Shown here: positions 1 through 48,906 of the stretch, piece by piece
How positions within the stretch are numbered: the first letter of the stretch is position 1
How the letters are laid out: every line of letters starts with the position of its first letter
IMG/VR virus record: IMGVR_UViG_3300025424_000017
Coordinates: 1-48,906 of that record
Source: a virus
Direction: 5' to 3' (one strand)
DNA length: 48,906 bases
The notes under the pieces: model-generated
What the model was told of the DNA's origin: nothing
What the model saw: the letters and a program-made list of their open reading frames with translations, nothing else
Databases searched by the model: none
Made by a program: the position numbers and the translations under genes

Positions 1-953
1 GCTGATTTAAAATTACTGTAAGGTTGCACAATAGCATGACTACTGTATTTGAAATATCTGTTTGGCAAATTATTTTTTTTGTAGTAATCCACTAAGGTTT
101 GATTGAATTCTCTGAAATCTTTCACACTTCCGTTGCACAATGCGTCATGAAAAAAGTAATCGCGCACTTGATAGTGTTCGTAGTAATGTATCATCTCGTC
201 AGCCAACTGTTTACCGCGTTTGAATCTATAGCCTCCCTGCATGGTAGGAATGTCACAAAATACACAATTTCTTACACAACCTCGACTAGTTTCCATCGGC
301 AGTACTCCGGTAGTATAACCACTTTGGTATTTGGTAATGTCAAAGTCGCTAAAATCCATTGGAGCATGTTCTTTTATGTTGCTGTATTCTGCTAAGAAAT
401 CGGTGTCAATACCAGCCACAGAATAATCACCGGCCATAATAAACGGAATGGTTGTTTCGGCCTCACCACGGATCCAATGATCGATCAACTGTTGATCTTT
501 TAAAAAGTGTGCAAATTCAGGACGTTGACTATAGCTTCCGTTTTCTTCTCGTATCAGTCCTTGTCCCCCCACAATCACTTCTACCGTAGATAGTTTTCTT
601 AATCGAGTTAAAAACTCCACACAAAATCTTTGTGCTTGCCAGCTGAACACACTGATAAATAATTTTTTTGGTTTCTCCAACAGTATCTGATCAATCCATT
701 GTTGAACAAATAGATCTAACGTTTTTTGTGCAACTTGACCAATTTTTTTATTTTTGACAAATAAAAACTCGTCAATTTCGTTAAACAGTCCTGCATCTGT
801 GTTTTTTTTGAAATCTGTAAAGTAATCGATATTGATATCTAAAATACGACTTGTAACATTCAAGCGATTTAAAATACCTTTGATGATTGCTGGTGCTGCT
901 GCTGGACGCACTGGTGCCACTCTAGGTATAGTTAAAATCACTACGTCAGTCAT
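1..953 (-). CDS. B12-binding-type radical SAM protein, C-terminus cut by window edge
   Basis: Reading the minus strand from ATG at 953 gives 317 residues with no stop, so the gene runs off the window and its C-terminal part is missing. The first ~150 residues (starting MTDVVILTIPRVAPVRPAAA) look like the Rossmann-type cobalamin-binding domain of B12-dependent radical SAM enzymes. Residues 226-233 carry the cluster motif CVRNCVFC (CxxxCxxC), preceded by METSRG, which is the usual setting for the [4Fe-4S] cluster that cleaves S-adenosylmethionine. I do not see the DxHxxG cobalamin-ligand motif, so true B12 binding is unproven. The start overlaps the gp46 stop as ATGA, so it is translationally coupled to the recombination genes. 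Substrate unknown. The class is well supported; the reaction is not. Confidence 0.85.
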   Translation of the reverse strand, partial: MTDVVILTIPRVAPVRPAAAPAIIKGILNRLNVTSRILDINIDYFTDFKKNTDAGLFNEIDEFLFVKNKKIGQVAQKTLDLFVQQWIDQILLEKPKKLFISVFSWQAQRFCVEFLTRLRKLSTVEVIVGGQGLIREENGSYSQRPEFAHFLKDQQLIDHWIRGEAETTIPFIMAGDYSVAGIDTDFLAEYSNIKEHAPMDFSDFDITKYQSGYTTGVLPMETSRGCVRNCVFCDIPTMQGGYRFKRGKQLADEMIHYYEHYQVRDYFFHDALCNGSVKDFREFNQTLVDYYKKNNLPNRYFKYSSHAIVQPYSNFKS

Positions 954-2713
954 GCCATCTCCACGTCTGTGTTATAGCTGGTATAGCCATTCTCTTTGAC
1001 CACTTTTAGTATATTCTCCACTCGGCCAGCCAGCTCGTCTCGGTGACTGACCAACCATATGCTCTTGTGGCGCTCGCGACTCATGTGCTTGAGCAAGGCC
1101 AGGGCCGCTTCCACACCAGCTGTGTCCAAGCCGTTGTCGATCATTTCATCTATGAACAGAAGGTTGATTGGCTGGTACAAACTTTCAAACACATCACGGA
1201 AGGCCCAGCTCATGCTGAGAATCAGTCGGTTGCGTTCACCTCTACTGAGATTGTCAAAGTCCAGCTCGCGGCCCAGCTCTTCGATCAAAACTGTGAGGTC
1301 ATTCTGGAATATGACTGTGTGCGGCAGTCCCATGCTGTCCAGATAGTGTGTGAGTCTGGCATTCAGGTAACTGAGATTCTGTTCTATGATCTTTTTGCGT
1401 ATGAAACTGTCCTTGCTGGTCAGCAGTTTGAGCAAGAACTCCTGATGCTCTTGCAAGCGAGTGAGTTCATTCATGCTGTCGTAGGAGACTTCTTGCAAGG
1501 CAGCCTGGGTCATTTCTTCAATCTGTTCAGTGTAAGGGTCGATTTCTTGTCGCTTGTGATCAATCTGCTGTACGAGACCGGCCACTGTGGCACGATGCTG
1601 AATCGCGTCAGCTTCGTTGTCATAGAACATCTTGGGCGGTCTCCCCAGCGTGCCCAGGGTTTCAACTGCAAGCTCGAGGTCTGCCAAGAGCTGTGCATGT
1701 GCCAGGCTTGCTGTTCTAGCTGTTGCCAGATCCTCCTGTTTCGCTGTCACGACCGATTGGTGCTTGTTGTCGTGGAAGGGCTGGCCGCAGGTATGGCATT
1801 CGTGACTCTCCAGCGTTGCAATTTCTTTCGACAGTTTGTCTATCGTTTTGTTTTCTCGATCACGGTCCAGTTTGGTGCGGCTGATCTGACCGGATAGATC
1901 GTTGAAGTCTTTTCTTTTTTGATCCCAAGCCCGGTGTGCTTGATGCGCTGCAATTTCGTCTTCGATCTGTATATTTTGTAGCGCCTCGAGTGCTTTTTCC
2001 AGTTCCTGTACGTCAGTGGAATGTTTTTCCGCCCATAGTCGTTGTCTACGTTTGAGATTTTCAATCTGTTCTTGGATGCGTTGATTGGCCTCTTGCACAG
2101 CTCGTATCCTGAACTCTTCTTGCTGTATGGCATCTCGTGTGCCCTTGTTCAACTCTTTGATGCGATCGGCTCGATCGCTCAGTTGTGTGATGCCCAACAA
2201 CTGCTCGATTATGGTGCGTTGATCGTTGGCCTTGAGACTCAAGAATGGTTCGGTATAGGTATTCAAGGCCATGATGTGTTTGAACATGTCGTGGCTGAGT
2301 CCCAGCACCGACTCGATGGCTTCCTGTGTTTCTCGGCTGTCGCCCTGTGCTTCGTCCGCGGCGACCTTTTGTTCGCTGTTGACATAGAATTTCAGTAGGT
2401 TGGGCTTGCGACCACGTTCGATTCGATACGCCTGTGCGCCCAACACAAAGTCCAGACTGACCAGCATGCCCTTGCCGTTGGTCTTGTTGACCAGGTTGTC
2501 TTTTCTGATATTGCTGAGTGCGTTGCCATACAAGGCATAGCTGAGTGCGTTGATGATGGTGGTCTTGCCGGTGCCGTTGCGACTGCCGTCACCGCCCAGG
2601 TCAAGATTTTCACCCAACACAAGAGTAAGGTCTGACCGATCAAAATCGATGGCCTGTGTGGCATTGCCCACACTCATGAAGTTTTTAACGGTTAGTTTTT
2701 TAATTTGGATCAT
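950..2713 (-). CDS. gp46: gp46-like recombination endonuclease subunit (Rad50/SbcC family ATPase)
   Basis: A 587-residue SMC-type ATPase. Visible in order: Walker A GSRNGTGKTT (residues 43-52), a long charged coiled-coil region split by a zinc-hook CHTC (Cys306 and Cys309), then the ABC signature LSRGERNRL, Walker B INLLFIDEM with a D-loop (DNGLD), and a switch histidine in WLVSHRDEL. This is the full set for the Rad50-like subunit, which with gp47 processes DNA ends for recombination-dependent replication. The length is close to T4 gp46. The gene starts at ATG 2713, overlapping the stop of the upstream SGNH-like gene as ATGA. In T4 it lies directly beside gene 47; here an AT-rich cassette of about 2.9 kb separates them. 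Confidence 0.96.
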   Translation of the reverse strand: MIQIKKLTVKNFMSVGNATQAIDFDRSDLTLVLGENLDLGGDGSRNGTGKTTIINALSYALYGNALSNIRKDNLVNKTNGKGMLVSLDFVLGAQAYRIERGRKPNLLKFYVNSEQKVAADEAQGDSRETQEAIESVLGLSHDMFKHIMALNTYTEPFLSLKANDQRTIIEQLLGITQLSDRADRIKELNKGTRDAIQQEEFRIRAVQEANQRIQEQIENLKRRQRLWAEKHSTDVQELEKALEALQNIQIEDEIAAHQAHRAWDQKRKDFNDLSGQISRTKLDRDRENKTIDKLSKEIATLESHECHTCGQPFHDNKHQSVVTAKQEDLATARTASLAHAQLLADLELAVETLGTLGRPPKMFYDNEADAIQHRATVAGLVQQIDHKRQEIDPYTEQIEEMTQAALQEVSYDSMNELTRLQEHQEFLLKLLTSKDSFIRKKIIEQNLSYLNARLTHYLDSMGLPHTVIFQNDLTVLIEELGRELDFDNLSRGERNRLILSMSWAFRDVFESLYQPINLLFIDEMIDNGLDTAGVEAALALLKHMSRERHKSIWLVSHRDELAGRVENILKVVKENGYTSYNTDVEMA

Positions 2714-3426
2714 ATGGTGTTTAAGTTTAACATATTAAGATATTGATCACAAACACTTTGGAGAATTTTTTTGTCAGTTATATGATAGTAGGGTCGAGCT
2801 ATAGATGAATCGTAGTAGTCCCAAAGATTGATGCAATTTTCTTTTTCTTTATATTTTGAAAAGTTCCAATCTTGTGCAGGTTTAAAATTTTTATGTTCAA
2901 ATCCACCCTGACTCCAGGCCCATCCTTTGACATTCTTAGCAGAATCAATCATTGATAGGGTTTGTTGTATAAAAATATAATTTTTTTCAATTGTCGACGG
3001 CATATCTACATACCGCATAAAAAAGTTTTTAATTTTGTCTACACAGGCAGTGGTAAAAATATTGTTGTGCAATTTTGGATTAAACGGATTAACCCATGAC
3101 ATACACAATAACTCCTTGCGGGCACCTGGTGCCAACACATTGTGATATCGATTTATATTATCTGTTTGGGAATCATTTAAATTCAAAACAAATTCCTGAC
3201 GAGTTGATCCAGTAGCGTTATATATTAAATAATCGCACTGATTTTTTAAAGCGTGTTTAACCTGTAGATATATCAAGTAATTACTAGCACCCGGTATAGA
3301 TAAATTAACGACGGTTGTGTTGGGCAATTTTTTAGCCAGCATCTCAGTCCAATTATTGCCATAGTCGGGGTCGCTAGAACAAAAACTGTCTCCGCATATA
3401 TAAAGGGTTTCTTTAGTTAACAGCAT
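2710..3426 (-). CDS. SGNH/GDSL-hydrolase-like protein
   Basis: A 238-residue protein whose N-terminus reads LYICGDSFCSSDPDYGNNW. GDSF (Ser14) matches block I of SGNH hydrolases, and a glycine in NLSIPGASNY suits the oxyanion-hole block II. The later blocks are less clear. A histidine near the C-terminus (ARPYYHITDKK) could be the catalytic base, but the usual DxxH spacing is not obvious. Family members are esterases or deacetylases, including ones that add or remove acyl groups on polysaccharides, which would fit the sugar genes upstream. The gene is AT-rich compared with gp46 and gp47. Its start overlaps the epimerase end by 14 bases. Fold call moderate; activity not established. Confidence 0.6.
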   Translation of the reverse strand: MLLTKETLYICGDSFCSSDPDYGNNWTEMLAKKLPNTTVVNLSIPGASNYLIYLQVKHALKNQCDYLIYNATGSTRQEFVLNLNDSQTDNINRYHNVLAPGARKELLCMSWVNPFNPKLHNNIFTTACVDKIKNFFMRYVDMPSTIEKNYIFIQQTLSMIDSAKNVKGWAWSQGGFEHKNFKPAQDWNFSKYKEKENCINLWDYYDSSIARPYYHITDKKILQSVCDQYLNMLNLNTI

Positions 3427-4378
3427 TGTTTTGCTGGACTATCCAATCATATAACTTTTTCAACCCATCATCCAATGATTGAGTATGGGTCCATCCTAGT
3501 TTTTCTTTAATCAATCTATTGTCTGAATTTCTACCGTTAACTCCAATAGGACCGTCTACATAATTAATTGAAATATTTTTTCCTGAAATAGCTATTACTT
3601 TTTTTGCTAATTCAGTGATGCTAACTGACTCTTCGCTACCTATGTTAGCTGGCCCAGCAAAATCGCTAGCCATTATTTTAATAGTAGCATCCAAACATTC
3701 GTCAATATACAAGAATGAACGAGTCTGCGATCCATCCCCCCACACGTCGATTGATCCACCGTCGTGTGCCTGGGCTACCTTTCGGCAAATAGCTGCCGGC
3801 GCCTTTTCTTTGCCGTTGTTCCAGCTAGTTTCAACACCAAAAATATTATGATATCTACCAATATGAACCTCGACTCCGTAGTTTTTTTTTAAATTTTGAT
3901 ATAAGCGTTCACTAAACAACTTTTCCCACCCATACTCACTGTCAGGCTCGGCCGGATATGCACTACTTTCTTCACAATTGGGGTTATCAGGGTCAAGTTG
4001 ATTGTAAGCCGGGTATATACAAGCAGACGAACTAAAAAAGATTTTTGGTTTAGGATTTTTCATCAACTCATTGATAATATTTAAATTTATCAAAGCTGAG
4101 TTATAAAGAATGTCCATATCGTTTATGCCCGTAAACACGTAGCCTGCTCCGCCCATATCTGCAGCCAATTGATAAATTTCATCGACAGGTTCTTCCAACA
4201 ACATTCTACACACATCACGGTCTCGTAAATCGCCAACAATAAAATTATCAGCAGCGGTTACACTAAATTCTGGCAAATGTAAATCAACCCCAGTTACATA
4301 ATGTCCTTGTTTTTTTAATCGGATAACCAAGTGCGACCCAATAAAACCGCCTGCGCCCAAAACTAACATTTTTTTCAT
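3413..4378 (-). CDS. GDP-mannose 3,5-epimerase-like NAD-dependent sugar epimerase
   Basis: A 321-residue extended short-chain dehydrogenase. The NAD-binding GAGGFIG is at residues 8-14. The catalytic set of plant GDP-mannose 3,5-epimerase (Arabidopsis Cys145, Tyr174, Lys178, Lys217, from my knowledge of that enzyme) falls at Cys120 (SSSACIYP), Tyr149 and Lys153 (EYGWEKL), and Lys192 (GKEKAPAA), all shifted by exactly 25. GDGSQTRSFLYIDEC and GRNSDNRLIKEKLGW are also strongly family-like. The expected reaction converts GDP-D-mannose to GDP-L-galactose, with some GDP-L-gulose. The gene lies three bases from a glycosyltransferase-like frame, so the product may be its donor. Other NAD-dependent nucleotide-sugar epimerases are the fallback. 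The gene is AT-rich, consistent with transfer. Confidence 0.9.
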   Translation of the reverse strand: MKKMLVLGAGGFIGSHLVIRLKKQGHYVTGVDLHLPEFSVTAADNFIVGDLRDRDVCRMLLEEPVDEIYQLAADMGGAGYVFTGINDMDILYNSALINLNIINELMKNPKPKIFFSSSACIYPAYNQLDPDNPNCEESSAYPAEPDSEYGWEKLFSERLYQNLKKNYGVEVHIGRYHNIFGVETSWNNGKEKAPAAICRKVAQAHDGGSIDVWGDGSQTRSFLYIDECLDATIKIMASDFAGPANIGSEESVSITELAKKVIAISGKNISINYVDGPIGVNGRNSDNRLIKEKLGWTHTQSLDDGLKKLYDWIVQQNNAVN

Positions 4379-4381
4379 TTA

Positions 4382-4957
4382 CTATCTGACTCCTAAATTT
4401 TTTTGACATTCTGCGGCAAAGTTTTTTAATTCAAGCTGGTGTAATTCGTTGTAATAATAATTAAAATTATAATCTAATATATCTTGCATGTCCATGCACA
4501 TTTCTTTTAATTCGGCCACGGACTTGTTACAAATTGATTCAACTATGCTAACAACTGCTAACAGTCGATCCACTGGGTCATCCACAGCGTCATAATGTTC
4601 ACTCCAATAGCGATCAAATGTTTTAAATCCAATAGATTTAAGATTAGCTAAACACCCAGTGCTTCCGGCAATTACAAACGGGCGTTTAGAACTTATTGGT
4701 TTAATTGATTTTTCGCTAACATAAACATTTGGATAATCAAACACAGTTTCTGTTATAACGTGTAAAAAAGATTGTTGTGATAACGCCGTCGATCCAGATA
4801 CGTAATTTTCTTTTCTGATATCTTTAAAATTTTTAAAAGAATGATTAGGCAAGATTTGATTAAATGCATCAACCAACCAGGGGTGGTTGATAAGCAATCG
4901 GTCTCTTATTCCGGCATGTTTGTCAATATAAAGTAAATGTAAATGTTCTGGATACAT
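4382..4957 (-). CDS. C-terminal half of a split glycosyltransferase-like protein (family A)
   Basis: A 191-residue frame carrying the second conserved motif of a family that recurs at 40397, 42749 and 43801: TETVFDYPNVYVSEKSIKP, then RPFVIAGS, then a GFKTFDRYWSEHYD stretch. The [ST]EK..KP....P pattern faintly resembles the nucleotide-binding part of GT10 (alpha-1,3-fucosyltransferase) enzymes; I treat this as a remote hint. The upstream frame (4959-5492) ends with the family's first motif. In the relatives at 42749 and 43801 both motifs lie in one protein, so this is probably half of a broken or frameshifted gene. The ATG at 4957 follows the upstream stop by one base, so coupled translation of two chains is also possible. 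Confidence 0.65.
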   Translation of the reverse strand: MYPEHLHLLYIDKHAGIRDRLLINHPWLVDAFNQILPNHSFKNFKDIRKENYVSGSTALSQQSFLHVITETVFDYPNVYVSEKSIKPISSKRPFVIAGSTGCLANLKSIGFKTFDRYWSEHYDAVDDPVDRLLAVVSIVESICNKSVAELKEMCMDMQDILDYNFNYYYNELHQLELKNFAAECQKNLGVR

Positions 4958-4958
4958 G

Positions 4959-5492
4959 TTAGTTATTATTACAAAAACTTACCATACCATGATCTATTAG
5001 ATTTTTATTGCGCAACAATGAATATAAAAGAGTACGATGCGATCTACGAACTCTACATAACGATTGATACTTTGAAGTAATAGCCTTAGGATTTAATTCA
5101 ACATTTTCTTTATCAAACCATAATAAATTTTGCAAGAAATTTTGTATGTTAGCAATAGCACAATTCTCTGTAGTTTCTTGTTGTCTTAAAATTTCTAATT
5201 CTTTTTCTATATTTTGCTGAGTTAAAATTAAACAAAAATAATTTGAAACATCTAGGTTAACTAAAATTCTCTGCAAATTACGCAACATTAGTCCAGGTTG
5301 ATCGTTGGTAACATAGTAATCAGTATCATAATGCAAAAATATAAATCGATAGTTTGATTCGTAATGGTCTTGTTTTAATTTTAGTAGGTCATTGTATAGT
5401 CTTGACATATCACTTTGGTAGTTGAGTAAATTAAATATTCGATCAAATTTAAAATATTTTTCTAGTATGTTGATAGTGGATATATCAAGCAT
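4959..5492 (-). CDS. N-terminal half of a split glycosyltransferase-like protein (family A)
   Basis: A 177-residue AT-rich frame. The segment YRFIFLHYDTDYYVTND sits near residue 55. Near the C-terminus, SLCRVRRSHRTLLYSLL followed by NKNLIDHG matches motif 1 of the family (compare LNGRIRHHRKYLLELF...RGLLD in the 43801 protein). It then stops with SFCNNN and TAA. The next base begins the downstream frame, which supplies the rest of the family, so 177 plus 191 residues equals the size of intact relatives (317-385). Function is unknown; a GT-B-like sugar transferase is the working guess. Its ATG lies inside the end of an even smaller upstream frame, hinting at a second break. Confidence 0.6.
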   Translation of the reverse strand: MLDISTINILEKYFKFDRIFNLLNYQSDMSRLYNDLLKLKQDHYESNYRFIFLHYDTDYYVTNDQPGLMLRNLQRILVNLDVSNYFCLILTQQNIEKELEILRQQETTENCAIANIQNFLQNLLWFDKENVELNPKAITSKYQSLCRVRRSHRTLLYSLLRNKNLIDHGMVSFCNNN

Positions 5493-5589
5493 GTAAATTA
5501 TACCAATGGTTATGTGACTGCTCGATGAAGTCTTGATCTATTAACAATAGATCAAACGTATTTTCTAATAATTTAATTTTTTCCAACAA
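5485..5589 (-). CDS. Possible 34-residue frame, likely the displaced N-terminus of family A
   Basis: A TTG at 5589 (or 5586) sits 4-7 bases after a strong GGAGGA (5599-5594). It opens a frame reading LEKIKLLENTFDLLLIDQDF and ending NHWYNLHA before TGA at 5487-5485. The stop overlaps the ATG of the next frame. The peptide looks like ordinary protein (hydrophobic periodicity, no low complexity) and may be the original N-terminus of the split transferase-like gene, shifted by an indel. It could equally be a small coupled leader frame. Low certainty. Confidence 0.3.
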   Translation of the reverse strand: MLEKIKLLENTFDLLLIDQDFIEQSHNHWYNLHA

Positions 5590-5626
5590 TGAATCCTCCT
5601 GCACCAAATACTAAAATTTTTTTCAT
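5573..5626 (-). pseudogene. Relic 5' end of an NAD-dependent epimerase gene
   Basis: The minus strand from ATG 5626 encodes MKKILVFGAGGFIVGKN and then a stop. The first 13 residues are the canonical start of a sugar epimerase (compare MKKMLVLGAGGFIG at 4378), including the NAD-binding GxGGF; identity to any epimerase ends after Ile13. The ATG overlaps the gp47 stop as ATGA, exactly as a real downstream gene would. Codons differ from the intact epimerase at several third positions, so it is not a simple local copy. I read it as the scar left when another epimerase gene was replaced by the present cassette. Confidence 0.65.
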
Positions 5627-6639
5627 AGATTTTGATATATTTTTAATAACAACTTGGGATCGTAAAATTCACTTTCGATATTGGTCAGCTGGTCAGTCAC
5701 GATCTGATCCACGCTTTCGAATCGTACTTCGCCAGGCGCCAGGTCTAGATCCACTGTGGTTCTTTTGCTGGGTATCAGGGCCATCTCTCTGAGATTGTGT
5801 GATTGTACAAATGTGTTCTTGATAAACGATGCTTCTTCGTAGCTGATGTCGATATCCAGCTCCACACGCACATGCATGTTGGGAGTCAGTATGCTGGCAC
5901 CGTGGTCAATTACCTCGCTCAACCGCATGACTCGATACAGGGGTTGATCGGGCCAAGCCCGATACTCGGGCTGTTGGCCCCATTCCAGGATCATCATGCC
6001 TCGGTCAGCATCGCCAGCATCGGCAAAGTTGTGTGGAAAACAGTTGCCAATGTAGTTGATGTTTCGTTTGCTTTGTCTAAGATGGAAATGTCCACTGAAC
6101 ACCGACCCAACGCCACCAAAGCTGTCCACACGAACTTCGCCGTGGTCGGGCATTTCGACCATGGCATTCATCTTGAAGTGCGGCAGTTCAAAGTGCCCAA
6201 ACATGTACTGTGCTGACATTCGTGGTATGCGTTTGTGATCGTCGCCGACCAACCAGGGAGCTATGATCACATCACCGGATTTGAACCAGTCGTTGACCAC
6301 CGTGATATTGGGCAAGTGCTGTGCCCATTCCACGCCGTGTATGTCTCGCCGGTCTCGGTAGTAGAGATCGTGATTGCCCGGAATAAAATAAAAGCGTTCA
6401 AATGCTGCACTGAGCTTTTGTAAACTACGCAGGCTAAAGTGCAAAGTTTGTAGATTGATACTGGCACGATGATGATGCCAGTCGCCTAGAAACATGCCGG
6501 TTTCGCAACCTTGGGCCCGGGCTGTGTCTATGAACCAATCAACAAATGCTTCACAGTCCTGATTGTGAATCAGGCTGTTGCTTTTTAGTCCCCAGTGTAT
6601 GTCAGTACAGATGGCTGCTTTACGGAATAGATTTGTCAT
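5623..6639 (-). CDS. gp47: gp47-like recombination endonuclease subunit (Mre11/SbcD family)
   Basis: A 338-residue calcineurin-like phosphoesterase with the metal-binding set in order: TDIHWG (Asp13, His15), FLGDWHHH (Asp53), IPGNHDLYY (Asn89, His90, Asp91), MFGHFELPHF, and GHFHLRQ. It is the nuclease subunit partnering gp46. Together they resect and trim DNA ends during recombination-dependent replication and host DNA breakdown. The length is normal for the T4 protein. ATG 6639 is preceded by AGCAGG and lies 12 bases after the gp55 stop, so it is probably read from the gp55 transcript. Its stop overlaps the relic epimerase start. Confidence 0.96.
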   Translation of the reverse strand: MTNLFRKAAICTDIHWGLKSNSLIHNQDCEAFVDWFIDTARAQGCETGMFLGDWHHHRASINLQTLHFSLRSLQKLSAAFERFYFIPGNHDLYYRDRRDIHGVEWAQHLPNITVVNDWFKSGDVIIAPWLVGDDHKRIPRMSAQYMFGHFELPHFKMNAMVEMPDHGEVRVDSFGGVGSVFSGHFHLRQSKRNINYIGNCFPHNFADAGDADRGMMILEWGQQPEYRAWPDQPLYRVMRLSEVIDHGASILTPNMHVRVELDIDISYEEASFIKNTFVQSHNLREMALIPSKRTTVDLDLAPGEVRFESVDQIVTDQLTNIESEFYDPKLLLKIYQNL

Positions 6640-6651
6640 CCTGCTAGTATA

Positions 6652-7551
6652 CTATTCTTCAGTGATGAATACGACCTCTCCGGCAATCATGTCTGGATTT
6701 CTGCGTCCGGCATTCTGACGAGTCCATGACGGATTGAGACCGTTCATTTCCAAGATATCGTCTCGGATGTTTTGATTTTTCTTTTCCAGATTCAGGATTC
6801 TGGTAAAACTATTGGTGATGGCCGCAGTGTAGTAGGCAAATGGATTCTGGCTCTTGCTTTCGTCAAACTGCAGGCCGATCTGGCTCAGTTGCAACAGGGC
6901 CTGGCCGCGCATTTCTTCGTTGTAGGTATAACCTCTCCAGTTTGATCTGGTGGCATAGCGTTCACACAGTTTCATGAACATGTTGGCCAAGGTGCGGGTC
7001 ATTTTGCCGTGATCCTTGCAGAATTCGCCGTGTACCAGGTCACCCTGCCAGTGGCTCTTGCCCACCAGGTACGGCTCGCGATTTTCATCTATACGGTAGT
7101 GATAAAACGGTGGAAAGTTCAATCGCACATGATTGGGGCTGAGCACAGCATCATCTACCAGATCGGCGATGGGATCTTCTTCTACGGCATCCAGTTCGAA
7201 TATGTCTTGGATCTTTTTCTTTTTGGTTGCACCCTTGGGTATTTTTTTGGGCGCCATGGGTATGTGTTCCCAACAGGTGATCCTGAACACCAGATCAGTG
7301 TTGGCGATTTTGACTGGATCGATGACCTGTCCAGTTTCTCGCTTGATACGGTCAGCACGATTGCGTCTGGCTTCGGCCACGGTTCTTTGGTTGATTTTCA
7401 ATACCGTGGGCAAGATTATGTCGTACTGATGATCGGCAACCGGATCCAGATATGTGCAGTAGGTGTTCTTGCTCAGGTGTATTTCTTTTAAGATATCTCG
7501 ATTGTTGAGATAGTTGATTTTTGCTGGTGTTTTGAAAGTGGTTGTGGCCAC
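6652..7551 (-). CDS. gp55: gp55-like sigma factor for late transcription
   Basis: A 299-residue protein whose C-terminal half reads YNEEMRGQALLQLSQIGLQF, then NPFAYYTAAITNSFTRILN and a basic NLEKKNQNIRDDIL segment. This is the sigma-region-2-like core of T4-like late sigma factors. It directs host RNA polymerase to late boxes of the TATAAATA type, with the sliding clamp as co-activator. I set the start at GTG 7551, because AAGGAG lies eight bases upstream (7565-7560) and the protein then begins VATTTFKTPAKINYL. An ATG at 7614 would place a Cys-rich non-conserved tail across the promoter. It is longer than T4 gp55 (185 residues), with an extra central acidic/basic insert. Confidence 0.9.
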   Translation of the reverse strand: MATTTFKTPAKINYLNNRDILKEIHLSKNTYCTYLDPVADHQYDIILPTVLKINQRTVAEARRNRADRIKRETGQVIDPVKIANTDLVFRITCWEHIPMAPKKIPKGATKKKKIQDIFELDAVEEDPIADLVDDAVLSPNHVRLNFPPFYHYRIDENREPYLVGKSHWQGDLVHGEFCKDHGKMTRTLANMFMKLCERYATRSNWRGYTYNEEMRGQALLQLSQIGLQFDESKSQNPFAYYTAAITNSFTRILNLEKKNQNIRDDILEMNGLNPSWTRQNAGRRNPDMIAGEVVFITEE

Positions 7552-7571
7552 GTGCGATTCTCCTTGAAGTG

Positions 7572-7579
7572 TATTTATT
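7572..7579 (-). promoter_or_regulatory. Candidate late promoter box for gp55 (AATAAATA)
   Basis: On the minus strand, 7579-7572 reads AATAAATA, matching seven of eight bases of the T4 late box TATAAATA. With T4 spacing, transcription would begin near 7566. That leaves a ~15-base leader containing the AAGGAG of the GTG start at 7551, the same short-leader pattern seen for the plus-strand late boxes. It implies gp55 can drive its own gene. Inference from position and match only. Confidence 0.5.
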
Positions 7580-7627
7580 TTACAACACATTGCAGGAATG
7601 TCAACCATTATCATTATCTGGTCCGTT

Positions 7628-7645
7628 TATTTAGCTGGCTAAATA
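7628..7645. promoter_or_regulatory. Palindromic bidirectional late promoter, CTAAATA on both strands
   Basis: TATTTAGC-TG-GCTAAATA is a perfect inverted repeat with eight-base arms in the divergent region between gp55 and the first baseplate gene. It places CTAAATA, a late-box variant described in marine T4-like phages, on the plus strand at 7639-7645 and on the minus strand at 7634-7628. On the plus strand, T4 spacing puts the start near 7651, giving a 13-base leader with AGGAA before ATG 7664. On the minus strand the leader to gp55 would be about 70 bases. Confidence 0.6.
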
Positions 7646-7663
7646 TCATATACAGGAACAATC

Positions 7664-9496
7664 ATGGCACAAGGGTACGATCCGGCTAAAGCAGCGTTAT
7701 TTAATAAACTAATCCAAGACGGGTTGAGCGAGGATGCGGCGGCAAAACAAGCTGGAATCACCGAGGCCGATTTTGGAACTTATGTAATAGGCCTAGACGG
7801 AAAAATTGGACCTTTGGTGATAGGGGTTGGACAAAAGTCTGGAGTGAATAACACAGATAATTTTGACAACGAGCCCCCGGCATCTAGTGTCAAAACCACC
7901 ACCACTACGACCATAACAACCAGTGGGGGCGGAACAACAACTATAATAGCAGGGGTAGATACGCCCACCCCAGAAAGCAAGGCACTACAGGAACAGATCA
8001 ATGCTACGTCATCTCAAATTGACAAAATTAATCGACAGCTAGCTCCGGTTGCTTTTGGCGGCACTCCAAATCTAACAGCAGACCAGCGTGCAACACTACA
8101 AGCGCAACGAGCAGAGCTGTATGATCAATGGAATGCACAAACAGATGCTGCAGCATCTGCCACACTACCGGGCACTCCCACAGTAACTACTACGCCAAAC
8201 ACTACTACAACCACAACCACTACACAATTCAGCAGTGCTTCTTCTGCCAGCCCGGTTGGTGCCAACGACACACAACAAGGACAAGAGCAAATCTACAGTA
8301 CCAGTGCTCCGCTTCCGGCTAACCAAATACAAACAAACGCCACCGACGTTGGCAGTTTCGTTGGAACACCGGCTGGTGAAATCACCACTGTCAGTTTGGC
8401 TGCACCAGTAACATATGGACTTAGCGGTCTATCCAGTCTCAATCAAAACAACACCACCGACGTTGGCAGTTTCGTTGGAACACCGGCTCCGGTTGTTGCA
8501 GATGCTGTGGCATCTGCACAGGCCTCCGGCGGCACTGATGTCAGCAATTTTGTGTCGTCGGCCACCCCGGTCGGTGCAGATGCTGTAGCAGCTGCACAGG
8601 CCTCCAGCAATACTGATTCCACAGCATTCACGGCCGGCAACGGCGGGGACCAGCTCAATGCAGGTCCGTCGGCTATCAGAGCCGGCACTGCAAACGCACA
8701 GAATCAACCAGCAATCAACAACACAAACCGCAGCGTGAACAACACTGACTGGCGTGTGAGATTGAGTCTGGCCAACGGAGCCGATTATCTGTATTCGGCA
8801 GCTGATGCTGCCTCGGGCATACTGTCGCCACTTCGGGCCACCAATGGCATCATATTTCCTTACACGCCCACAATCAGTACCAGCTACAAGGCCAACTACA
8901 ACAGCTACGACCTTACACATTCAAACTATCGTGGTTATTTTTATCAGAACAGTTATACTGACAGCATAACTGTCACCGCTGCATTCACGGCACAGAACAC
9001 CCAAGAAGCCAATTATCTCCTGGCTGTCATACACTTTTTCCGTTCGGTTACCAAGATGTTTTATGGGCAAAGCTCACACCTGGGATCACCGCCACCCATC
9101 TGCTATCTCAACGGCCTGGGCGAATTTCAATTCAACCAACATCCGGTCTTGGTCAGCCAGTTCAACTACTCGTTGCCAGCTGATGTGGATTACATACGTG
9201 CCGGCAGCAGCAACAATCTAAATCTTCCGCAAAACCAATTGCGTGCCCAGACCAATACTGTCAATCCGGCCTTGGCCTCAGTGGCTCGGTTAGCATCAGC
9301 TTTCTTGACCAAGGGGGCGGCACAGAATGTGCGCCCTCCGGTAGCACAACCATTGACCAACAGCCCTACCTATGTGCCAACCAAGATGGAAATAGTGCTG
9401 ACCCTGTTGCCGGTACAAAGTCGTCAACAGGTCAGCCAGGTGTTCAATCTAGACAGTTTTGCCAATGGTAGCCAACTCACAAAAGGATTCTGGTAA
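7664..9496 (+). CDS. Baseplate/tail-tube-cap-like structural protein (gp48-like, tentative)
   Basis: A 610-residue protein in three parts. The N-terminus (MAQGYDPAKAALFNKLIQDG, then SEDAAAKQAGI) looks like a small helical motif. A Thr/Ser/Ala-rich linker (~residues 65-355) has internal repeats (TDVGSFVGTPA twice, ADAV.(A/S)AQAS twice). The C-terminal ~250 residues are a folded domain starting DWRVRLSLANGADYLYSA and containing ILSPLRATNGIIFPYTP, SVTKMFYG and a repeated aromatic pattern. The folded domain resembles baseplate/tube-cap proteins of T4-like marine phages, and its place just before gp53 supports a virion role. First gene behind the late promoter, with AGGAA before ATG. The assignment to gp48 is from memory of similar proteins and is not certain. 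Confidence 0.55.
   Translation: MAQGYDPAKAALFNKLIQDGLSEDAAAKQAGITEADFGTYVIGLDGKIGPLVIGVGQKSGVNNTDNFDNEPPASSVKTTTTTTITTSGGGTTTIIAGVDTPTPESKALQEQINATSSQIDKINRQLAPVAFGGTPNLTADQRATLQAQRAELYDQWNAQTDAAASATLPGTPTVTTTPNTTTTTTTTQFSSASSASPVGANDTQQGQEQIYSTSAPLPANQIQTNATDVGSFVGTPAGEITTVSLAAPVTYGLSGLSSLNQNNTTDVGSFVGTPAPVVADAVASAQASGGTDVSNFVSSATPVGADAVAAAQASSNTDSTAFTAGNGGDQLNAGPSAIRAGTANAQNQPAINNTNRSVNNTDWRVRLSLANGADYLYSAADAASGILSPLRATNGIIFPYTPTISTSYKANYNSYDLTHSNYRGYFYQNSYTDSITVTAAFTAQNTQEANYLLAVIHFFRSVTKMFYGQSSHLGSPPPICYLNGLGEFQFNQHPVLVSQFNYSLPADVDYIRAGSSNNLNLPQNQLRAQTNTVNPALASVARLASAFLTKGAAQNVRPPVAQPLTNSPTYVPTKMEIVLTLLPVQSRQQVSQVFNLDSFANGSQLTKGFW
8340..8488 (+). repeat. Two exact 35-base direct repeats within a linker
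   Basis: The same 35 bases occur at 8340-8374 and 8454-8488, encoding TDVGSFVGTPA each time. A second, imperfect pair (GCAGATGCTGT.GCA.CTGCA) follows near 8497 and 8575. The exact nucleotide identity suggests recent duplication in the disordered linker of the structural protein. Confidence 0.85.
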
Positions 9497-9798
9497 TGTC
9501 CGTCACCTATGATGCTGCCAGTCCGTATTTTACCACGGGCTACAGCCAATTTTTCCTAGATACCATGACCAACCGGCCCATACCGGTGTTGTCGGACGAT
9601 CGTTACTGGGCTATCACGGCTACCTATCAGTACAGGCCCGATCTGTTGGCATTTGACCTTTACAGCAACAGTCGTTTGTGGTGGGTGTTTTATCAACGAA
9701 ATCCCAATACCTTGACAACACCGCCTTTGGATTTTGCAGCCGGTACGTCCATCTATCTACCACAGATCAGTACCTTGCAGGCAGTATTGGGGATCTAG
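9496..9798 (+). CDS. gp53: gp53-like baseplate wedge subunit
   Basis: A compact 100-residue protein whose C-terminal half (YRPDLLAFDLYSNSRLWWVF, then QRNPN, then a PPLDFAAGTSIYLP stretch) has the LysM-like pattern of gp53/short baseplate wedge proteins: a ligand-like tryptophan pair, then a glycine-rich turn before a final strand. In T4, gp53 joins wedges around the hub. The family is normally larger in T4 (196 residues), so this is a short form. ATG overlaps the previous stop as TAATG. Confidence 0.8.
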   Translation: MSVTYDAASPYFTTGYSQFFLDTMTNRPIPVLSDDRYWAITATYQYRPDLLAFDLYSNSRLWWVFYQRNPNTLTTPPLDFAAGTSIYLPQISTLQAVLGI

Positions 9799-9799
9799 C

Positions 9800-11410
9800 A
9801 TGGCTACACAAATTTTGATTGGCGGTGAACCTTATGTACCAGGGCAGTCTTTGTCGCTGGCACAAATGGCGGCTATTTCGGCGTCTATTCAACTGGGCAA
9901 CGACACCTATTCTAGTGCTTACTCTGGCACGTTGAATGCACAGGCCTATGCTCAATATGTAGCACAGGGCGGACAACTCGGTTTTGCAGCAATGCTGTCA
10001 GCAACCGCCCAACCACAAGACAGTGCTGCCCAGATTGTGGTCGAGGCCGCAGATGCTCGCGACGAAGGAGCCATCAGTCAAAATCCACCAGTTCTCACCT
10101 CACCAGTGACCTCAATTGTGGGGGCAGAAACGATTGCCAACACTGTGGTTACTGTTGCCAACAACAGCCTTGCGGCCCAGGGGTTCAGCATTGGTGGTCT
10201 GGCCAGTCGGTTTGTGGGGACCAACAATCGCCTGTTGACATCGGGCTTGCCGGCCAACCAGAGCCTGAGTTTGAGTCAGAGTCAGGCCACTCCGCCTTTT
10301 TCCACAGTGAACAACCTGTTGCCTGGTGGAGTCGGTGCTAATACCATACTTGGCAACGAATTCCGGGCCAGCGCTGCCAGCCAGCCCGGCCAAGGTGCCC
10401 CCAACAGTGATGGTATTGGTACTTCGGCCCAGGACATCATACGCTTTGCCTTCCAGTCCAATACCAATCAACGCATACCCACACAGCCCAATGTGCTGGA
10501 TCAGTTTGCCAGCTACACCTATCAGCTCAGCTGGTATCTTATGACCGATTCTCAATACAATGATCTGATCAAGAGCGGAAATCGTAACGTGGGTGGCTGG
10601 AGCCTGTTGATGCAAAGCGGCGGAGCACCGGTACAGACCACAGGAGCCACTGCTGCCAACAACAACCTGCCCATTCGTAATCAGTTTTTTCCATTAGATT
10701 ATTACATGGACGATCTTGAAATACACACCTTGATTCCGCAGGGCGGCACACAAATGGCTCACACTGCTACCAGTATCAAGTTCAAGGTCACCGAACCCAA
10801 CGGTGTGACCTTGGTCAGCAATTTGTATTCGGCTGTGTCTGCACTGTATGGATACGACAATACCGGGGACTATGATCCTGCACAGAATCTGCTGTACAAA
10901 CCCGGACAAGCTCCTATATCCATACAACCACCAAACTATCTACAGGCCATGTATTGTCTTGTGATACGATTCTACGGCTATGACGCACAGGGCAATCTGC
11001 AGGCACCCATCATGGGAACCAACGGCAGTCAACAGGCCATAGTACAAAAAATCTATCCGTTCCAGCTGGTCAACATCACTTTTACCATGGCTCCGGGTTC
11101 CAACAGTCGCGGCATCGAATATCATGTGGAATGTGTGCCTAGGGGTCAGCTGGCCTTTGCCCAGGCACGCGGCACAGTGCCATACAATTTCCAGTTAAGC
11201 GGAAACACGGTCAAGGACCTCTTGATCGGTAAACCGGCGCAGGCTGGTCTGGTTCCAAAACAGGATGGTCGTGTTACAACAACAACCCCACCAGGCAATG
11301 CCAGCACAACTATAGCAACAGTTATAACTGCTGAACAGCAAATCACACAGTTTGGAACATTTAATGCGGGTAATAGTTTAACCTATAGTGACACTCCTGG
11401 AATATACTAG
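9800..11410 (+). CDS. Baseplate/virion structural protein, unassigned
   Basis: A 536-residue protein, start chosen at ATG 9800 (MATQILIGGEPYVPGQSLSL), two bases after the gp53 stop; the open frame runs upstream but would duplicate gp53 coding. A Gln/Ala/Ser-rich first third is followed by a folded region with FASYTYQLSWYLMT, YMDDLEIHTLIPQGG and a segment IKFKVTEPNGVTLVSNLYS. The ending AGNSLTYSDTPGIY is polar. No enzyme motif is visible. Its place between gp53 and gp5 in the late operon suggests a baseplate hub or hub-associated subunit. I do not recognise a T4 counterpart. Confidence 0.6.
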   Translation: MATQILIGGEPYVPGQSLSLAQMAAISASIQLGNDTYSSAYSGTLNAQAYAQYVAQGGQLGFAAMLSATAQPQDSAAQIVVEAADARDEGAISQNPPVLTSPVTSIVGAETIANTVVTVANNSLAAQGFSIGGLASRFVGTNNRLLTSGLPANQSLSLSQSQATPPFSTVNNLLPGGVGANTILGNEFRASAASQPGQGAPNSDGIGTSAQDIIRFAFQSNTNQRIPTQPNVLDQFASYTYQLSWYLMTDSQYNDLIKSGNRNVGGWSLLMQSGGAPVQTTGATAANNNLPIRNQFFPLDYYMDDLEIHTLIPQGGTQMAHTATSIKFKVTEPNGVTLVSNLYSAVSALYGYDNTGDYDPAQNLLYKPGQAPISIQPPNYLQAMYCLVIRFYGYDAQGNLQAPIMGTNGSQQAIVQKIYPFQLVNITFTMAPGSNSRGIEYHVECVPRGQLAFAQARGTVPYNFQLSGNTVKDLLIGKPAQAGLVPKQDGRVTTTTPPGNASTTIATVITAEQQITQFGTFNAGNSLTYSDTPGIY

Positions 11411-11412
11411 CC

Positions 11413-12996
11413 ATGACTGATCTCACCAACAAACCACAGAATGCCTACATCACAGCCACCAACACCTATCTACAGCGGGGCAATCCGTTGCTGGAGACTC
11501 CCAAGACACCTGCTGATCTCAAGATACCCGGTGTACGACAGCCACAGCAACCAACCGCAGTTGATCCTGCATCACCGCCAGCCAAAGCCACGTCGGCACC
11601 CACTGGCAATTCCAACTATGCCTTTACCGGTCTGGCCGAAGCCCTTAACACCTATCAGAACCAGTTGGTCAAAGACGGCATCTATCAAATTGCTGACTTT
11701 TATGAATTCCAATTCAATCCAATCGCACTGGGCAGCAGCAAGGTCAAGAAAGCTGGCAGTACCGATCGATCAAAAACCGCTGGCAAAAACGCTGCCACAG
11801 CCAGACAAGCACTAGATTCAACAACTGATGCAGTAAGCAGCAACAGTCAAAACTGGGACGTACAGGCCGGCACACAAATCATCCAGGTCATTGATCAGAT
11901 CATGCGCAGCAGTGAATACATCAGCCAGCAAGCAACCGCGCAGATTGATGCCAACACGCAAAAAAACATACCCAGCACCAGCAACGGCATCATAGCCTGG
12001 TACAACGTCAGTGTGCAGGCTGTCAGTCTGGGATTTGACAATCTGCGGCGAGATTTTGCCTATCACATGACCTTTGTGATCACTCCGTATTCGATAACCA
12101 AGATGGTGAGCGACTATTTTCCTGACAGCCGATATAGAGGCAGTCACAAGAGCTACAACTATTGGTTCACTGGGCAAAATACCGAGGTACTGAGTTTTGA
12201 ACAAAAATACGATGCATTGTACAAGATCATAATGAATGGCAGCCAGGCAACACAGATAAACAGTGCTGTGGCCATCAATTATCGTGAGCAATACAGCAAA
12301 ACAGCCATGCCCACTACCAACGAAAAAACTGGCCAACAGACCGGAACCTATACCAATGCAGCAGCCGACAGTGCCGCAGATTTCCTTTACAGCCAGACAG
12401 ATTATGCCTTGGCCAAAATCAGGATAGTGGGGGACCCGGCCTGGCTACAGCAAGGATCGGTCACTACCGGGGTCACAGCACAGCAGTTCACATTTGATCC
12501 ATTCAATGCCGATGGCAGCATAAATTACGACAGCCAGATGGTGAATTTTGACATCAACTGGAATCAGCCAGCCGATTACGATTTTGCCACTGGTGTGATG
12601 GATCTAAACAACACCCAAGGAAGACCCAAGGTCAACAATACCTATTATGCATCTGAATGTAGAAGTTTTTTCAGCCGTGGCAAGTTTGAACAAGAACTGG
12701 AAGGCAAGCTCTTGATCGAAAGCAAACCAGATCAGGCCAACAGCACTGCACCAGTAGAACGTGTTGCACCAAAAACGAAACCAACATCGCCACCACCTCT
12801 CACGGGCACTACTCCATTAAAACCGTCACAACAACAGGATCAGGCCGCGGTTGGCATGGCAGCCAGTATAGTCCGTCCAAATGGCACATCATTCAATCCG
12901 TTCTTGCAAGCACGACAACCCGGCGGACCTTTTTCAGGAAATCGTACTCCGTTGGCACCAAACAATCCATTGAATCCCAACAACTATAGCAATTGA
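11413..12996 (+). CDS. Baseplate/virion structural protein, unassigned
   Basis: A 527-residue protein. The N-terminus (~75 residues) is Pro/Thr/Ala-rich. The body has YEFQFNPIALGSSKVKKAG, WDVQAGTQIIQVIDQIMRSS, and IIAWYNVSVQAVSLGFDNL with a following basic-aromatic stretch. The last ~100 residues are Pro/Asn-rich and likely disordered (ending NPLNPNNYSN). I see no catalytic motif. It lies in the hub region immediately before gp5, so a hub or hub-ring protein is the best guess. Start at ATG 11413, two bases after the preceding stop. Product function unknown. Confidence 0.55.
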   Translation: MTDLTNKPQNAYITATNTYLQRGNPLLETPKTPADLKIPGVRQPQQPTAVDPASPPAKATSAPTGNSNYAFTGLAEALNTYQNQLVKDGIYQIADFYEFQFNPIALGSSKVKKAGSTDRSKTAGKNAATARQALDSTTDAVSSNSQNWDVQAGTQIIQVIDQIMRSSEYISQQATAQIDANTQKNIPSTSNGIIAWYNVSVQAVSLGFDNLRRDFAYHMTFVITPYSITKMVSDYFPDSRYRGSHKSYNYWFTGQNTEVLSFEQKYDALYKIIMNGSQATQINSAVAINYREQYSKTAMPTTNEKTGQQTGTYTNAAADSAADFLYSQTDYALAKIRIVGDPAWLQQGSVTTGVTAQQFTFDPFNADGSINYDSQMVNFDINWNQPADYDFATGVMDLNNTQGRPKVNNTYYASECRSFFSRGKFEQELEGKLLIESKPDQANSTAPVERVAPKTKPTSPPPLTGTTPLKPSQQQDQAAVGMAASIVRPNGTSFNPFLQARQPGGPFSGNRTPLAPNNPLNPNNYSN

Positions 12997-13027
12997 TATG
13001 TAAAGTAACTGACAGAAAGAAAAACAC

Positions 13028-14539
13028 ATGGGTTTACAAAATTATCAACGCAGTCGTGGCACACCTAAAACATTTGATCAGAATCGCGGTGGCACACCTG
13101 GCACTGGCGGCCCGTATATTGGCATAGTCAAAAACAACACTGACCCCACACGCATGGGTCGTTTGCAGGTCTATATCACGGCATTTGGAGCCAACGAGGA
13201 AGATGAAACGGCCTGGAAATGGGTCAGTTACGTGACTCCATTTTACGGAGCCACACCGCAAGGTGGCACTGCCGGAACCGGCACTTTCCTGGACGGAAAC
13301 TCACAAAGCTACGGCATGTGGTTTACCACACCCGATATTGGTGTGCAGGTAATCTGTATCTTTATCAATGATGATCCCGGCAACGGCTATTACATAGGAT
13401 GCTTGCCCAACAACGGAGTCACTCACATGATCCCGGCCATTGGATCGGTGGCCGCCAACAAGGCTGCCGCGCAGAATTCAACACAGGCTGCGTATCTGGC
13501 CAACAGCTCGCGACTGCCGGTCACCGAAATCAACGACAGCCCAGAAAATCCCAAAACCAGTGAAAGCGCCACGTTTTTCAATGACACCAAACCAGTTCAC
13601 AGCTATGTGGCCGCGATTCTGTTCCAGCAAGGACTCAACAACGATGTCATGCGTGGACCCATTGGGTCCAGTGCGCAACGCGAAAGCCCCAGTCACTGTT
13701 ATGGAATAAGCACACCGGGGCGTGCAATCTACCAAGGTGGCCTGGGCGACACTGCCGATGCCAAGACTCTAGATGCCATCAGCCTGGACAGTATCAACGT
13801 GATCGGTCGTCGGGGCGGTCACACCTTGGTCATGGACGATGGAGCGCAAGACGGTACTGACAATCTGATCCGGATACGCACCAGCAAAGGACATCAGATC
13901 ACCATGAGCGACGACGGTAATTTTTTCTACATCTGCCATGCCAACGGTCAGGCCTGGGTAGAACTGGGTCAAGAAGGCACCTTGGATGTGTTCACAACCA
14001 ATTCAGTCAATCTGCGAACCGAAGGCACTATCAACTTGCATGCCGATCAAGATGTCAACATATTTGCCGGTGGCAAAATGAATCTCAAAAGTGCCAAAGG
14101 TACCAGCATACAGAGCGACACGGATGCTGACTTGGCATGCAAGGGCGGACTCAAGCTGTTTGGACAAAAAAGCATGGATATCAAGACCGGTGGCACCATG
14201 GCCATCAAGAGTCAGTTGGGCAGCTGGAGTGCAGGTGCTGCACTCAGTCTCAGTGGCACCTTGTTGTTGCTCAATAGTGGTCCAGGACTGCCGGCTTCGG
14301 CTCCCAAAGGCATCACTGATTATCTACAACCCAATACCACATTCAACCCCAGCACCGGTTGGCAGGTAAGTCCCACTGGCACCAAGAGTTGTGTCACGCG
14401 AGCGCCCACTCATGAACCTTACCCGTACCATAATCAAGGTGTAAACAACCAGACCAGTCTAGGGGTCAGCGGCCAACCCAGCCCACCTATAGATGCGCCA
14501 GATTTACCAGTCGGAGTTTCGATAACCAAGATATCATGA
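13028..14539 (+). CDS. gp5: gp5-like baseplate hub/spike protein (OB-fold plus beta-helix), no lysozyme domain
   Basis: A 503-residue protein. Residues ~25-130 resemble the OB-fold of gp5/VgrG hub proteins (YIGIVKNNTDPTRMGRLQVY, then DIGVQVICIFINDDPGNGYY, IGCLP). A middle spacer leads to HTLVMDDG and RIRTSKGHQITMSDDGNFFY, the classic lead-in to the spike. Then come regularly spaced short strands (NLRTEG, NLHADQD, NIFAGGKM, NLKSAKG, DLACKGG) forming a triple-strand beta-helix needle. T4 gp5 has a lysozyme domain between the OB-fold and the helix; here no lysozyme ExxDxT core is visible. It pierces the outer membrane at the tip of the tail tube. Confidence 0.88.
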   Translation: MGLQNYQRSRGTPKTFDQNRGGTPGTGGPYIGIVKNNTDPTRMGRLQVYITAFGANEEDETAWKWVSYVTPFYGATPQGGTAGTGTFLDGNSQSYGMWFTTPDIGVQVICIFINDDPGNGYYIGCLPNNGVTHMIPAIGSVAANKAAAQNSTQAAYLANSSRLPVTEINDSPENPKTSESATFFNDTKPVHSYVAAILFQQGLNNDVMRGPIGSSAQRESPSHCYGISTPGRAIYQGGLGDTADAKTLDAISLDSINVIGRRGGHTLVMDDGAQDGTDNLIRIRTSKGHQITMSDDGNFFYICHANGQAWVELGQEGTLDVFTTNSVNLRTEGTINLHADQDVNIFAGGKMNLKSAKGTSIQSDTDADLACKGGLKLFGQKSMDIKTGGTMAIKSQLGSWSAGAALSLSGTLLLLNSGPGLPASAPKGITDYLQPNTTFNPSTGWQVSPTGTKSCVTRAPTHEPYPYHNQGVNNQTSLGVSGQPSPPIDAPDLPVGVSITKIS

Positions 14540-16560
14540 GCGTATTCAATTACACCCTTCCTTCAGGATCCACGTTCCGCATGACTGCACCCACGGGTAC
14601 CACGCAGTTGCAAGCCGACCAGATCTTTTACAGTCAAGTGGCTGCAGGCGCATTTGTGGGTTACAGTCCAGGACAGACCTTGACCAGTGCCACTGAAACA
14701 GTGACCAAGTTTGCTCTCAGCCGGCTGGATAGAGGCACAGCCGGAGTCGACACACAGGCCATAGTGGCCATAGTCAACAACATTCCCACTGTCAACCTGG
14801 TCTCGACTGCAGCCAATGGTGTGTCAATCTCACAGGGTCTGCCCAATTTGACTGCCACGCCCTTGGTCAACCCTGTCGGTCAAGCTGACTTGGTCAATGT
14901 GGCAACAGGAACTTTGGCTCCCAACCCCATCGGACCCTTGAGCAGCAATCAGGTTCAAGGTATCCTGGCACAGATAAGCAATCTAGTGGATCAACCGGCC
15001 ACGGTCATGACCGACGACAAAGGAGTAGGCCAATACGGATTCAGTTGTGTACAACTGGAACAGGCCGGATATGTCAAGCCCGGTACTTGGCAAAGATTCA
15101 TATTTGATCCATCGCCCATGACCTCGGTACTGTCGGCTGCTGGAATCTGGACAGGTAAAAACGGAATAAAATCGGTCACCGATTTCTTGAACAACGCCGG
15201 GTCACAAACAGATGCACAAAATTATCTGTTGCAAACTGGATACAACAGCTTGGTGTCCAGTGGAACAATTTTGCCTGCTACCGCTCAGAGCCTGACCACT
15301 TCGGTAGGTCAAATCTTCAGTCAAAGCGGTCTGCAGACAGTGAGTGCGCTGGGTGCCAGCATCGGTGCCAGTCTCTCGGTGCCCAGTTCGGTGTCATCTG
15401 CTTTGTCGGGTACTGCCATAGCCAGTTTGCTGAGCAGTCCGTTGACCAACATCAACAGCATATCGTCTGGTGCTGTCAATGCTATTACCAATGCTGTTGG
15501 CAATTTTACCAACACCAGTGGTATAATCAGCAATTTGACCAATACTGCAATTGGAGATGTAGGAGCTCTAGTATCCAATGCTGGTCGTTTTGGATCAGCA
15601 GCCACCGCAGCCTGGAGCCAATTGTCCTCGGGCGCCGTTTCATCTGTGTTGGGCGGTATCACCGGCCAAGCAAGCAACATCGCCAACAATCTTTTGGGCA
15701 GTATTACCGGTCCGGCCTCGGGCACTTTCGATCTTGGCAGCAGCCTAGTGAATGCTCTGCCTGGCGACATCGGTAGTAGCATATCCAATCTAACCAGCAA
15801 TCTCGACATCACCGGCAAGGCCGGACAGTTTGCCACAGCTTTCAGCGACCCTGCTGCGGCACTATCCAATTTAGGAAATTTTGATATTAATAGCTTGACC
15901 AATCTAGGTAGCGGCGCCGTGACCAATTTGCTTGGCAGCACCGGTAGCATAGGTAGTGCGGTCTCCGGCCTGTTGAATGGTGGTGGGTTGAGTTCAGTGA
16001 CTGGCCTGTTGAGTGGCAGTGGTAGTTTGGGTAGTGCAGCTGCCAGTCTGTTGAGCGGTGGTGGGTTGAGTTCAGTGACCAGTCTGTTGAGCGGTGGTGG
16101 GTTGAGTTCAGTGACCAGTCTGTTGAGCGGTGGTGGTGTAGGTAGTTTGTTGGGCAGTTTTGGCGGTCTCAGCAGTCTAGGAGCCCTGGGCAGTCTTGGG
16201 AGCCTGGGCGGACTATTTGGTGGCGGTGGTGACAGTCTGGTATCTAGTACACAAGTGGCAGCCGGCTATAGCAATACTGTGGATAGAGGAACTCTTGATG
16301 TGGCATTGACCAAAATCATTGGCAGCACCAAGGTGCCAACTCCGCTGTTTGATTTTCCATCAATCAACAGTATCAGTCTCAATGCCAGTGCCGATATAAC
16401 AGCCGCTTCTAACATATTGCAAAATCTCAAGAGTCAGGGCGGAGCACTGCTGAGTCAACTACAACAAACAGCTACCAACGCTGTGAGCAGTACTGTGCAA
16501 GATATAACCAAACAAGCCGGCGGCGTAATATCAGACTCTCTGAACAATCTAATAGGTTAA
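14536..16560 (+). CDS. Repeat-rich virion structural protein
   Basis: A 674-residue protein. The N-terminus (TFRMTAPTGTTQLQADQIFY, then SQVAAGAFVGY) is a small module that recurs at the start of structural proteins of related phages. Residues ~160-240 hold a folded segment (VGQYGFSCVQLEQAGYVKPG, TWQRFIFDPSPMTSVLSAAG). The remaining two-thirds is Ser/Leu/Gly/Asn-rich, with a tandem repeat SSVTSLLSGGGL around residues 480-540. Such composition suits a flexible tail or hub-associated protein; a peptidoglycan-active role cannot be excluded but no catalytic motif is visible. ATG overlaps the gp5 stop as ATGA. Confidence 0.55.
   Translation: MSVFNYTLPSGSTFRMTAPTGTTQLQADQIFYSQVAAGAFVGYSPGQTLTSATETVTKFALSRLDRGTAGVDTQAIVAIVNNIPTVNLVSTAANGVSISQGLPNLTATPLVNPVGQADLVNVATGTLAPNPIGPLSSNQVQGILAQISNLVDQPATVMTDDKGVGQYGFSCVQLEQAGYVKPGTWQRFIFDPSPMTSVLSAAGIWTGKNGIKSVTDFLNNAGSQTDAQNYLLQTGYNSLVSSGTILPATAQSLTTSVGQIFSQSGLQTVSALGASIGASLSVPSSVSSALSGTAIASLLSSPLTNINSISSGAVNAITNAVGNFTNTSGIISNLTNTAIGDVGALVSNAGRFGSAATAAWSQLSSGAVSSVLGGITGQASNIANNLLGSITGPASGTFDLGSSLVNALPGDIGSSISNLTSNLDITGKAGQFATAFSDPAAALSNLGNFDINSLTNLGSGAVTNLLGSTGSIGSAVSGLLNGGGLSSVTGLLSGSGSLGSAAASLLSGGGLSSVTSLLSGGGLSSVTSLLSGGGVGSLLGSFGGLSSLGALGSLGSLGGLFGGGGDSLVSSTQVAAGYSNTVDRGTLDVALTKIIGSTKVPTPLFDFPSINSISLNASADITAASNILQNLKSQGGALLSQLQQTATNAVSSTVQDITKQAGGVISDSLNNLIG
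15969..16136 (+). repeat. 36-base tandem repeat encoding SSVTSLLSGGGL
   Basis: The unit starting TCTGTTGAGCGGTGGTGGGT occurs exactly at 16047-16082 and 16083-16118. A partial third copy follows from 16119 and a diverged copy lies at 15969-16004. The repeat length is a multiple of three, so the frame is kept. This is a coding repeat within a structural gene, not an array with spacers. Confidence 0.85.
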
Positions 16561-16567
16561 ATACAGC

Positions 16568-16942
16568 ATGGCCACATTTATTGGATTCAACACCATCAAT
16601 CAAAACAAGTATTTTACCTTGACCGATTTTGAATTGATCAAACGAGACTTGTTGAATGCTTTCAGTATCCGCCAAGGAGAACTGGTAGGCGTGCCCGGGT
16701 ATGGCACCACGTTATGGAACTTTGTGTTTGAGAATCAAACTCAAGATACCATACAAGCTGTGTACAACGAAGTGCAACGTGTGGCCAGCGGCGATCCCAG
16801 GATCCACATCAGTTCAATTGAAGTATTCCCTCAACAGAACGGACTACTGATACAACTGCAATTGACTGTGGTACCCAGCACCGATGCCCAACGTTTGTCT
16901 ATCTTTTTTGATCAGACGCAGAACATGGCCAGCTACTTATAA
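16568..16942 (+). CDS. gp25: gp25-like baseplate wedge subunit
   Basis: A 124-residue protein of normal family length. The hallmark segment is QGELVGVPGYGTTLWNFVFE (compare VPGYGT..W.YVFE of the gp25/GPW family), followed by a helix and EVQRVASGDPRIHI and an ending with hydrophobic strands. gp25 is a core wedge component conserved in contractile tails and type VI secretion. It lies eight bases after the preceding stop and just before gp6, as in many T4-like phages. Confidence 0.95.
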   Translation: MATFIGFNTINQNKYFTLTDFELIKRDLLNAFSIRQGELVGVPGYGTTLWNFVFENQTQDTIQAVYNEVQRVASGDPRIHISSIEVFPQQNGLLIQLQLTVVPSTDAQRLSIFFDQTQNMASYL

Positions 16943-16962
16943 TATACGTAGTTTTTAAAGTC

Positions 16963-16970
16963 CATAAATA
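16963..16970 (+). promoter_or_regulatory. Candidate late promoter box before gp6 (CATAAATA)
   Basis: CATAAATA differs from the T4 late box TATAAATA only at the first base. T4 spacing puts the start at about 16976, giving a ~13-base leader before ATG 16989. It lies in the longest gap of the baseplate block (46 bases), which supports a real signal. Confidence 0.6.
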
Positions 16971-16988
16971 CTCAACACTGGAATACAT

Positions 16989-19900
16989 ATGGCCACAACT
17001 ACAAGACAAACTGCGATATTCGGAGTTCAAGACTGGAAACAGATCTATCAGACCTATCAGGAAGCCAATTTCCAAAGCTATGATTTTGAAACCCTGCGCA
17101 AGACCTTTGTGGATTACTTGCGCTTGTATTATCCAGAAACCTTCAACGACTATATTGAAAGTTCGGAATTTATAGCCCTGTTGGATGTGATGGCGTTTAT
17201 GGGTCAGAGCTTGGCCTTCAGGACCGATCTCAACAACAGAGAAAATTATCTAGGCACAGCTGAGCGTAGAGACAGTGTGATCAAGCTGTCAAACTTGGTC
17301 AGCTATGTACCTCTCAGAAACACCGAAGCTTCGGGCTATCTCAAGGTATTCAGCATCAGCACCACAGAAAATCTAGTTGACTACAACGGCGTCAATCTCA
17401 GCAACATCACGGTCAACTGGGCCGATCCAACCAATCTAGATTGGCAAGAACAGTTTACGACCATACTGAATGCCAGTCTGCTCAACACACAACGTTTTGG
17501 ACGTCCTGCTGCCAGTCAGACCATACTGGGCGTGAACACCCAAGAATATACCATCAATCTGGTTCCGGGCTATCTACCGGTAGTGCCTTACACTGCTGTG
17601 GTGGATGGCATCAGCATGCCGTTTGAAGCTGTCAATGCCACCAGTGCTGGTCAGGACTATGTGTACGAACCGCCTCCTCTTCCAGACGGTCGATTCAACA
17701 TCCTGTTCCGCAACGATCAGCTGGGATTTGCCAGTGCCAACACCGGGTTCTTTTTCTTCTTCAAGCAAGGCACGTTGCAAAATCAAGATTTCAATCTGGT
17801 TGAACGCATAACCAACCGTGCCGTAGACATCAACATAGATGGTATCAACAACACTGACGTATGGTTGTATCAGTTGGACAATTTGGGCAACGTGCAAAAT
17901 TTTTGGTTTCCTGTGCAGAGCGTGTATGCGGCCGCAGCACAGCAGACCTCAGCTGGAACCCAACAGATCTACAGCATAGCCAGTAGAAATAACGATCAAA
18001 TCACGCTGAATTTTGGCGACGGCATTTTCAGCACCATACCGGTGGGCACATTCAGGACCTATGTGCGGGCCAGCAACGGATTGACCTATATCATTAATCC
18101 GCAGGAAATGCAGAACATACAGATTCCTATCAGCTATGTGAGTCGCACTGGACAGATTGAAACACTCACATTCAACTGCGGTATCACTCAGCCGGTAACC
18201 AACGCCCAGGCCCGTGAAACCATCAACGATATCAAGCAACGTGCTCCGGCCCAGTACTATACACAAAACAGAATGGTCAATGGCGAGGATTATACCAATT
18301 TTCCTTACACACAGTACAACAGTATCTTGAAAAGCGCAGCTGTGAACCGAGCCAGCATAGGAACCAGCCGATATCTGGACCTAGTGGATGGTACTGGCAA
18401 GTACTCGAGCACCAACATATTTGCCAGTGATGGCGCCATGTATGAAACCAATCTAACTCCAGCATTCTTGTTCAGTTGGCTCAGCATCAACGATATCAGC
18501 AGCGTGGTCTACAACCAGATCAATCCGCTGTTGACCCAGGCCGGCCTACAACAATTTTATTATGCCAATTTTCCTAGACCCAACCTGTTGAACCTCAACT
18601 ACAGTTGGCAACAAAGTACGGCCATGACCAACGAAGTCACTGGCTATTTTAAAAACAGTAGTGGCGATGCTGTGCCTGTGGGGTCAGCGGCCAGCAACAA
18701 TGCCCGGTACATCACAGTTGGCAGCCTAATCAAGTTTGTTCCGCCGTCCGGTTATTATTTTGATGCCGACAACAATCTACGACCTGGGTCGGCCACATCA
18801 CCCACTGAGAAAACTGAGATCTGGGCCAGCCCTACCGCAGTTTATCTGTCAGGCACCGGTCAAGGCCTAGGCAACTTGCCCACCGGAGTAGGTCCAGTGG
18901 TGCTCAATACATTTGTACCTACAGGTGCTGTCGCCAGTTTGGTTATCCCTACACTGGTTACAGATTTGCCAATCTCGGTCAAACAAAGCGTGGTCAATCA
19001 GATCTATCTCAATCAGAATTTTGGCCTGGGCTACAACAATCTCACAGCCACTTGGTATGTGATCACCAGCTCAAATCTGGCAACCAATGCCACGTTTGAT
19101 CTTGCTAACGCACAAAACACATCCGGAACCAATGCAGATGCCAGCTGGTTGATACAATGCACCACCAACGGCAACAACTACACAGTGATATCAAGATCTC
19201 TAGAATACTTTTTTGGCAGCGTGGCCCAGACTAGATTTTTCTTTTACACAGCAGATCCAATCTACGACAGTCGTACCGGCACAGTGATACGGGATTATAT
19301 CAATGTGCTCAAAATCAACACTCAGCCCGATACCAACTACCCCCTGCCCAACGACAGCATAGTCAATATCATAGCTCAGCCAGTTTTGACCGATGGACTG
19401 GTCGACGACTTCCAGGTAGAAATTTCATTTGCCAGCCAACCCGGAAGCTCGGTACCAATCAATCCTGACTTTTTTGATGAGCTGGTCGCACCCGCAACCA
19501 ACTCCAATCAAAAATTGGTCTTCTTCCAGCAAACAGTGGATTTTGACAATTTACAACGCTATATCCTGGTTGATCCTGGCACAGTCAACACCAGTTATCC
19601 CAACCAGGCCAGCATCTTGTTGGCGTTGAGTCAATATACTGTGGGCCAGACTTTTTATGCCTACAATCAGTATCCCGGCAACACCATTACCAACCAGGTA
19701 TTTTACACTATCACTCGAGATAGCACAGGCAACAACATGCTCACAGTTGATAACACGTATGCAGCACGAGTGGGTCGACAAGGATTCTATTTCCAGTACA
19801 GACACAACAGTCCCCTGTCTAGTCGTATTGACCCGGGCAGTACCAACATCATCGATCTGTATCTGGTGACCAATGCTTACTACACAGCCTATCAAAACTG

Positions 19901-20417
19901 GATCCAGGATGTGACTGGCACAGTGAGCGAGCCTAGTCCGCCCACTATTGATGAACTGAGTACTGACTATCAAGGACTAGACACCTACAAGATGATCAGC
20001 GACAATGTCATTTTGAACTCGGTTGATTTCCAACCCTTGTTTGGACAGAAAGCCGATGTTGCACTCAGAGCCACTATCAAGGTCATACAAAATCCTTTGA
20101 GCACAACCAGTATCACTGAAATTAAAAACAGTGTGGTAGCCACCATGGCCGCCTATTTTGATCTGGCCAACTGGAATTTTGGAGACACGTTTTATTTCAG
20201 CGAACTGTCGGCTTACATACATCAACAGATTGGTGGCATAGTGAGCAGCGTGGTCCTGGTTCCGTTGGATCCACAAAAGAGCTTTGGTGATCTTTACGAA
20301 ATCAGATCGGCACCCAACCAGATATTTGTGAACGGGGCCACAGTCAATGACATAGAAGTCATAACAGCCCTGACCAGCACCAATCTGCAGACTGCTCCTG
20401 GCAGCGGGGTGATTTGA
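16989..20417 (+). CDS. gp6: gp6-like baseplate wedge subunit (extended)
   Basis: A 1,142-residue protein. The first 120 residues carry the gp6 signature: FETLRKTFVDYLRLYYPETF, then NDYIESSEFIALLDVMAFMG, QSLAFRTDLNNRENYLGTAE, and VKLSNLVSYVPLR-like text. The middle is beta-rich (baseplate J-like), with a DYTNFPYTQYNSILKSAAVN segment typical of gp6, and the end is VSSVVLVPLDPQKSFGDLYE, typical of gp6's C-terminal region. gp6 forms the inner baseplate ring by dimerising between wedges. It is considerably longer than T4 gp6 (660 residues), with an inserted central region. Its stop overlaps the next start as TGATG. Confidence 0.92.
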   Translation: MATTTRQTAIFGVQDWKQIYQTYQEANFQSYDFETLRKTFVDYLRLYYPETFNDYIESSEFIALLDVMAFMGQSLAFRTDLNNRENYLGTAERRDSVIKLSNLVSYVPLRNTEASGYLKVFSISTTENLVDYNGVNLSNITVNWADPTNLDWQEQFTTILNASLLNTQRFGRPAASQTILGVNTQEYTINLVPGYLPVVPYTAVVDGISMPFEAVNATSAGQDYVYEPPPLPDGRFNILFRNDQLGFASANTGFFFFFKQGTLQNQDFNLVERITNRAVDINIDGINNTDVWLYQLDNLGNVQNFWFPVQSVYAAAAQQTSAGTQQIYSIASRNNDQITLNFGDGIFSTIPVGTFRTYVRASNGLTYIINPQEMQNIQIPISYVSRTGQIETLTFNCGITQPVTNAQARETINDIKQRAPAQYYTQNRMVNGEDYTNFPYTQYNSILKSAAVNRASIGTSRYLDLVDGTGKYSSTNIFASDGAMYETNLTPAFLFSWLSINDISSVVYNQINPLLTQAGLQQFYYANFPRPNLLNLNYSWQQSTAMTNEVTGYFKNSSGDAVPVGSAASNNARYITVGSLIKFVPPSGYYFDADNNLRPGSATSPTEKTEIWASPTAVYLSGTGQGLGNLPTGVGPVVLNTFVPTGAVASLVIPTLVTDLPISVKQSVVNQIYLNQNFGLGYNNLTATWYVITSSNLATNATFDLANAQNTSGTNADASWLIQCTTNGNNYTVISRSLEYFFGSVAQTRFFFYTADPIYDSRTGTVIRDYINVLKINTQPDTNYPLPNDSIVNIIAQPVLTDGLVDDFQVEISFASQPGSSVPINPDFFDELVAPATNSNQKLVFFQQTVDFDNLQRYILVDPGTVNTSYPNQASILLALSQYTVGQTFYAYNQYPGNTITNQVFYTITRDSTGNNMLTVDNTYAARVGRQGFYFQYRHNSPLSSRIDPGSTNIIDLYLVTNAYYTAYQNWIQDVTGTVSEPSPPTIDELSTDYQGLDTYKMISDNVILNSVDFQPLFGQKADVALRATIKVIQNPLSTTSITEIKNSVVATMAAYFDLANWNFGDTFYFSELSAYIHQQIGGIVSSVVLVPLDPQKSFGDLYEIRSAPNQIFVNGATVNDIEVITALTSTNLQTAPGSGVI

Positions 20418-23400
20418 TGACCATACCCAGCGCACAATTTAGTACCGCAGACCTTTTACCTGAAGTATTCCAGACTCCGATCAACCGGCAGTTCTTGGCT
20501 GCCACGCTGGATCAGCTGACTCAAGAACCAGCATTTGCCAAACGACAAGGATTTATAGGACAACGTATCGGTCCTGGAGTCAATGCCAACGACCAATACG
20601 TGATTGAACCAACTGCGACTCGCAATCAGTATCAACTGGAACCCGGTGTAGTGCAGGTCAACCCTGCTGATACTGCCCAGGTGGTGGATGCCATAACCTA
20701 TCCGGGCATGAATGATGCACTGGCCGTTCAAGGTGCTGTGGTTGCCAACAGTTCATCTTTGTATACCAGCGAGTATTACACCTGGGATCCGTTTGTGGAT
20801 TTCGACAAGTTCATAAATTATTCGGAATACTATTGGTTGCCCAACGGCCCCGATGCAGTCACAGTCAATGCCACTGGCATACCCACCTACGAAAATTTCA
20901 CAGTCACACGCAATGACGGTTTTTATACTTTCAGCGGAATTGCCGGCAACAATCCAACCTTGACCTTGGCCAGGAACGGCACTTACAATTTCCTGGTAGC
21001 ACAAAACAACCAGGCCACCATACAGTTCCGTGTAACCAACAATGGAACCACAGCCTGGGTCATAGACTATGACAGCAATCCGACCCTGACCCTTACCAGG
21101 GGTAACACTTATACATTTGATTTGTCGTTGTCGGCGCCACTTCCGTTCTATATCAAGACCGAGGCCAGCTATGGATCGATCAATCTTTACAACTCGGGAG
21201 TGTCCAACAACGGCGCTGTGTCCGGGCTGATCACTTTCACAGTGCCACAAGATGCGCCCGATACCCTGTACTATTGTAACAGCACTGAATTCAATTTACG
21301 TGGCACGTTTGATATAGTCGATGCTGTTGCTGGCACCGGTCCGGGGTTTTGGATACAGACTGATCCGGGTATCAATGGAGTTGTTGCATCTACCCCTAAT
21401 ATTTCAAGTCGTGATGTGTACGGTGTGGTCAACAACGGAGTTGATCTTGGTACTGTCACGTTCAACACACCTGCTACTACTGCACAGAATTTCTACTACA
21501 ATCTGCCTTATATTGGTAGCCTGCCCAATCAACCCACAGGTACCGTGGATCTGGTCACCACGTTGCTGTTTGATCAGATCAACGGCATAGCATTGACAGA
21601 CTTTCTTGCAACCAATCCTGCAGGCATCGATGGTGTGACCAACATTGTTGGTAGAACACTGGTATTCAATGCCGTCAATACCACAGACACAGATCTGTAT
21701 GTGGTCTGGCTGGTCAGTGAAACAGGTGGGATCATACAGCTGATCAATGTGCTGTCTATAAACAATCTTTCTCAGTTTGGTGTGTTGTTTGGAGCCACCT
21801 ATGCCAGCACCAGATGGTACAAAAATGCTTCAGGTCTACTGGTACAAATGCCCTTGTTGACAGCCACACGTGATCTGCTGTACTACCAAGACGGAACAGA
21901 CCCGACCATGTTTGGCGTGATCGAACTGGTTGATTTAACAGGCACGAGTGTTTTAGATGTTGGCAACATTCTGGGCAGAAAGACCTATACCAGTCCCAAT
22001 GGAGTCACGTTTACCAACGGTCTCAAGGTACTGTTTACTGGAACCACAGTTCCAGCTGGATATCAAAACAACGAGTATTATGTGCAAGGTGTGGGCACAG
22101 CCATACAACTGTTGCCGGTCACCGATTTTGTTACACCAGAAACCTATCTATCGGGTTTGCCGCTTTATCCTGATTACCTTACCAGCAGTCGAGACAGTCT
22201 GGATCTCAATCCCTGGTGCCGCAGCAATAGATGGTTCCATGTGGATGTGATACAGCAGACTGGATCATACAACAGGACCAACGTGGTACTGGATCAGACT
22301 CTACGAGCCAAGAGACCAATTCTGGAATTCCGTGGAGGTACACGCCTGTTTGGGTTTGGCACCCAGGGCATTGCACCGGTTGACATAATTGATTTTAGTC
22401 AGACCGATGCCTTGCGCACGGTGGAAGGCAGCTTGGGGTTTGCGACCGATGGATATCAGTTGGTCGAAGGCAGTACCATAATTTTTGCCGGGGATCAAGA
22501 CATTGCGGTGCGCAGAACAGTGTATCAAGTGACGTTTATAACCCCAGATACAGTGGCTCCTTTGATACCGGAACCCATTATCAATCTGATTCCGATTGCC
22601 ACAGTGCTAGCTGATCAGTCCACAGTGTGTCTAGCCGGCACAACCTTGATCGGTGTCACCTACTACTTTGATGGAGCCAACTGGATCCTGGCACAGCAAA
22701 AAAACAGCGTGAACCAGCCTATTAGATTTGATGTGTACGATCTCAACGGTATCAGCTTTGCCGATCAAACCACATATCCCAGTTCCAATTTCCTCGGCAG
22801 CTATCTAACCAGTTATGCAGTCAGCAACGGTACAAATGATCCGTATCTGGGATTTCCTCTGACCTATTTGAATTTGACCAACCTGGGCGACATAGTATTT
22901 GATAACAATCTTTATGCCGACAGTTTTGTTTATACCACCAACAACACCGGAGTTACAGTTCCACTCAGCACCGGATTTGTCAGACAGTACCAGACACGAG
23001 CTGCCTTTGATCTTGAAATAGGCTGGCAAACAGCCGTGTCCAAGAGCCAAGTGAGACAGCAGTTTGGGTTCACTTATGCCGGATTGCCGTTGCAGTTGGA
23101 TGTGGCTGTGTCGACCAGTACAGTGGTCCCGGCTGTACAGATCTTTGTGAATTCAGCATTTCTAGAACCTTACAATTCCGACACCGGCACATACAATTAC
23201 AGCTATACTGTGGCATCGGCCACTACCACTATCACGTTCGCATCCGGGGTAATCGCAGTAGGAGACACAGTCGAACTGCAAGTGTTGAGCAATCAGGTCA
23301 GTGCCACAGGGTTTTATCAGGTACCAATCAATCTTGAAAACAATCCGCTCAACAACAATTCCAGCACGTTTACTCTGGGAACAGCACGCAATCACTACAG

Positions 23401-26400
23401 TACCATTGCGCAAAATCTAATCAATCTTGAAGGACCTGTAATTGGTGCCAACAACACCCGAGATCTAGGCAATCTGGTGCCGTATGGATTGCAGATCCTG
23501 CAACAGAGTTCGCCCATGACCTTGGCTGGATTTTTCCTGCGCAGTACCGAATATAATATTTTTGATTCGCTGGTATTCAACAGCCGCGAATACATCAAGT
23601 TCAAGAATCAACTGTTGAACGCCGTGATCACAAACGATTTTGGAACGCAGACTGTGCCTGAGATCCTGGACAGTGCAGTGAGTTTGATCACGGCTGGTGA
23701 TACCAGTATCAGTCCGTTTTACTGGAGTGACATGCTGCCTACTGGCACTCGACTGGCATCAAACTCAACCACAGTGACAGCAATCACGACCAACCGATTC
23801 AACACTGTACAGACTTACGATTTTACCACCAGCAACTATCTAGGACTGTTGGTGTACCTGAATGGCGCCCTGTTGACACGTGGTGTTGATTACGAAACCG
23901 GTGTAGGCACACCAACCTTGACCATACTGGTGCCTTTAAACACAGGCGATACAGTCACCATCAACGAATACAATCCAACCTACGGCAATTTTGTACCCAA
24001 CACTCCTACCAAGCTGGGACTGTATCCCAAATGGACTCCCAGGGCCTACATCAGCTCGGATTACGTCCAACCAACTCCGGTCATACAAGGGCACGACGGC
24101 AGCATCACTGTTGCGTTTGGCGATATCCGCGACGACATCTTGCTGGAATTTGAAAAGCGTATCTACAGCAATCTCAAGACAGATGGTAACCCGGTACCAC
24201 TTACCATAGACGAAGTGTTGCCCGGGTTTTTTCGAACCACAGATTATACCGAAGCTGAAATCACACAGATCTTGGGTGAAGATTTCCTCAGCTGGGCGGG
24301 CTACAACAAACTGGACTATACCGCACAGGATTACCTGGCCAACAACGCATTTACCTACAACTACAGCACCGCCGGCAATCGGATCAACAATCAGGTGTTA
24401 GAGCAAGGAGCCTGGCGCGGTATCTATCGCTATTTTTATGATACTATTACACCCAATCTGACACCTTGGGAAATGCTGGGCTTTACTGAACAGCCAGTCT
24501 GGTGGACCAATTGTTACGGTCTGCCGCCATATACCAGCGGCAATTTGGTATTATGGGGCGATCTTGAACAGGGGCTGGTGGCTGATCCAGTAGCGCCTTA
24601 CATAAAATCTAATTTTGCCAGACCCGGGCTCACACAGGTGATACCGGTGGATGGATTGGGGAATCTGTTGCCTCCGGTCAGCAGCGTGGTTGGACTCTAC
24701 AACCCCAACACGTTCCGTAAAAGCTGGACTGTGGGCGATGGTGGTCCAGTAGAAGCATCGTGGTGGTCCAGCTCGAGTTATCCGTTTGCTGTTATGCGCC
24801 TGTTGGCCTTGACCAGACCCGCTGAATTTTTCAGTCTATTTGCCGACCGAGATCTTTATCGGTATTCGGCCACGATGCGCCAGTATCTTTACAACAAACG
24901 TTACAGACTCAATGCCAACGAATTAGAAATTTATGGCAACGGAGTCAGCAAGGCCAGCTATATTGATTGGATAGTGGATTACAACCAACAGATGGGTGTC
25001 AACAGCACTGACAGCCTTGCCAGCGATCTGGCCAATGTGGATGTAAGATTGTGCTACCGCATGGCGGCCTGGACCGATCAACAGAGCCTGGAAATATCTC
25101 TTGAAAAATCCAGTCCACAGAGTCAAAATCAAAGTCTCCTGATTCCGCCTGAAAGTTATCATCTACTGCTTTACAAAGATCAACCGTACTCGCAATCCAC
25201 CTACAGTTCAGTCGTGATAGAAAAAGTGGGCAACGGTTGGTCGGTATACGGATACAGCACCTATCAGGCCTATTTTACTATCTTGGTCAGTGCGGTCAAC
25301 GGTATCACTCAGACCATATCAGCCGGCGGCGCCACAGTACAGGTGCCAGCACAGTACAGCAACCAGACAGCCCGGATACCGTACGGTTATGTGTTTACCA
25401 ATCGCAACATGGTGGTTGATTTCTTGTTGAGTTACGGCCAGTATCTTCAGACGCAGGGAATGTCATTTACCTATATAGAAAATGGGTATGTGTTGGACTG
25501 GCGTCAGATGGCCCAGGAATTCCTGTATTTCAGTCAGCAGGGCTGGCAAACCGGAACCTTGATCAATCTCAATCCAGCAGCCAGTCAATTGTCAGTTAGC
25601 ACTCCCGGAGCTGTAGTTGACAGCATTGTCAGCTACGGTCCACAGAATCAACTGCTGGATCAAAACAGACAGACATTTGCCACTCGCAATCTTGTCATAC
25701 AGCGGTTTGGCGACAGTTTTGTCATACAGCCCGATTTGTCGACCGGTCAGGCCATCAGTTATCTCAATCTCAAATTTACCGATTACGAAAACATGATCGT
25801 GTTCGACAATGTGGATATTTTTGGAGATGTGATTTACGATCCTACCACAGCCGAGCGACAAAATAGGCTGTATCTGAATGCATTTAACAGCACCATGTGG
25901 GACGGCACATTGAATGCTCGCGGGTTCATGCTGAATCAGGACAACGTGCTGGCTTGGGATCCTACTCAGAGATACACCAAGGGCGACCTAGTACGATACA
26001 AAAATCAATACTGGCAGGCCAACGGCACTGTACAACCTACTGCTGCATTTGATTACAACAGCTGGTTCTTGAGCAACTGGGCACGCATTCAAAAAGGTTT
26101 GTTGGCCAATCTGGCCAACAAGGCTGATCAGCTGGCCAATACCTACAACACACAAACAGCCAATCTCAACAACAGCAATGACTTGTTGGCGTACAATCTG
26201 ATTGGGTTCACACCCAGACAGTACATGGCCAATCTTGGTCTAGACGATGTGAGCCAGGTCAATCTTTATCAGCAGTTTATCAAGACCAAAGGCAGCCTGC
26301 AGGCCACTGATCTGTTTACCAATGTGTCTTTGGCCAAAGGCAGTGGCACTTACAAGATTTACGAAACCTGGGGTGTGTTGATCGGAACCTACGGAGCAAC

Positions 26401-29400
26401 GGCCAACAGAAGCTATTTTGAAATCAATCTCAACCAAGCCTTGTTGCCCAACAACCCTAGCACAGTGCAAATCATACAACCAGGAGATATCAGCCAGGCC
26501 AATCAAACTGTGCTACTGAGCAATCTCTGGAGCGAAAGCTACAACATTGCCACAACCAATATCCTACCTACCATATATCCTACCACTCAGCAGACTGCGT
26601 TGCCGTCGGCCGGATATGTAAACATCAATGATGCCGATATCACAGTGTACAGTCTAGACGACCCTTCGTCAATCGCTGCCAACATTGGTATCATTGGCAC
26701 AGGCACCACTGTCTGGGTAGCACATGACAACAGCTACGACTGGAATATCTATCGTTGTGCTCAAGTTCCTGGACGTTTGACTCAGATCACAGACAATCTA
26801 AATGGTACCAGTATCGCACAATTTAGCTCTATAACCAATCTGAAAATTGGTGACCTGATCATTGTGAGATATTTCTCCACAGTTGTGGATGGAGTATATC
26901 GTGTCTTGGGCATACGCTCGCCCACACAACTGATAATTTCTTACAGTTTTGTCAACAGCAATCAGACTACCTTGACTGGCACTGGTTTGGCCTGGCATCT
27001 ACAGACCATGCGTGTCAAACAGGCCAGTGATGTAAGTCAATTGTCGTATGCCACAGATCTAGTACCCGGCGCACGTGCCTGGGTGGACAATGACGGGTCA
27101 GGCCACTGGCAGGTATTGGAAAAACAATCACCGTTTGCCGGAGTTGAAACTGTATCATCAATCATTCCACAATACAATGATCTATTTGGATCTGCGATAG
27201 CGCAGTCAAGCAATCATTACAGCCTGTTGGTAGGCAGTCCAAACACAGCTGGTGGAGGCACAGTTGAAACTTATCGACGTGTTACTACCAGTACCAATGC
27301 CGGCACTTATGTAGACAATCTCATACTCACGTTGGCAGCAGCCAATACAGAATCGTTTGGTAGCAGCCTCAGCTGGGGCAACAGCAACTGGGCTGTTGCT
27401 GGAGCTCCAGCCAGCGACGCTGGTCGCGGATATGCCGTTGCTATATATCAAGTGCCCGGCAGCAACGATTATGAATTGAGCCAATTGCTTACAGCACCCA
27501 CCTCGACTGCGGCCGTGGCATTTGGAACTGCTGTGGTGATCAGTGCAGATGAACGTTGGATGTATATTGGCGCACCTGGTAGAAATCTGGTCTATGCCTA
27601 CGGACTGATCACAGTTCCAACACAATCTATCTCTTACACTACGGATCTAACAACCACGTCGTTTGTGTACAACACGGCCATACAGATCAATTCGGCCTAT
27701 CCTGACCAATTGATTGTGACCTTGAACAATGTTCAATTGACCAATGGCGTTGATTACACTGTTACAGCCACATCAATAGTTTTTCCGCAAGCACCGTCGC
27801 CTGGTATACAATTACTTGTGACTCGACGCAACAAGGTCATATTGACCGGTACTGGATCAGACACCTATAATTTGTCCACCTATCTTTACACAGCTACATC
27901 CATCGACAGTTTTTCTATAGCAGTTGACGGAGTATATCAACGTCCTTATATCGACTACACATTTTCTACCCAGCTGACCTTTTTGACTGTGCCTGCGTCC
28001 GGCAGCAACATTGTGATAACTGCCGGCAATTACTGGCAATACATGTCGGCTATGCCGGTTGGTGGATTATCGTTATCTGCAGACGCTGCATTTGGTTCTG
28101 CGGTCACAACCAGCACTGACGGCAGGACCGTGATTGTGGGCAGCAATTCAGATTCTGCTCTAGATTCGCAAGGCAATGTTGTGGCCAATGCTGGTTCAAC
28201 CTATGTGTTTGATCGCAGCGTGGTACGTTATTTGGTCACTGACGTTGCTCAATTGACCTATGCCATACCGGGTGCTGTTACAGCACCGGTAGCAGTATTA
28301 TTGAACGGTACGTTTTTATATAACTCTGCACAGTACATCAACGGCCAATTTACTCTATCAGGATCCAACATTGTATTGAACAATTCGGTGGTACTCAATA
28401 TTGGTGACAGTATCGAAATTGAAACCAATCAGTTCCAGTTCATGGAAAAGATAACAGCATCAACTCCGGAGTCCGGATCACAGTTTGGATCTGCGGTACA
28501 AATTTGTTCAAACGACTGCAGCATCTACGTGGGATCTCCTAAATACACGTCGACATTGATACAGGACGGCAGCGTGACTCGCCACGTCAATCAGAGTCGA
28601 TTGTACGGAGCCACAGTGAGCACAGTGGCCAACCCCACACTGACTCCTGGAACAGCTATACGTGTGAACAATATAGAAATAGCCGTACCCAACAGCCCCA
28701 ACAATACCGTGGCTGGTCTGGCCAATGCCATATCTCCGTTGCCGTGGTCCAGCACCCAGACGTACTATATCAATGATCGTGTGATCTACAACAGTGTGTG
28801 TTACATTTCTGCTCAAAGCAGTTTGGCGCAACAGCCATCGTCCAACAGCATGTATTGGACCAGCTCTTTTGCTGTGCCCAATGTGCAAGCATCGCTCAGC
28901 AACAATCTTGAATTTATCAGCGATGGCACCACACAGCTATACGATATCGGGACCGTGTACAGTGCAGCTGGATCAAATCCGGTAGTGTATGTGAACGGTG
29001 TTTTACAAATAGCCAGCCCCGCTGCAGGATATACCTACAGCTATATTCCAGCCACAACATCCAGCCCCGGACAGATTGCTTTTGTGACAGCACCTGCAAT
29101 CTATTTGCCTATAGTGATCGTGACCGGACAACTGGTCTTGAGCGTGATAGATTCGGCCGCAGCACCCACCTTCAATCAATTGAGTGTGTTACCGGGCATA
29201 GGCTATAACGGGTCGGCATTTGCTCAGTTGGGATTTGAGACCTTTGTGTACACACAGACCTTGACCAGTCCTGATCCAGTGGCCTATGGTGCGTTTGGTA
29301 GCGCGATTTCCATAAACAGCAACAGCCTCAACGTGGTTGTTGGCGCCCCCAATGGCAATGTGTACGAAGCCATGTCGTTCGATGCAGGAAAAACCATATT

Positions 29401-32400
29401 TGACGAACACAGCACTCGAGTCAGTAATCCTGTAAGCAACTCCGGAGTGGCTTACACATTTGATTATTTGCCCAGTGCCAATACTTCAGTTACCAACCCA
29501 GGACAGATGGTATTTGGTCAGCAGATTTATCAGAGTGGTACTCAGAGCGGCGACCAGTTTGGAACAGCAGTCAACTATGTTAACGGGCGCCTGATTGTGG
29601 GTGCACCAGGGCAGGATCTTGGAGTTAGCAACAATTCCAATTACGGCAGCATATCAATCTATGACAATCCGACCAATGCCCCCAGCTGGAAAATTGCTTA
29701 TTACCAACAGCCTGCAGTCAATATTGAACTCATGAATTCGGTCTACAGCTTTGACAAACTGTTGAACAGCACACAAACCTATTTTGATTTTATTGACCCT
29801 TTGCAGGGCAAGATACTGGGCGTGGCAGCAAGAAACATAGACTATATTGGTGCTGTGGACCCAGCCAATTACAACACCGGCACCATACACAACAACGGCA
29901 CTGCCTGGTATTCAGGACATGTGGGAGAAATTTGGTGGGACACTGACACTGTGAGATTTGTCAATCCCAACCAGGACGATATAACCTATGCCAGTCGCCA
30001 ATGGGCACAGATATTTCCTGGAAGCCGAGTGGACATTTATCAGTGGATAGAAAGCTCGGTGCCTCCGGCCAGTTATACAGGAACAGGTCGTCCGTTGAGC
30101 AACACCAGTTACACCACATCATCGGTGTTGACCGCCAATGGTGTGTTGGCCAACTACTATTACTACTGGGTACGTGGGATCACATCAATCGATTCGGCCA
30201 ACGGCAAAGATCTCAGTGCGTCAGCCATTGCCAGCTATATAGCCAATCCAATTGGTAGTGGCATACCGTATCTGGCACCACTCACGGCCAACACAGTGGC
30301 CTTGTACAATGCTAGCGGGCTGATCAGTGCGCAAGACACCATACTGCATGTGGAATACGAGCGCCAGACTCCTGGAGCCGGAATCAACATACATACCGAA
30401 TACGAATTTATTGCCGACGGCAAGGCCTCCAGTTTTGTAAATGATTCCATCTACAACAAATTGGTAGACAGCTTGTGCGGACAGAATACCTCGGGTGCCC
30501 TGGTGCCCGATCCATTGCTGAGCCCGGGCATGCAGTACGGAGTGCGATACAGTCCAAGACAAGGCATGTTTATCGACAGATATACGGCTTTAAAAAATTA
30601 TCTAGAACGTGCCAATGCTATCCTGGCTCAGTACCCTATTACTGAAACCAGAAGCTTTGCTTTGCTCAACAGCAGTGAGCCAACTCCCAGTCAGTTGATT
30701 GGCACTGCGTCGGCTGCTTCTATCGCAGGAACAATATTGACTGTGTCGGGCACAGTCACAGGCACATTTGCGATTGGTCAGACCTTGACTGGTACAGGTA
30801 TTCCAGCATCAGTTGTTATAACCGGTTATGTTACCGGAACAGGTGGAGCAGGAACTTATAACATCAGCACCGGTCTTTCGATATCTGCACAGGCTATAAC
30901 AGCCACAGCCGGTTACAATTTTGTTGTGCCCAATATCACAGTGCTGGGCTACCAAAATCTCAATCAAGTTCCGACGGGCTATCTATATCTGGTGCTGTCA
31001 GACAGCACCGAAGGCGGAAGATGGACTGTTTATGAAGTGATCAGCAACGCCGGTACTGGTGCACTGCAACTGAACCGCATACAAAATTTTGATACTCCGC
31101 TGTATTGGCACTATATCAACTGGTATCAACCTGGTTACAACAGCACAGTACAGCCAGTGGCCCAGGTGGCCAACTATGCTGATCTGGCTACCTTGAGTCT
31201 GGCCACAGCACCAATCGGCAGCAGCGTACAGGTCAATGCCAACGGTCAAGGCTTGTACGAAATTTACTTGCGGTCAGATCTTGGATGGACACGAGTGGGT
31301 CTGGAAAACGGCACTATTGCATTTGATGAGGTGTTGTGGAACTACAGTCTGGGTCCGTATGGATTTGGTGCAGATGTGTTTGATGCGCAGTTTTTTGATC
31401 AGGCACCAGTCACAGAAACACGACAAATTATCAACGCCATCAACCTACAACTGTTTGTGGATGATCTTTTGATATATCGCAACGAATTGCTCATGCTGAT
31501 GTTCAAATATGTGTATAGCGAGTTTGGCAGTCCAGACTGGTTGGTCAAGAGCAGTTTTATCATCACGGATCATAACCTGCAACCTTTGTTGCCGTATCAG
31601 TTGTACGAAAAAGATGATCAAACCTTTGTGGAAGATTACATCAACGAAGTCAAACCGTTCCATGTGCAAAATCTGGCCTTTAATCTAATCTACGATGGCC
31701 AGGATGTGTACAATGGCCAACTGACCGACTTTGATGTACCGGCCCATTGGGACAGTGCGTTGCAAGTACCGCAGTTTGTGAGTCCGGTCCTGACTCCGTA
31801 TACCGCAGCTGGTAGCACGATAGAATCCTTTGCCAGTGATGCGTCGGCCAATGCAGCCATATGGAGTGAGCCACCTTGGCAACCGTGGTTTACCAATCAT
31901 GCACTCAGCATTACCGGTGCCAGCATGTCCGCGTCTGGTACCGGATACACAGTGGTTCCGGTCGTGACCTTCGGCACACCATGGACAGCCAATACCGTAT
32001 ACACCGTCGGGCAACAGATTTACTATGTGAATGGGTCAACCAACAATCTTTATTTGGTCACAGTTTCTGGAACTTCAGGAGAAACTCCACCGGTGTTTGT
32101 GTCGGGGTCTGCGGTCAACGGAACAGCCACCTTGGTCTGGAGTGGCAACGGTGCCATGGGCTATGCTACCTTGGGAACAAACGGGACTGTGGCCAGTGTC
32201 ACTGTGACTGATCCTGGATCGGGTTATACAACCACGGCCACTATCACGTTGACCGGTGGCAACGGAACCGGAGCCCGTGCCACTCCAATCATGTCCAATG
32301 CCATGGCCAGACAGTTCAGCGTGCGCATGCGGTTTGATCGATATCAATATGCATCTGACATAACAGAATGGCAGGCCGGAATCACGTACCCAGCTGGCGC

Positions 32401-33649
32401 CCAGGTGCGCTGGTTCAATCGTGTATGGTCAGCCAACTACTCAGTCAACACCGCAACTTTTAATGTGGATCAGTGGAGTCTGGTGGATATTACGACGCTG
32501 AGCGGAGTCGATCGCACCATGGGTTATTACACGCCTACACCCAACATGCCCGGTCTCAGCTTGCCGCTCTTGATCAACGGAGTCACATATCCTGGAGTAC
32601 AAGTGTCTGCACCGGCCTTTGATCAAGATGCAGGATTTGATCTAGGCGGGTACAGTTTCAATCCATTTGACAATATATTTTACAGTCTTGAAGGCACGCC
32701 GACCTATGATCCAAGTATCCTAGATGCGGCCTATTCCAGCTCGTATGTGGATCCATATCTGGGATTGAGACCCACTGATATCAACATAGCAGGCGGCGGC
32801 TACATTGATCAATACAGCAGCTATGCACCCGAAGAACTGGTTCCGGGCAGCGAATTTGATACCATGGATTTCCGTGTGATCACCAATGATGGCAGTCCTG
32901 AATTCCGTATTTTTCAAGACATGCGTGGATTCCAGTTGACCTATGCCATAACAGGCCCAACCACAACTACTGTGGCACAAGCCGTGGCCACAACCGATGA
33001 TATCATACACGTGGTCAATGCCGAAGCCTTGTTTGTGCCGGATCTGGCCACCAATCAATGGGGCGTGATCACTATTGATGCTGAACGCATCATGTATCGC
33101 AATATTGATTTGACAGCCAACACAGTAAGTGGTCTTATCAGAGGCACTGCCGGAACGGCTGTTACTGCTCATGCTATCGGATCCACAGTGCGTGACATGA
33201 GCAGTAACAATTTATACGGTCAACGATACCAAAACTACGTGGTCAGTGACACAGTCACAGCAGATGGATCCAGCACAACATTTGTGGCACCCAGCATTGT
33301 GCTGAGCACAACTGATATAACCTGGGTCATTGCCAACAGCTACGACACCGGAGTCATAGTAGAAACTCCAGGAACTTTTAGTTCATCCCCATACGATACT
33401 ACACCATTTGACGGAGGACAGTTTTATCGTGCCAAACAGGCAGTACCGGCCGGAACCGATATTACCGACACAGACTATTGGCAACCGCTTGTCGCTGCTG
33501 TAGAAGTATATGTGGGCGGATTGCGTGTATCTCCTGAATTTTACACAGTCACAGCCTCTACTCCGGTATCGATCACACTGACTGCAACGCCACCTGCTGG
33601 ACAAGATGTAACCATACTGGTGCGCAGAGGGACCTGGGTTGATTTCTAG
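20417..33649 (+). CDS. Giant 4,410-residue baseplate/fibre structural protein with FG-GAP beta-propeller
   Basis: A single uninterrupted frame at the gp7 position, overlapping the gp6 stop as TGATG. The first ~140 residues (LLPEVFQTPINRQFLAATLD, then a YYTWDPFVDFDKFINYSEYY stretch) look like an assembly domain. Seven FG-GAP motifs (FG(S/T)(A/S)...VG(A/S)P) start at residues 2257, 2314, 2369, 2559, 2690, 2960 and 3048, the number needed for an integrin-like seven-bladed propeller, with insertions between blades. Interspersed are beta modules of the V.VNG.....DY type (near 908, 1145, 2432, 2501, 2625, 2855, 4363) and chitin-binding-like W....Y..GD.V.Y modules (near 1850, 2775, 3855, 3985). The role is probably a wedge-attached receptor-contacting or side-fibre organiser. 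T4 gp7 is only 1,032 residues. Function inferred. Confidence 0.75.
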   Translation: MTIPSAQFSTADLLPEVFQTPINRQFLAATLDQLTQEPAFAKRQGFIGQRIGPGVNANDQYVIEPTATRNQYQLEPGVVQVNPADTAQVVDAITYPGMNDALAVQGAVVANSSSLYTSEYYTWDPFVDFDKFINYSEYYWLPNGPDAVTVNATGIPTYENFTVTRNDGFYTFSGIAGNNPTLTLARNGTYNFLVAQNNQATIQFRVTNNGTTAWVIDYDSNPTLTLTRGNTYTFDLSLSAPLPFYIKTEASYGSINLYNSGVSNNGAVSGLITFTVPQDAPDTLYYCNSTEFNLRGTFDIVDAVAGTGPGFWIQTDPGINGVVASTPNISSRDVYGVVNNGVDLGTVTFNTPATTAQNFYYNLPYIGSLPNQPTGTVDLVTTLLFDQINGIALTDFLATNPAGIDGVTNIVGRTLVFNAVNTTDTDLYVVWLVSETGGIIQLINVLSINNLSQFGVLFGATYASTRWYKNASGLLVQMPLLTATRDLLYYQDGTDPTMFGVIELVDLTGTSVLDVGNILGRKTYTSPNGVTFTNGLKVLFTGTTVPAGYQNNEYYVQGVGTAIQLLPVTDFVTPETYLSGLPLYPDYLTSSRDSLDLNPWCRSNRWFHVDVIQQTGSYNRTNVVLDQTLRAKRPILEFRGGTRLFGFGTQGIAPVDIIDFSQTDALRTVEGSLGFATDGYQLVEGSTIIFAGDQDIAVRRTVYQVTFITPDTVAPLIPEPIINLIPIATVLADQSTVCLAGTTLIGVTYYFDGANWILAQQKNSVNQPIRFDVYDLNGISFADQTTYPSSNFLGSYLTSYAVSNGTNDPYLGFPLTYLNLTNLGDIVFDNNLYADSFVYTTNNTGVTVPLSTGFVRQYQTRAAFDLEIGWQTAVSKSQVRQQFGFTYAGLPLQLDVAVSTSTVVPAVQIFVNSAFLEPYNSDTGTYNYSYTVASATTTITFASGVIAVGDTVELQVLSNQVSATGFYQVPINLENNPLNNNSSTFTLGTARNHYSTIAQNLINLEGPVIGANNTRDLGNLVPYGLQILQQSSPMTLAGFFLRSTEYNIFDSLVFNSREYIKFKNQLLNAVITNDFGTQTVPEILDSAVSLITAGDTSISPFYWSDMLPTGTRLASNSTTVTAITTNRFNTVQTYDFTTSNYLGLLVYLNGALLTRGVDYETGVGTPTLTILVPLNTGDTVTINEYNPTYGNFVPNTPTKLGLYPKWTPRAYISSDYVQPTPVIQGHDGSITVAFGDIRDDILLEFEKRIYSNLKTDGNPVPLTIDEVLPGFFRTTDYTEAEITQILGEDFLSWAGYNKLDYTAQDYLANNAFTYNYSTAGNRINNQVLEQGAWRGIYRYFYDTITPNLTPWEMLGFTEQPVWWTNCYGLPPYTSGNLVLWGDLEQGLVADPVAPYIKSNFARPGLTQVIPVDGLGNLLPPVSSVVGLYNPNTFRKSWTVGDGGPVEASWWSSSSYPFAVMRLLALTRPAEFFSLFADRDLYRYSATMRQYLYNKRYRLNANELEIYGNGVSKASYIDWIVDYNQQMGVNSTDSLASDLANVDVRLCYRMAAWTDQQSLEISLEKSSPQSQNQSLLIPPESYHLLLYKDQPYSQSTYSSVVIEKVGNGWSVYGYSTYQAYFTILVSAVNGITQTISAGGATVQVPAQYSNQTARIPYGYVFTNRNMVVDFLLSYGQYLQTQGMSFTYIENGYVLDWRQMAQEFLYFSQQGWQTGTLINLNPAASQLSVSTPGAVVDSIVSYGPQNQLLDQNRQTFATRNLVIQRFGDSFVIQPDLSTGQAISYLNLKFTDYENMIVFDNVDIFGDVIYDPTTAERQNRLYLNAFNSTMWDGTLNARGFMLNQDNVLAWDPTQRYTKGDLVRYKNQYWQANGTVQPTAAFDYNSWFLSNWARIQKGLLANLANKADQLANTYNTQTANLNNSNDLLAYNLIGFTPRQYMANLGLDDVSQVNLYQQFIKTKGSLQATDLFTNVSLAKGSGTYKIYETWGVLIGTYGATANRSYFEINLNQALLPNNPSTVQIIQPGDISQANQTVLLSNLWSESYNIATTNILPTIYPTTQQTALPSAGYVNINDADITVYSLDDPSSIAANIGIIGTGTTVWVAHDNSYDWNIYRCAQVPGRLTQITDNLNGTSIAQFSSITNLKIGDLIIVRYFSTVVDGVYRVLGIRSPTQLIISYSFVNSNQTTLTGTGLAWHLQTMRVKQASDVSQLSYATDLVPGARAWVDNDGSGHWQVLEKQSPFAGVETVSSIIPQYNDLFGSAIAQSSNHYSLLVGSPNTAGGGTVETYRRVTTSTNAGTYVDNLILTLAAANTESFGSSLSWGNSNWAVAGAPASDAGRGYAVAIYQVPGSNDYELSQLLTAPTSTAAVAFGTAVVISADERWMYIGAPGRNLVYAYGLITVPTQSISYTTDLTTTSFVYNTAIQINSAYPDQLIVTLNNVQLTNGVDYTVTATSIVFPQAPSPGIQLLVTRRNKVILTGTGSDTYNLSTYLYTATSIDSFSIAVDGVYQRPYIDYTFSTQLTFLTVPASGSNIVITAGNYWQYMSAMPVGGLSLSADAAFGSAVTTSTDGRTVIVGSNSDSALDSQGNVVANAGSTYVFDRSVVRYLVTDVAQLTYAIPGAVTAPVAVLLNGTFLYNSAQYINGQFTLSGSNIVLNNSVVLNIGDSIEIETNQFQFMEKITASTPESGSQFGSAVQICSNDCSIYVGSPKYTSTLIQDGSVTRHVNQSRLYGATVSTVANPTLTPGTAIRVNNIEIAVPNSPNNTVAGLANAISPLPWSSTQTYYINDRVIYNSVCYISAQSSLAQQPSSNSMYWTSSFAVPNVQASLSNNLEFISDGTTQLYDIGTVYSAAGSNPVVYVNGVLQIASPAAGYTYSYIPATTSSPGQIAFVTAPAIYLPIVIVTGQLVLSVIDSAAAPTFNQLSVLPGIGYNGSAFAQLGFETFVYTQTLTSPDPVAYGAFGSAISINSNSLNVVVGAPNGNVYEAMSFDAGKTIFDEHSTRVSNPVSNSGVAYTFDYLPSANTSVTNPGQMVFGQQIYQSGTQSGDQFGTAVNYVNGRLIVGAPGQDLGVSNNSNYGSISIYDNPTNAPSWKIAYYQQPAVNIELMNSVYSFDKLLNSTQTYFDFIDPLQGKILGVAARNIDYIGAVDPANYNTGTIHNNGTAWYSGHVGEIWWDTDTVRFVNPNQDDITYASRQWAQIFPGSRVDIYQWIESSVPPASYTGTGRPLSNTSYTTSSVLTANGVLANYYYYWVRGITSIDSANGKDLSASAIASYIANPIGSGIPYLAPLTANTVALYNASGLISAQDTILHVEYERQTPGAGINIHTEYEFIADGKASSFVNDSIYNKLVDSLCGQNTSGALVPDPLLSPGMQYGVRYSPRQGMFIDRYTALKNYLERANAILAQYPITETRSFALLNSSEPTPSQLIGTASAASIAGTILTVSGTVTGTFAIGQTLTGTGIPASVVITGYVTGTGGAGTYNISTGLSISAQAITATAGYNFVVPNITVLGYQNLNQVPTGYLYLVLSDSTEGGRWTVYEVISNAGTGALQLNRIQNFDTPLYWHYINWYQPGYNSTVQPVAQVANYADLATLSLATAPIGSSVQVNANGQGLYEIYLRSDLGWTRVGLENGTIAFDEVLWNYSLGPYGFGADVFDAQFFDQAPVTETRQIINAINLQLFVDDLLIYRNELLMLMFKYVYSEFGSPDWLVKSSFIITDHNLQPLLPYQLYEKDDQTFVEDYINEVKPFHVQNLAFNLIYDGQDVYNGQLTDFDVPAHWDSALQVPQFVSPVLTPYTAAGSTIESFASDASANAAIWSEPPWQPWFTNHALSITGASMSASGTGYTVVPVVTFGTPWTANTVYTVGQQIYYVNGSTNNLYLVTVSGTSGETPPVFVSGSAVNGTATLVWSGNGAMGYATLGTNGTVASVTVTDPGSGYTTTATITLTGGNGTGARATPIMSNAMARQFSVRMRFDRYQYASDITEWQAGITYPAGAQVRWFNRVWSANYSVNTATFNVDQWSLVDITTLSGVDRTMGYYTPTPNMPGLSLPLLINGVTYPGVQVSAPAFDQDAGFDLGGYSFNPFDNIFYSLEGTPTYDPSILDAAYSSSYVDPYLGLRPTDINIAGGGYIDQYSSYAPEELVPGSEFDTMDFRVITNDGSPEFRIFQDMRGFQLTYAITGPTTTTVAQAVATTDDIIHVVNAEALFVPDLATNQWGVITIDAERIMYRNIDLTANTVSGLIRGTAGTAVTAHAIGSTVRDMSSNNLYGQRYQNYVVSDTVTADGSSTTFVAPSIVLSTTDITWVIANSYDTGVIVETPGTFSSSPYDTTPFDGGQFYRAKQAVPAGTDITDTDYWQPLVAAVEVYVGGLRVSPEFYTVTASTPVSITLTATPPAGQDVTILVRRGTWVDF

Positions 33650-33693
33650 ATCTAAAACTTAATCTACATGTAAAAACTCAAGGTAAATAAATC

Positions 33694-33840
33694 ATGACGG
33701 ATAAAAAACCCACAACAAATAACAACGCCACACAGCCAAACCCTCGTCGTCCTGATGAATTGGGCAGTGTGTGGTTACAGGCGCATCTGCGTATCACGGA
33801 TCCCAAAACTGGTCAAGTCATAGTGGAGAAATCAGCATGA
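33694..33840 (+). CDS. Small protein, partial paralogue of the next gene's N-terminus
   Basis: A 48-residue frame (ATG 33694, preceded by AAGG) with a Lys/Asn/Pro-rich start and then LQAHLRITDPKTGQVIVEKS. The last part parallels the N-terminus of the next protein (VQGFVRIHDPHTGEVLVDKR): RI.DP.TG.V.V.K. The stop overlaps the next ATG as ATGA, so the two are coupled. Real coding is supported by the overlap, the paralogy and the lack of a better use for the space. Role unknown; perhaps a small capping subunit for the same structure. Confidence 0.7.
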   Translation: MTDKKPTTNNNATQPNPRRPDELGSVWLQAHLRITDPKTGQVIVEKSA

Positions 33841-34445
33841 TTATCACTCCCGGACTAGCACAGGTACAGGGGTTTGTGCGTATACACGATCCACATACCG
33901 GAGAAGTATTGGTAGACAAACGCAATGCTATCAATTATGAAAATATCAGTACTTGTATGGCCAACACCCTCAGCAACGGTCCAAATGGATTCATTTATGA
34001 AATGGCATTTGGTAATGGCGGTAGCGCAGTTGATCTGACCGGTGTGATCACTTATCTTCCACCCAACACCACTGGTGTCAATGCCAGCCTGTACAATCAA
34101 ACCTATGCCAAGGTAGTAGATCAGTACAGTGCAACCAATCTGGATCCAGCCAACAACAAAATGACTGTGGTACACACATCAGGGCAGGTTTACACTGATA
34201 TCATAGTGACCTGTTTGCTGGATTACGGTGAGCCAGCCGGACAGCAGGCCTTTGACAACAGTACCAATTTCAATGGCGAATATGTGTTTGACGAACTGGG
34301 GTTGAAATGTTGGAACGGTAGCAGCACTGATCTGCTGTTGATCACGCATGTTATTTTCCATCCTGTGCAGAAAAGTCTCAACCGCCAGATACAGATCGAT
34401 TATACCCTGCGTATCCAGACCTTGACTAATCTCAGTGCGGTATAA
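33837..34445 (+). CDS. Virion structural protein, probable fibre/appendage subunit
   Basis: A 202-residue protein, start taken at ATG 33837 (MIITPGLAQVQGFVRIHDPH), where it overlaps the previous stop; the frame continues upstream into that gene. Segments include DKRNAINYENIS, GFIYEMAFGNGGSAVD, and a C-terminal beta pattern QIQIDYTLRIQTLTNLSAV. It looks like a conserved structural protein of T4-like aquatic phages, lying between the giant protein and a fibre gene. No enzyme motif. Exact position in the virion unknown. Confidence 0.65.
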   Translation: MIITPGLAQVQGFVRIHDPHTGEVLVDKRNAINYENISTCMANTLSNGPNGFIYEMAFGNGGSAVDLTGVITYLPPNTTGVNASLYNQTYAKVVDQYSATNLDPANNKMTVVHTSGQVYTDIIVTCLLDYGEPAGQQAFDNSTNFNGEYVFDELGLKCWNGSSTDLLLITHVIFHPVQKSLNRQIQIDYTLRIQTLTNLSAV

Positions 34446-34448
34446 ATA
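34441..34448 (+). promoter_or_regulatory. Late promoter box TATAAATA (exact T4 consensus)
   Basis: TATAAATA overlaps the stop codon of the preceding gene. T4 spacing gives a start near 34454 and a ~27-base leader carrying TAGGA before ATG 34481. It is the only full match to the T4 consensus at a gene boundary that I found in the window. Confidence 0.75.
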
Positions 34449-34480
34449 CAGTGCAAAATAAAAGATAGGAATAACGCATA

Positions 34481-35716
34481 ATGTCATACACCATAACTCT
34501 AACAGACGGCGCAGTTTTTGCCACCGTGGCAGATGGCACCATCAACACTGCCAGCTCAATGACTTTGGTTGGTAAAAATTATGCCGGTTATGGACAATTT
34601 TTAGATAACAATTTCATGCGTTTGTTGGAAAGTGCGTCGAATTCGACTGCTCCAGTAGCGCCAATTACTGGTCAGTTATGGTGGAACAACACACCCAATG
34701 CTGGTGTGCTTTCGATCTACATGGGATCAGCCTGGAAAACCCTGGCTGCACTGGTAGTCAGCAGCGCAACTCCTAGCACCAGTACCTACAGCAACACCGG
34801 CGACATGTGGTACGACACTGTGAACCAACAGGTCAATATCTGGACCGGTAGCAAATGGTTGTTGATTGGACCGCAATTTACGTCCGGCACCGGAGTCACC
34901 GGCGCATTTGCCAATGTTATAACTGACAGCAATTCTATAAGCCACAAGGTCATTGAACTCACGGTCAACAGCACCGTGGTTGGCATTATCAGCGAAGACA
35001 GCACTTTTACTCCACAGACTCTTATCACAGGATTTGCCAACGTGAATCCAGGACTGCAATTGGCCAACACAGTGAATGGTGTGGGCGGTGTCAGTGTGCC
35101 ATCATTTTGGGGACAGGGCAATTCCGGAGTCAGCGTGACTGGCAATATCTCGGGTGCCTACATATTTGGTAACGGAAGCACATTGAGTGGAATAACCACC
35201 AGTTTGCCGACCTATACCGGCAATCTGCAGGTCGGCAACATAACAAATGCCAACGGCAACGGTGTGGGCAATATCGGAAACAGTGGTGCATATTTCAATA
35301 CTATATTTGCTCGTGCCACCAGCGCACAATACGCTGACGTGGCCGAACGATTTGCAACCGATACCGAATACGAAGCCGGAACAGTGGTTGAATTGGGAGG
35401 CACAGCCGAAATTACCAAATCTGTTCAAGAATTAAGCGAAACTGTGTTTGGGGTCATAAGTACCCAAGCAGCTTATTTGATGAACAGTGGCGCTGGCACA
35501 GATGCCACTCATCCACCGGTTGCAATAACCGGTCGAGTTCCTGTAAAATGTACAGGAACAGTGACCAAAGGTGATAGGCTGGTCAGTGCCGGCAACGGTA
35601 TAGCCAGAGCAGCTCAACCGGGTGAGGCCACAGCGTTTAATGCCATAGGGCGTGCGCTGGAAGACAAAACAGATCCAGGTCTGGGTATGGTTGAAGCCAT
35701 AGTCATGATCAAATAA
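34481..35716 (+). CDS. Tail-fibre-like protein with C-terminal YADVAE domain
   Basis: A 411-residue protein. Two short repeats near the N-terminus, GQLWWNNTPNAGVLSIY and GDMWYDTVNQQVNIWTGSKW, match the G..W.......L.[IV]W.G..W pattern frequent in tail fibres. A long beta/glycine-rich middle leads to SAQYADVAERFATDTEYEAG and a C-terminal module (VFGVISTQAAYLMN, VPVKCTGTVTKGDRLV, GRALEDKTDPG) seen on fibres of T4-like marine phages and related to intramolecular-chaperone/peptidase-G2 type ends. It probably contacts the host surface. Self-cleavage cannot be judged. Confidence 0.75.
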   Translation: MSYTITLTDGAVFATVADGTINTASSMTLVGKNYAGYGQFLDNNFMRLLESASNSTAPVAPITGQLWWNNTPNAGVLSIYMGSAWKTLAALVVSSATPSTSTYSNTGDMWYDTVNQQVNIWTGSKWLLIGPQFTSGTGVTGAFANVITDSNSISHKVIELTVNSTVVGIISEDSTFTPQTLITGFANVNPGLQLANTVNGVGGVSVPSFWGQGNSGVSVTGNISGAYIFGNGSTLSGITTSLPTYTGNLQVGNITNANGNGVGNIGNSGAYFNTIFARATSAQYADVAERFATDTEYEAGTVVELGGTAEITKSVQELSETVFGVISTQAAYLMNSGAGTDATHPPVAITGRVPVKCTGTVTKGDRLVSAGNGIARAAQPGEATAFNAIGRALEDKTDPGLGMVEAIVMIK

Positions 35717-35734
35717 ATTTAGGAACAACAGAAA

Positions 35735-36700
35735 ATGACATACAGCACCGGCAACCTAATAGCAGCAACCGATTACAATACTTTTACCTCGGGTATCAAC
35801 ACTCCGTGGAATACCTACTACGGTCAGACTGCATTGGGCACAGTGGCCACAGGTGGCACAGTGACCGCGGTGCAATGGGACAGTGTGGTCAATACCATAG
35901 CCAGTCTGGGCAATCATCAGCCGACCACGATCACGTCGAGATCAGCCCCCACAGCAGGTACTACTATCGCAGCCTTGGCCAACGTGCAAACTGACATTAC
36001 CAATACAAGCAACAACTATCTCAACGCTTACGCAGTAGGCAGCCAATACACAGCTTGGACTGGGACCAGCAGCAAAACAGCTGCCACCGGATCTGGTAGT
36101 GCGGCCTGGAACATAACTTTTACTCACACCATGACTTTTGCCAGCACAGCGGCCATGGGGTATTTCTTTTATGCCGGTGGCTACGTACAACTGCAATTTG
36201 GTAAAAGCAGCACAGGCACAGTGGCCGATACTGAATGGAACACGTTTATTGGAGCCAACGGCGCTGGTGGTGTAGTGGCTGGCAAAGTCATATTCACCAG
36301 TTCCAGTACCAGCAAAACCATTGCTTCGGTAGCATATACTGGTACCAACAAGACCGGCGGAACAGGGACACCTAGTGTGTTAGCTACCGGTATCGGGTTC
36401 GCTCAACTCACTGGATCAGCACAGACTATTTACACACAGTATGACACCGGCACAGCTTACAGCGGTAACTATGTGACCATAACAGCCTATACCAGTGGAT
36501 CCACCATAATCTTTACCACAACCTGGCATGACAACGGTGATACCAATCCGGGGTCAACTGCGCAGATTTCGGGTGGTACAGCCACTTCGGGAACCACGTT
36601 CGGTACTGCACCGACCACGATCTTGACCTATTATCCACCAGAAACCACGTACTTGACCAACTCGTGGGGAACTCCCACAGTGGCCGCTACCACAGCCTAA
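35735..36700 (+). CDS. Glycine/threonine-rich appendage protein, probable tail fibre or tip
   Basis: A 321-residue protein. The N-terminus (NLIAATDYNTFTSGINTPWN, then TYYGQTALGTVATGG) looks like an attachment module. The body is rich in Thr, Gly and Ser, with alternating beta pattern (WNITFTHTMTFASTAAMGYF, FYAGGYVQLQF, NTFIGANGAGGVVAGKVIF). TAGGAAC lies upstream of ATG 35735. It has no recognisable enzyme motif. It is the last gene of the plus-strand late block and probably a fibre or distal tip. Confidence 0.65.
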   Translation: MTYSTGNLIAATDYNTFTSGINTPWNTYYGQTALGTVATGGTVTAVQWDSVVNTIASLGNHQPTTITSRSAPTAGTTIAALANVQTDITNTSNNYLNAYAVGSQYTAWTGTSSKTAATGSGSAAWNITFTHTMTFASTAAMGYFFYAGGYVQLQFGKSSTGTVADTEWNTFIGANGAGGVVAGKVIFTSSSTSKTIASVAYTGTNKTGGTGTPSVLATGIGFAQLTGSAQTIYTQYDTGTAYSGNYVTITAYTSGSTIIFTTTWHDNGDTNPGSTAQISGGTATSGTTFGTAPTTILTYYPPETTYLTNSWGTPTVAATTA

Positions 36701-36713
36701 CAGGGTCAAAATA

Positions 36714-36729
36714 GCCAATATTGCTTGGC
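36714..36729. repeat. Inverted repeat overlapping the -35 element
   Basis: GCCAA and TTGGC flank a six-base loop. The right arm is most of the -35 hexamer. There is no T-run after it, so it is not a rho-independent terminator; a repressor or activator site is possible. The arms are only five bases, so chance is not excluded. Confidence 0.35.
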
Positions 36730-36753
36730 AAATACAATCATGTAGTGTATAAT
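36725..36753 (+). promoter_or_regulatory. Near-consensus sigma-70 promoter upstream of the accessory array
   Basis: TTGGCA (36725-36730, five of six bases of TTGACA), a 17-base spacer, then a perfect TATAAT (36748-36753). Predicted start is near 36760, right at the ATG of the next gene. The -35 lies in a GCCAA...TTGGC inverted repeat (36714-36729), and the -10 lies between CATGTA (36739-36744) and TACATG (36753-36758), so both could serve as operator sites. It is the only clear host-type promoter I found in the window. Confidence 0.75.
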
Positions 36754-36759
36754 ACATGT

Positions 36760-37065
36760 ATGGACACTGACAATTTGATCGCACATGGCCGCACAAGATT
36801 TGAACATGCGGCTGCACGCAGGACTCTCAAAGAAAAATATCAAGGTCGTATGACTTTTGCCTATCAGGGCGGCATGTGGCGTGCTGGTCCTGAGTTACAA
36901 AACACATTGTTGACCTGTCCCGACACAGAAGCAGTGTTGCTGGATTTGTATGAAACACCGGTCAAGGTCCAAACCCGAGAGCTGATGACATTGAGTCAAC
37001 AACGCTGGCAAGAACAAATGACGGCTTGGTTGATCGAACACGAACAGCTGAATCAAAATCGATGA
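36760..37065 (+). CDS. Small conserved phage protein of unknown function
   Basis: A 101-residue protein, start at ATG 36760 (MDTDNLIAHGRTRFEHAAAR). It is predicted helical and charged, with MTFAYQGGMWRAG, LLDLYETPVKVQTREL and a C-terminal QRWQEQMTAWLIEHEQL helix. The compact pattern looks like proteins I recall from uncultured T4-like phages, with no assigned role. The predicted transcription start of the sigma-70 promoter falls at this ATG and no Shine-Dalgarno sequence precedes it, so it may be translated from a leaderless message. Its stop overlaps the next gene's ATG as ATGA. First gene of the accessory array. Confidence 0.75.
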   Translation: MDTDNLIAHGRTRFEHAAARRTLKEKYQGRMTFAYQGGMWRAGPELQNTLLTCPDTEAVLLDLYETPVKVQTRELMTLSQQRWQEQMTAWLIEHEQLNQNR

Positions 37066-37865
37066 CCCAGGGTGTTGTGATATTTGCCTACAATTCAGAT
37101 CAGCTGGACTATATGGCCTTGGCCGCATGGAGCGCCAACAACATACACCGACACCTGGCTGTGCCGGTCACAGTCATAACTGATTGCGATCATGTTCCTG
37201 AGTCTTACCAATTTGATCAGGTCATACAGGCCACCAGATCGGGCACTGCCACCAGGTACTTTGCCGATCTTGATCGTACAGTACCCTGGTACAACGGCAA
37301 CAGGATGTCGGCCTACGAGCTGTCGCCCTACGATACTACCTTGGTCCTGGACGCCGATTATGTGGTGACCAGCGATCAGTTGGCCTGCCTGTTCGACAGT
37401 CGCCAGGACTTTGTAGCACACGATCTGGCCTACGACGTGACCGGACGAGACAATTTTGATGAACTCAACTGTTTTGGACGCTATCACAATCCCATGACCT
37501 GGGCCACAGTCATGTGTTTTCGGCGCAGCGATCATGTCGGATTGATATTTGAAACCATGGGCATGATTCGAGACAACTGGGATCATTATCGTGCTGTGTA
37601 CGGCATTGTTGATTCAAACTATCGCAATGATTTTGCCTTGAGCATGGCCTTGGGTGTGGTCAATGGTCACGTGCAGACCAACACCAGTATCCCCTGGAAG
37701 CTGGCCACAGTGACACACCAGCATCAATTGAGCCAGCTGTCGCAAGATCGGTACCGAGTGGACTGGAAGACCTCGGACAACCATGCCCGCTGGATCACGC
37801 TTGCGACTGATTTCCATGCCATGGGCAAACGATACCTAGGAGACATAGTTGCCAATCCTTGCTGA
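37062..37865 (+). CDS. GT-A-fold glycosyltransferase-like protein
   Basis: A 267-residue protein, start at ATG 37062 overlapping the previous stop. The N-terminus TQGVVIFAYNSDQLDYMALA resembles the donor-binding strand and loop of GT-A enzymes, and TTLVLDADYVVTSD carries a DxD-type motif (LDAD near residue 103). Later FGRYHNPMTWATVMCF and a basic-aromatic C-terminus follow. It probably transfers a sugar from a nucleotide donor in the host cytosol; acceptor unknown. First of three GT-A-like genes in the array. Confidence 0.7.
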   Translation: MTQGVVIFAYNSDQLDYMALAAWSANNIHRHLAVPVTVITDCDHVPESYQFDQVIQATRSGTATRYFADLDRTVPWYNGNRMSAYELSPYDTTLVLDADYVVTSDQLACLFDSRQDFVAHDLAYDVTGRDNFDELNCFGRYHNPMTWATVMCFRRSDHVGLIFETMGMIRDNWDHYRAVYGIVDSNYRNDFALSMALGVVNGHVQTNTSIPWKLATVTHQHQLSQLSQDRYRVDWKTSDNHARWITLATDFHAMGKRYLGDIVANPC

Positions 37866-38622
37866 ACGCGGCTATCTTATACCGGCCATCAACACTGAAT
37901 CTGTGGACTATGTGGCCTGTGCCCAGCAATTGGCACGATCTATTAGACAATGGCATCCGTCGGCCAACATTTCGGTCATCACAGTAAATCGATGCAGTGA
38001 TCCGGTATTTGATCATGTGATTCCATTGCCGCATGGCGATCTTGAAGGATACGTCAACGATTGGCAATGCTTTGACGCCAGCCCTTATCGACAGACCATC
38101 AAGCTGGAAGCCGACATGTGGTGTGCAGGTCCAATTGATCATTGGTGGAATCTTTTTGAGTTACGAGATGTGGTGATCAGCCGTGGATGTAGAAATTTGT
38201 ATGATCAGCCGGCGCAGTCCAGATCTTACAGAAAGATATTTGATCAGAATCATTTGCCAGATGTGTACAATGCTGTGACCTACTGGCGTGTGAGTAGACC
38301 AGCCCGACAATTTTTTGCCACGGTGCGTGACATATTTGAAAACTGGGCCAGTTACCGACGTGTTTTGAAATTTGCCGACGAGGCTCCTACCACCGACGTG
38401 GTCTATGCCATGGCTGCTGTGATACTGGGTCCCGAGTCGGTCATGTTGCCCGCAGGTCTGGGTCCCAGCATAGTGCATATGAAACAGCACATGATCGGAC
38501 TGCTTGGTGACGATTGGACCCAAGAACTGGTAGCCGAGCAGACCATGCCCGGATTGCGCATCAACACCGTGGCCCAATGGGGACTGGTACATTATCATGT
38601 CAAAGAGGCATTCCGTGACTGA
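37849..38622 (+). CDS. GT-A-like glycosyltransferase, second copy
   Basis: A 257-residue protein starting at TTG 37849, supported by AGGAG six bases upstream (37838-37842). The start (LPILAERGYLIPAINTESVD, then YVACAQQLARSIRQW) parallels the previous GT. The DxD position reads TIKLEADMWC, so the motif is E-A-D rather than D-x-D, which might change metal use. The rest (VYNAVTYWRVSRPARQFFAT) matches the N...Y.R core. The first 17 bases lie within the previous gene. Class well supported, specificity unknown. Confidence 0.65.
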   Translation: MPILAERGYLIPAINTESVDYVACAQQLARSIRQWHPSANISVITVNRCSDPVFDHVIPLPHGDLEGYVNDWQCFDASPYRQTIKLEADMWCAGPIDHWWNLFELRDVVISRGCRNLYDQPAQSRSYRKIFDQNHLPDVYNAVTYWRVSRPARQFFATVRDIFENWASYRRVLKFADEAPTTDVVYAMAAVILGPESVMLPAGLGPSIVHMKQHMIGLLGDDWTQELVAEQTMPGLRINTVAQWGLVHYHVKEAFRD

Positions 38623-38950
38623 ACTGACTGAACAAGACTTCTGGCGCAGCCTACAACGATTGCGAGATCACGAACCGCCGGTGCCGGTATATAGATTGTA
38701 CTATGATGATGCAGGAGTTCCGCTTTTCTACAGCCAGGAACATCTGCCCGGTAATTATATAGAACTTGACGTTGATGTATGGCACGCAGGATCTTTCAAT
38801 CTACGCATACAGGATGGAATTATACAGTATTTGCAGCGACCAGCACCACCAAGATTACAACCCGAAGATTCAGGAACAGCCTGCGATCCTAGAGATATAT
38901 GTGTGGTGGTCACCCAAGACCGACCACACAAGAAATGGAGTTTGAGATGA
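38615..38950 (+). CDS. Small conserved phage protein of unknown function
   Basis: A 111-residue protein. I prefer GTG 38615, because AGAGG lies six bases upstream (38604-38608) and it overlaps the previous stop; an ATG 18 bases earlier lacks a good site. Features: TEQDFWRSLQRLRDHEPPVP, then VYRLYYDDAGVPLFYSQEHL with PGNYIELD, and DPRDICVVV near the end. The pattern LPGNYIE(L/V)D followed by CDPRD(I/V)C seems conserved in related aquatic phages. No known domain. It lies between glycosyltransferase-like genes, so a role in the same pathway or as a regulatory subunit is possible. Confidence 0.75.
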   Translation: MTELTEQDFWRSLQRLRDHEPPVPVYRLYYDDAGVPLFYSQEHLPGNYIELDVDVWHAGSFNLRIQDGIIQYLQRPAPPRLQPEDSGTACDPRDICVVVTQDRPHKKWSLR

Positions 38951-39876
38951 AACGTATTGACATAGCTGATCTTGATTGTATTTTTCTCACCTACGACGAA
39001 CCCGACCGCGAAGAAAACTGGGCACGCATACGCAACCAGATTCCGTGGGCTCGTCGAGTAGACGGAGTCAAAGGATCGGACGCTGCACACAAGGCCGCAG
39101 CAGAGGCCAGCAACACCGAACGATTTGTCTTGATCGATGGCGACAACATGCCGGATGAAAGTTTTTTCAATCTTACTCTGGAGTTGCCCACTGCCGAGTG
39201 GGAATCGGCAGTGTTTCGTTGGCGTGCTAGAAATCACGTAAATGGTCTCATGTACGGCAACGGCGGACTCAGTTCGTGGACACGAACTTTTGCAAACACC
39301 ATGCAGACTCACGAAGCCACAGATGGCCGTACCGAAACCCAAGTGGAGTTTTGTTTTGATCCACAATACTGGGCCATGCACGATTGCTACAGCACTACCT
39401 ATCCCAACGGATCGGCATTCCATGCCTGGCGTGCCGGATTTAGAGAAGGCGTCAAAATGTGCCTGGATCAAGGGCGTAGACCCAGCATAGCCGAATTCCA
39501 GGATCGTGTGCATCACAGAAATCTGGACCATTTGACTGTATGGCACAACGTGGGTCGCGATGTGGAACACGGTATCTGGGCCATGGCCGGTGCCAGGATG
39601 GGCACCTACATGACCATGATCACGCCCGCCTGGGATTATCGAACTGTGCAGGATTTTGATGCTTTGGAAAAATTATGGCACACAGTGAAAGATTCGGACC
39701 CCGAGATCCTGGCCGGACGTGTGGCCGAAGACTTGGTCACCCAGCTGGATTTACCGATCAACATGATGGGACCAGGCGAAAGTGCATTCTTCAAACAACA
39801 CTATCTCAGCAATTGGCACAATCGCGGAGTCATGGTCAGAGAGATTGATATAATACGACAACAGGAAGGCTGGTAG
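38947..39876 (+). CDS. GT-A-like glycosyltransferase, third copy
   Basis: A 309-residue protein, start at ATG 38947 (MKRIDIADLDCIFLTYDEPD), preceded by GGAG and overlapping the previous stop as ATGA. The text REENWARIRNQIPWARRVDG and RFVLIDGDNMPDESFF gives an IDGDN metal site (DxD) in the usual place. Segment FRWRARNHVNGLMYGNGGLS and WAMHDCYSTTYPNGSAFHAW with FREGVKM follow. The family looks like glycosyltransferases I recall from T4-like aquatic phages. It probably uses a nucleotide sugar and a divalent metal; acceptor unknown. Confidence 0.75.
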   Translation: MKRIDIADLDCIFLTYDEPDREENWARIRNQIPWARRVDGVKGSDAAHKAAAEASNTERFVLIDGDNMPDESFFNLTLELPTAEWESAVFRWRARNHVNGLMYGNGGLSSWTRTFANTMQTHEATDGRTETQVEFCFDPQYWAMHDCYSTTYPNGSAFHAWRAGFREGVKMCLDQGRRPSIAEFQDRVHHRNLDHLTVWHNVGRDVEHGIWAMAGARMGTYMTMITPAWDYRTVQDFDALEKLWHTVKDSDPEILAGRVAEDLVTQLDLPINMMGPGESAFFKQHYLSNWHNRGVMVREIDIIRQQEGW

Positions 39877-39878
39877 CC

Positions 39879-40400
39879 GTGATTAAAAAATTAAAACTAA
39901 ATTACGATTTCGCTGAAATATTGTCGGCTGATTACAGCCAGCATACTGGTAGTTGTATCAAGCATCAAATATACGAAGTGAACGATATACATGAACAGTA
40001 TGGGGGTTTTCCGCAATCTTATTGTCTAGAAAACACCATGATTCACCAACTATGGTGGAATTCAACTCAATTGGACTTTGATCAAATTGGTTGCCAACTG
40101 GGGATGGAAGTTATTACTATCAGCAGCATACAACAGCCGCCGGGATGTATGATTCCCATACATCGAGATACCTTTTTTCAAATCAACCAACGCTATCCTG
40201 ATCGTTCGGAATTAAAAGTACGGGCCAACATACACCTCGAAGATTGGAAACTGGGGCATTTTATACAATACAACGATGTAGTACATACGCACTGGAACGC
40301 TGGTGACGTGTTACTATGGGATAACCAGGTCCTGCATCTTTCGGCCAATGCTGGTATGCATCACAAATACACCTTGCAGGTTTCGGGATTTTTGATTTGA
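39879..40400 (+). CDS. 2OG-Fe(II) oxygenase-like protein
   Basis: A 173-residue protein with GTG start 39879 and AGGAAGG nine bases upstream. The double-stranded-beta-helix metal set is visible: PIHRDT gives His95 and Asp97, and NQVLHLSAN gives His153. A basic residue after it (HHKYTLQVSG, Lys163) could bind 2-oxoglutarate, although arginine is usual there. Between them are RANIHLEDWKLGHFI and HWNAGDVLLWDN. Close in style to aspartyl/asparaginyl hydroxylase-type enzymes. It would oxidise a metabolite, protein or sugar in the pathway. Base composition here is more AT-rich than the flanking genes. Confidence 0.7.
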   Translation: MIKKLKLNYDFAEILSADYSQHTGSCIKHQIYEVNDIHEQYGGFPQSYCLENTMIHQLWWNSTQLDFDQIGCQLGMEVITISSIQQPPGCMIPIHRDTFFQINQRYPDRSELKVRANIHLEDWKLGHFIQYNDVVHTHWNAGDVLLWDNQVLHLSANAGMHHKYTLQVSGFLI

Positions 40401-41350
40401 CAAAATTTGACATCATTCCGGCCAGCAATTACATTTGGAATCAGCTAGAACTAATTGATTTCCTGGTCCAGAATCAACAACGCGATATAGTATTGACAAC
40501 CAATTCAGAAGGCTGTTGTTGCCGTGCGATTGGGTTATATGATCTATTAGATAAGTTTCGGTTTCAATCGGTCACAATAGTTACTAGCAATCCGGTTGAA
40601 CAGCATGATCATTATCAAATCAAATTGACAAGACAATGGAATTTTTTATCTGTATCGACTGCAATAGAAGATCGGTATCATTGTTGGAACAAGCACAGAA
40701 TTTTTGGAACCATATATGGTCGACCTCTCTGGCACAGGATTGGCATCGCATCGCATTTGTTAGTGCATCATCGCCAGTTGAGTCTAATAGGCTGTCGTGC
40801 CAATACTGGCGAGGCCGACGACAGAGAATTATTTGAGGTGTCTCAGTTGTTCCAGCATGATCCTGACAGTTTGCAAAAATTTTCCAGTAACTGGCAACAG
40901 TTTCCTATGTTGCTCGAAAATCTAGACAGATATACGCCCGGACAACAAAATACCGACGGTTATATATCACAGACCAAGCGTGTTTATGCAGATTTTTTGA
41001 TCGACATTGTGGCAGAAACCTTCACCGACGGTGATTGTTTTTTTGTAACAGAGAAGACTGTGAGACCCATGATGTTAAAAAAACCATTTATTATATTTGG
41101 ATCCAAAAACTATTTGTTATATCTGCGTCGCATGGGATTCAGGACATTTGCAGATTTCTGGAACGAAGACTACGACGGCTACGAGGGTCGAGAGCGATTC
41201 GTTAGAATATTGTATCTGATTGACAGCTTGGCACAAAAATCCAAGGACGAACTTGAACGCATGTACTGGGACATGCAGTATTCTCTTGATCATAACTACA
41301 ATTTGCTGTATAATCAAACTTATACCAACAGTATCAATCCTATACCATGA
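40397..41350 (+). CDS. Two-motif glycosyltransferase-like protein (family B)
   Basis: A 317-residue protein, start TTG 40397 overlapping the previous stop as TTGA. A weaker motif 1 (IYGRPLWHRIGIASHLLVHH) sits near residue 110. Motif 2, DCFFVTEKTVRPMMLKKPFI then a LRRMGFRTFADFWNEDYD stretch, matches 4382-4957 almost step for step. The C-terminal pattern ERMYWDMQYSLDHNYNLLY is also shared. A single-frame relative of the split family A gene. The resemblance to GT10 is remote, so a sugar-transferase role is a guess. Confidence 0.6.
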   Translation: MTKFDIIPASNYIWNQLELIDFLVQNQQRDIVLTTNSEGCCCRAIGLYDLLDKFRFQSVTIVTSNPVEQHDHYQIKLTRQWNFLSVSTAIEDRYHCWNKHRIFGTIYGRPLWHRIGIASHLLVHHRQLSLIGCRANTGEADDRELFEVSQLFQHDPDSLQKFSSNWQQFPMLLENLDRYTPGQQNTDGYISQTKRVYADFLIDIVAETFTDGDCFFVTEKTVRPMMLKKPFIIFGSKNYLLYLRRMGFRTFADFWNEDYDGYEGRERFVRILYLIDSLAQKSKDELERMYWDMQYSLDHNYNLLYNQTYTNSINPIP

Positions 41351-42762
41351 CCAACAAAGGTGACGAAGTCACAGCCGAGTTCAAAAGCGGATTCCTAGAC
41401 AGTGCTGAACACATGCACAAAGCTCTGGGTACGGGTTTGTGCTTGGCCAAATGGAAACAGGTCAGCTTGCACTTGCCCACCGGCCTAAACAATAGCTGTT
41501 ATCATCCGCCCTTGCATGCTATAGATTCTACATTATTGGCAGGCAATCCTGCAACCTTGCACAATACACCATACAAAAAAGCTCAGCGCAAGATCATGCT
41601 CAAACAAGAACGTCCTGCAGAATGCAGCTATTGTTGGAGCATGGAAGATGCTGGCAAATTAAGTGACCGTCACTATAGATCCGGTGAATCCTGGGCTGCC
41701 ATGGATTTTGAAAAGATAATGCATTCAACCGGAGATGAAGATGACATTGTTCCTAGTTATGTTGAAGTTAATTTTAATCATGCCTGCAATCTTTCTTGTA
41801 GTTATTGTAGCCCACAATTTAGCAGCACCTGGGCGCAAGAGGTGGAACGTTGGGGAGGGTATCCTACATCAACGATTCACAATGATTCTAGTCATTTTGT
41901 TGGCCGTAATCGCCCTATACCTGCAAGAGAAGCCAATCCATACGTCGACGCCTTCTGGTCTTGGTGGCCAAACCTGTATCCTGAGCTGAAACATTTCCGT
42001 ATGACCGGCGGCGAGCCCATGCTGGATCGCAATACCTATCGGGTGTTTGATTATGTGTTGGCCAATCCCAAACCAGATCTGCATCTCAATGTGACATCCA
42101 ACTTCAGTGTAGACGAACGGTCATGGCAACGCTACAAGACTGCTGTCAAACAGATCTGCGCTGGCGAAAACGTCGAACACTTCATGCAATATGTGAGTCT
42201 AGACTCGTGGGGGCCACAGGCCGAATATATCAGACACGGACTGGACTTCAATCTGTTATGGGATCGGGTAAACCAGTTCTTGACCGAGATACCAGGTCGT
42301 AACAGTATCACGTTCATCGTGACCATGAACAACTTGTCAGTCACTGGACTGGGCAGTCTCATGGCCGGCATCCTGGGTCTTAGGAAACTGTACAGCACCA
42401 CCTATCAGCGTGTGTGGTTTGACACTCCGGTCTTGCGAGAACCTGCCTGGCAAAGCCTGCAGATTCTGCCCGAAAGCTATTGTGATCAACTGGAACGTTT
42501 ATGGGTCTGGATGAGCAAGCAGGCCGAAACCGAATCCACACGCTTCCAAGGATTCAAGGATTATGAACTGGCCCGTCTGGATCGAGACATAGCCTGGATG
42601 CGTGATGGACAGAAGCTGGATCCGGCCTACATCAATCAACAGAAGGCCGACTTTTATAGGTTTTTTACGGAAGCTGATCGCAGACATGGCACAGATTTTT
42701 TGACAACCTTTCCTGAAATGGCCAGCTGGTGGAACGAGTGCGGGTATCATGCCAAAACATAA
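41347..42762 (+). CDS. N-terminal-twitch radical SAM protein, subtype I
   Basis: A 471-residue protein. Residues ~30-105 form an N-terminal twitch/half-SPASM-like part with cysteines in LNNSCYHPPLHAI and ECSYCWSMEDAG. The radical SAM motif CNLSCSYC gives Cys147, Cys151 and Cys154, followed by FSSTW; the SAM-binding MTGGEPMLDR lies near residue 220. It will bind a [4Fe-4S] cluster and use SAM to make the 5'-deoxyadenosyl radical. The twitch half may carry a second cluster for substrate. Substrate unknown. Pairs by sequence with the 44951 protein. ATGA overlap with the previous gene. Confidence 0.9.
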   Translation: MTNKGDEVTAEFKSGFLDSAEHMHKALGTGLCLAKWKQVSLHLPTGLNNSCYHPPLHAIDSTLLAGNPATLHNTPYKKAQRKIMLKQERPAECSYCWSMEDAGKLSDRHYRSGESWAAMDFEKIMHSTGDEDDIVPSYVEVNFNHACNLSCSYCSPQFSSTWAQEVERWGGYPTSTIHNDSSHFVGRNRPIPAREANPYVDAFWSWWPNLYPELKHFRMTGGEPMLDRNTYRVFDYVLANPKPDLHLNVTSNFSVDERSWQRYKTAVKQICAGENVEHFMQYVSLDSWGPQAEYIRHGLDFNLLWDRVNQFLTEIPGRNSITFIVTMNNLSVTGLGSLMAGILGLRKLYSTTYQRVWFDTPVLREPAWQSLQILPESYCDQLERLWVWMSKQAETESTRFQGFKDYELARLDRDIAWMRDGQKLDPAYINQQKADFYRFFTEADRRHGTDFLTTFPEMASWWNECGYHAKT

Positions 42763-43804
42763 GATAGGCATACTGGATTTTGACCCTTTGGTCAATCTAT
42801 TGCCAGGCGCCCGCAAATGTTTTTTAGATATCACTGCATTGAGCCACAATGAACTGTTGGATACTCTTTCGTCTCTGGACACAGCATTCGACAGCATGAT
42901 CCTGTCCACAGTGGATCATTGGCACAACTATGAACAAGAACAGGAAATCTTTGATCACCCGGTACTGAAAGACAAACTGGTATTCTTGCAAACACAGACT
43001 TATCAAAATCAGTATTTGGGGCACAACTGTTGGCGACTCAGTTATCCCAGTTGGTATCTAAACCGTCATAGCCAATATCGGCAATCTCCTGGCTTGCGCG
43101 AATTCCGTATCAAGCCCAAACAGTTACCACGCGGATTTGGGTGCCTGAACAATCGTCCGGCTCTGCATCGTTTATTGTTGGGAACGGCGCTGAACAATCG
43201 CGGATTGCTGGATCAGATGATATTCACGCAAAACAACACGCAAGCGATGTGTCACACCAATCCGGTATATCCAGCTGGTTGCATAGATCCACAGTGCAAT
43301 GAAGATCCTGGTATACTAGATTCTGTTCTGGGTTGGTACGAATACTTGCGACTGTTGCCGATCAAATGGCAAAATCAAGCGATACAAAATCAGCATTGCG
43401 TGTATCACGACGCCGAGATCAACACTTACTGTAATATCTTGACCGAAGCCACAACTGGACGCATACCATACAATCTTGATATCAATCTTCCTGAAATAAG
43501 CGAAAAAAGTCACAAGCCGTTTGTGAGTGGACAAATTCCTTTGTATCTGGCTGCTCGGGGACACACTGCCTATCTACAAGGACTAGGATTTGAAGTCATG
43601 TCAGATCTTACACCTGCAGGGTTCGACGATCTTGGTACATTGGATCGAATCCAGGCCATCGTGGATGTGGTTGCTCGGGGTCGAGACTGGATTGAAAATT
43701 TTTATTATGATCACATCAAAGAGATACAACACAACCACGAGCTGGTATTTGCGCACAAGACCGATCAAATTATATTGCAACGCATACAGGAAGTGGTAGC
43801 ATGA
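42749..43804 (+). CDS. Two-motif glycosyltransferase-like protein (family C)
   Basis: A 351-residue protein containing motif 1 (RGFGCLNNRPALHRLLLG and the following NNRGLLDQM) near residue 130 and a more divergent motif 2 (EISEKSHKPFVSGQIPLYLA, then YLQGLGFEVMSDL). It keeps the SEK..KP step but differs from families A, B and D beyond it. An N-terminal domain of ~125 residues carries LDTAFDSMILSTVDHWHNYE and TYQNQYLGHNCWRL. Predicted cytosolic, with no signal peptide. Proposed sugar transferase, unproven. Overlaps the radical SAM gene by 14 bases. Confidence 0.6.
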   Translation: MPKHKIGILDFDPLVNLLPGARKCFLDITALSHNELLDTLSSLDTAFDSMILSTVDHWHNYEQEQEIFDHPVLKDKLVFLQTQTYQNQYLGHNCWRLSYPSWYLNRHSQYRQSPGLREFRIKPKQLPRGFGCLNNRPALHRLLLGTALNNRGLLDQMIFTQNNTQAMCHTNPVYPAGCIDPQCNEDPGILDSVLGWYEYLRLLPIKWQNQAIQNQHCVYHDAEINTYCNILTEATTGRIPYNLDINLPEISEKSHKPFVSGQIPLYLAARGHTAYLQGLGFEVMSDLTPAGFDDLGTLDRIQAIVDVVARGRDWIENFYYDHIKEIQHNHELVFAHKTDQIILQRIQEVVA

Positions 43805-44958
43805 TCGGCCATCGCAAGCTGATATTGGACACATTCAGTGAAGTATCGGACCTGTTAAAACCCTGGGCAGATGCTGAATTTTGGGATTTTGCCACTCATG
43901 ACATTGTGCCCGGCGCGGTGTATCTGATCAGTCGAGAACAGTTCAATCTCAACGTGCCTCGCATACGAGAACTGGCCGAGTCGAGCACGATCATACCCAT
44001 CTTGAGCAATCCCATGGAAGGGTCAGACACCATGAGATGCCATGTTGAAATGGTCACACACATGGATGATCTGGCTCGTGCTGGCAAACTGTTGTTGATT
44101 TCGGGCGGAGAAATGGATGCAACCTGGCCATACTTGTTGTATGATAACTTCTTGCCCAAGATCTTGGACTATGAAGAAAATCTGGTCCAGATAGATCGTG
44201 GACGAGAAATTTTTACCAAAATTGACAAACCTTACCAATTCCTATTTCTCAACGGACGCATACGGCACCACAGAAAGTATCTGTTGGAACTGTTCCGTCA
44301 TCGTGGACTATTGGATTCGGCCCTGTGGACCAATTTGGATCCAAGACCGGCCACGTTCCACCCATTGGTATTGCCTGATGCTGTCAACATCAACTGTTGG
44401 GACCATACTGTATTTCCGTTGCAACAGTTGCCACCGCAATACGAAGTGGATCGATATCGTGATCGAGTAGACACTGTGTCTCCAGACACTGTGCGAGATC
44501 TTTATGCCAAATATCACCTGTTCAACGATGAATGGGGAGATATCTATCTCAATGCCGATCCCTACATCGACACCTATTTCAGTGTGGTGACCGAAACAGT
44601 TTTTGAGTATCCTTACAGTTTCCGTACAGAAAAAACCTGGAAGCCAATGGCCATGGGCCACCCTTGCGTGTTTGTGAGCAATGCTGGCTACTACAGAGAT
44701 CTACACAATCTGGGATTTCAAACCTGGGGACACCTGATCGACGAAAGTTTTGACACCATACACAATGTGCAAGATCGAATCGATCGCGTGGCGCAGGTGG
44801 TCGAGGATCTGTGTCAGCAGAATCTAGCCAGTTTCTTGAGTACTGCTCAAGATGTATGTAAATACAATCAACAGCACCTGGCTCACATGCGCACTCAAGT
44901 GCGTGCTGAATTTCCTGAACGCTTTTTCCAATTCTTAAAAAAATACATCAATGAATGA
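43801..44958 (+). CDS. Two-motif glycosyltransferase-like protein (family D)
   Basis: A 385-residue protein and the clearest two-motif member. Motif 1 is YQFLFLNGRIRHHRKYLLEL then RHRGLLDSALWTNLD (~residues 140-180). Motif 2 is TETVFEYPYSFRTEKTWKPM then GHPCVFVSNAGYY and LGFQTWGHLIDESFD (~260-320). Its N-terminal ~110 residues (VYLISREQFNLNVPRIRELA, LLLISGGEMDATW) look like a separate Rossmann-like part. As the most complete copy, it shows that the two frames at 4382-5492 should be one protein. ATGA overlap with the 42749 gene. Confidence 0.65.
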   Translation: MIGHRKLILDTFSEVSDLLKPWADAEFWDFATHDIVPGAVYLISREQFNLNVPRIRELAESSTIIPILSNPMEGSDTMRCHVEMVTHMDDLARAGKLLLISGGEMDATWPYLLYDNFLPKILDYEENLVQIDRGREIFTKIDKPYQFLFLNGRIRHHRKYLLELFRHRGLLDSALWTNLDPRPATFHPLVLPDAVNINCWDHTVFPLQQLPPQYEVDRYRDRVDTVSPDTVRDLYAKYHLFNDEWGDIYLNADPYIDTYFSVVTETVFEYPYSFRTEKTWKPMAMGHPCVFVSNAGYYRDLHNLGFQTWGHLIDESFDTIHNVQDRIDRVAQVVEDLCQQNLASFLSTAQDVCKYNQQHLAHMRTQVRAEFPERFFQFLKKYINE

Positions 44959-46288
44959 TCTAGAATTTCGCCAACAGGTCTTGGACACCAAGAGTGCCAG
45001 CTTCTGTGCAGCCAAATGGTACAATGCCACCATATGGTTGGGGTCCGGACAAACCACCAGTTGCCATCATCCCTTACCACATGCGATTGATCGCGAAGAA
45101 ATACGGATTAATCCTGCTGCCATACACAACACGGCCCGTAAAAAATCTGAACGTGCAGAAATGCAGTCGGGTCAACGCCCTGCCGGTTGCGAGTACTGCT
45201 GGAAGATCGAAGACATGGGCAGAGATGCTGTCAGCGACCGTGTGTACAAAAGTCGTATCTATTCCCAACAGGACCTTGATCAAGCCTATCGCACACCCAG
45301 TGACCGAGACGTCAATCTTAAAACCTTGGAAATTGCGTTTGATCGTACATGCCAGTTTGCCTGTAGTTATTGCAATCCGGCCTTCAGCAGCACCTGGGTA
45401 AATGATATTAAAAAACACGGACCCTATCAAGGTCTGGTCAGCGACGGTCGAAATCATTTTACTCATGCTCACGACAATGCTCAATTGTATCGATTTGGTG
45501 AGCCCAATCCGTACGTGGACGCATTCTTTGCCTGGTGGGAAAGTGATTTGCATAAAACCTTGCAAGAACTAAGGATCACAGGTGGCGAGCCACTCATGAG
45601 CGGAGAGACCTGGAAACTGATCGACTGGTTTCGGTCCAATCCTGGACGCAGCCAGACCCGTTTGGCCATCAACAGCAACCTAGGACATGCGGTAGACGTT
45701 GATCGCTTGTTGTCCAGCACGCAAGGACTCGAACTGGACATTTACACCAGCCAAGAAAGCGTAGGCCTGCAGGCCGAATACATCAGAGATGGCCTGGACT
45801 ATGCAGCCTGGGTTGCAAACATGATGAAATTGATTGAAAGCAAACAGTTGCGAAGTCTGCATGTGATGTGTACTGTCAATGCCCTATGCCTGGACCGGTT
45901 ACCGGACCTTCTAACTGTGTTCATGCGTTGGAAACACCAGCATGGACGTGACTTTCCTAACTTTACCCTCAACATCTTGCGATTCCCTAGTTTCCAAAGT
46001 GCGTTAGTATTGCCCGAGTCCCATCGTCGAGCACACAGTGATCGATTGCGGACCTGGTTGGATCAATGGGGCACCGATGACCTGTTACAAGAACACGAAC
46101 GCCGGCATGTACAACGGCTAATAGATTACCTGGACACAGTTGACTCTCCGCATGCGCAAGCATTTGATCCACCGTCTTTGTTGAATGATTTCAAACAGTT
46201 TTATTCTCAATACGATCAACGTCGCGGAAAAGATTTTGTATCCACATTTCCCAACCTGAGGACCTGGTATGAGTCATTATCAATATAA
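44951..46288 (+). CDS. N-terminal-twitch radical SAM protein, subtype I
   Basis: A 445-residue protein, like the 41347 protein in architecture. The N-terminal twitch-like part has FCAAKWYNATIWLGSGQTTS and CEYCWKIEDMG; the catalytic motif CQFACSYC gives Cys134, Cys138 and Cys141, then NPAFSSTW; RITGGEPLMSGETW is the SAM-binding GGE. It shares with its partner the IHNTARKKSERAEMQSGQRP-type segment. It overlaps the 43801 gene by eight bases and the following gene by 20. Substrate unknown; repeated use of this subtype suggests sequential modifications. Confidence 0.9.
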   Translation: MNDLEFRQQVLDTKSASFCAAKWYNATIWLGSGQTTSCHHPLPHAIDREEIRINPAAIHNTARKKSERAEMQSGQRPAGCEYCWKIEDMGRDAVSDRVYKSRIYSQQDLDQAYRTPSDRDVNLKTLEIAFDRTCQFACSYCNPAFSSTWVNDIKKHGPYQGLVSDGRNHFTHAHDNAQLYRFGEPNPYVDAFFAWWESDLHKTLQELRITGGEPLMSGETWKLIDWFRSNPGRSQTRLAINSNLGHAVDVDRLLSSTQGLELDIYTSQESVGLQAEYIRDGLDYAAWVANMMKLIESKQLRSLHVMCTVNALCLDRLPDLLTVFMRWKHQHGRDFPNFTLNILRFPSFQSALVLPESHRRAHSDRLRTWLDQWGTDDLLQEHERRHVQRLIDYLDTVDSPHAQAFDPPSLLNDFKQFYSQYDQRRGKDFVSTFPNLRTWYESLSI

Positions 46289-47531
46289 CAGCGCAGATCT
46301 AGCTCGACCGGTTGAACTCGACAAACGCGAACAATTCTTGTTGCGAGACAGTAAAACATTCTGCATCTATCCCTGGATACATCTGCACGCCTATCCTACC
46401 GGAGAAGCTTATCCTTGTTGTCATGCTGAAATGGGTGTGGGACAAGTGGGCAATTGCCGCACCCATACCCTGGAAGAAATTTATCGATCGCGACCCATGG
46501 ATCAGTTGCGTGACAACATGCTGAATGAAACACCCTCACTGGCTTGTCAACGTTGCTACGAACAAGAAGAATCTGGATTTTTTAGTGGTAGGAAAAGTGC
46601 CAACAAACATCATGGCCATCATATCAAACGTATTGCCGATGACCAATTCCGCATGAGCTATTGGGATGTCAGATTCAGTAACCTGTGCAATCTCAGTTGT
46701 AGAAGTTGTGGGCATATATTCAGCAGCAGCTGGTACCAGGATCAGGCTCAATTGGCTGGCGGCGACTGGAAGGAAAAAAACAAAGTTTTAAATTATGCCG
46801 GACGTACCGAGACCGACATGTGGAAACAGCTGATACCGCATCTGGATTACGTGGAGCAGATCTATTTTGCTGGCGGTGAGCCACTCATGATGAAAGAACA
46901 CTACAACATCCTGGACGAGCTGGAACGTAGAGGTCGATTTGATGTGCGCCTGATCTACAATACCAATTTTACTCATACCAGTCTCAAAGATCGCACAGTA
47001 TTTGATTACTGGCGACGATTTGACAGTGTGGCTGTTGGTGCCAGTCTGGATGCTATGGGTACTCGTGCAGAATATATCAGAAAAGGCACAGTGTGGGACA
47101 CAGTAGAGCGCAATCGCGAGCAAATGCTTGAAACATGTCCTGATGTAGATTTTTACATCAGCCCCACGCTCAGCATCCTGAATGCCTGGCACTTGCCAGA
47201 CTTTCATCGTGACTGGGTCAATCGTGGCCTGATTAGACCGCAAGATCTAAATGTAAACATTTTACAAGATCCTGCACATTTACGCATTGACATCGCTCCT
47301 GCCTTGTACAAAGCAAAACTGTCTGAAAAATTCAGCGAACATATTGAATGGTTGCGCCCACAGGATCCATTGCAACGAGCCACAACCGGATTTGAAAGTG
47401 CCTGGAGATTCATGATGGCCACAGATAATTCCAAGCTGATTCCTACGTTTTGGAACAAGACATTTGAACTGGATCGTGTCAGGAAAGAAAGTGTGTTGTC
47501 TGTGATTCCGGAATTGGCTGGGCTAGTATGA
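46269..47531 (+). CDS. N-terminal-twitch radical SAM protein, subtype II
   Basis: A 420-residue protein. The N-terminal half-SPASM begins TFCIYPWIHLHAYPTGEAYP, then CCHAE, LACQRCYEQEESG. The radical SAM motif CNLSCRSC gives Cys140, Cys144 and Cys147, then FSSSW; the glycine motif is FAGGEPLM. Related to the 47528 protein rather than the subtype I pair. GAGG lies seven bases before ATG 46269, within the end of the previous gene. Enzyme class firm; reaction unknown. Confidence 0.9.
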   Translation: MSHYQYNSADLARPVELDKREQFLLRDSKTFCIYPWIHLHAYPTGEAYPCCHAEMGVGQVGNCRTHTLEEIYRSRPMDQLRDNMLNETPSLACQRCYEQEESGFFSGRKSANKHHGHHIKRIADDQFRMSYWDVRFSNLCNLSCRSCGHIFSSSWYQDQAQLAGGDWKEKNKVLNYAGRTETDMWKQLIPHLDYVEQIYFAGGEPLMMKEHYNILDELERRGRFDVRLIYNTNFTHTSLKDRTVFDYWRRFDSVAVGASLDAMGTRAEYIRKGTVWDTVERNREQMLETCPDVDFYISPTLSILNAWHLPDFHRDWVNRGLIRPQDLNVNILQDPAHLRIDIAPALYKAKLSEKFSEHIEWLRPQDPLQRATTGFESAWRFMMATDNSKLIPTFWNKTFELDRVRKESVLSVIPELAGLV

Positions 47532-48733
47532 TAACGCCACATGATCAATTCTGTGTACTACCCTGGGTCAGTTTGGAGACCAGCCCAATTGGTACAGTGA
47601 GACCCTGTTGCTTGGCCGAACACGAGTTGGTCGACAATGCCGGAGAAAAATTCAATCTGGCACAGGCCAAATTTACTGCAATACAGGACAGTGACAGCAT
47701 GCGCAAATTGAGACAGCAGTTTCTGGCCGGTGAACGACCTGACACATGCGGCAAGTGCTGGAGAGAAGAGGATGCTGGTCGTACCAGCAAAAGAATGCAC
47801 ACCTTGGACAGACTCAAGCACATGATTCCTGATCAGGAATGGACCGAGGATGCTAGACCTCTCATGTTTCTGGACCTCAAGTTGGGCAGTATATGTAATC
47901 TCAAATGCAGGATCTGTGGGTCATGGAGCTCGAGCACATTCGCCACTGAAGAGCTACAGGCCTTGCCGGTGGACCAACGACGTGGCAGTTTCCATCATAA
48001 AATGTTGCGAGCCGGTGCCTGGCCCAGAGAAAATGAATCGTTCTGGGCTGAACTGGATCAGGTGTCGGATCAGATACGTTATATTGAATTTACCGGCGGT
48101 GAGCCATTCATGATTCAAGAACATTTTGATCTGTTGCATGATTTGATTGCGCAGGGCATCGCTGGTCAAATTGAGATACATTACAATACCAATGGTACTC
48201 AATGGCCCGAGCAAGGCGAAGAGATCTGGCGCTATTTCAAAAAAGTTGAGATAGCATTCAGCATAGACGATGTGGGTGCGCGATTTGAATATCAACGATC
48301 AAATGCTGTGTGGATCGAAGTCTGTGCCAACATACAAAAATTCCAGGACATGCGTGATCGGTGTTGTAACATCGAACTTCAGGTGTGTACCACAGTGAAT
48401 GTGTTCAATGTGTATTATCTGGAAGAAGTGGCCAACTGGATCATGTTGCAAGGATTTGATTTTGTGTATTGGAACATGATGCATGATGCTCCATATTTCA
48501 GCATCAGCACCTTGCCCGATTTGGCCAAACAGGCAATCTCGGCACAGTTGAGATCGGCGCAGGTGGACGCTCGCACACGACAAGAATTTGACAATATTGT
48601 GGATTTTATGTGTCGTGGAAGCAGTCTAGATGGTTCCCTATTGCGCATGAAAATTGCCGAGCTTGATCGTAGACGCAATCAGCATTTGAAAAATGTACAA
48701 CCAGAATTGGCCAGGCTGATCGGCTATGAATAA
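47528..48733 (+). CDS. N-terminal-twitch radical SAM protein, subtype II
   Basis: A 401-residue protein. The N-terminal part reads FCVLPWVSLETSPIGTVRPC then CLAEHELVDNAG and TCGKCWREEDAG. The cluster motif CNLKCRIC is Cys123, Cys127 and Cys130, then GSWSSSTFA; the SAM-binding segment is EFTGGEPFMI. It pairs with the 46269 protein. The start overlaps the previous stop as ATGA. The fourth such enzyme in a row within 7.4 kb. Confidence 0.9.
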   Translation: MITPHDQFCVLPWVSLETSPIGTVRPCCLAEHELVDNAGEKFNLAQAKFTAIQDSDSMRKLRQQFLAGERPDTCGKCWREEDAGRTSKRMHTLDRLKHMIPDQEWTEDARPLMFLDLKLGSICNLKCRICGSWSSSTFATEELQALPVDQRRGSFHHKMLRAGAWPRENESFWAELDQVSDQIRYIEFTGGEPFMIQEHFDLLHDLIAQGIAGQIEIHYNTNGTQWPEQGEEIWRYFKKVEIAFSIDDVGARFEYQRSNAVWIEVCANIQKFQDMRDRCCNIELQVCTTVNVFNVYYLEEVANWIMLQGFDFVYWNMMHDAPYFSISTLPDLAKQAISAQLRSAQVDARTRQEFDNIVDFMCRGSSLDGSLLRMKIAELDRRRNQHLKNVQPELARLIGYE

Positions 48734-48906
48734 ACCAACCATGATTGTACCACCGTCTGCTGGATCTTATGTGCTGTATGATTTCTTGAAATCTCAGTTC
48801 GACGTGGTGCAATATGATCCCGACACACAATACGACAAACTGAACTGTTTGGCTCTGGTGGGATTCCGCAACGACCATGACTGGTGGAAACAGTTGTATC
48901 AAGACG
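48726..48906 (+). CDS. Partial gene cut by window edge, unassigned
   Basis: Starting at ATG 48726 (overlapping the previous stop by eight bases), 60 residues are visible: MNKPTMIVPPSAGSYVLYDF, then LKSQFDVVQYDPDTQYDKLN and a short rest. Too little for assignment. Its coupled start shows that the array continues beyond this window. Confidence 0.55.
   Translation, partial: MNKPTMIVPPSAGSYVLYDFLKSQFDVVQYDPDTQYDKLNCLALVGFRNDHDWWKQLYQD

Follow-up and report, generated by a model that had tools for sequence, protein, structure and literature searches.

A strictly ordered set of genes, among them five N-twitch radical SAM enzymes, a series of putative glycosyltransferases and a predicted O-carbamoyltransferase, is widespread in large uncultured aquatic phages, where it lies directly behind the tail genes. 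We describe it here from a window of 48,906 nucleotides (the whole stretch of viral DNA that was analysed) and from homologous loci in other phages and in bacteria. The best reading is that it encodes the phage's own pathway for glycosylating a virion protein, to which we assign slightly better than an even chance; the target, the order of the steps, the epimerase chemistry, the timing and the role are all parts that we infer. The cluster comprises thirteen plus-strand open reading frames between positions 36760 and 48733, and the features of the window are as follows.

3413 to 4378, minus strand: nucleotide-sugar epimerase/reductase-type gene (phrog_540, 2.3e-72; NF047922, 112.9 bits, under its cut-off of 500)
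20414 to 33649, plus strand: t1, reading frame for a giant 4411-residue protein, the first tail-module gene of the four that precede the cluster, with homologues also upstream of it in other loci
33771 to 34445, plus strand: t2, 224-residue tail-module protein (phrog_11259)
34481 to 35716, plus strand: t3, 411-residue virion/fibre-type protein upstream of the cluster (PHROG virion structural and tail-fibre matches)
35735 to 36700, plus strand: t4, 321-residue threonine-rich protein immediately 5' of the cluster, proposed substrate from its composition and linkage
36725 to 36753, plus strand: sigma-70-like promoter TTGGCA-17-TATAAT (11 of 12 consensus matches), immediately 5' of the g1 ATG at 36760
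36760 to 37065, plus strand: g1, small conserved protein of 101 residues, in 45 of 46 distinct full loci anchored on g5
37062 to 37865, plus strand: g2, putative GT-A-type glycosyltransferase, homologous to g3 (invariant D95 and D97)
37849 to 38622, plus strand: g3, g2 paralogue (invariant E87 and D89; phrog_1903, 2.6e-6)
38597 to 38950, plus strand: g4, small conserved protein of 117 residues, from its reading frame and locus comparison
38947 to 39876, plus strand: g5, putative GT-A-type glycosyltransferase (invariant DGD, D64-G65-D66; 77% mean column identity)
39879 to 40400, plus strand: g6, 2OG-Fe(II) oxygenase-like by sub-threshold Pfam matches, accessory
40397 to 41350, plus strand: g7, GT-B-family protein, variable
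41347 to 42762, plus strand: g8, N-twitch radical SAM (NF033640, 291 bits; cluster cysteines invariant, 64/64)
42749 to 43804, plus strand: g9, divergent GT-B-family protein, accessory
43801 to 44958, plus strand: g10, GT-B glycosyltransferase by AlphaFold2 model and VIA
44951 to 46288, plus strand: g11, N-twitch radical SAM (NF033640, 290 bits; cluster cysteines 62/62)
46269 to 47531, plus strand: g12, N-twitch radical SAM (NF033640, 380 bits; cluster cysteines 65/65)
47528 to 48733, plus strand: g13, N-twitch radical SAM (NF033640, 336 bits; cluster cysteines 62/62)
48726 to 48906, plus strand: g14, start of another GT-B-family gene that runs past the end of the window

Eleven of the twelve gene junctions overlap by 4 to 26 nt, six of them by 4 nt and five of these six as ATGA, and the only non-overlapping junction is a 2-nt gap between g5 and g6. 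The first-pass annotation had described thirteen overlapping genes running in one direction behind one host-type promoter, and this stands for the strand, the promoter and all of the junctions but that of g5 and g6. The promoter ranks at the top of 30 promoter-like sites in the window, although shuffled sequences contain about as many (24.7 ± 5.1), and it is thus distinguished by its score and position alone. No tRNA was found in the window, and there was no Rfam match on contig L012. The position of the cluster directly behind the tail genes, on their strand, makes late expression probable.

The end of the window at 48906 truncates the operon, which is continued by a contig (L012) identical to the window. 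Gene g14 is complete there (L012:12458-13408) and is followed in order by g15, g16, a carbamoyltransferase gene (g19), g20, g21 and g22, extending the earlier description by additional GT-B-family genes (g20 and g21 among them), a fifth N-twitch enzyme (g15), a cyclophilin-like protein and the carbamoyltransferase. By family, g19 is a predicted NodU/TobZ-type O-carbamoyltransferase, matching Carbam_trans_N (PF16861, 148.7 against a cut-off of 27) and the C domain PF02543 (128.8 against 24); its score with the NodU equivalog NF041651 (121.7 bits) is below the 1000-bit cut-off. The cyclophilin-like reading of g16 depends on VIA comparison of a model, in which cyclophilins or PPIases, judging by title, make up most of the 38 best rows and which gave Z 9.4 over 143 residues at 3.6 Å, above the caution line of 8 and below the line of 13 that applies to helical parts. 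Foldseek found no match for g16 at E 0.001, and PDB sequence profiles gave no credible family. The aromatic and proline-rich repeats of g22 raised the idea of a peptide substrate for the radical enzymes, which we set aside: longer homologues (for example in L021 and L024) end in a g5-like domain and the g22 profile is also matched by bacterial g5-like proteins, so that g22 resembles an array of degenerate GT-A-like units.

Of 156 non-redundant phage loci in which four or more core genes are recognised, 155 have the core in one and the same order, which rules out a chance arrangement and argues against these families occurring independently or in random combinations. These loci were collected with four different cluster genes and derive from 246 phage loci falling into 158 groups without a shared identical core protein, each represented by its longest locus, 156 of them having at least four core labels; plus-strand reading frames above score thresholds (300 bits for the radical SAM enzymes and g5) were counted. 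The sole deviating locus has an additional g11-type copy at its end. Each gene was labelled by its best HMM or BLAST match, such that the labels of paralogous radical SAM genes may be swapped. The best 80 loci were taken per anchor, out of 180 for g12, at least 539 for g16 and at least 594 for g5, and out of at least 567 for t4, which served as a fifth anchor for linkage; loci were deduplicated by protein sequence, short ones were dropped, and L005, L006, L007 and L011, which are the same as or near-identical to L012, were omitted from the tallies. Among 48 distinct g12-anchored loci with full flanks, g8, g11, g13, g15, g16 and the carbamoyltransferase gene are present in all 48, g12 is recognised in 47 and g5 in 45. 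The variable genes are g6, g7, g9, g10 and g14; in the same 48 loci g7 occurs in 20 and g6 and g9 in two each, and the other anchors agree.

The linkage to the tail module is similarly close. Among the best 80 of at least 594 g5-anchored loci, 79 have at least one tail-module gene upstream and 77 have t4, while a t1 homologue lies upstream in 58 within a flank of up to 10 kb. The one locus with no upstream tail-module gene begins at a contig edge. Conversely, g1, g2 or g3 lies within two reading frames 3' of t4 in 83 of 84 t4 copies, and g1/g2/g3/g5 are present in all 65 t4-anchored loci (from the best 80 of at least 567) with more than 4.5 kb downstream. The window's t4 is 23% threonine and has no cysteine, and seven other virion-type proteins tested have at most 12.7% threonine; no t4 match was found in 50,697 phage records (tblastn, E 1e-3). 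Its adjacency suggests, but does not establish, that t4 is a likely target of the cluster.

All of the four proteins first described as N-twitch radical SAM enzymes (g8, g11, g12 and g13) score above the curated cut-off of 170 bits for NF033640 (N_Twi_rSAM), as does g15 beyond the window (285 bits, ligands invariant in 60 sequences). The residues expected to bind the clusters have been kept across relatives: each residue of CxxxCxxC, of the N-terminal twitch cysteines and of GGE is invariant in 60 to 65 distinct sequences per enzyme, counting sequences longer than 380 residues and more than 45% identical to the reference copy, in sets where 23 to 38% of all columns are invariant. One additional non-cluster cysteine is also retained in bacterial relatives: C465 of g8 in all three readable sequences (a fourth is gapped), C313 of g11 in three of three, and C287 of g13 and C273 of g15 in the one sequence available for each, whereas that of g12 is retained in just two of five. 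Retention in four of the five enzymes would fit radical epimerases of the HygY/NeoN type, in which one non-cluster cysteine is the hydrogen donor. Searches with g8 and g13 of the 50,697-record phage collection (tblastn) gave weak relatives only, in Vibrio phages K566 and K567 and one marine contig.

The trio initially termed two-motif transferase-like (g7, g9 and g10) proves to be one family, with g7 and g10 profiles matching at 1e-20 to 1e-21 and g9 the most divergent member (5e-15 to 2e-7; set of 20 proteins). The AlphaFold2 model of g10 (pLDDT 93) has a two-domain GT-B fold, and its VIA matches include a glucosyltransferase (Z 13.3), an alpha-1,3-fucosyltransferase (Z 12.6) and the T4 beta-glucosyltransferase BGT (Z 12.3); the 50 best rows (Z 10.4 to 13.3, 252 to 298 residues) are presumably all glycosyltransferases, judged in part by title. 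Pfam at E 0.1 gave no family for g7, g9 or g10, the GT10 fucosyltransferase family PF00852 thus being unmatched, a PDB sequence-profile search with g10 gave no credible family, and g10 had no match in the 50,697 phage records (tblastn, E 1e-5). The g10 family is found in none of six bacterial genomes. As for g6, 2OG-type Pfam models were reached, but below their cut-offs (PF05118, 14.0 against 22.6; PF05721, 14.3 against 22), and the gene is accessory, not core. An HxD motif in g6 was seen by eye only.

Three proteins had been called GT-A-like, and g2, g3 and g5 do each carry the invariant DxD-type metal motif expected of GT-A enzymes (D/E-x-D in g2 and g3, which are homologous by hhalign at 98.9%), but no profile confirms the GT-A fold. 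Pfam at E 0.1 gave no family for g2, g3 and g5 apart from one sub-threshold g2 match, and PDB sequence profiles gave no credible family for g2 or g5. No relation of g5 to the g2 family was detected by hhalign (7%), and g5 had no match in the 50,697 phage records (tblastn, E 1e-5).

Relatives of the cluster also occur in bacteria. One contig of a bacterial genome (G047) has the order t4-g1-g2-g3-ORF-g5-N-twitch-N-twitch, as in the phages, with housekeeping genes on the same contig, and no t2 or t3 homologue within the 39 kb examined. The t4 and g2 families are each present in one of 116 genomes of the class to which G047 belongs, in the same genome and adjacent; the match is 3.4e-35 with a phage-only profile, E-values from an alignment containing the G047 protein being inflated. 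This is a single case, and the contig may be chimeric or a prophage remnant. Homologues of g5 are found in six of 20 bacterial windows around N-twitch genes and in none of 20 controls situated 48 to 60 kb away on the same contigs, the windows being a non-random choice from the matches listed (for contig room, one per genome) and not independent, since L306 to L310 are partly homologous. Among 139 neighbours of bacterial N-twitch genes there are eight Glycos_transf_2 and four DegT proteins; neither appears in the control listing, which covers 25 of 189 families for 134 neighbours, hence at most two each. A 40-kb region of Halobacteriovorax has N-twitch genes mixed with GT1 genes, an ABC-2 exporter pair, DegT and a carbamoyltransferase. 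The notion that bacterial N-twitch genes always lie in polysaccharide loci was not upheld, PF00534 being within 20 kb in two of six genomes (over-cut-off genes, coordinates by eye). A Bacteriovoracaceae locus (L092) groups eight N-twitch enzymes, with none of the cluster glycosyltransferases adjoining and no PF00534 among the neighbours scanned. These observations indicate that N-twitch enzymes can do without glycosyltransferases in places, a point against the glycosylation reading.

We propose that g2, g3 and g5 would attach and initiate a glycan on the threonine-rich t4, which the GT-B family (g10, with g7, g9, g14, g20 and g21 differing among phages) would lengthen and diversify. The N-twitch enzymes would act on the sugars one after another, epimerisation at carbon with one conserved cysteine as hydrogen donor being the most likely reaction, and g19 would add carbamoyl caps. 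The decorated protein would belong to the host-contact apparatus, its glycan tuning adsorption or masking the particle. The nucleotide-sugar gene at 3413 to 4378 is a possible source of donor sugar, if it is linked to the cluster. A dedicated pathway of several radical steps had been suggested from the window, and the fixed gene order and intact cluster ligands support it, with the chemistry presumed. In a more specific version, phage glycosyltransferases build a cytosolic O-glycan on t4, five radical epimerases acting in relay then edit it one carbon after another, and carbamoyl groups cap it, the module being portable with its substrate gene. Such a viral assembly line for radical sugar editing is tentative and falls somewhat short of an even chance. 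The cyclophilin-like g16, and g1 and g4, have no role assigned to them in the glycan pathway, and we count this against it.

The principal rival is that the enzymes change the lipopolysaccharide or capsule of the host, for example excluding other phages, with the tail genes adjacent as part of a shared host-interaction island. The available text of the pelagimyophage study shows its authors interpreting tail-fibre-island glycosyltransferases in this way (PMC7029224), the Halobacteriovorax N-twitch genes sit beside GT1, an ABC-2 exporter and DegT, and the GT-B genes differ among phages as they would under changing hosts. However, the cluster shares the strand of the tail module and is near-invariably linked to it and to t4, t4 accompanies g1, g2, g3 and g5 in a bacterium without t2 or t3, and Pfam reveals no exporter, flippase or polymerase among g1 to g22; we regard remodelling of the host surface as unlikely, at perhaps one chance in four. 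The modified target had earlier been left between a host receptor and virion glycans, and it is the virion side that these data favour, with t4 now named from its linkage.

Alternatively, the N-twitch enzymes could act on amino-acid residues of t4 or of a fibre protein, epimerising or crosslinking them, with the glycosyltransferases a separate matter. The eight enzymes of L092 that lack cluster glycosyltransferases, a cyclophilin-like g16 that could present a peptide, and t4 as an obvious protein partner would all suit backbone modification, but the region has nine putative glycosyltransferases (g2, g3, g5, g7, g9, g10, g14, g20 and g21), or ten if g22 is counted, as well as a carbamoyltransferase, and the window's t4 lacks cysteine, leaving this decidedly improbable. 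Phage glycosyltransferases are able to act on DNA, and T4 BGT is among the g10 fold matches, such that glycosylated or carbamoylated bases might be envisaged; yet other GT-B enzymes match g10 as closely as BGT does (scores within Z 1 of the best), the genes follow the virion module, and no base-modifying enzyme is seen among g1 to g22 by Pfam. We consider DNA hypermodification very improbable, and give equally little weight to the idea of unrelated auxiliary genes loosely gathered in an island with no joint pathway, for which the variability of g6, g7, g9, g10 and g14 might speak, and which the conserved core order across four anchors and the t4 linkage from a fifth already disfavour.

If glycosylation of a virion protein is correct, widespread uncultured jumbo phages devote more than 15 kb to the decoration of a single virion protein by radical chemistry, which has so far been met mainly in the maturation of antibiotics and peptides. 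This would alter how the virion surfaces and host range of environmental phages are interpreted from sequence, would offer a compact operon with a named substrate for the discovery of radical sugar chemistry, and could account for the scattered and so far unexplained cases in which numerous radical SAM genes adjoin the tail genes of a phage.

In chloroviruses and giant viruses, which are large DNA viruses, virion glycosylation is carried out by virus-encoded enzymes, according to the available text of two reports (PMC4691112, PMC7019647). Those viruses infect eukaryotes, whereas the present cluster is from bacteriophages. We know of no radical SAM array in them. In aminoglycoside biosynthesis, the twitch radical SAM enzymes HygY, NeoN and BtrN also work on sugars or cyclitols, but as small-molecule substrates, and have an auxiliary-cluster domain that is C-terminal; the HygY epimerase reportedly requires one cysteine. 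The twitch part of the g12/g13 profile matches BtrN weakly (E 0.0056), with no close sequence relation found. All five enzymes belong by score to NF033640, a model whose name implies no reaction or substrate.

The cluster had been put forward as undescribed, and a literature search of open-licence PMC papers listed none whose title or opening lines of the abstract describe it or its product. In the available parts of three papers (PMC7029224, PMC5332604, PMC12390700), however, it is mentioned in passing that phage tail genes can have radical SAM and glycosyltransferase genes for neighbours. These include phage 332-Vera, with eight radical SAM genes within a large structural-gene cluster (PMC12390700), and a T4-like TARA genome with twelve (PMC5332604). 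Both resemble our loci in having many radical SAM genes; the weak g8 and g13 matches in the phage collection are to K566, K567 and the marine contig. A close parallel is the host recognition cluster of the pelagimyophages, T4-like aquatic phages whose tail-fibre island contains several glycosyltransferases and sometimes also radical SAM cassettes; the available text describes this island as non-syntenic and hypervariable (PMC7029224). Ours is likewise a tail-gene island with both kinds of gene, but differs in its fixed core order, t4, five N-twitch enzymes and carbamoyltransferase.

The window takes in the entire 48,906-base virus record and, judged from its sequence, is part of the genome of a T4-like jumbo phage. 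Its other genes include a late sigma factor, SbcC/D, and gp25-type and baseplate-wedge-type genes; the nearest counterparts of the wedge protein come from the jumbo phages 121Q, Atu_ph07 and the Rak2 type (~32-35% identity). The baseplate genes are followed by a gene for a 4,411-residue protein, which is a single ORF (20414-33649) and probably a giant adhesin or fibre, and then by three further tail-module genes. Features referred to below are:

35735-36700: t4, the threonine-rich tail-module gene (23.1% Thr, 9% Ser, no Cys)
36725-36753: sigma-70-like promoter preceding g1 (11 of 12 consensus match)
36760-48733, plus strand: thirteen genes, g1 to g13, after the tail module
L012:14668-15720: g16, a phage core gene

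The g1 ATG lies 7 nt past the end of the -10 box, so the cluster message may be leaderless. The operon extends beyond the window: a second phage locus, L012, is identical to it over 12,638 bases and continues with g14 (GT-B family), g15, g16, a NodU/TobZ-type carbamoyltransferase gene, g20, g21 and g22, with g20 and g21 (GT-B family) on the opposite strand. The g15 product is a fifth N-twitch radical SAM enzyme (285 bits). The first-pass annotation had proposed a dedicated pathway of thirteen genes that modifies a surface glycan, a glycosylated protein or a small molecule; the gene set is real, widespread and ordered, broadly as proposed, but it is larger than was described.

Scans of IMG/VR gave 180 stretches related to g12, at least 539 to g16 and at least 594 to g5, and several cluster-bearing contigs are 337-364 kb long. 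We fetched 246 phage loci with g10, g12, g16 and g5, which form 158 groups without an identical core protein in common; among the 156 groups with at least four core genes, 155 keep the order t4-g1-g2-g3-g4-g5-g8-g11-g12-g13-g15-g16-carbamoyltransferase, the sole deviation being L148, in which an additional g11-type copy comes last. In 48 distinct full-flank loci anchored on g12, the genes g8, g11, g13, g15, g16 and the carbamoyltransferase are each present in all 48, followed by g12 (47), g5 (45), g2 and g3 (41 each), g4 (38), g10 (37), g1 (29, flank ends cutting the 5' genes), g7 (20), g14 (19), and g6 and g9 (2 each). Anchoring on g5 (46 distinct full loci) recovers g3 in 46, g1 and g8 in 45, g2 in 44, g12 in 42, g11 in 41, g13 in 40 and g4 in 36, with one to seven radical SAM ORFs per locus and most commonly five (21/46). 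The 43 distinct g16-anchored loci contain g12 and g15 (43 each), g13 and the carbamoyltransferase (42 each), g11 (41) and g8 (39). Genes g1 to g5 are retained with fewer or different radical SAM genes in L224, L256, L261, L262, L265, L266, L268 and L269. From the locus and order counts, the core is therefore a fixed unit, and its glycosyltransferase cargo varies.

In our judgement, the cluster is likely to be a glycan pathway. The g10 product has a predicted GT-B fold (pLDDT 93), its best matches in the VIA structure comparison being a glucosyltransferase (Z 13.3, 4.6 A, 273 residues), an alpha-1,3-fucosyltransferase (Z 12.6, 4.2 A, 262 residues) and T4 BGT (Z 12.3, 4.8 A, 281 residues); Foldseek alone gave nothing at E 0.001, and no Pfam family matched g10. 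HMM comparison places g7, g9, g10, g14, g20 and g21 in a single family, and hhalign also relates g10 to g20 and g21 (99.9%). Genes g2 and g3 are paralogues and g5 is unrelated to g2 at the profile level; because all three have invariant D/E-x-D motifs, we regard them as putative GT-A-type enzymes. The predicted g16 structure (pLDDT 91.5) is similar to barrels of the cyclophilin type (Z 9.4 over 143 residues) and carries a helical insertion, and Pfam, NCBIfam and PDB profiles assign g16 to no family; a distant homologue is present in Halobacteriovorax (L281:9422-10393). The g22 product (L012:20151-21260) and its homologues contain tandem aromatic/proline-rich repeats, and a g5-like domain forms the C-terminal end of the longer homologues (L021, L024); g22 thus looks to be made up of degenerate GT-A-like units in an array.

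The CxxxCxxC, twitch and GGE residues are all invariant in 60-65 distinct sequences of each radical SAM enzyme. Cysteines g8 C465, g11 C313, g13 C287 and g15 C273 are invariant among the phages and retained in those bacterial relatives that were compared; the relatives from L092 are 34-50% identical. The g8 C271 is invariant among phages and absent from bacterial relatives, g12 C290 is retained in two of five, and g11 C307 is variable. The twitch epimerase HygY reportedly differs from a dehydrogenase by one extra cysteine, and a conserved extra cysteine would point to epimerases; this is a hint only, because 23-38% of all columns in the phage sets are invariant anyway. We consider radical epimerases a plausible though tentative assignment.

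Genes matching the N-twitch family (NF033640, E 1e-50) occur in 58 of 116 genomes of Halobacteriovorax's class. Among 20 windows around such bacterial genes, searched with phage-family profiles (E < 1e-10), g5 homologues are present in six, g2 and g3 in one and a carbamoyltransferase in one; 20 control windows from the same contigs contain none of these. By Pfam, 139 neighbours include Glycos_transf_2 (8), DegT (4) and additional Radical_SAM (15) genes, and 134 control neighbours include three Radical_SAM genes, GT2 and DegT being absent among the 25 of 189 control families listed. L092 (Bacteriovoracaceae UBA6144) groups eight N-twitch enzymes (6040-18036), five of them nearest to g8, g11 (two), g12 and g15 (41-50% identity), and the neighbours scanned include no cluster glycosyltransferase; a PF00534 gene lies within 20 kb of over-cut-off N-twitch genes in only two of six genomes. 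N-twitch-family enzymes therefore work in other settings too, which counts against the proposed pathway. In the 2.9-Mb genome of an uncultured Elusimicrobia (G002, L093) there are 86 N_Twi_rSAM matches (E 1e-3, some below cut-off), many in long open frames; three scanned ones are fused to TPR arrays, in tandem.

A target for the glycan pathway can be named: the virion protein t4, for which we put the chances at about even. In the seven other proteins of virion type that were examined from the window, threonine accounts for 9-13%. Among the best 80 of at least 594 g5-anchored loci, 79 have one or more tail-module genes upstream and 77 have t4, the remaining locus without an upstream tail-module gene beginning at g2; 83 of 84 t4 copies have g1, g2 or g3 within two ORFs downstream. 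Anchoring on divergent t4 sequences (best 80 of at least 567 loci) gave 65 loci with more than 4.5 kb downstream, all with g1, g2, g3 or g5 and 62 with a radical SAM gene within the flank. Among 50,697 phage records t4 has no match at E 1e-3. One of the 116 bacterial genomes, G047, contains t4 (E 3.4e-35 with a phage-only profile), and it is also the only one with the g2 family. There, t4 is preceded by genes for an N-twitch enzyme, a tandem g5-like protein and a viperin-like radical SAM protein, in that order, and followed by g1, g2, g3, an ORF that occupies the g4 position and matches no profile, g5 and a pair of N-twitch genes; the contig neighbours are presumably rplS, trmD, pheS and pheT. 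The 39 kb examined contain no t2 or t3 homologue. In this single case t4 thus appears apart from t2 and t3 yet together with the enzymes, as expected of a substrate. The viperin-like gene directly upstream (L310:9159-10274) scores 48.9 bits with NF038283, below its cut-off of 180, and has relatives at N-twitch/g5 loci L306-L309.

Pelagimyophages have glycosyltransferases in tail-fibre islands and radical SAM cassettes that differ between two genomes, for which the authors prefer host O-chain modification (PMC7029224). In phage 332-Vera the structural cluster includes eight radical SAM genes, which is termed highly unusual (PMC12390700), and twelve occur in one T4-like genome (PMC5332604). The passages cited from these papers make no mention of the cluster, t4 or N-twitch enzymes, and we found no published account of the cluster, t4 or phage N-twitch enzymes in the openly licensed literature. 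In Vibrio phage K566 (L091, 155844-174743), four ORFs, three of them annotated as radical SAM, are weakly similar to g12 and g13 and adjoin a PagP-like gene, a nicotinamide phosphoribosyltransferase gene and unknown ORFs; this region is a possible distant analogue of the cluster.
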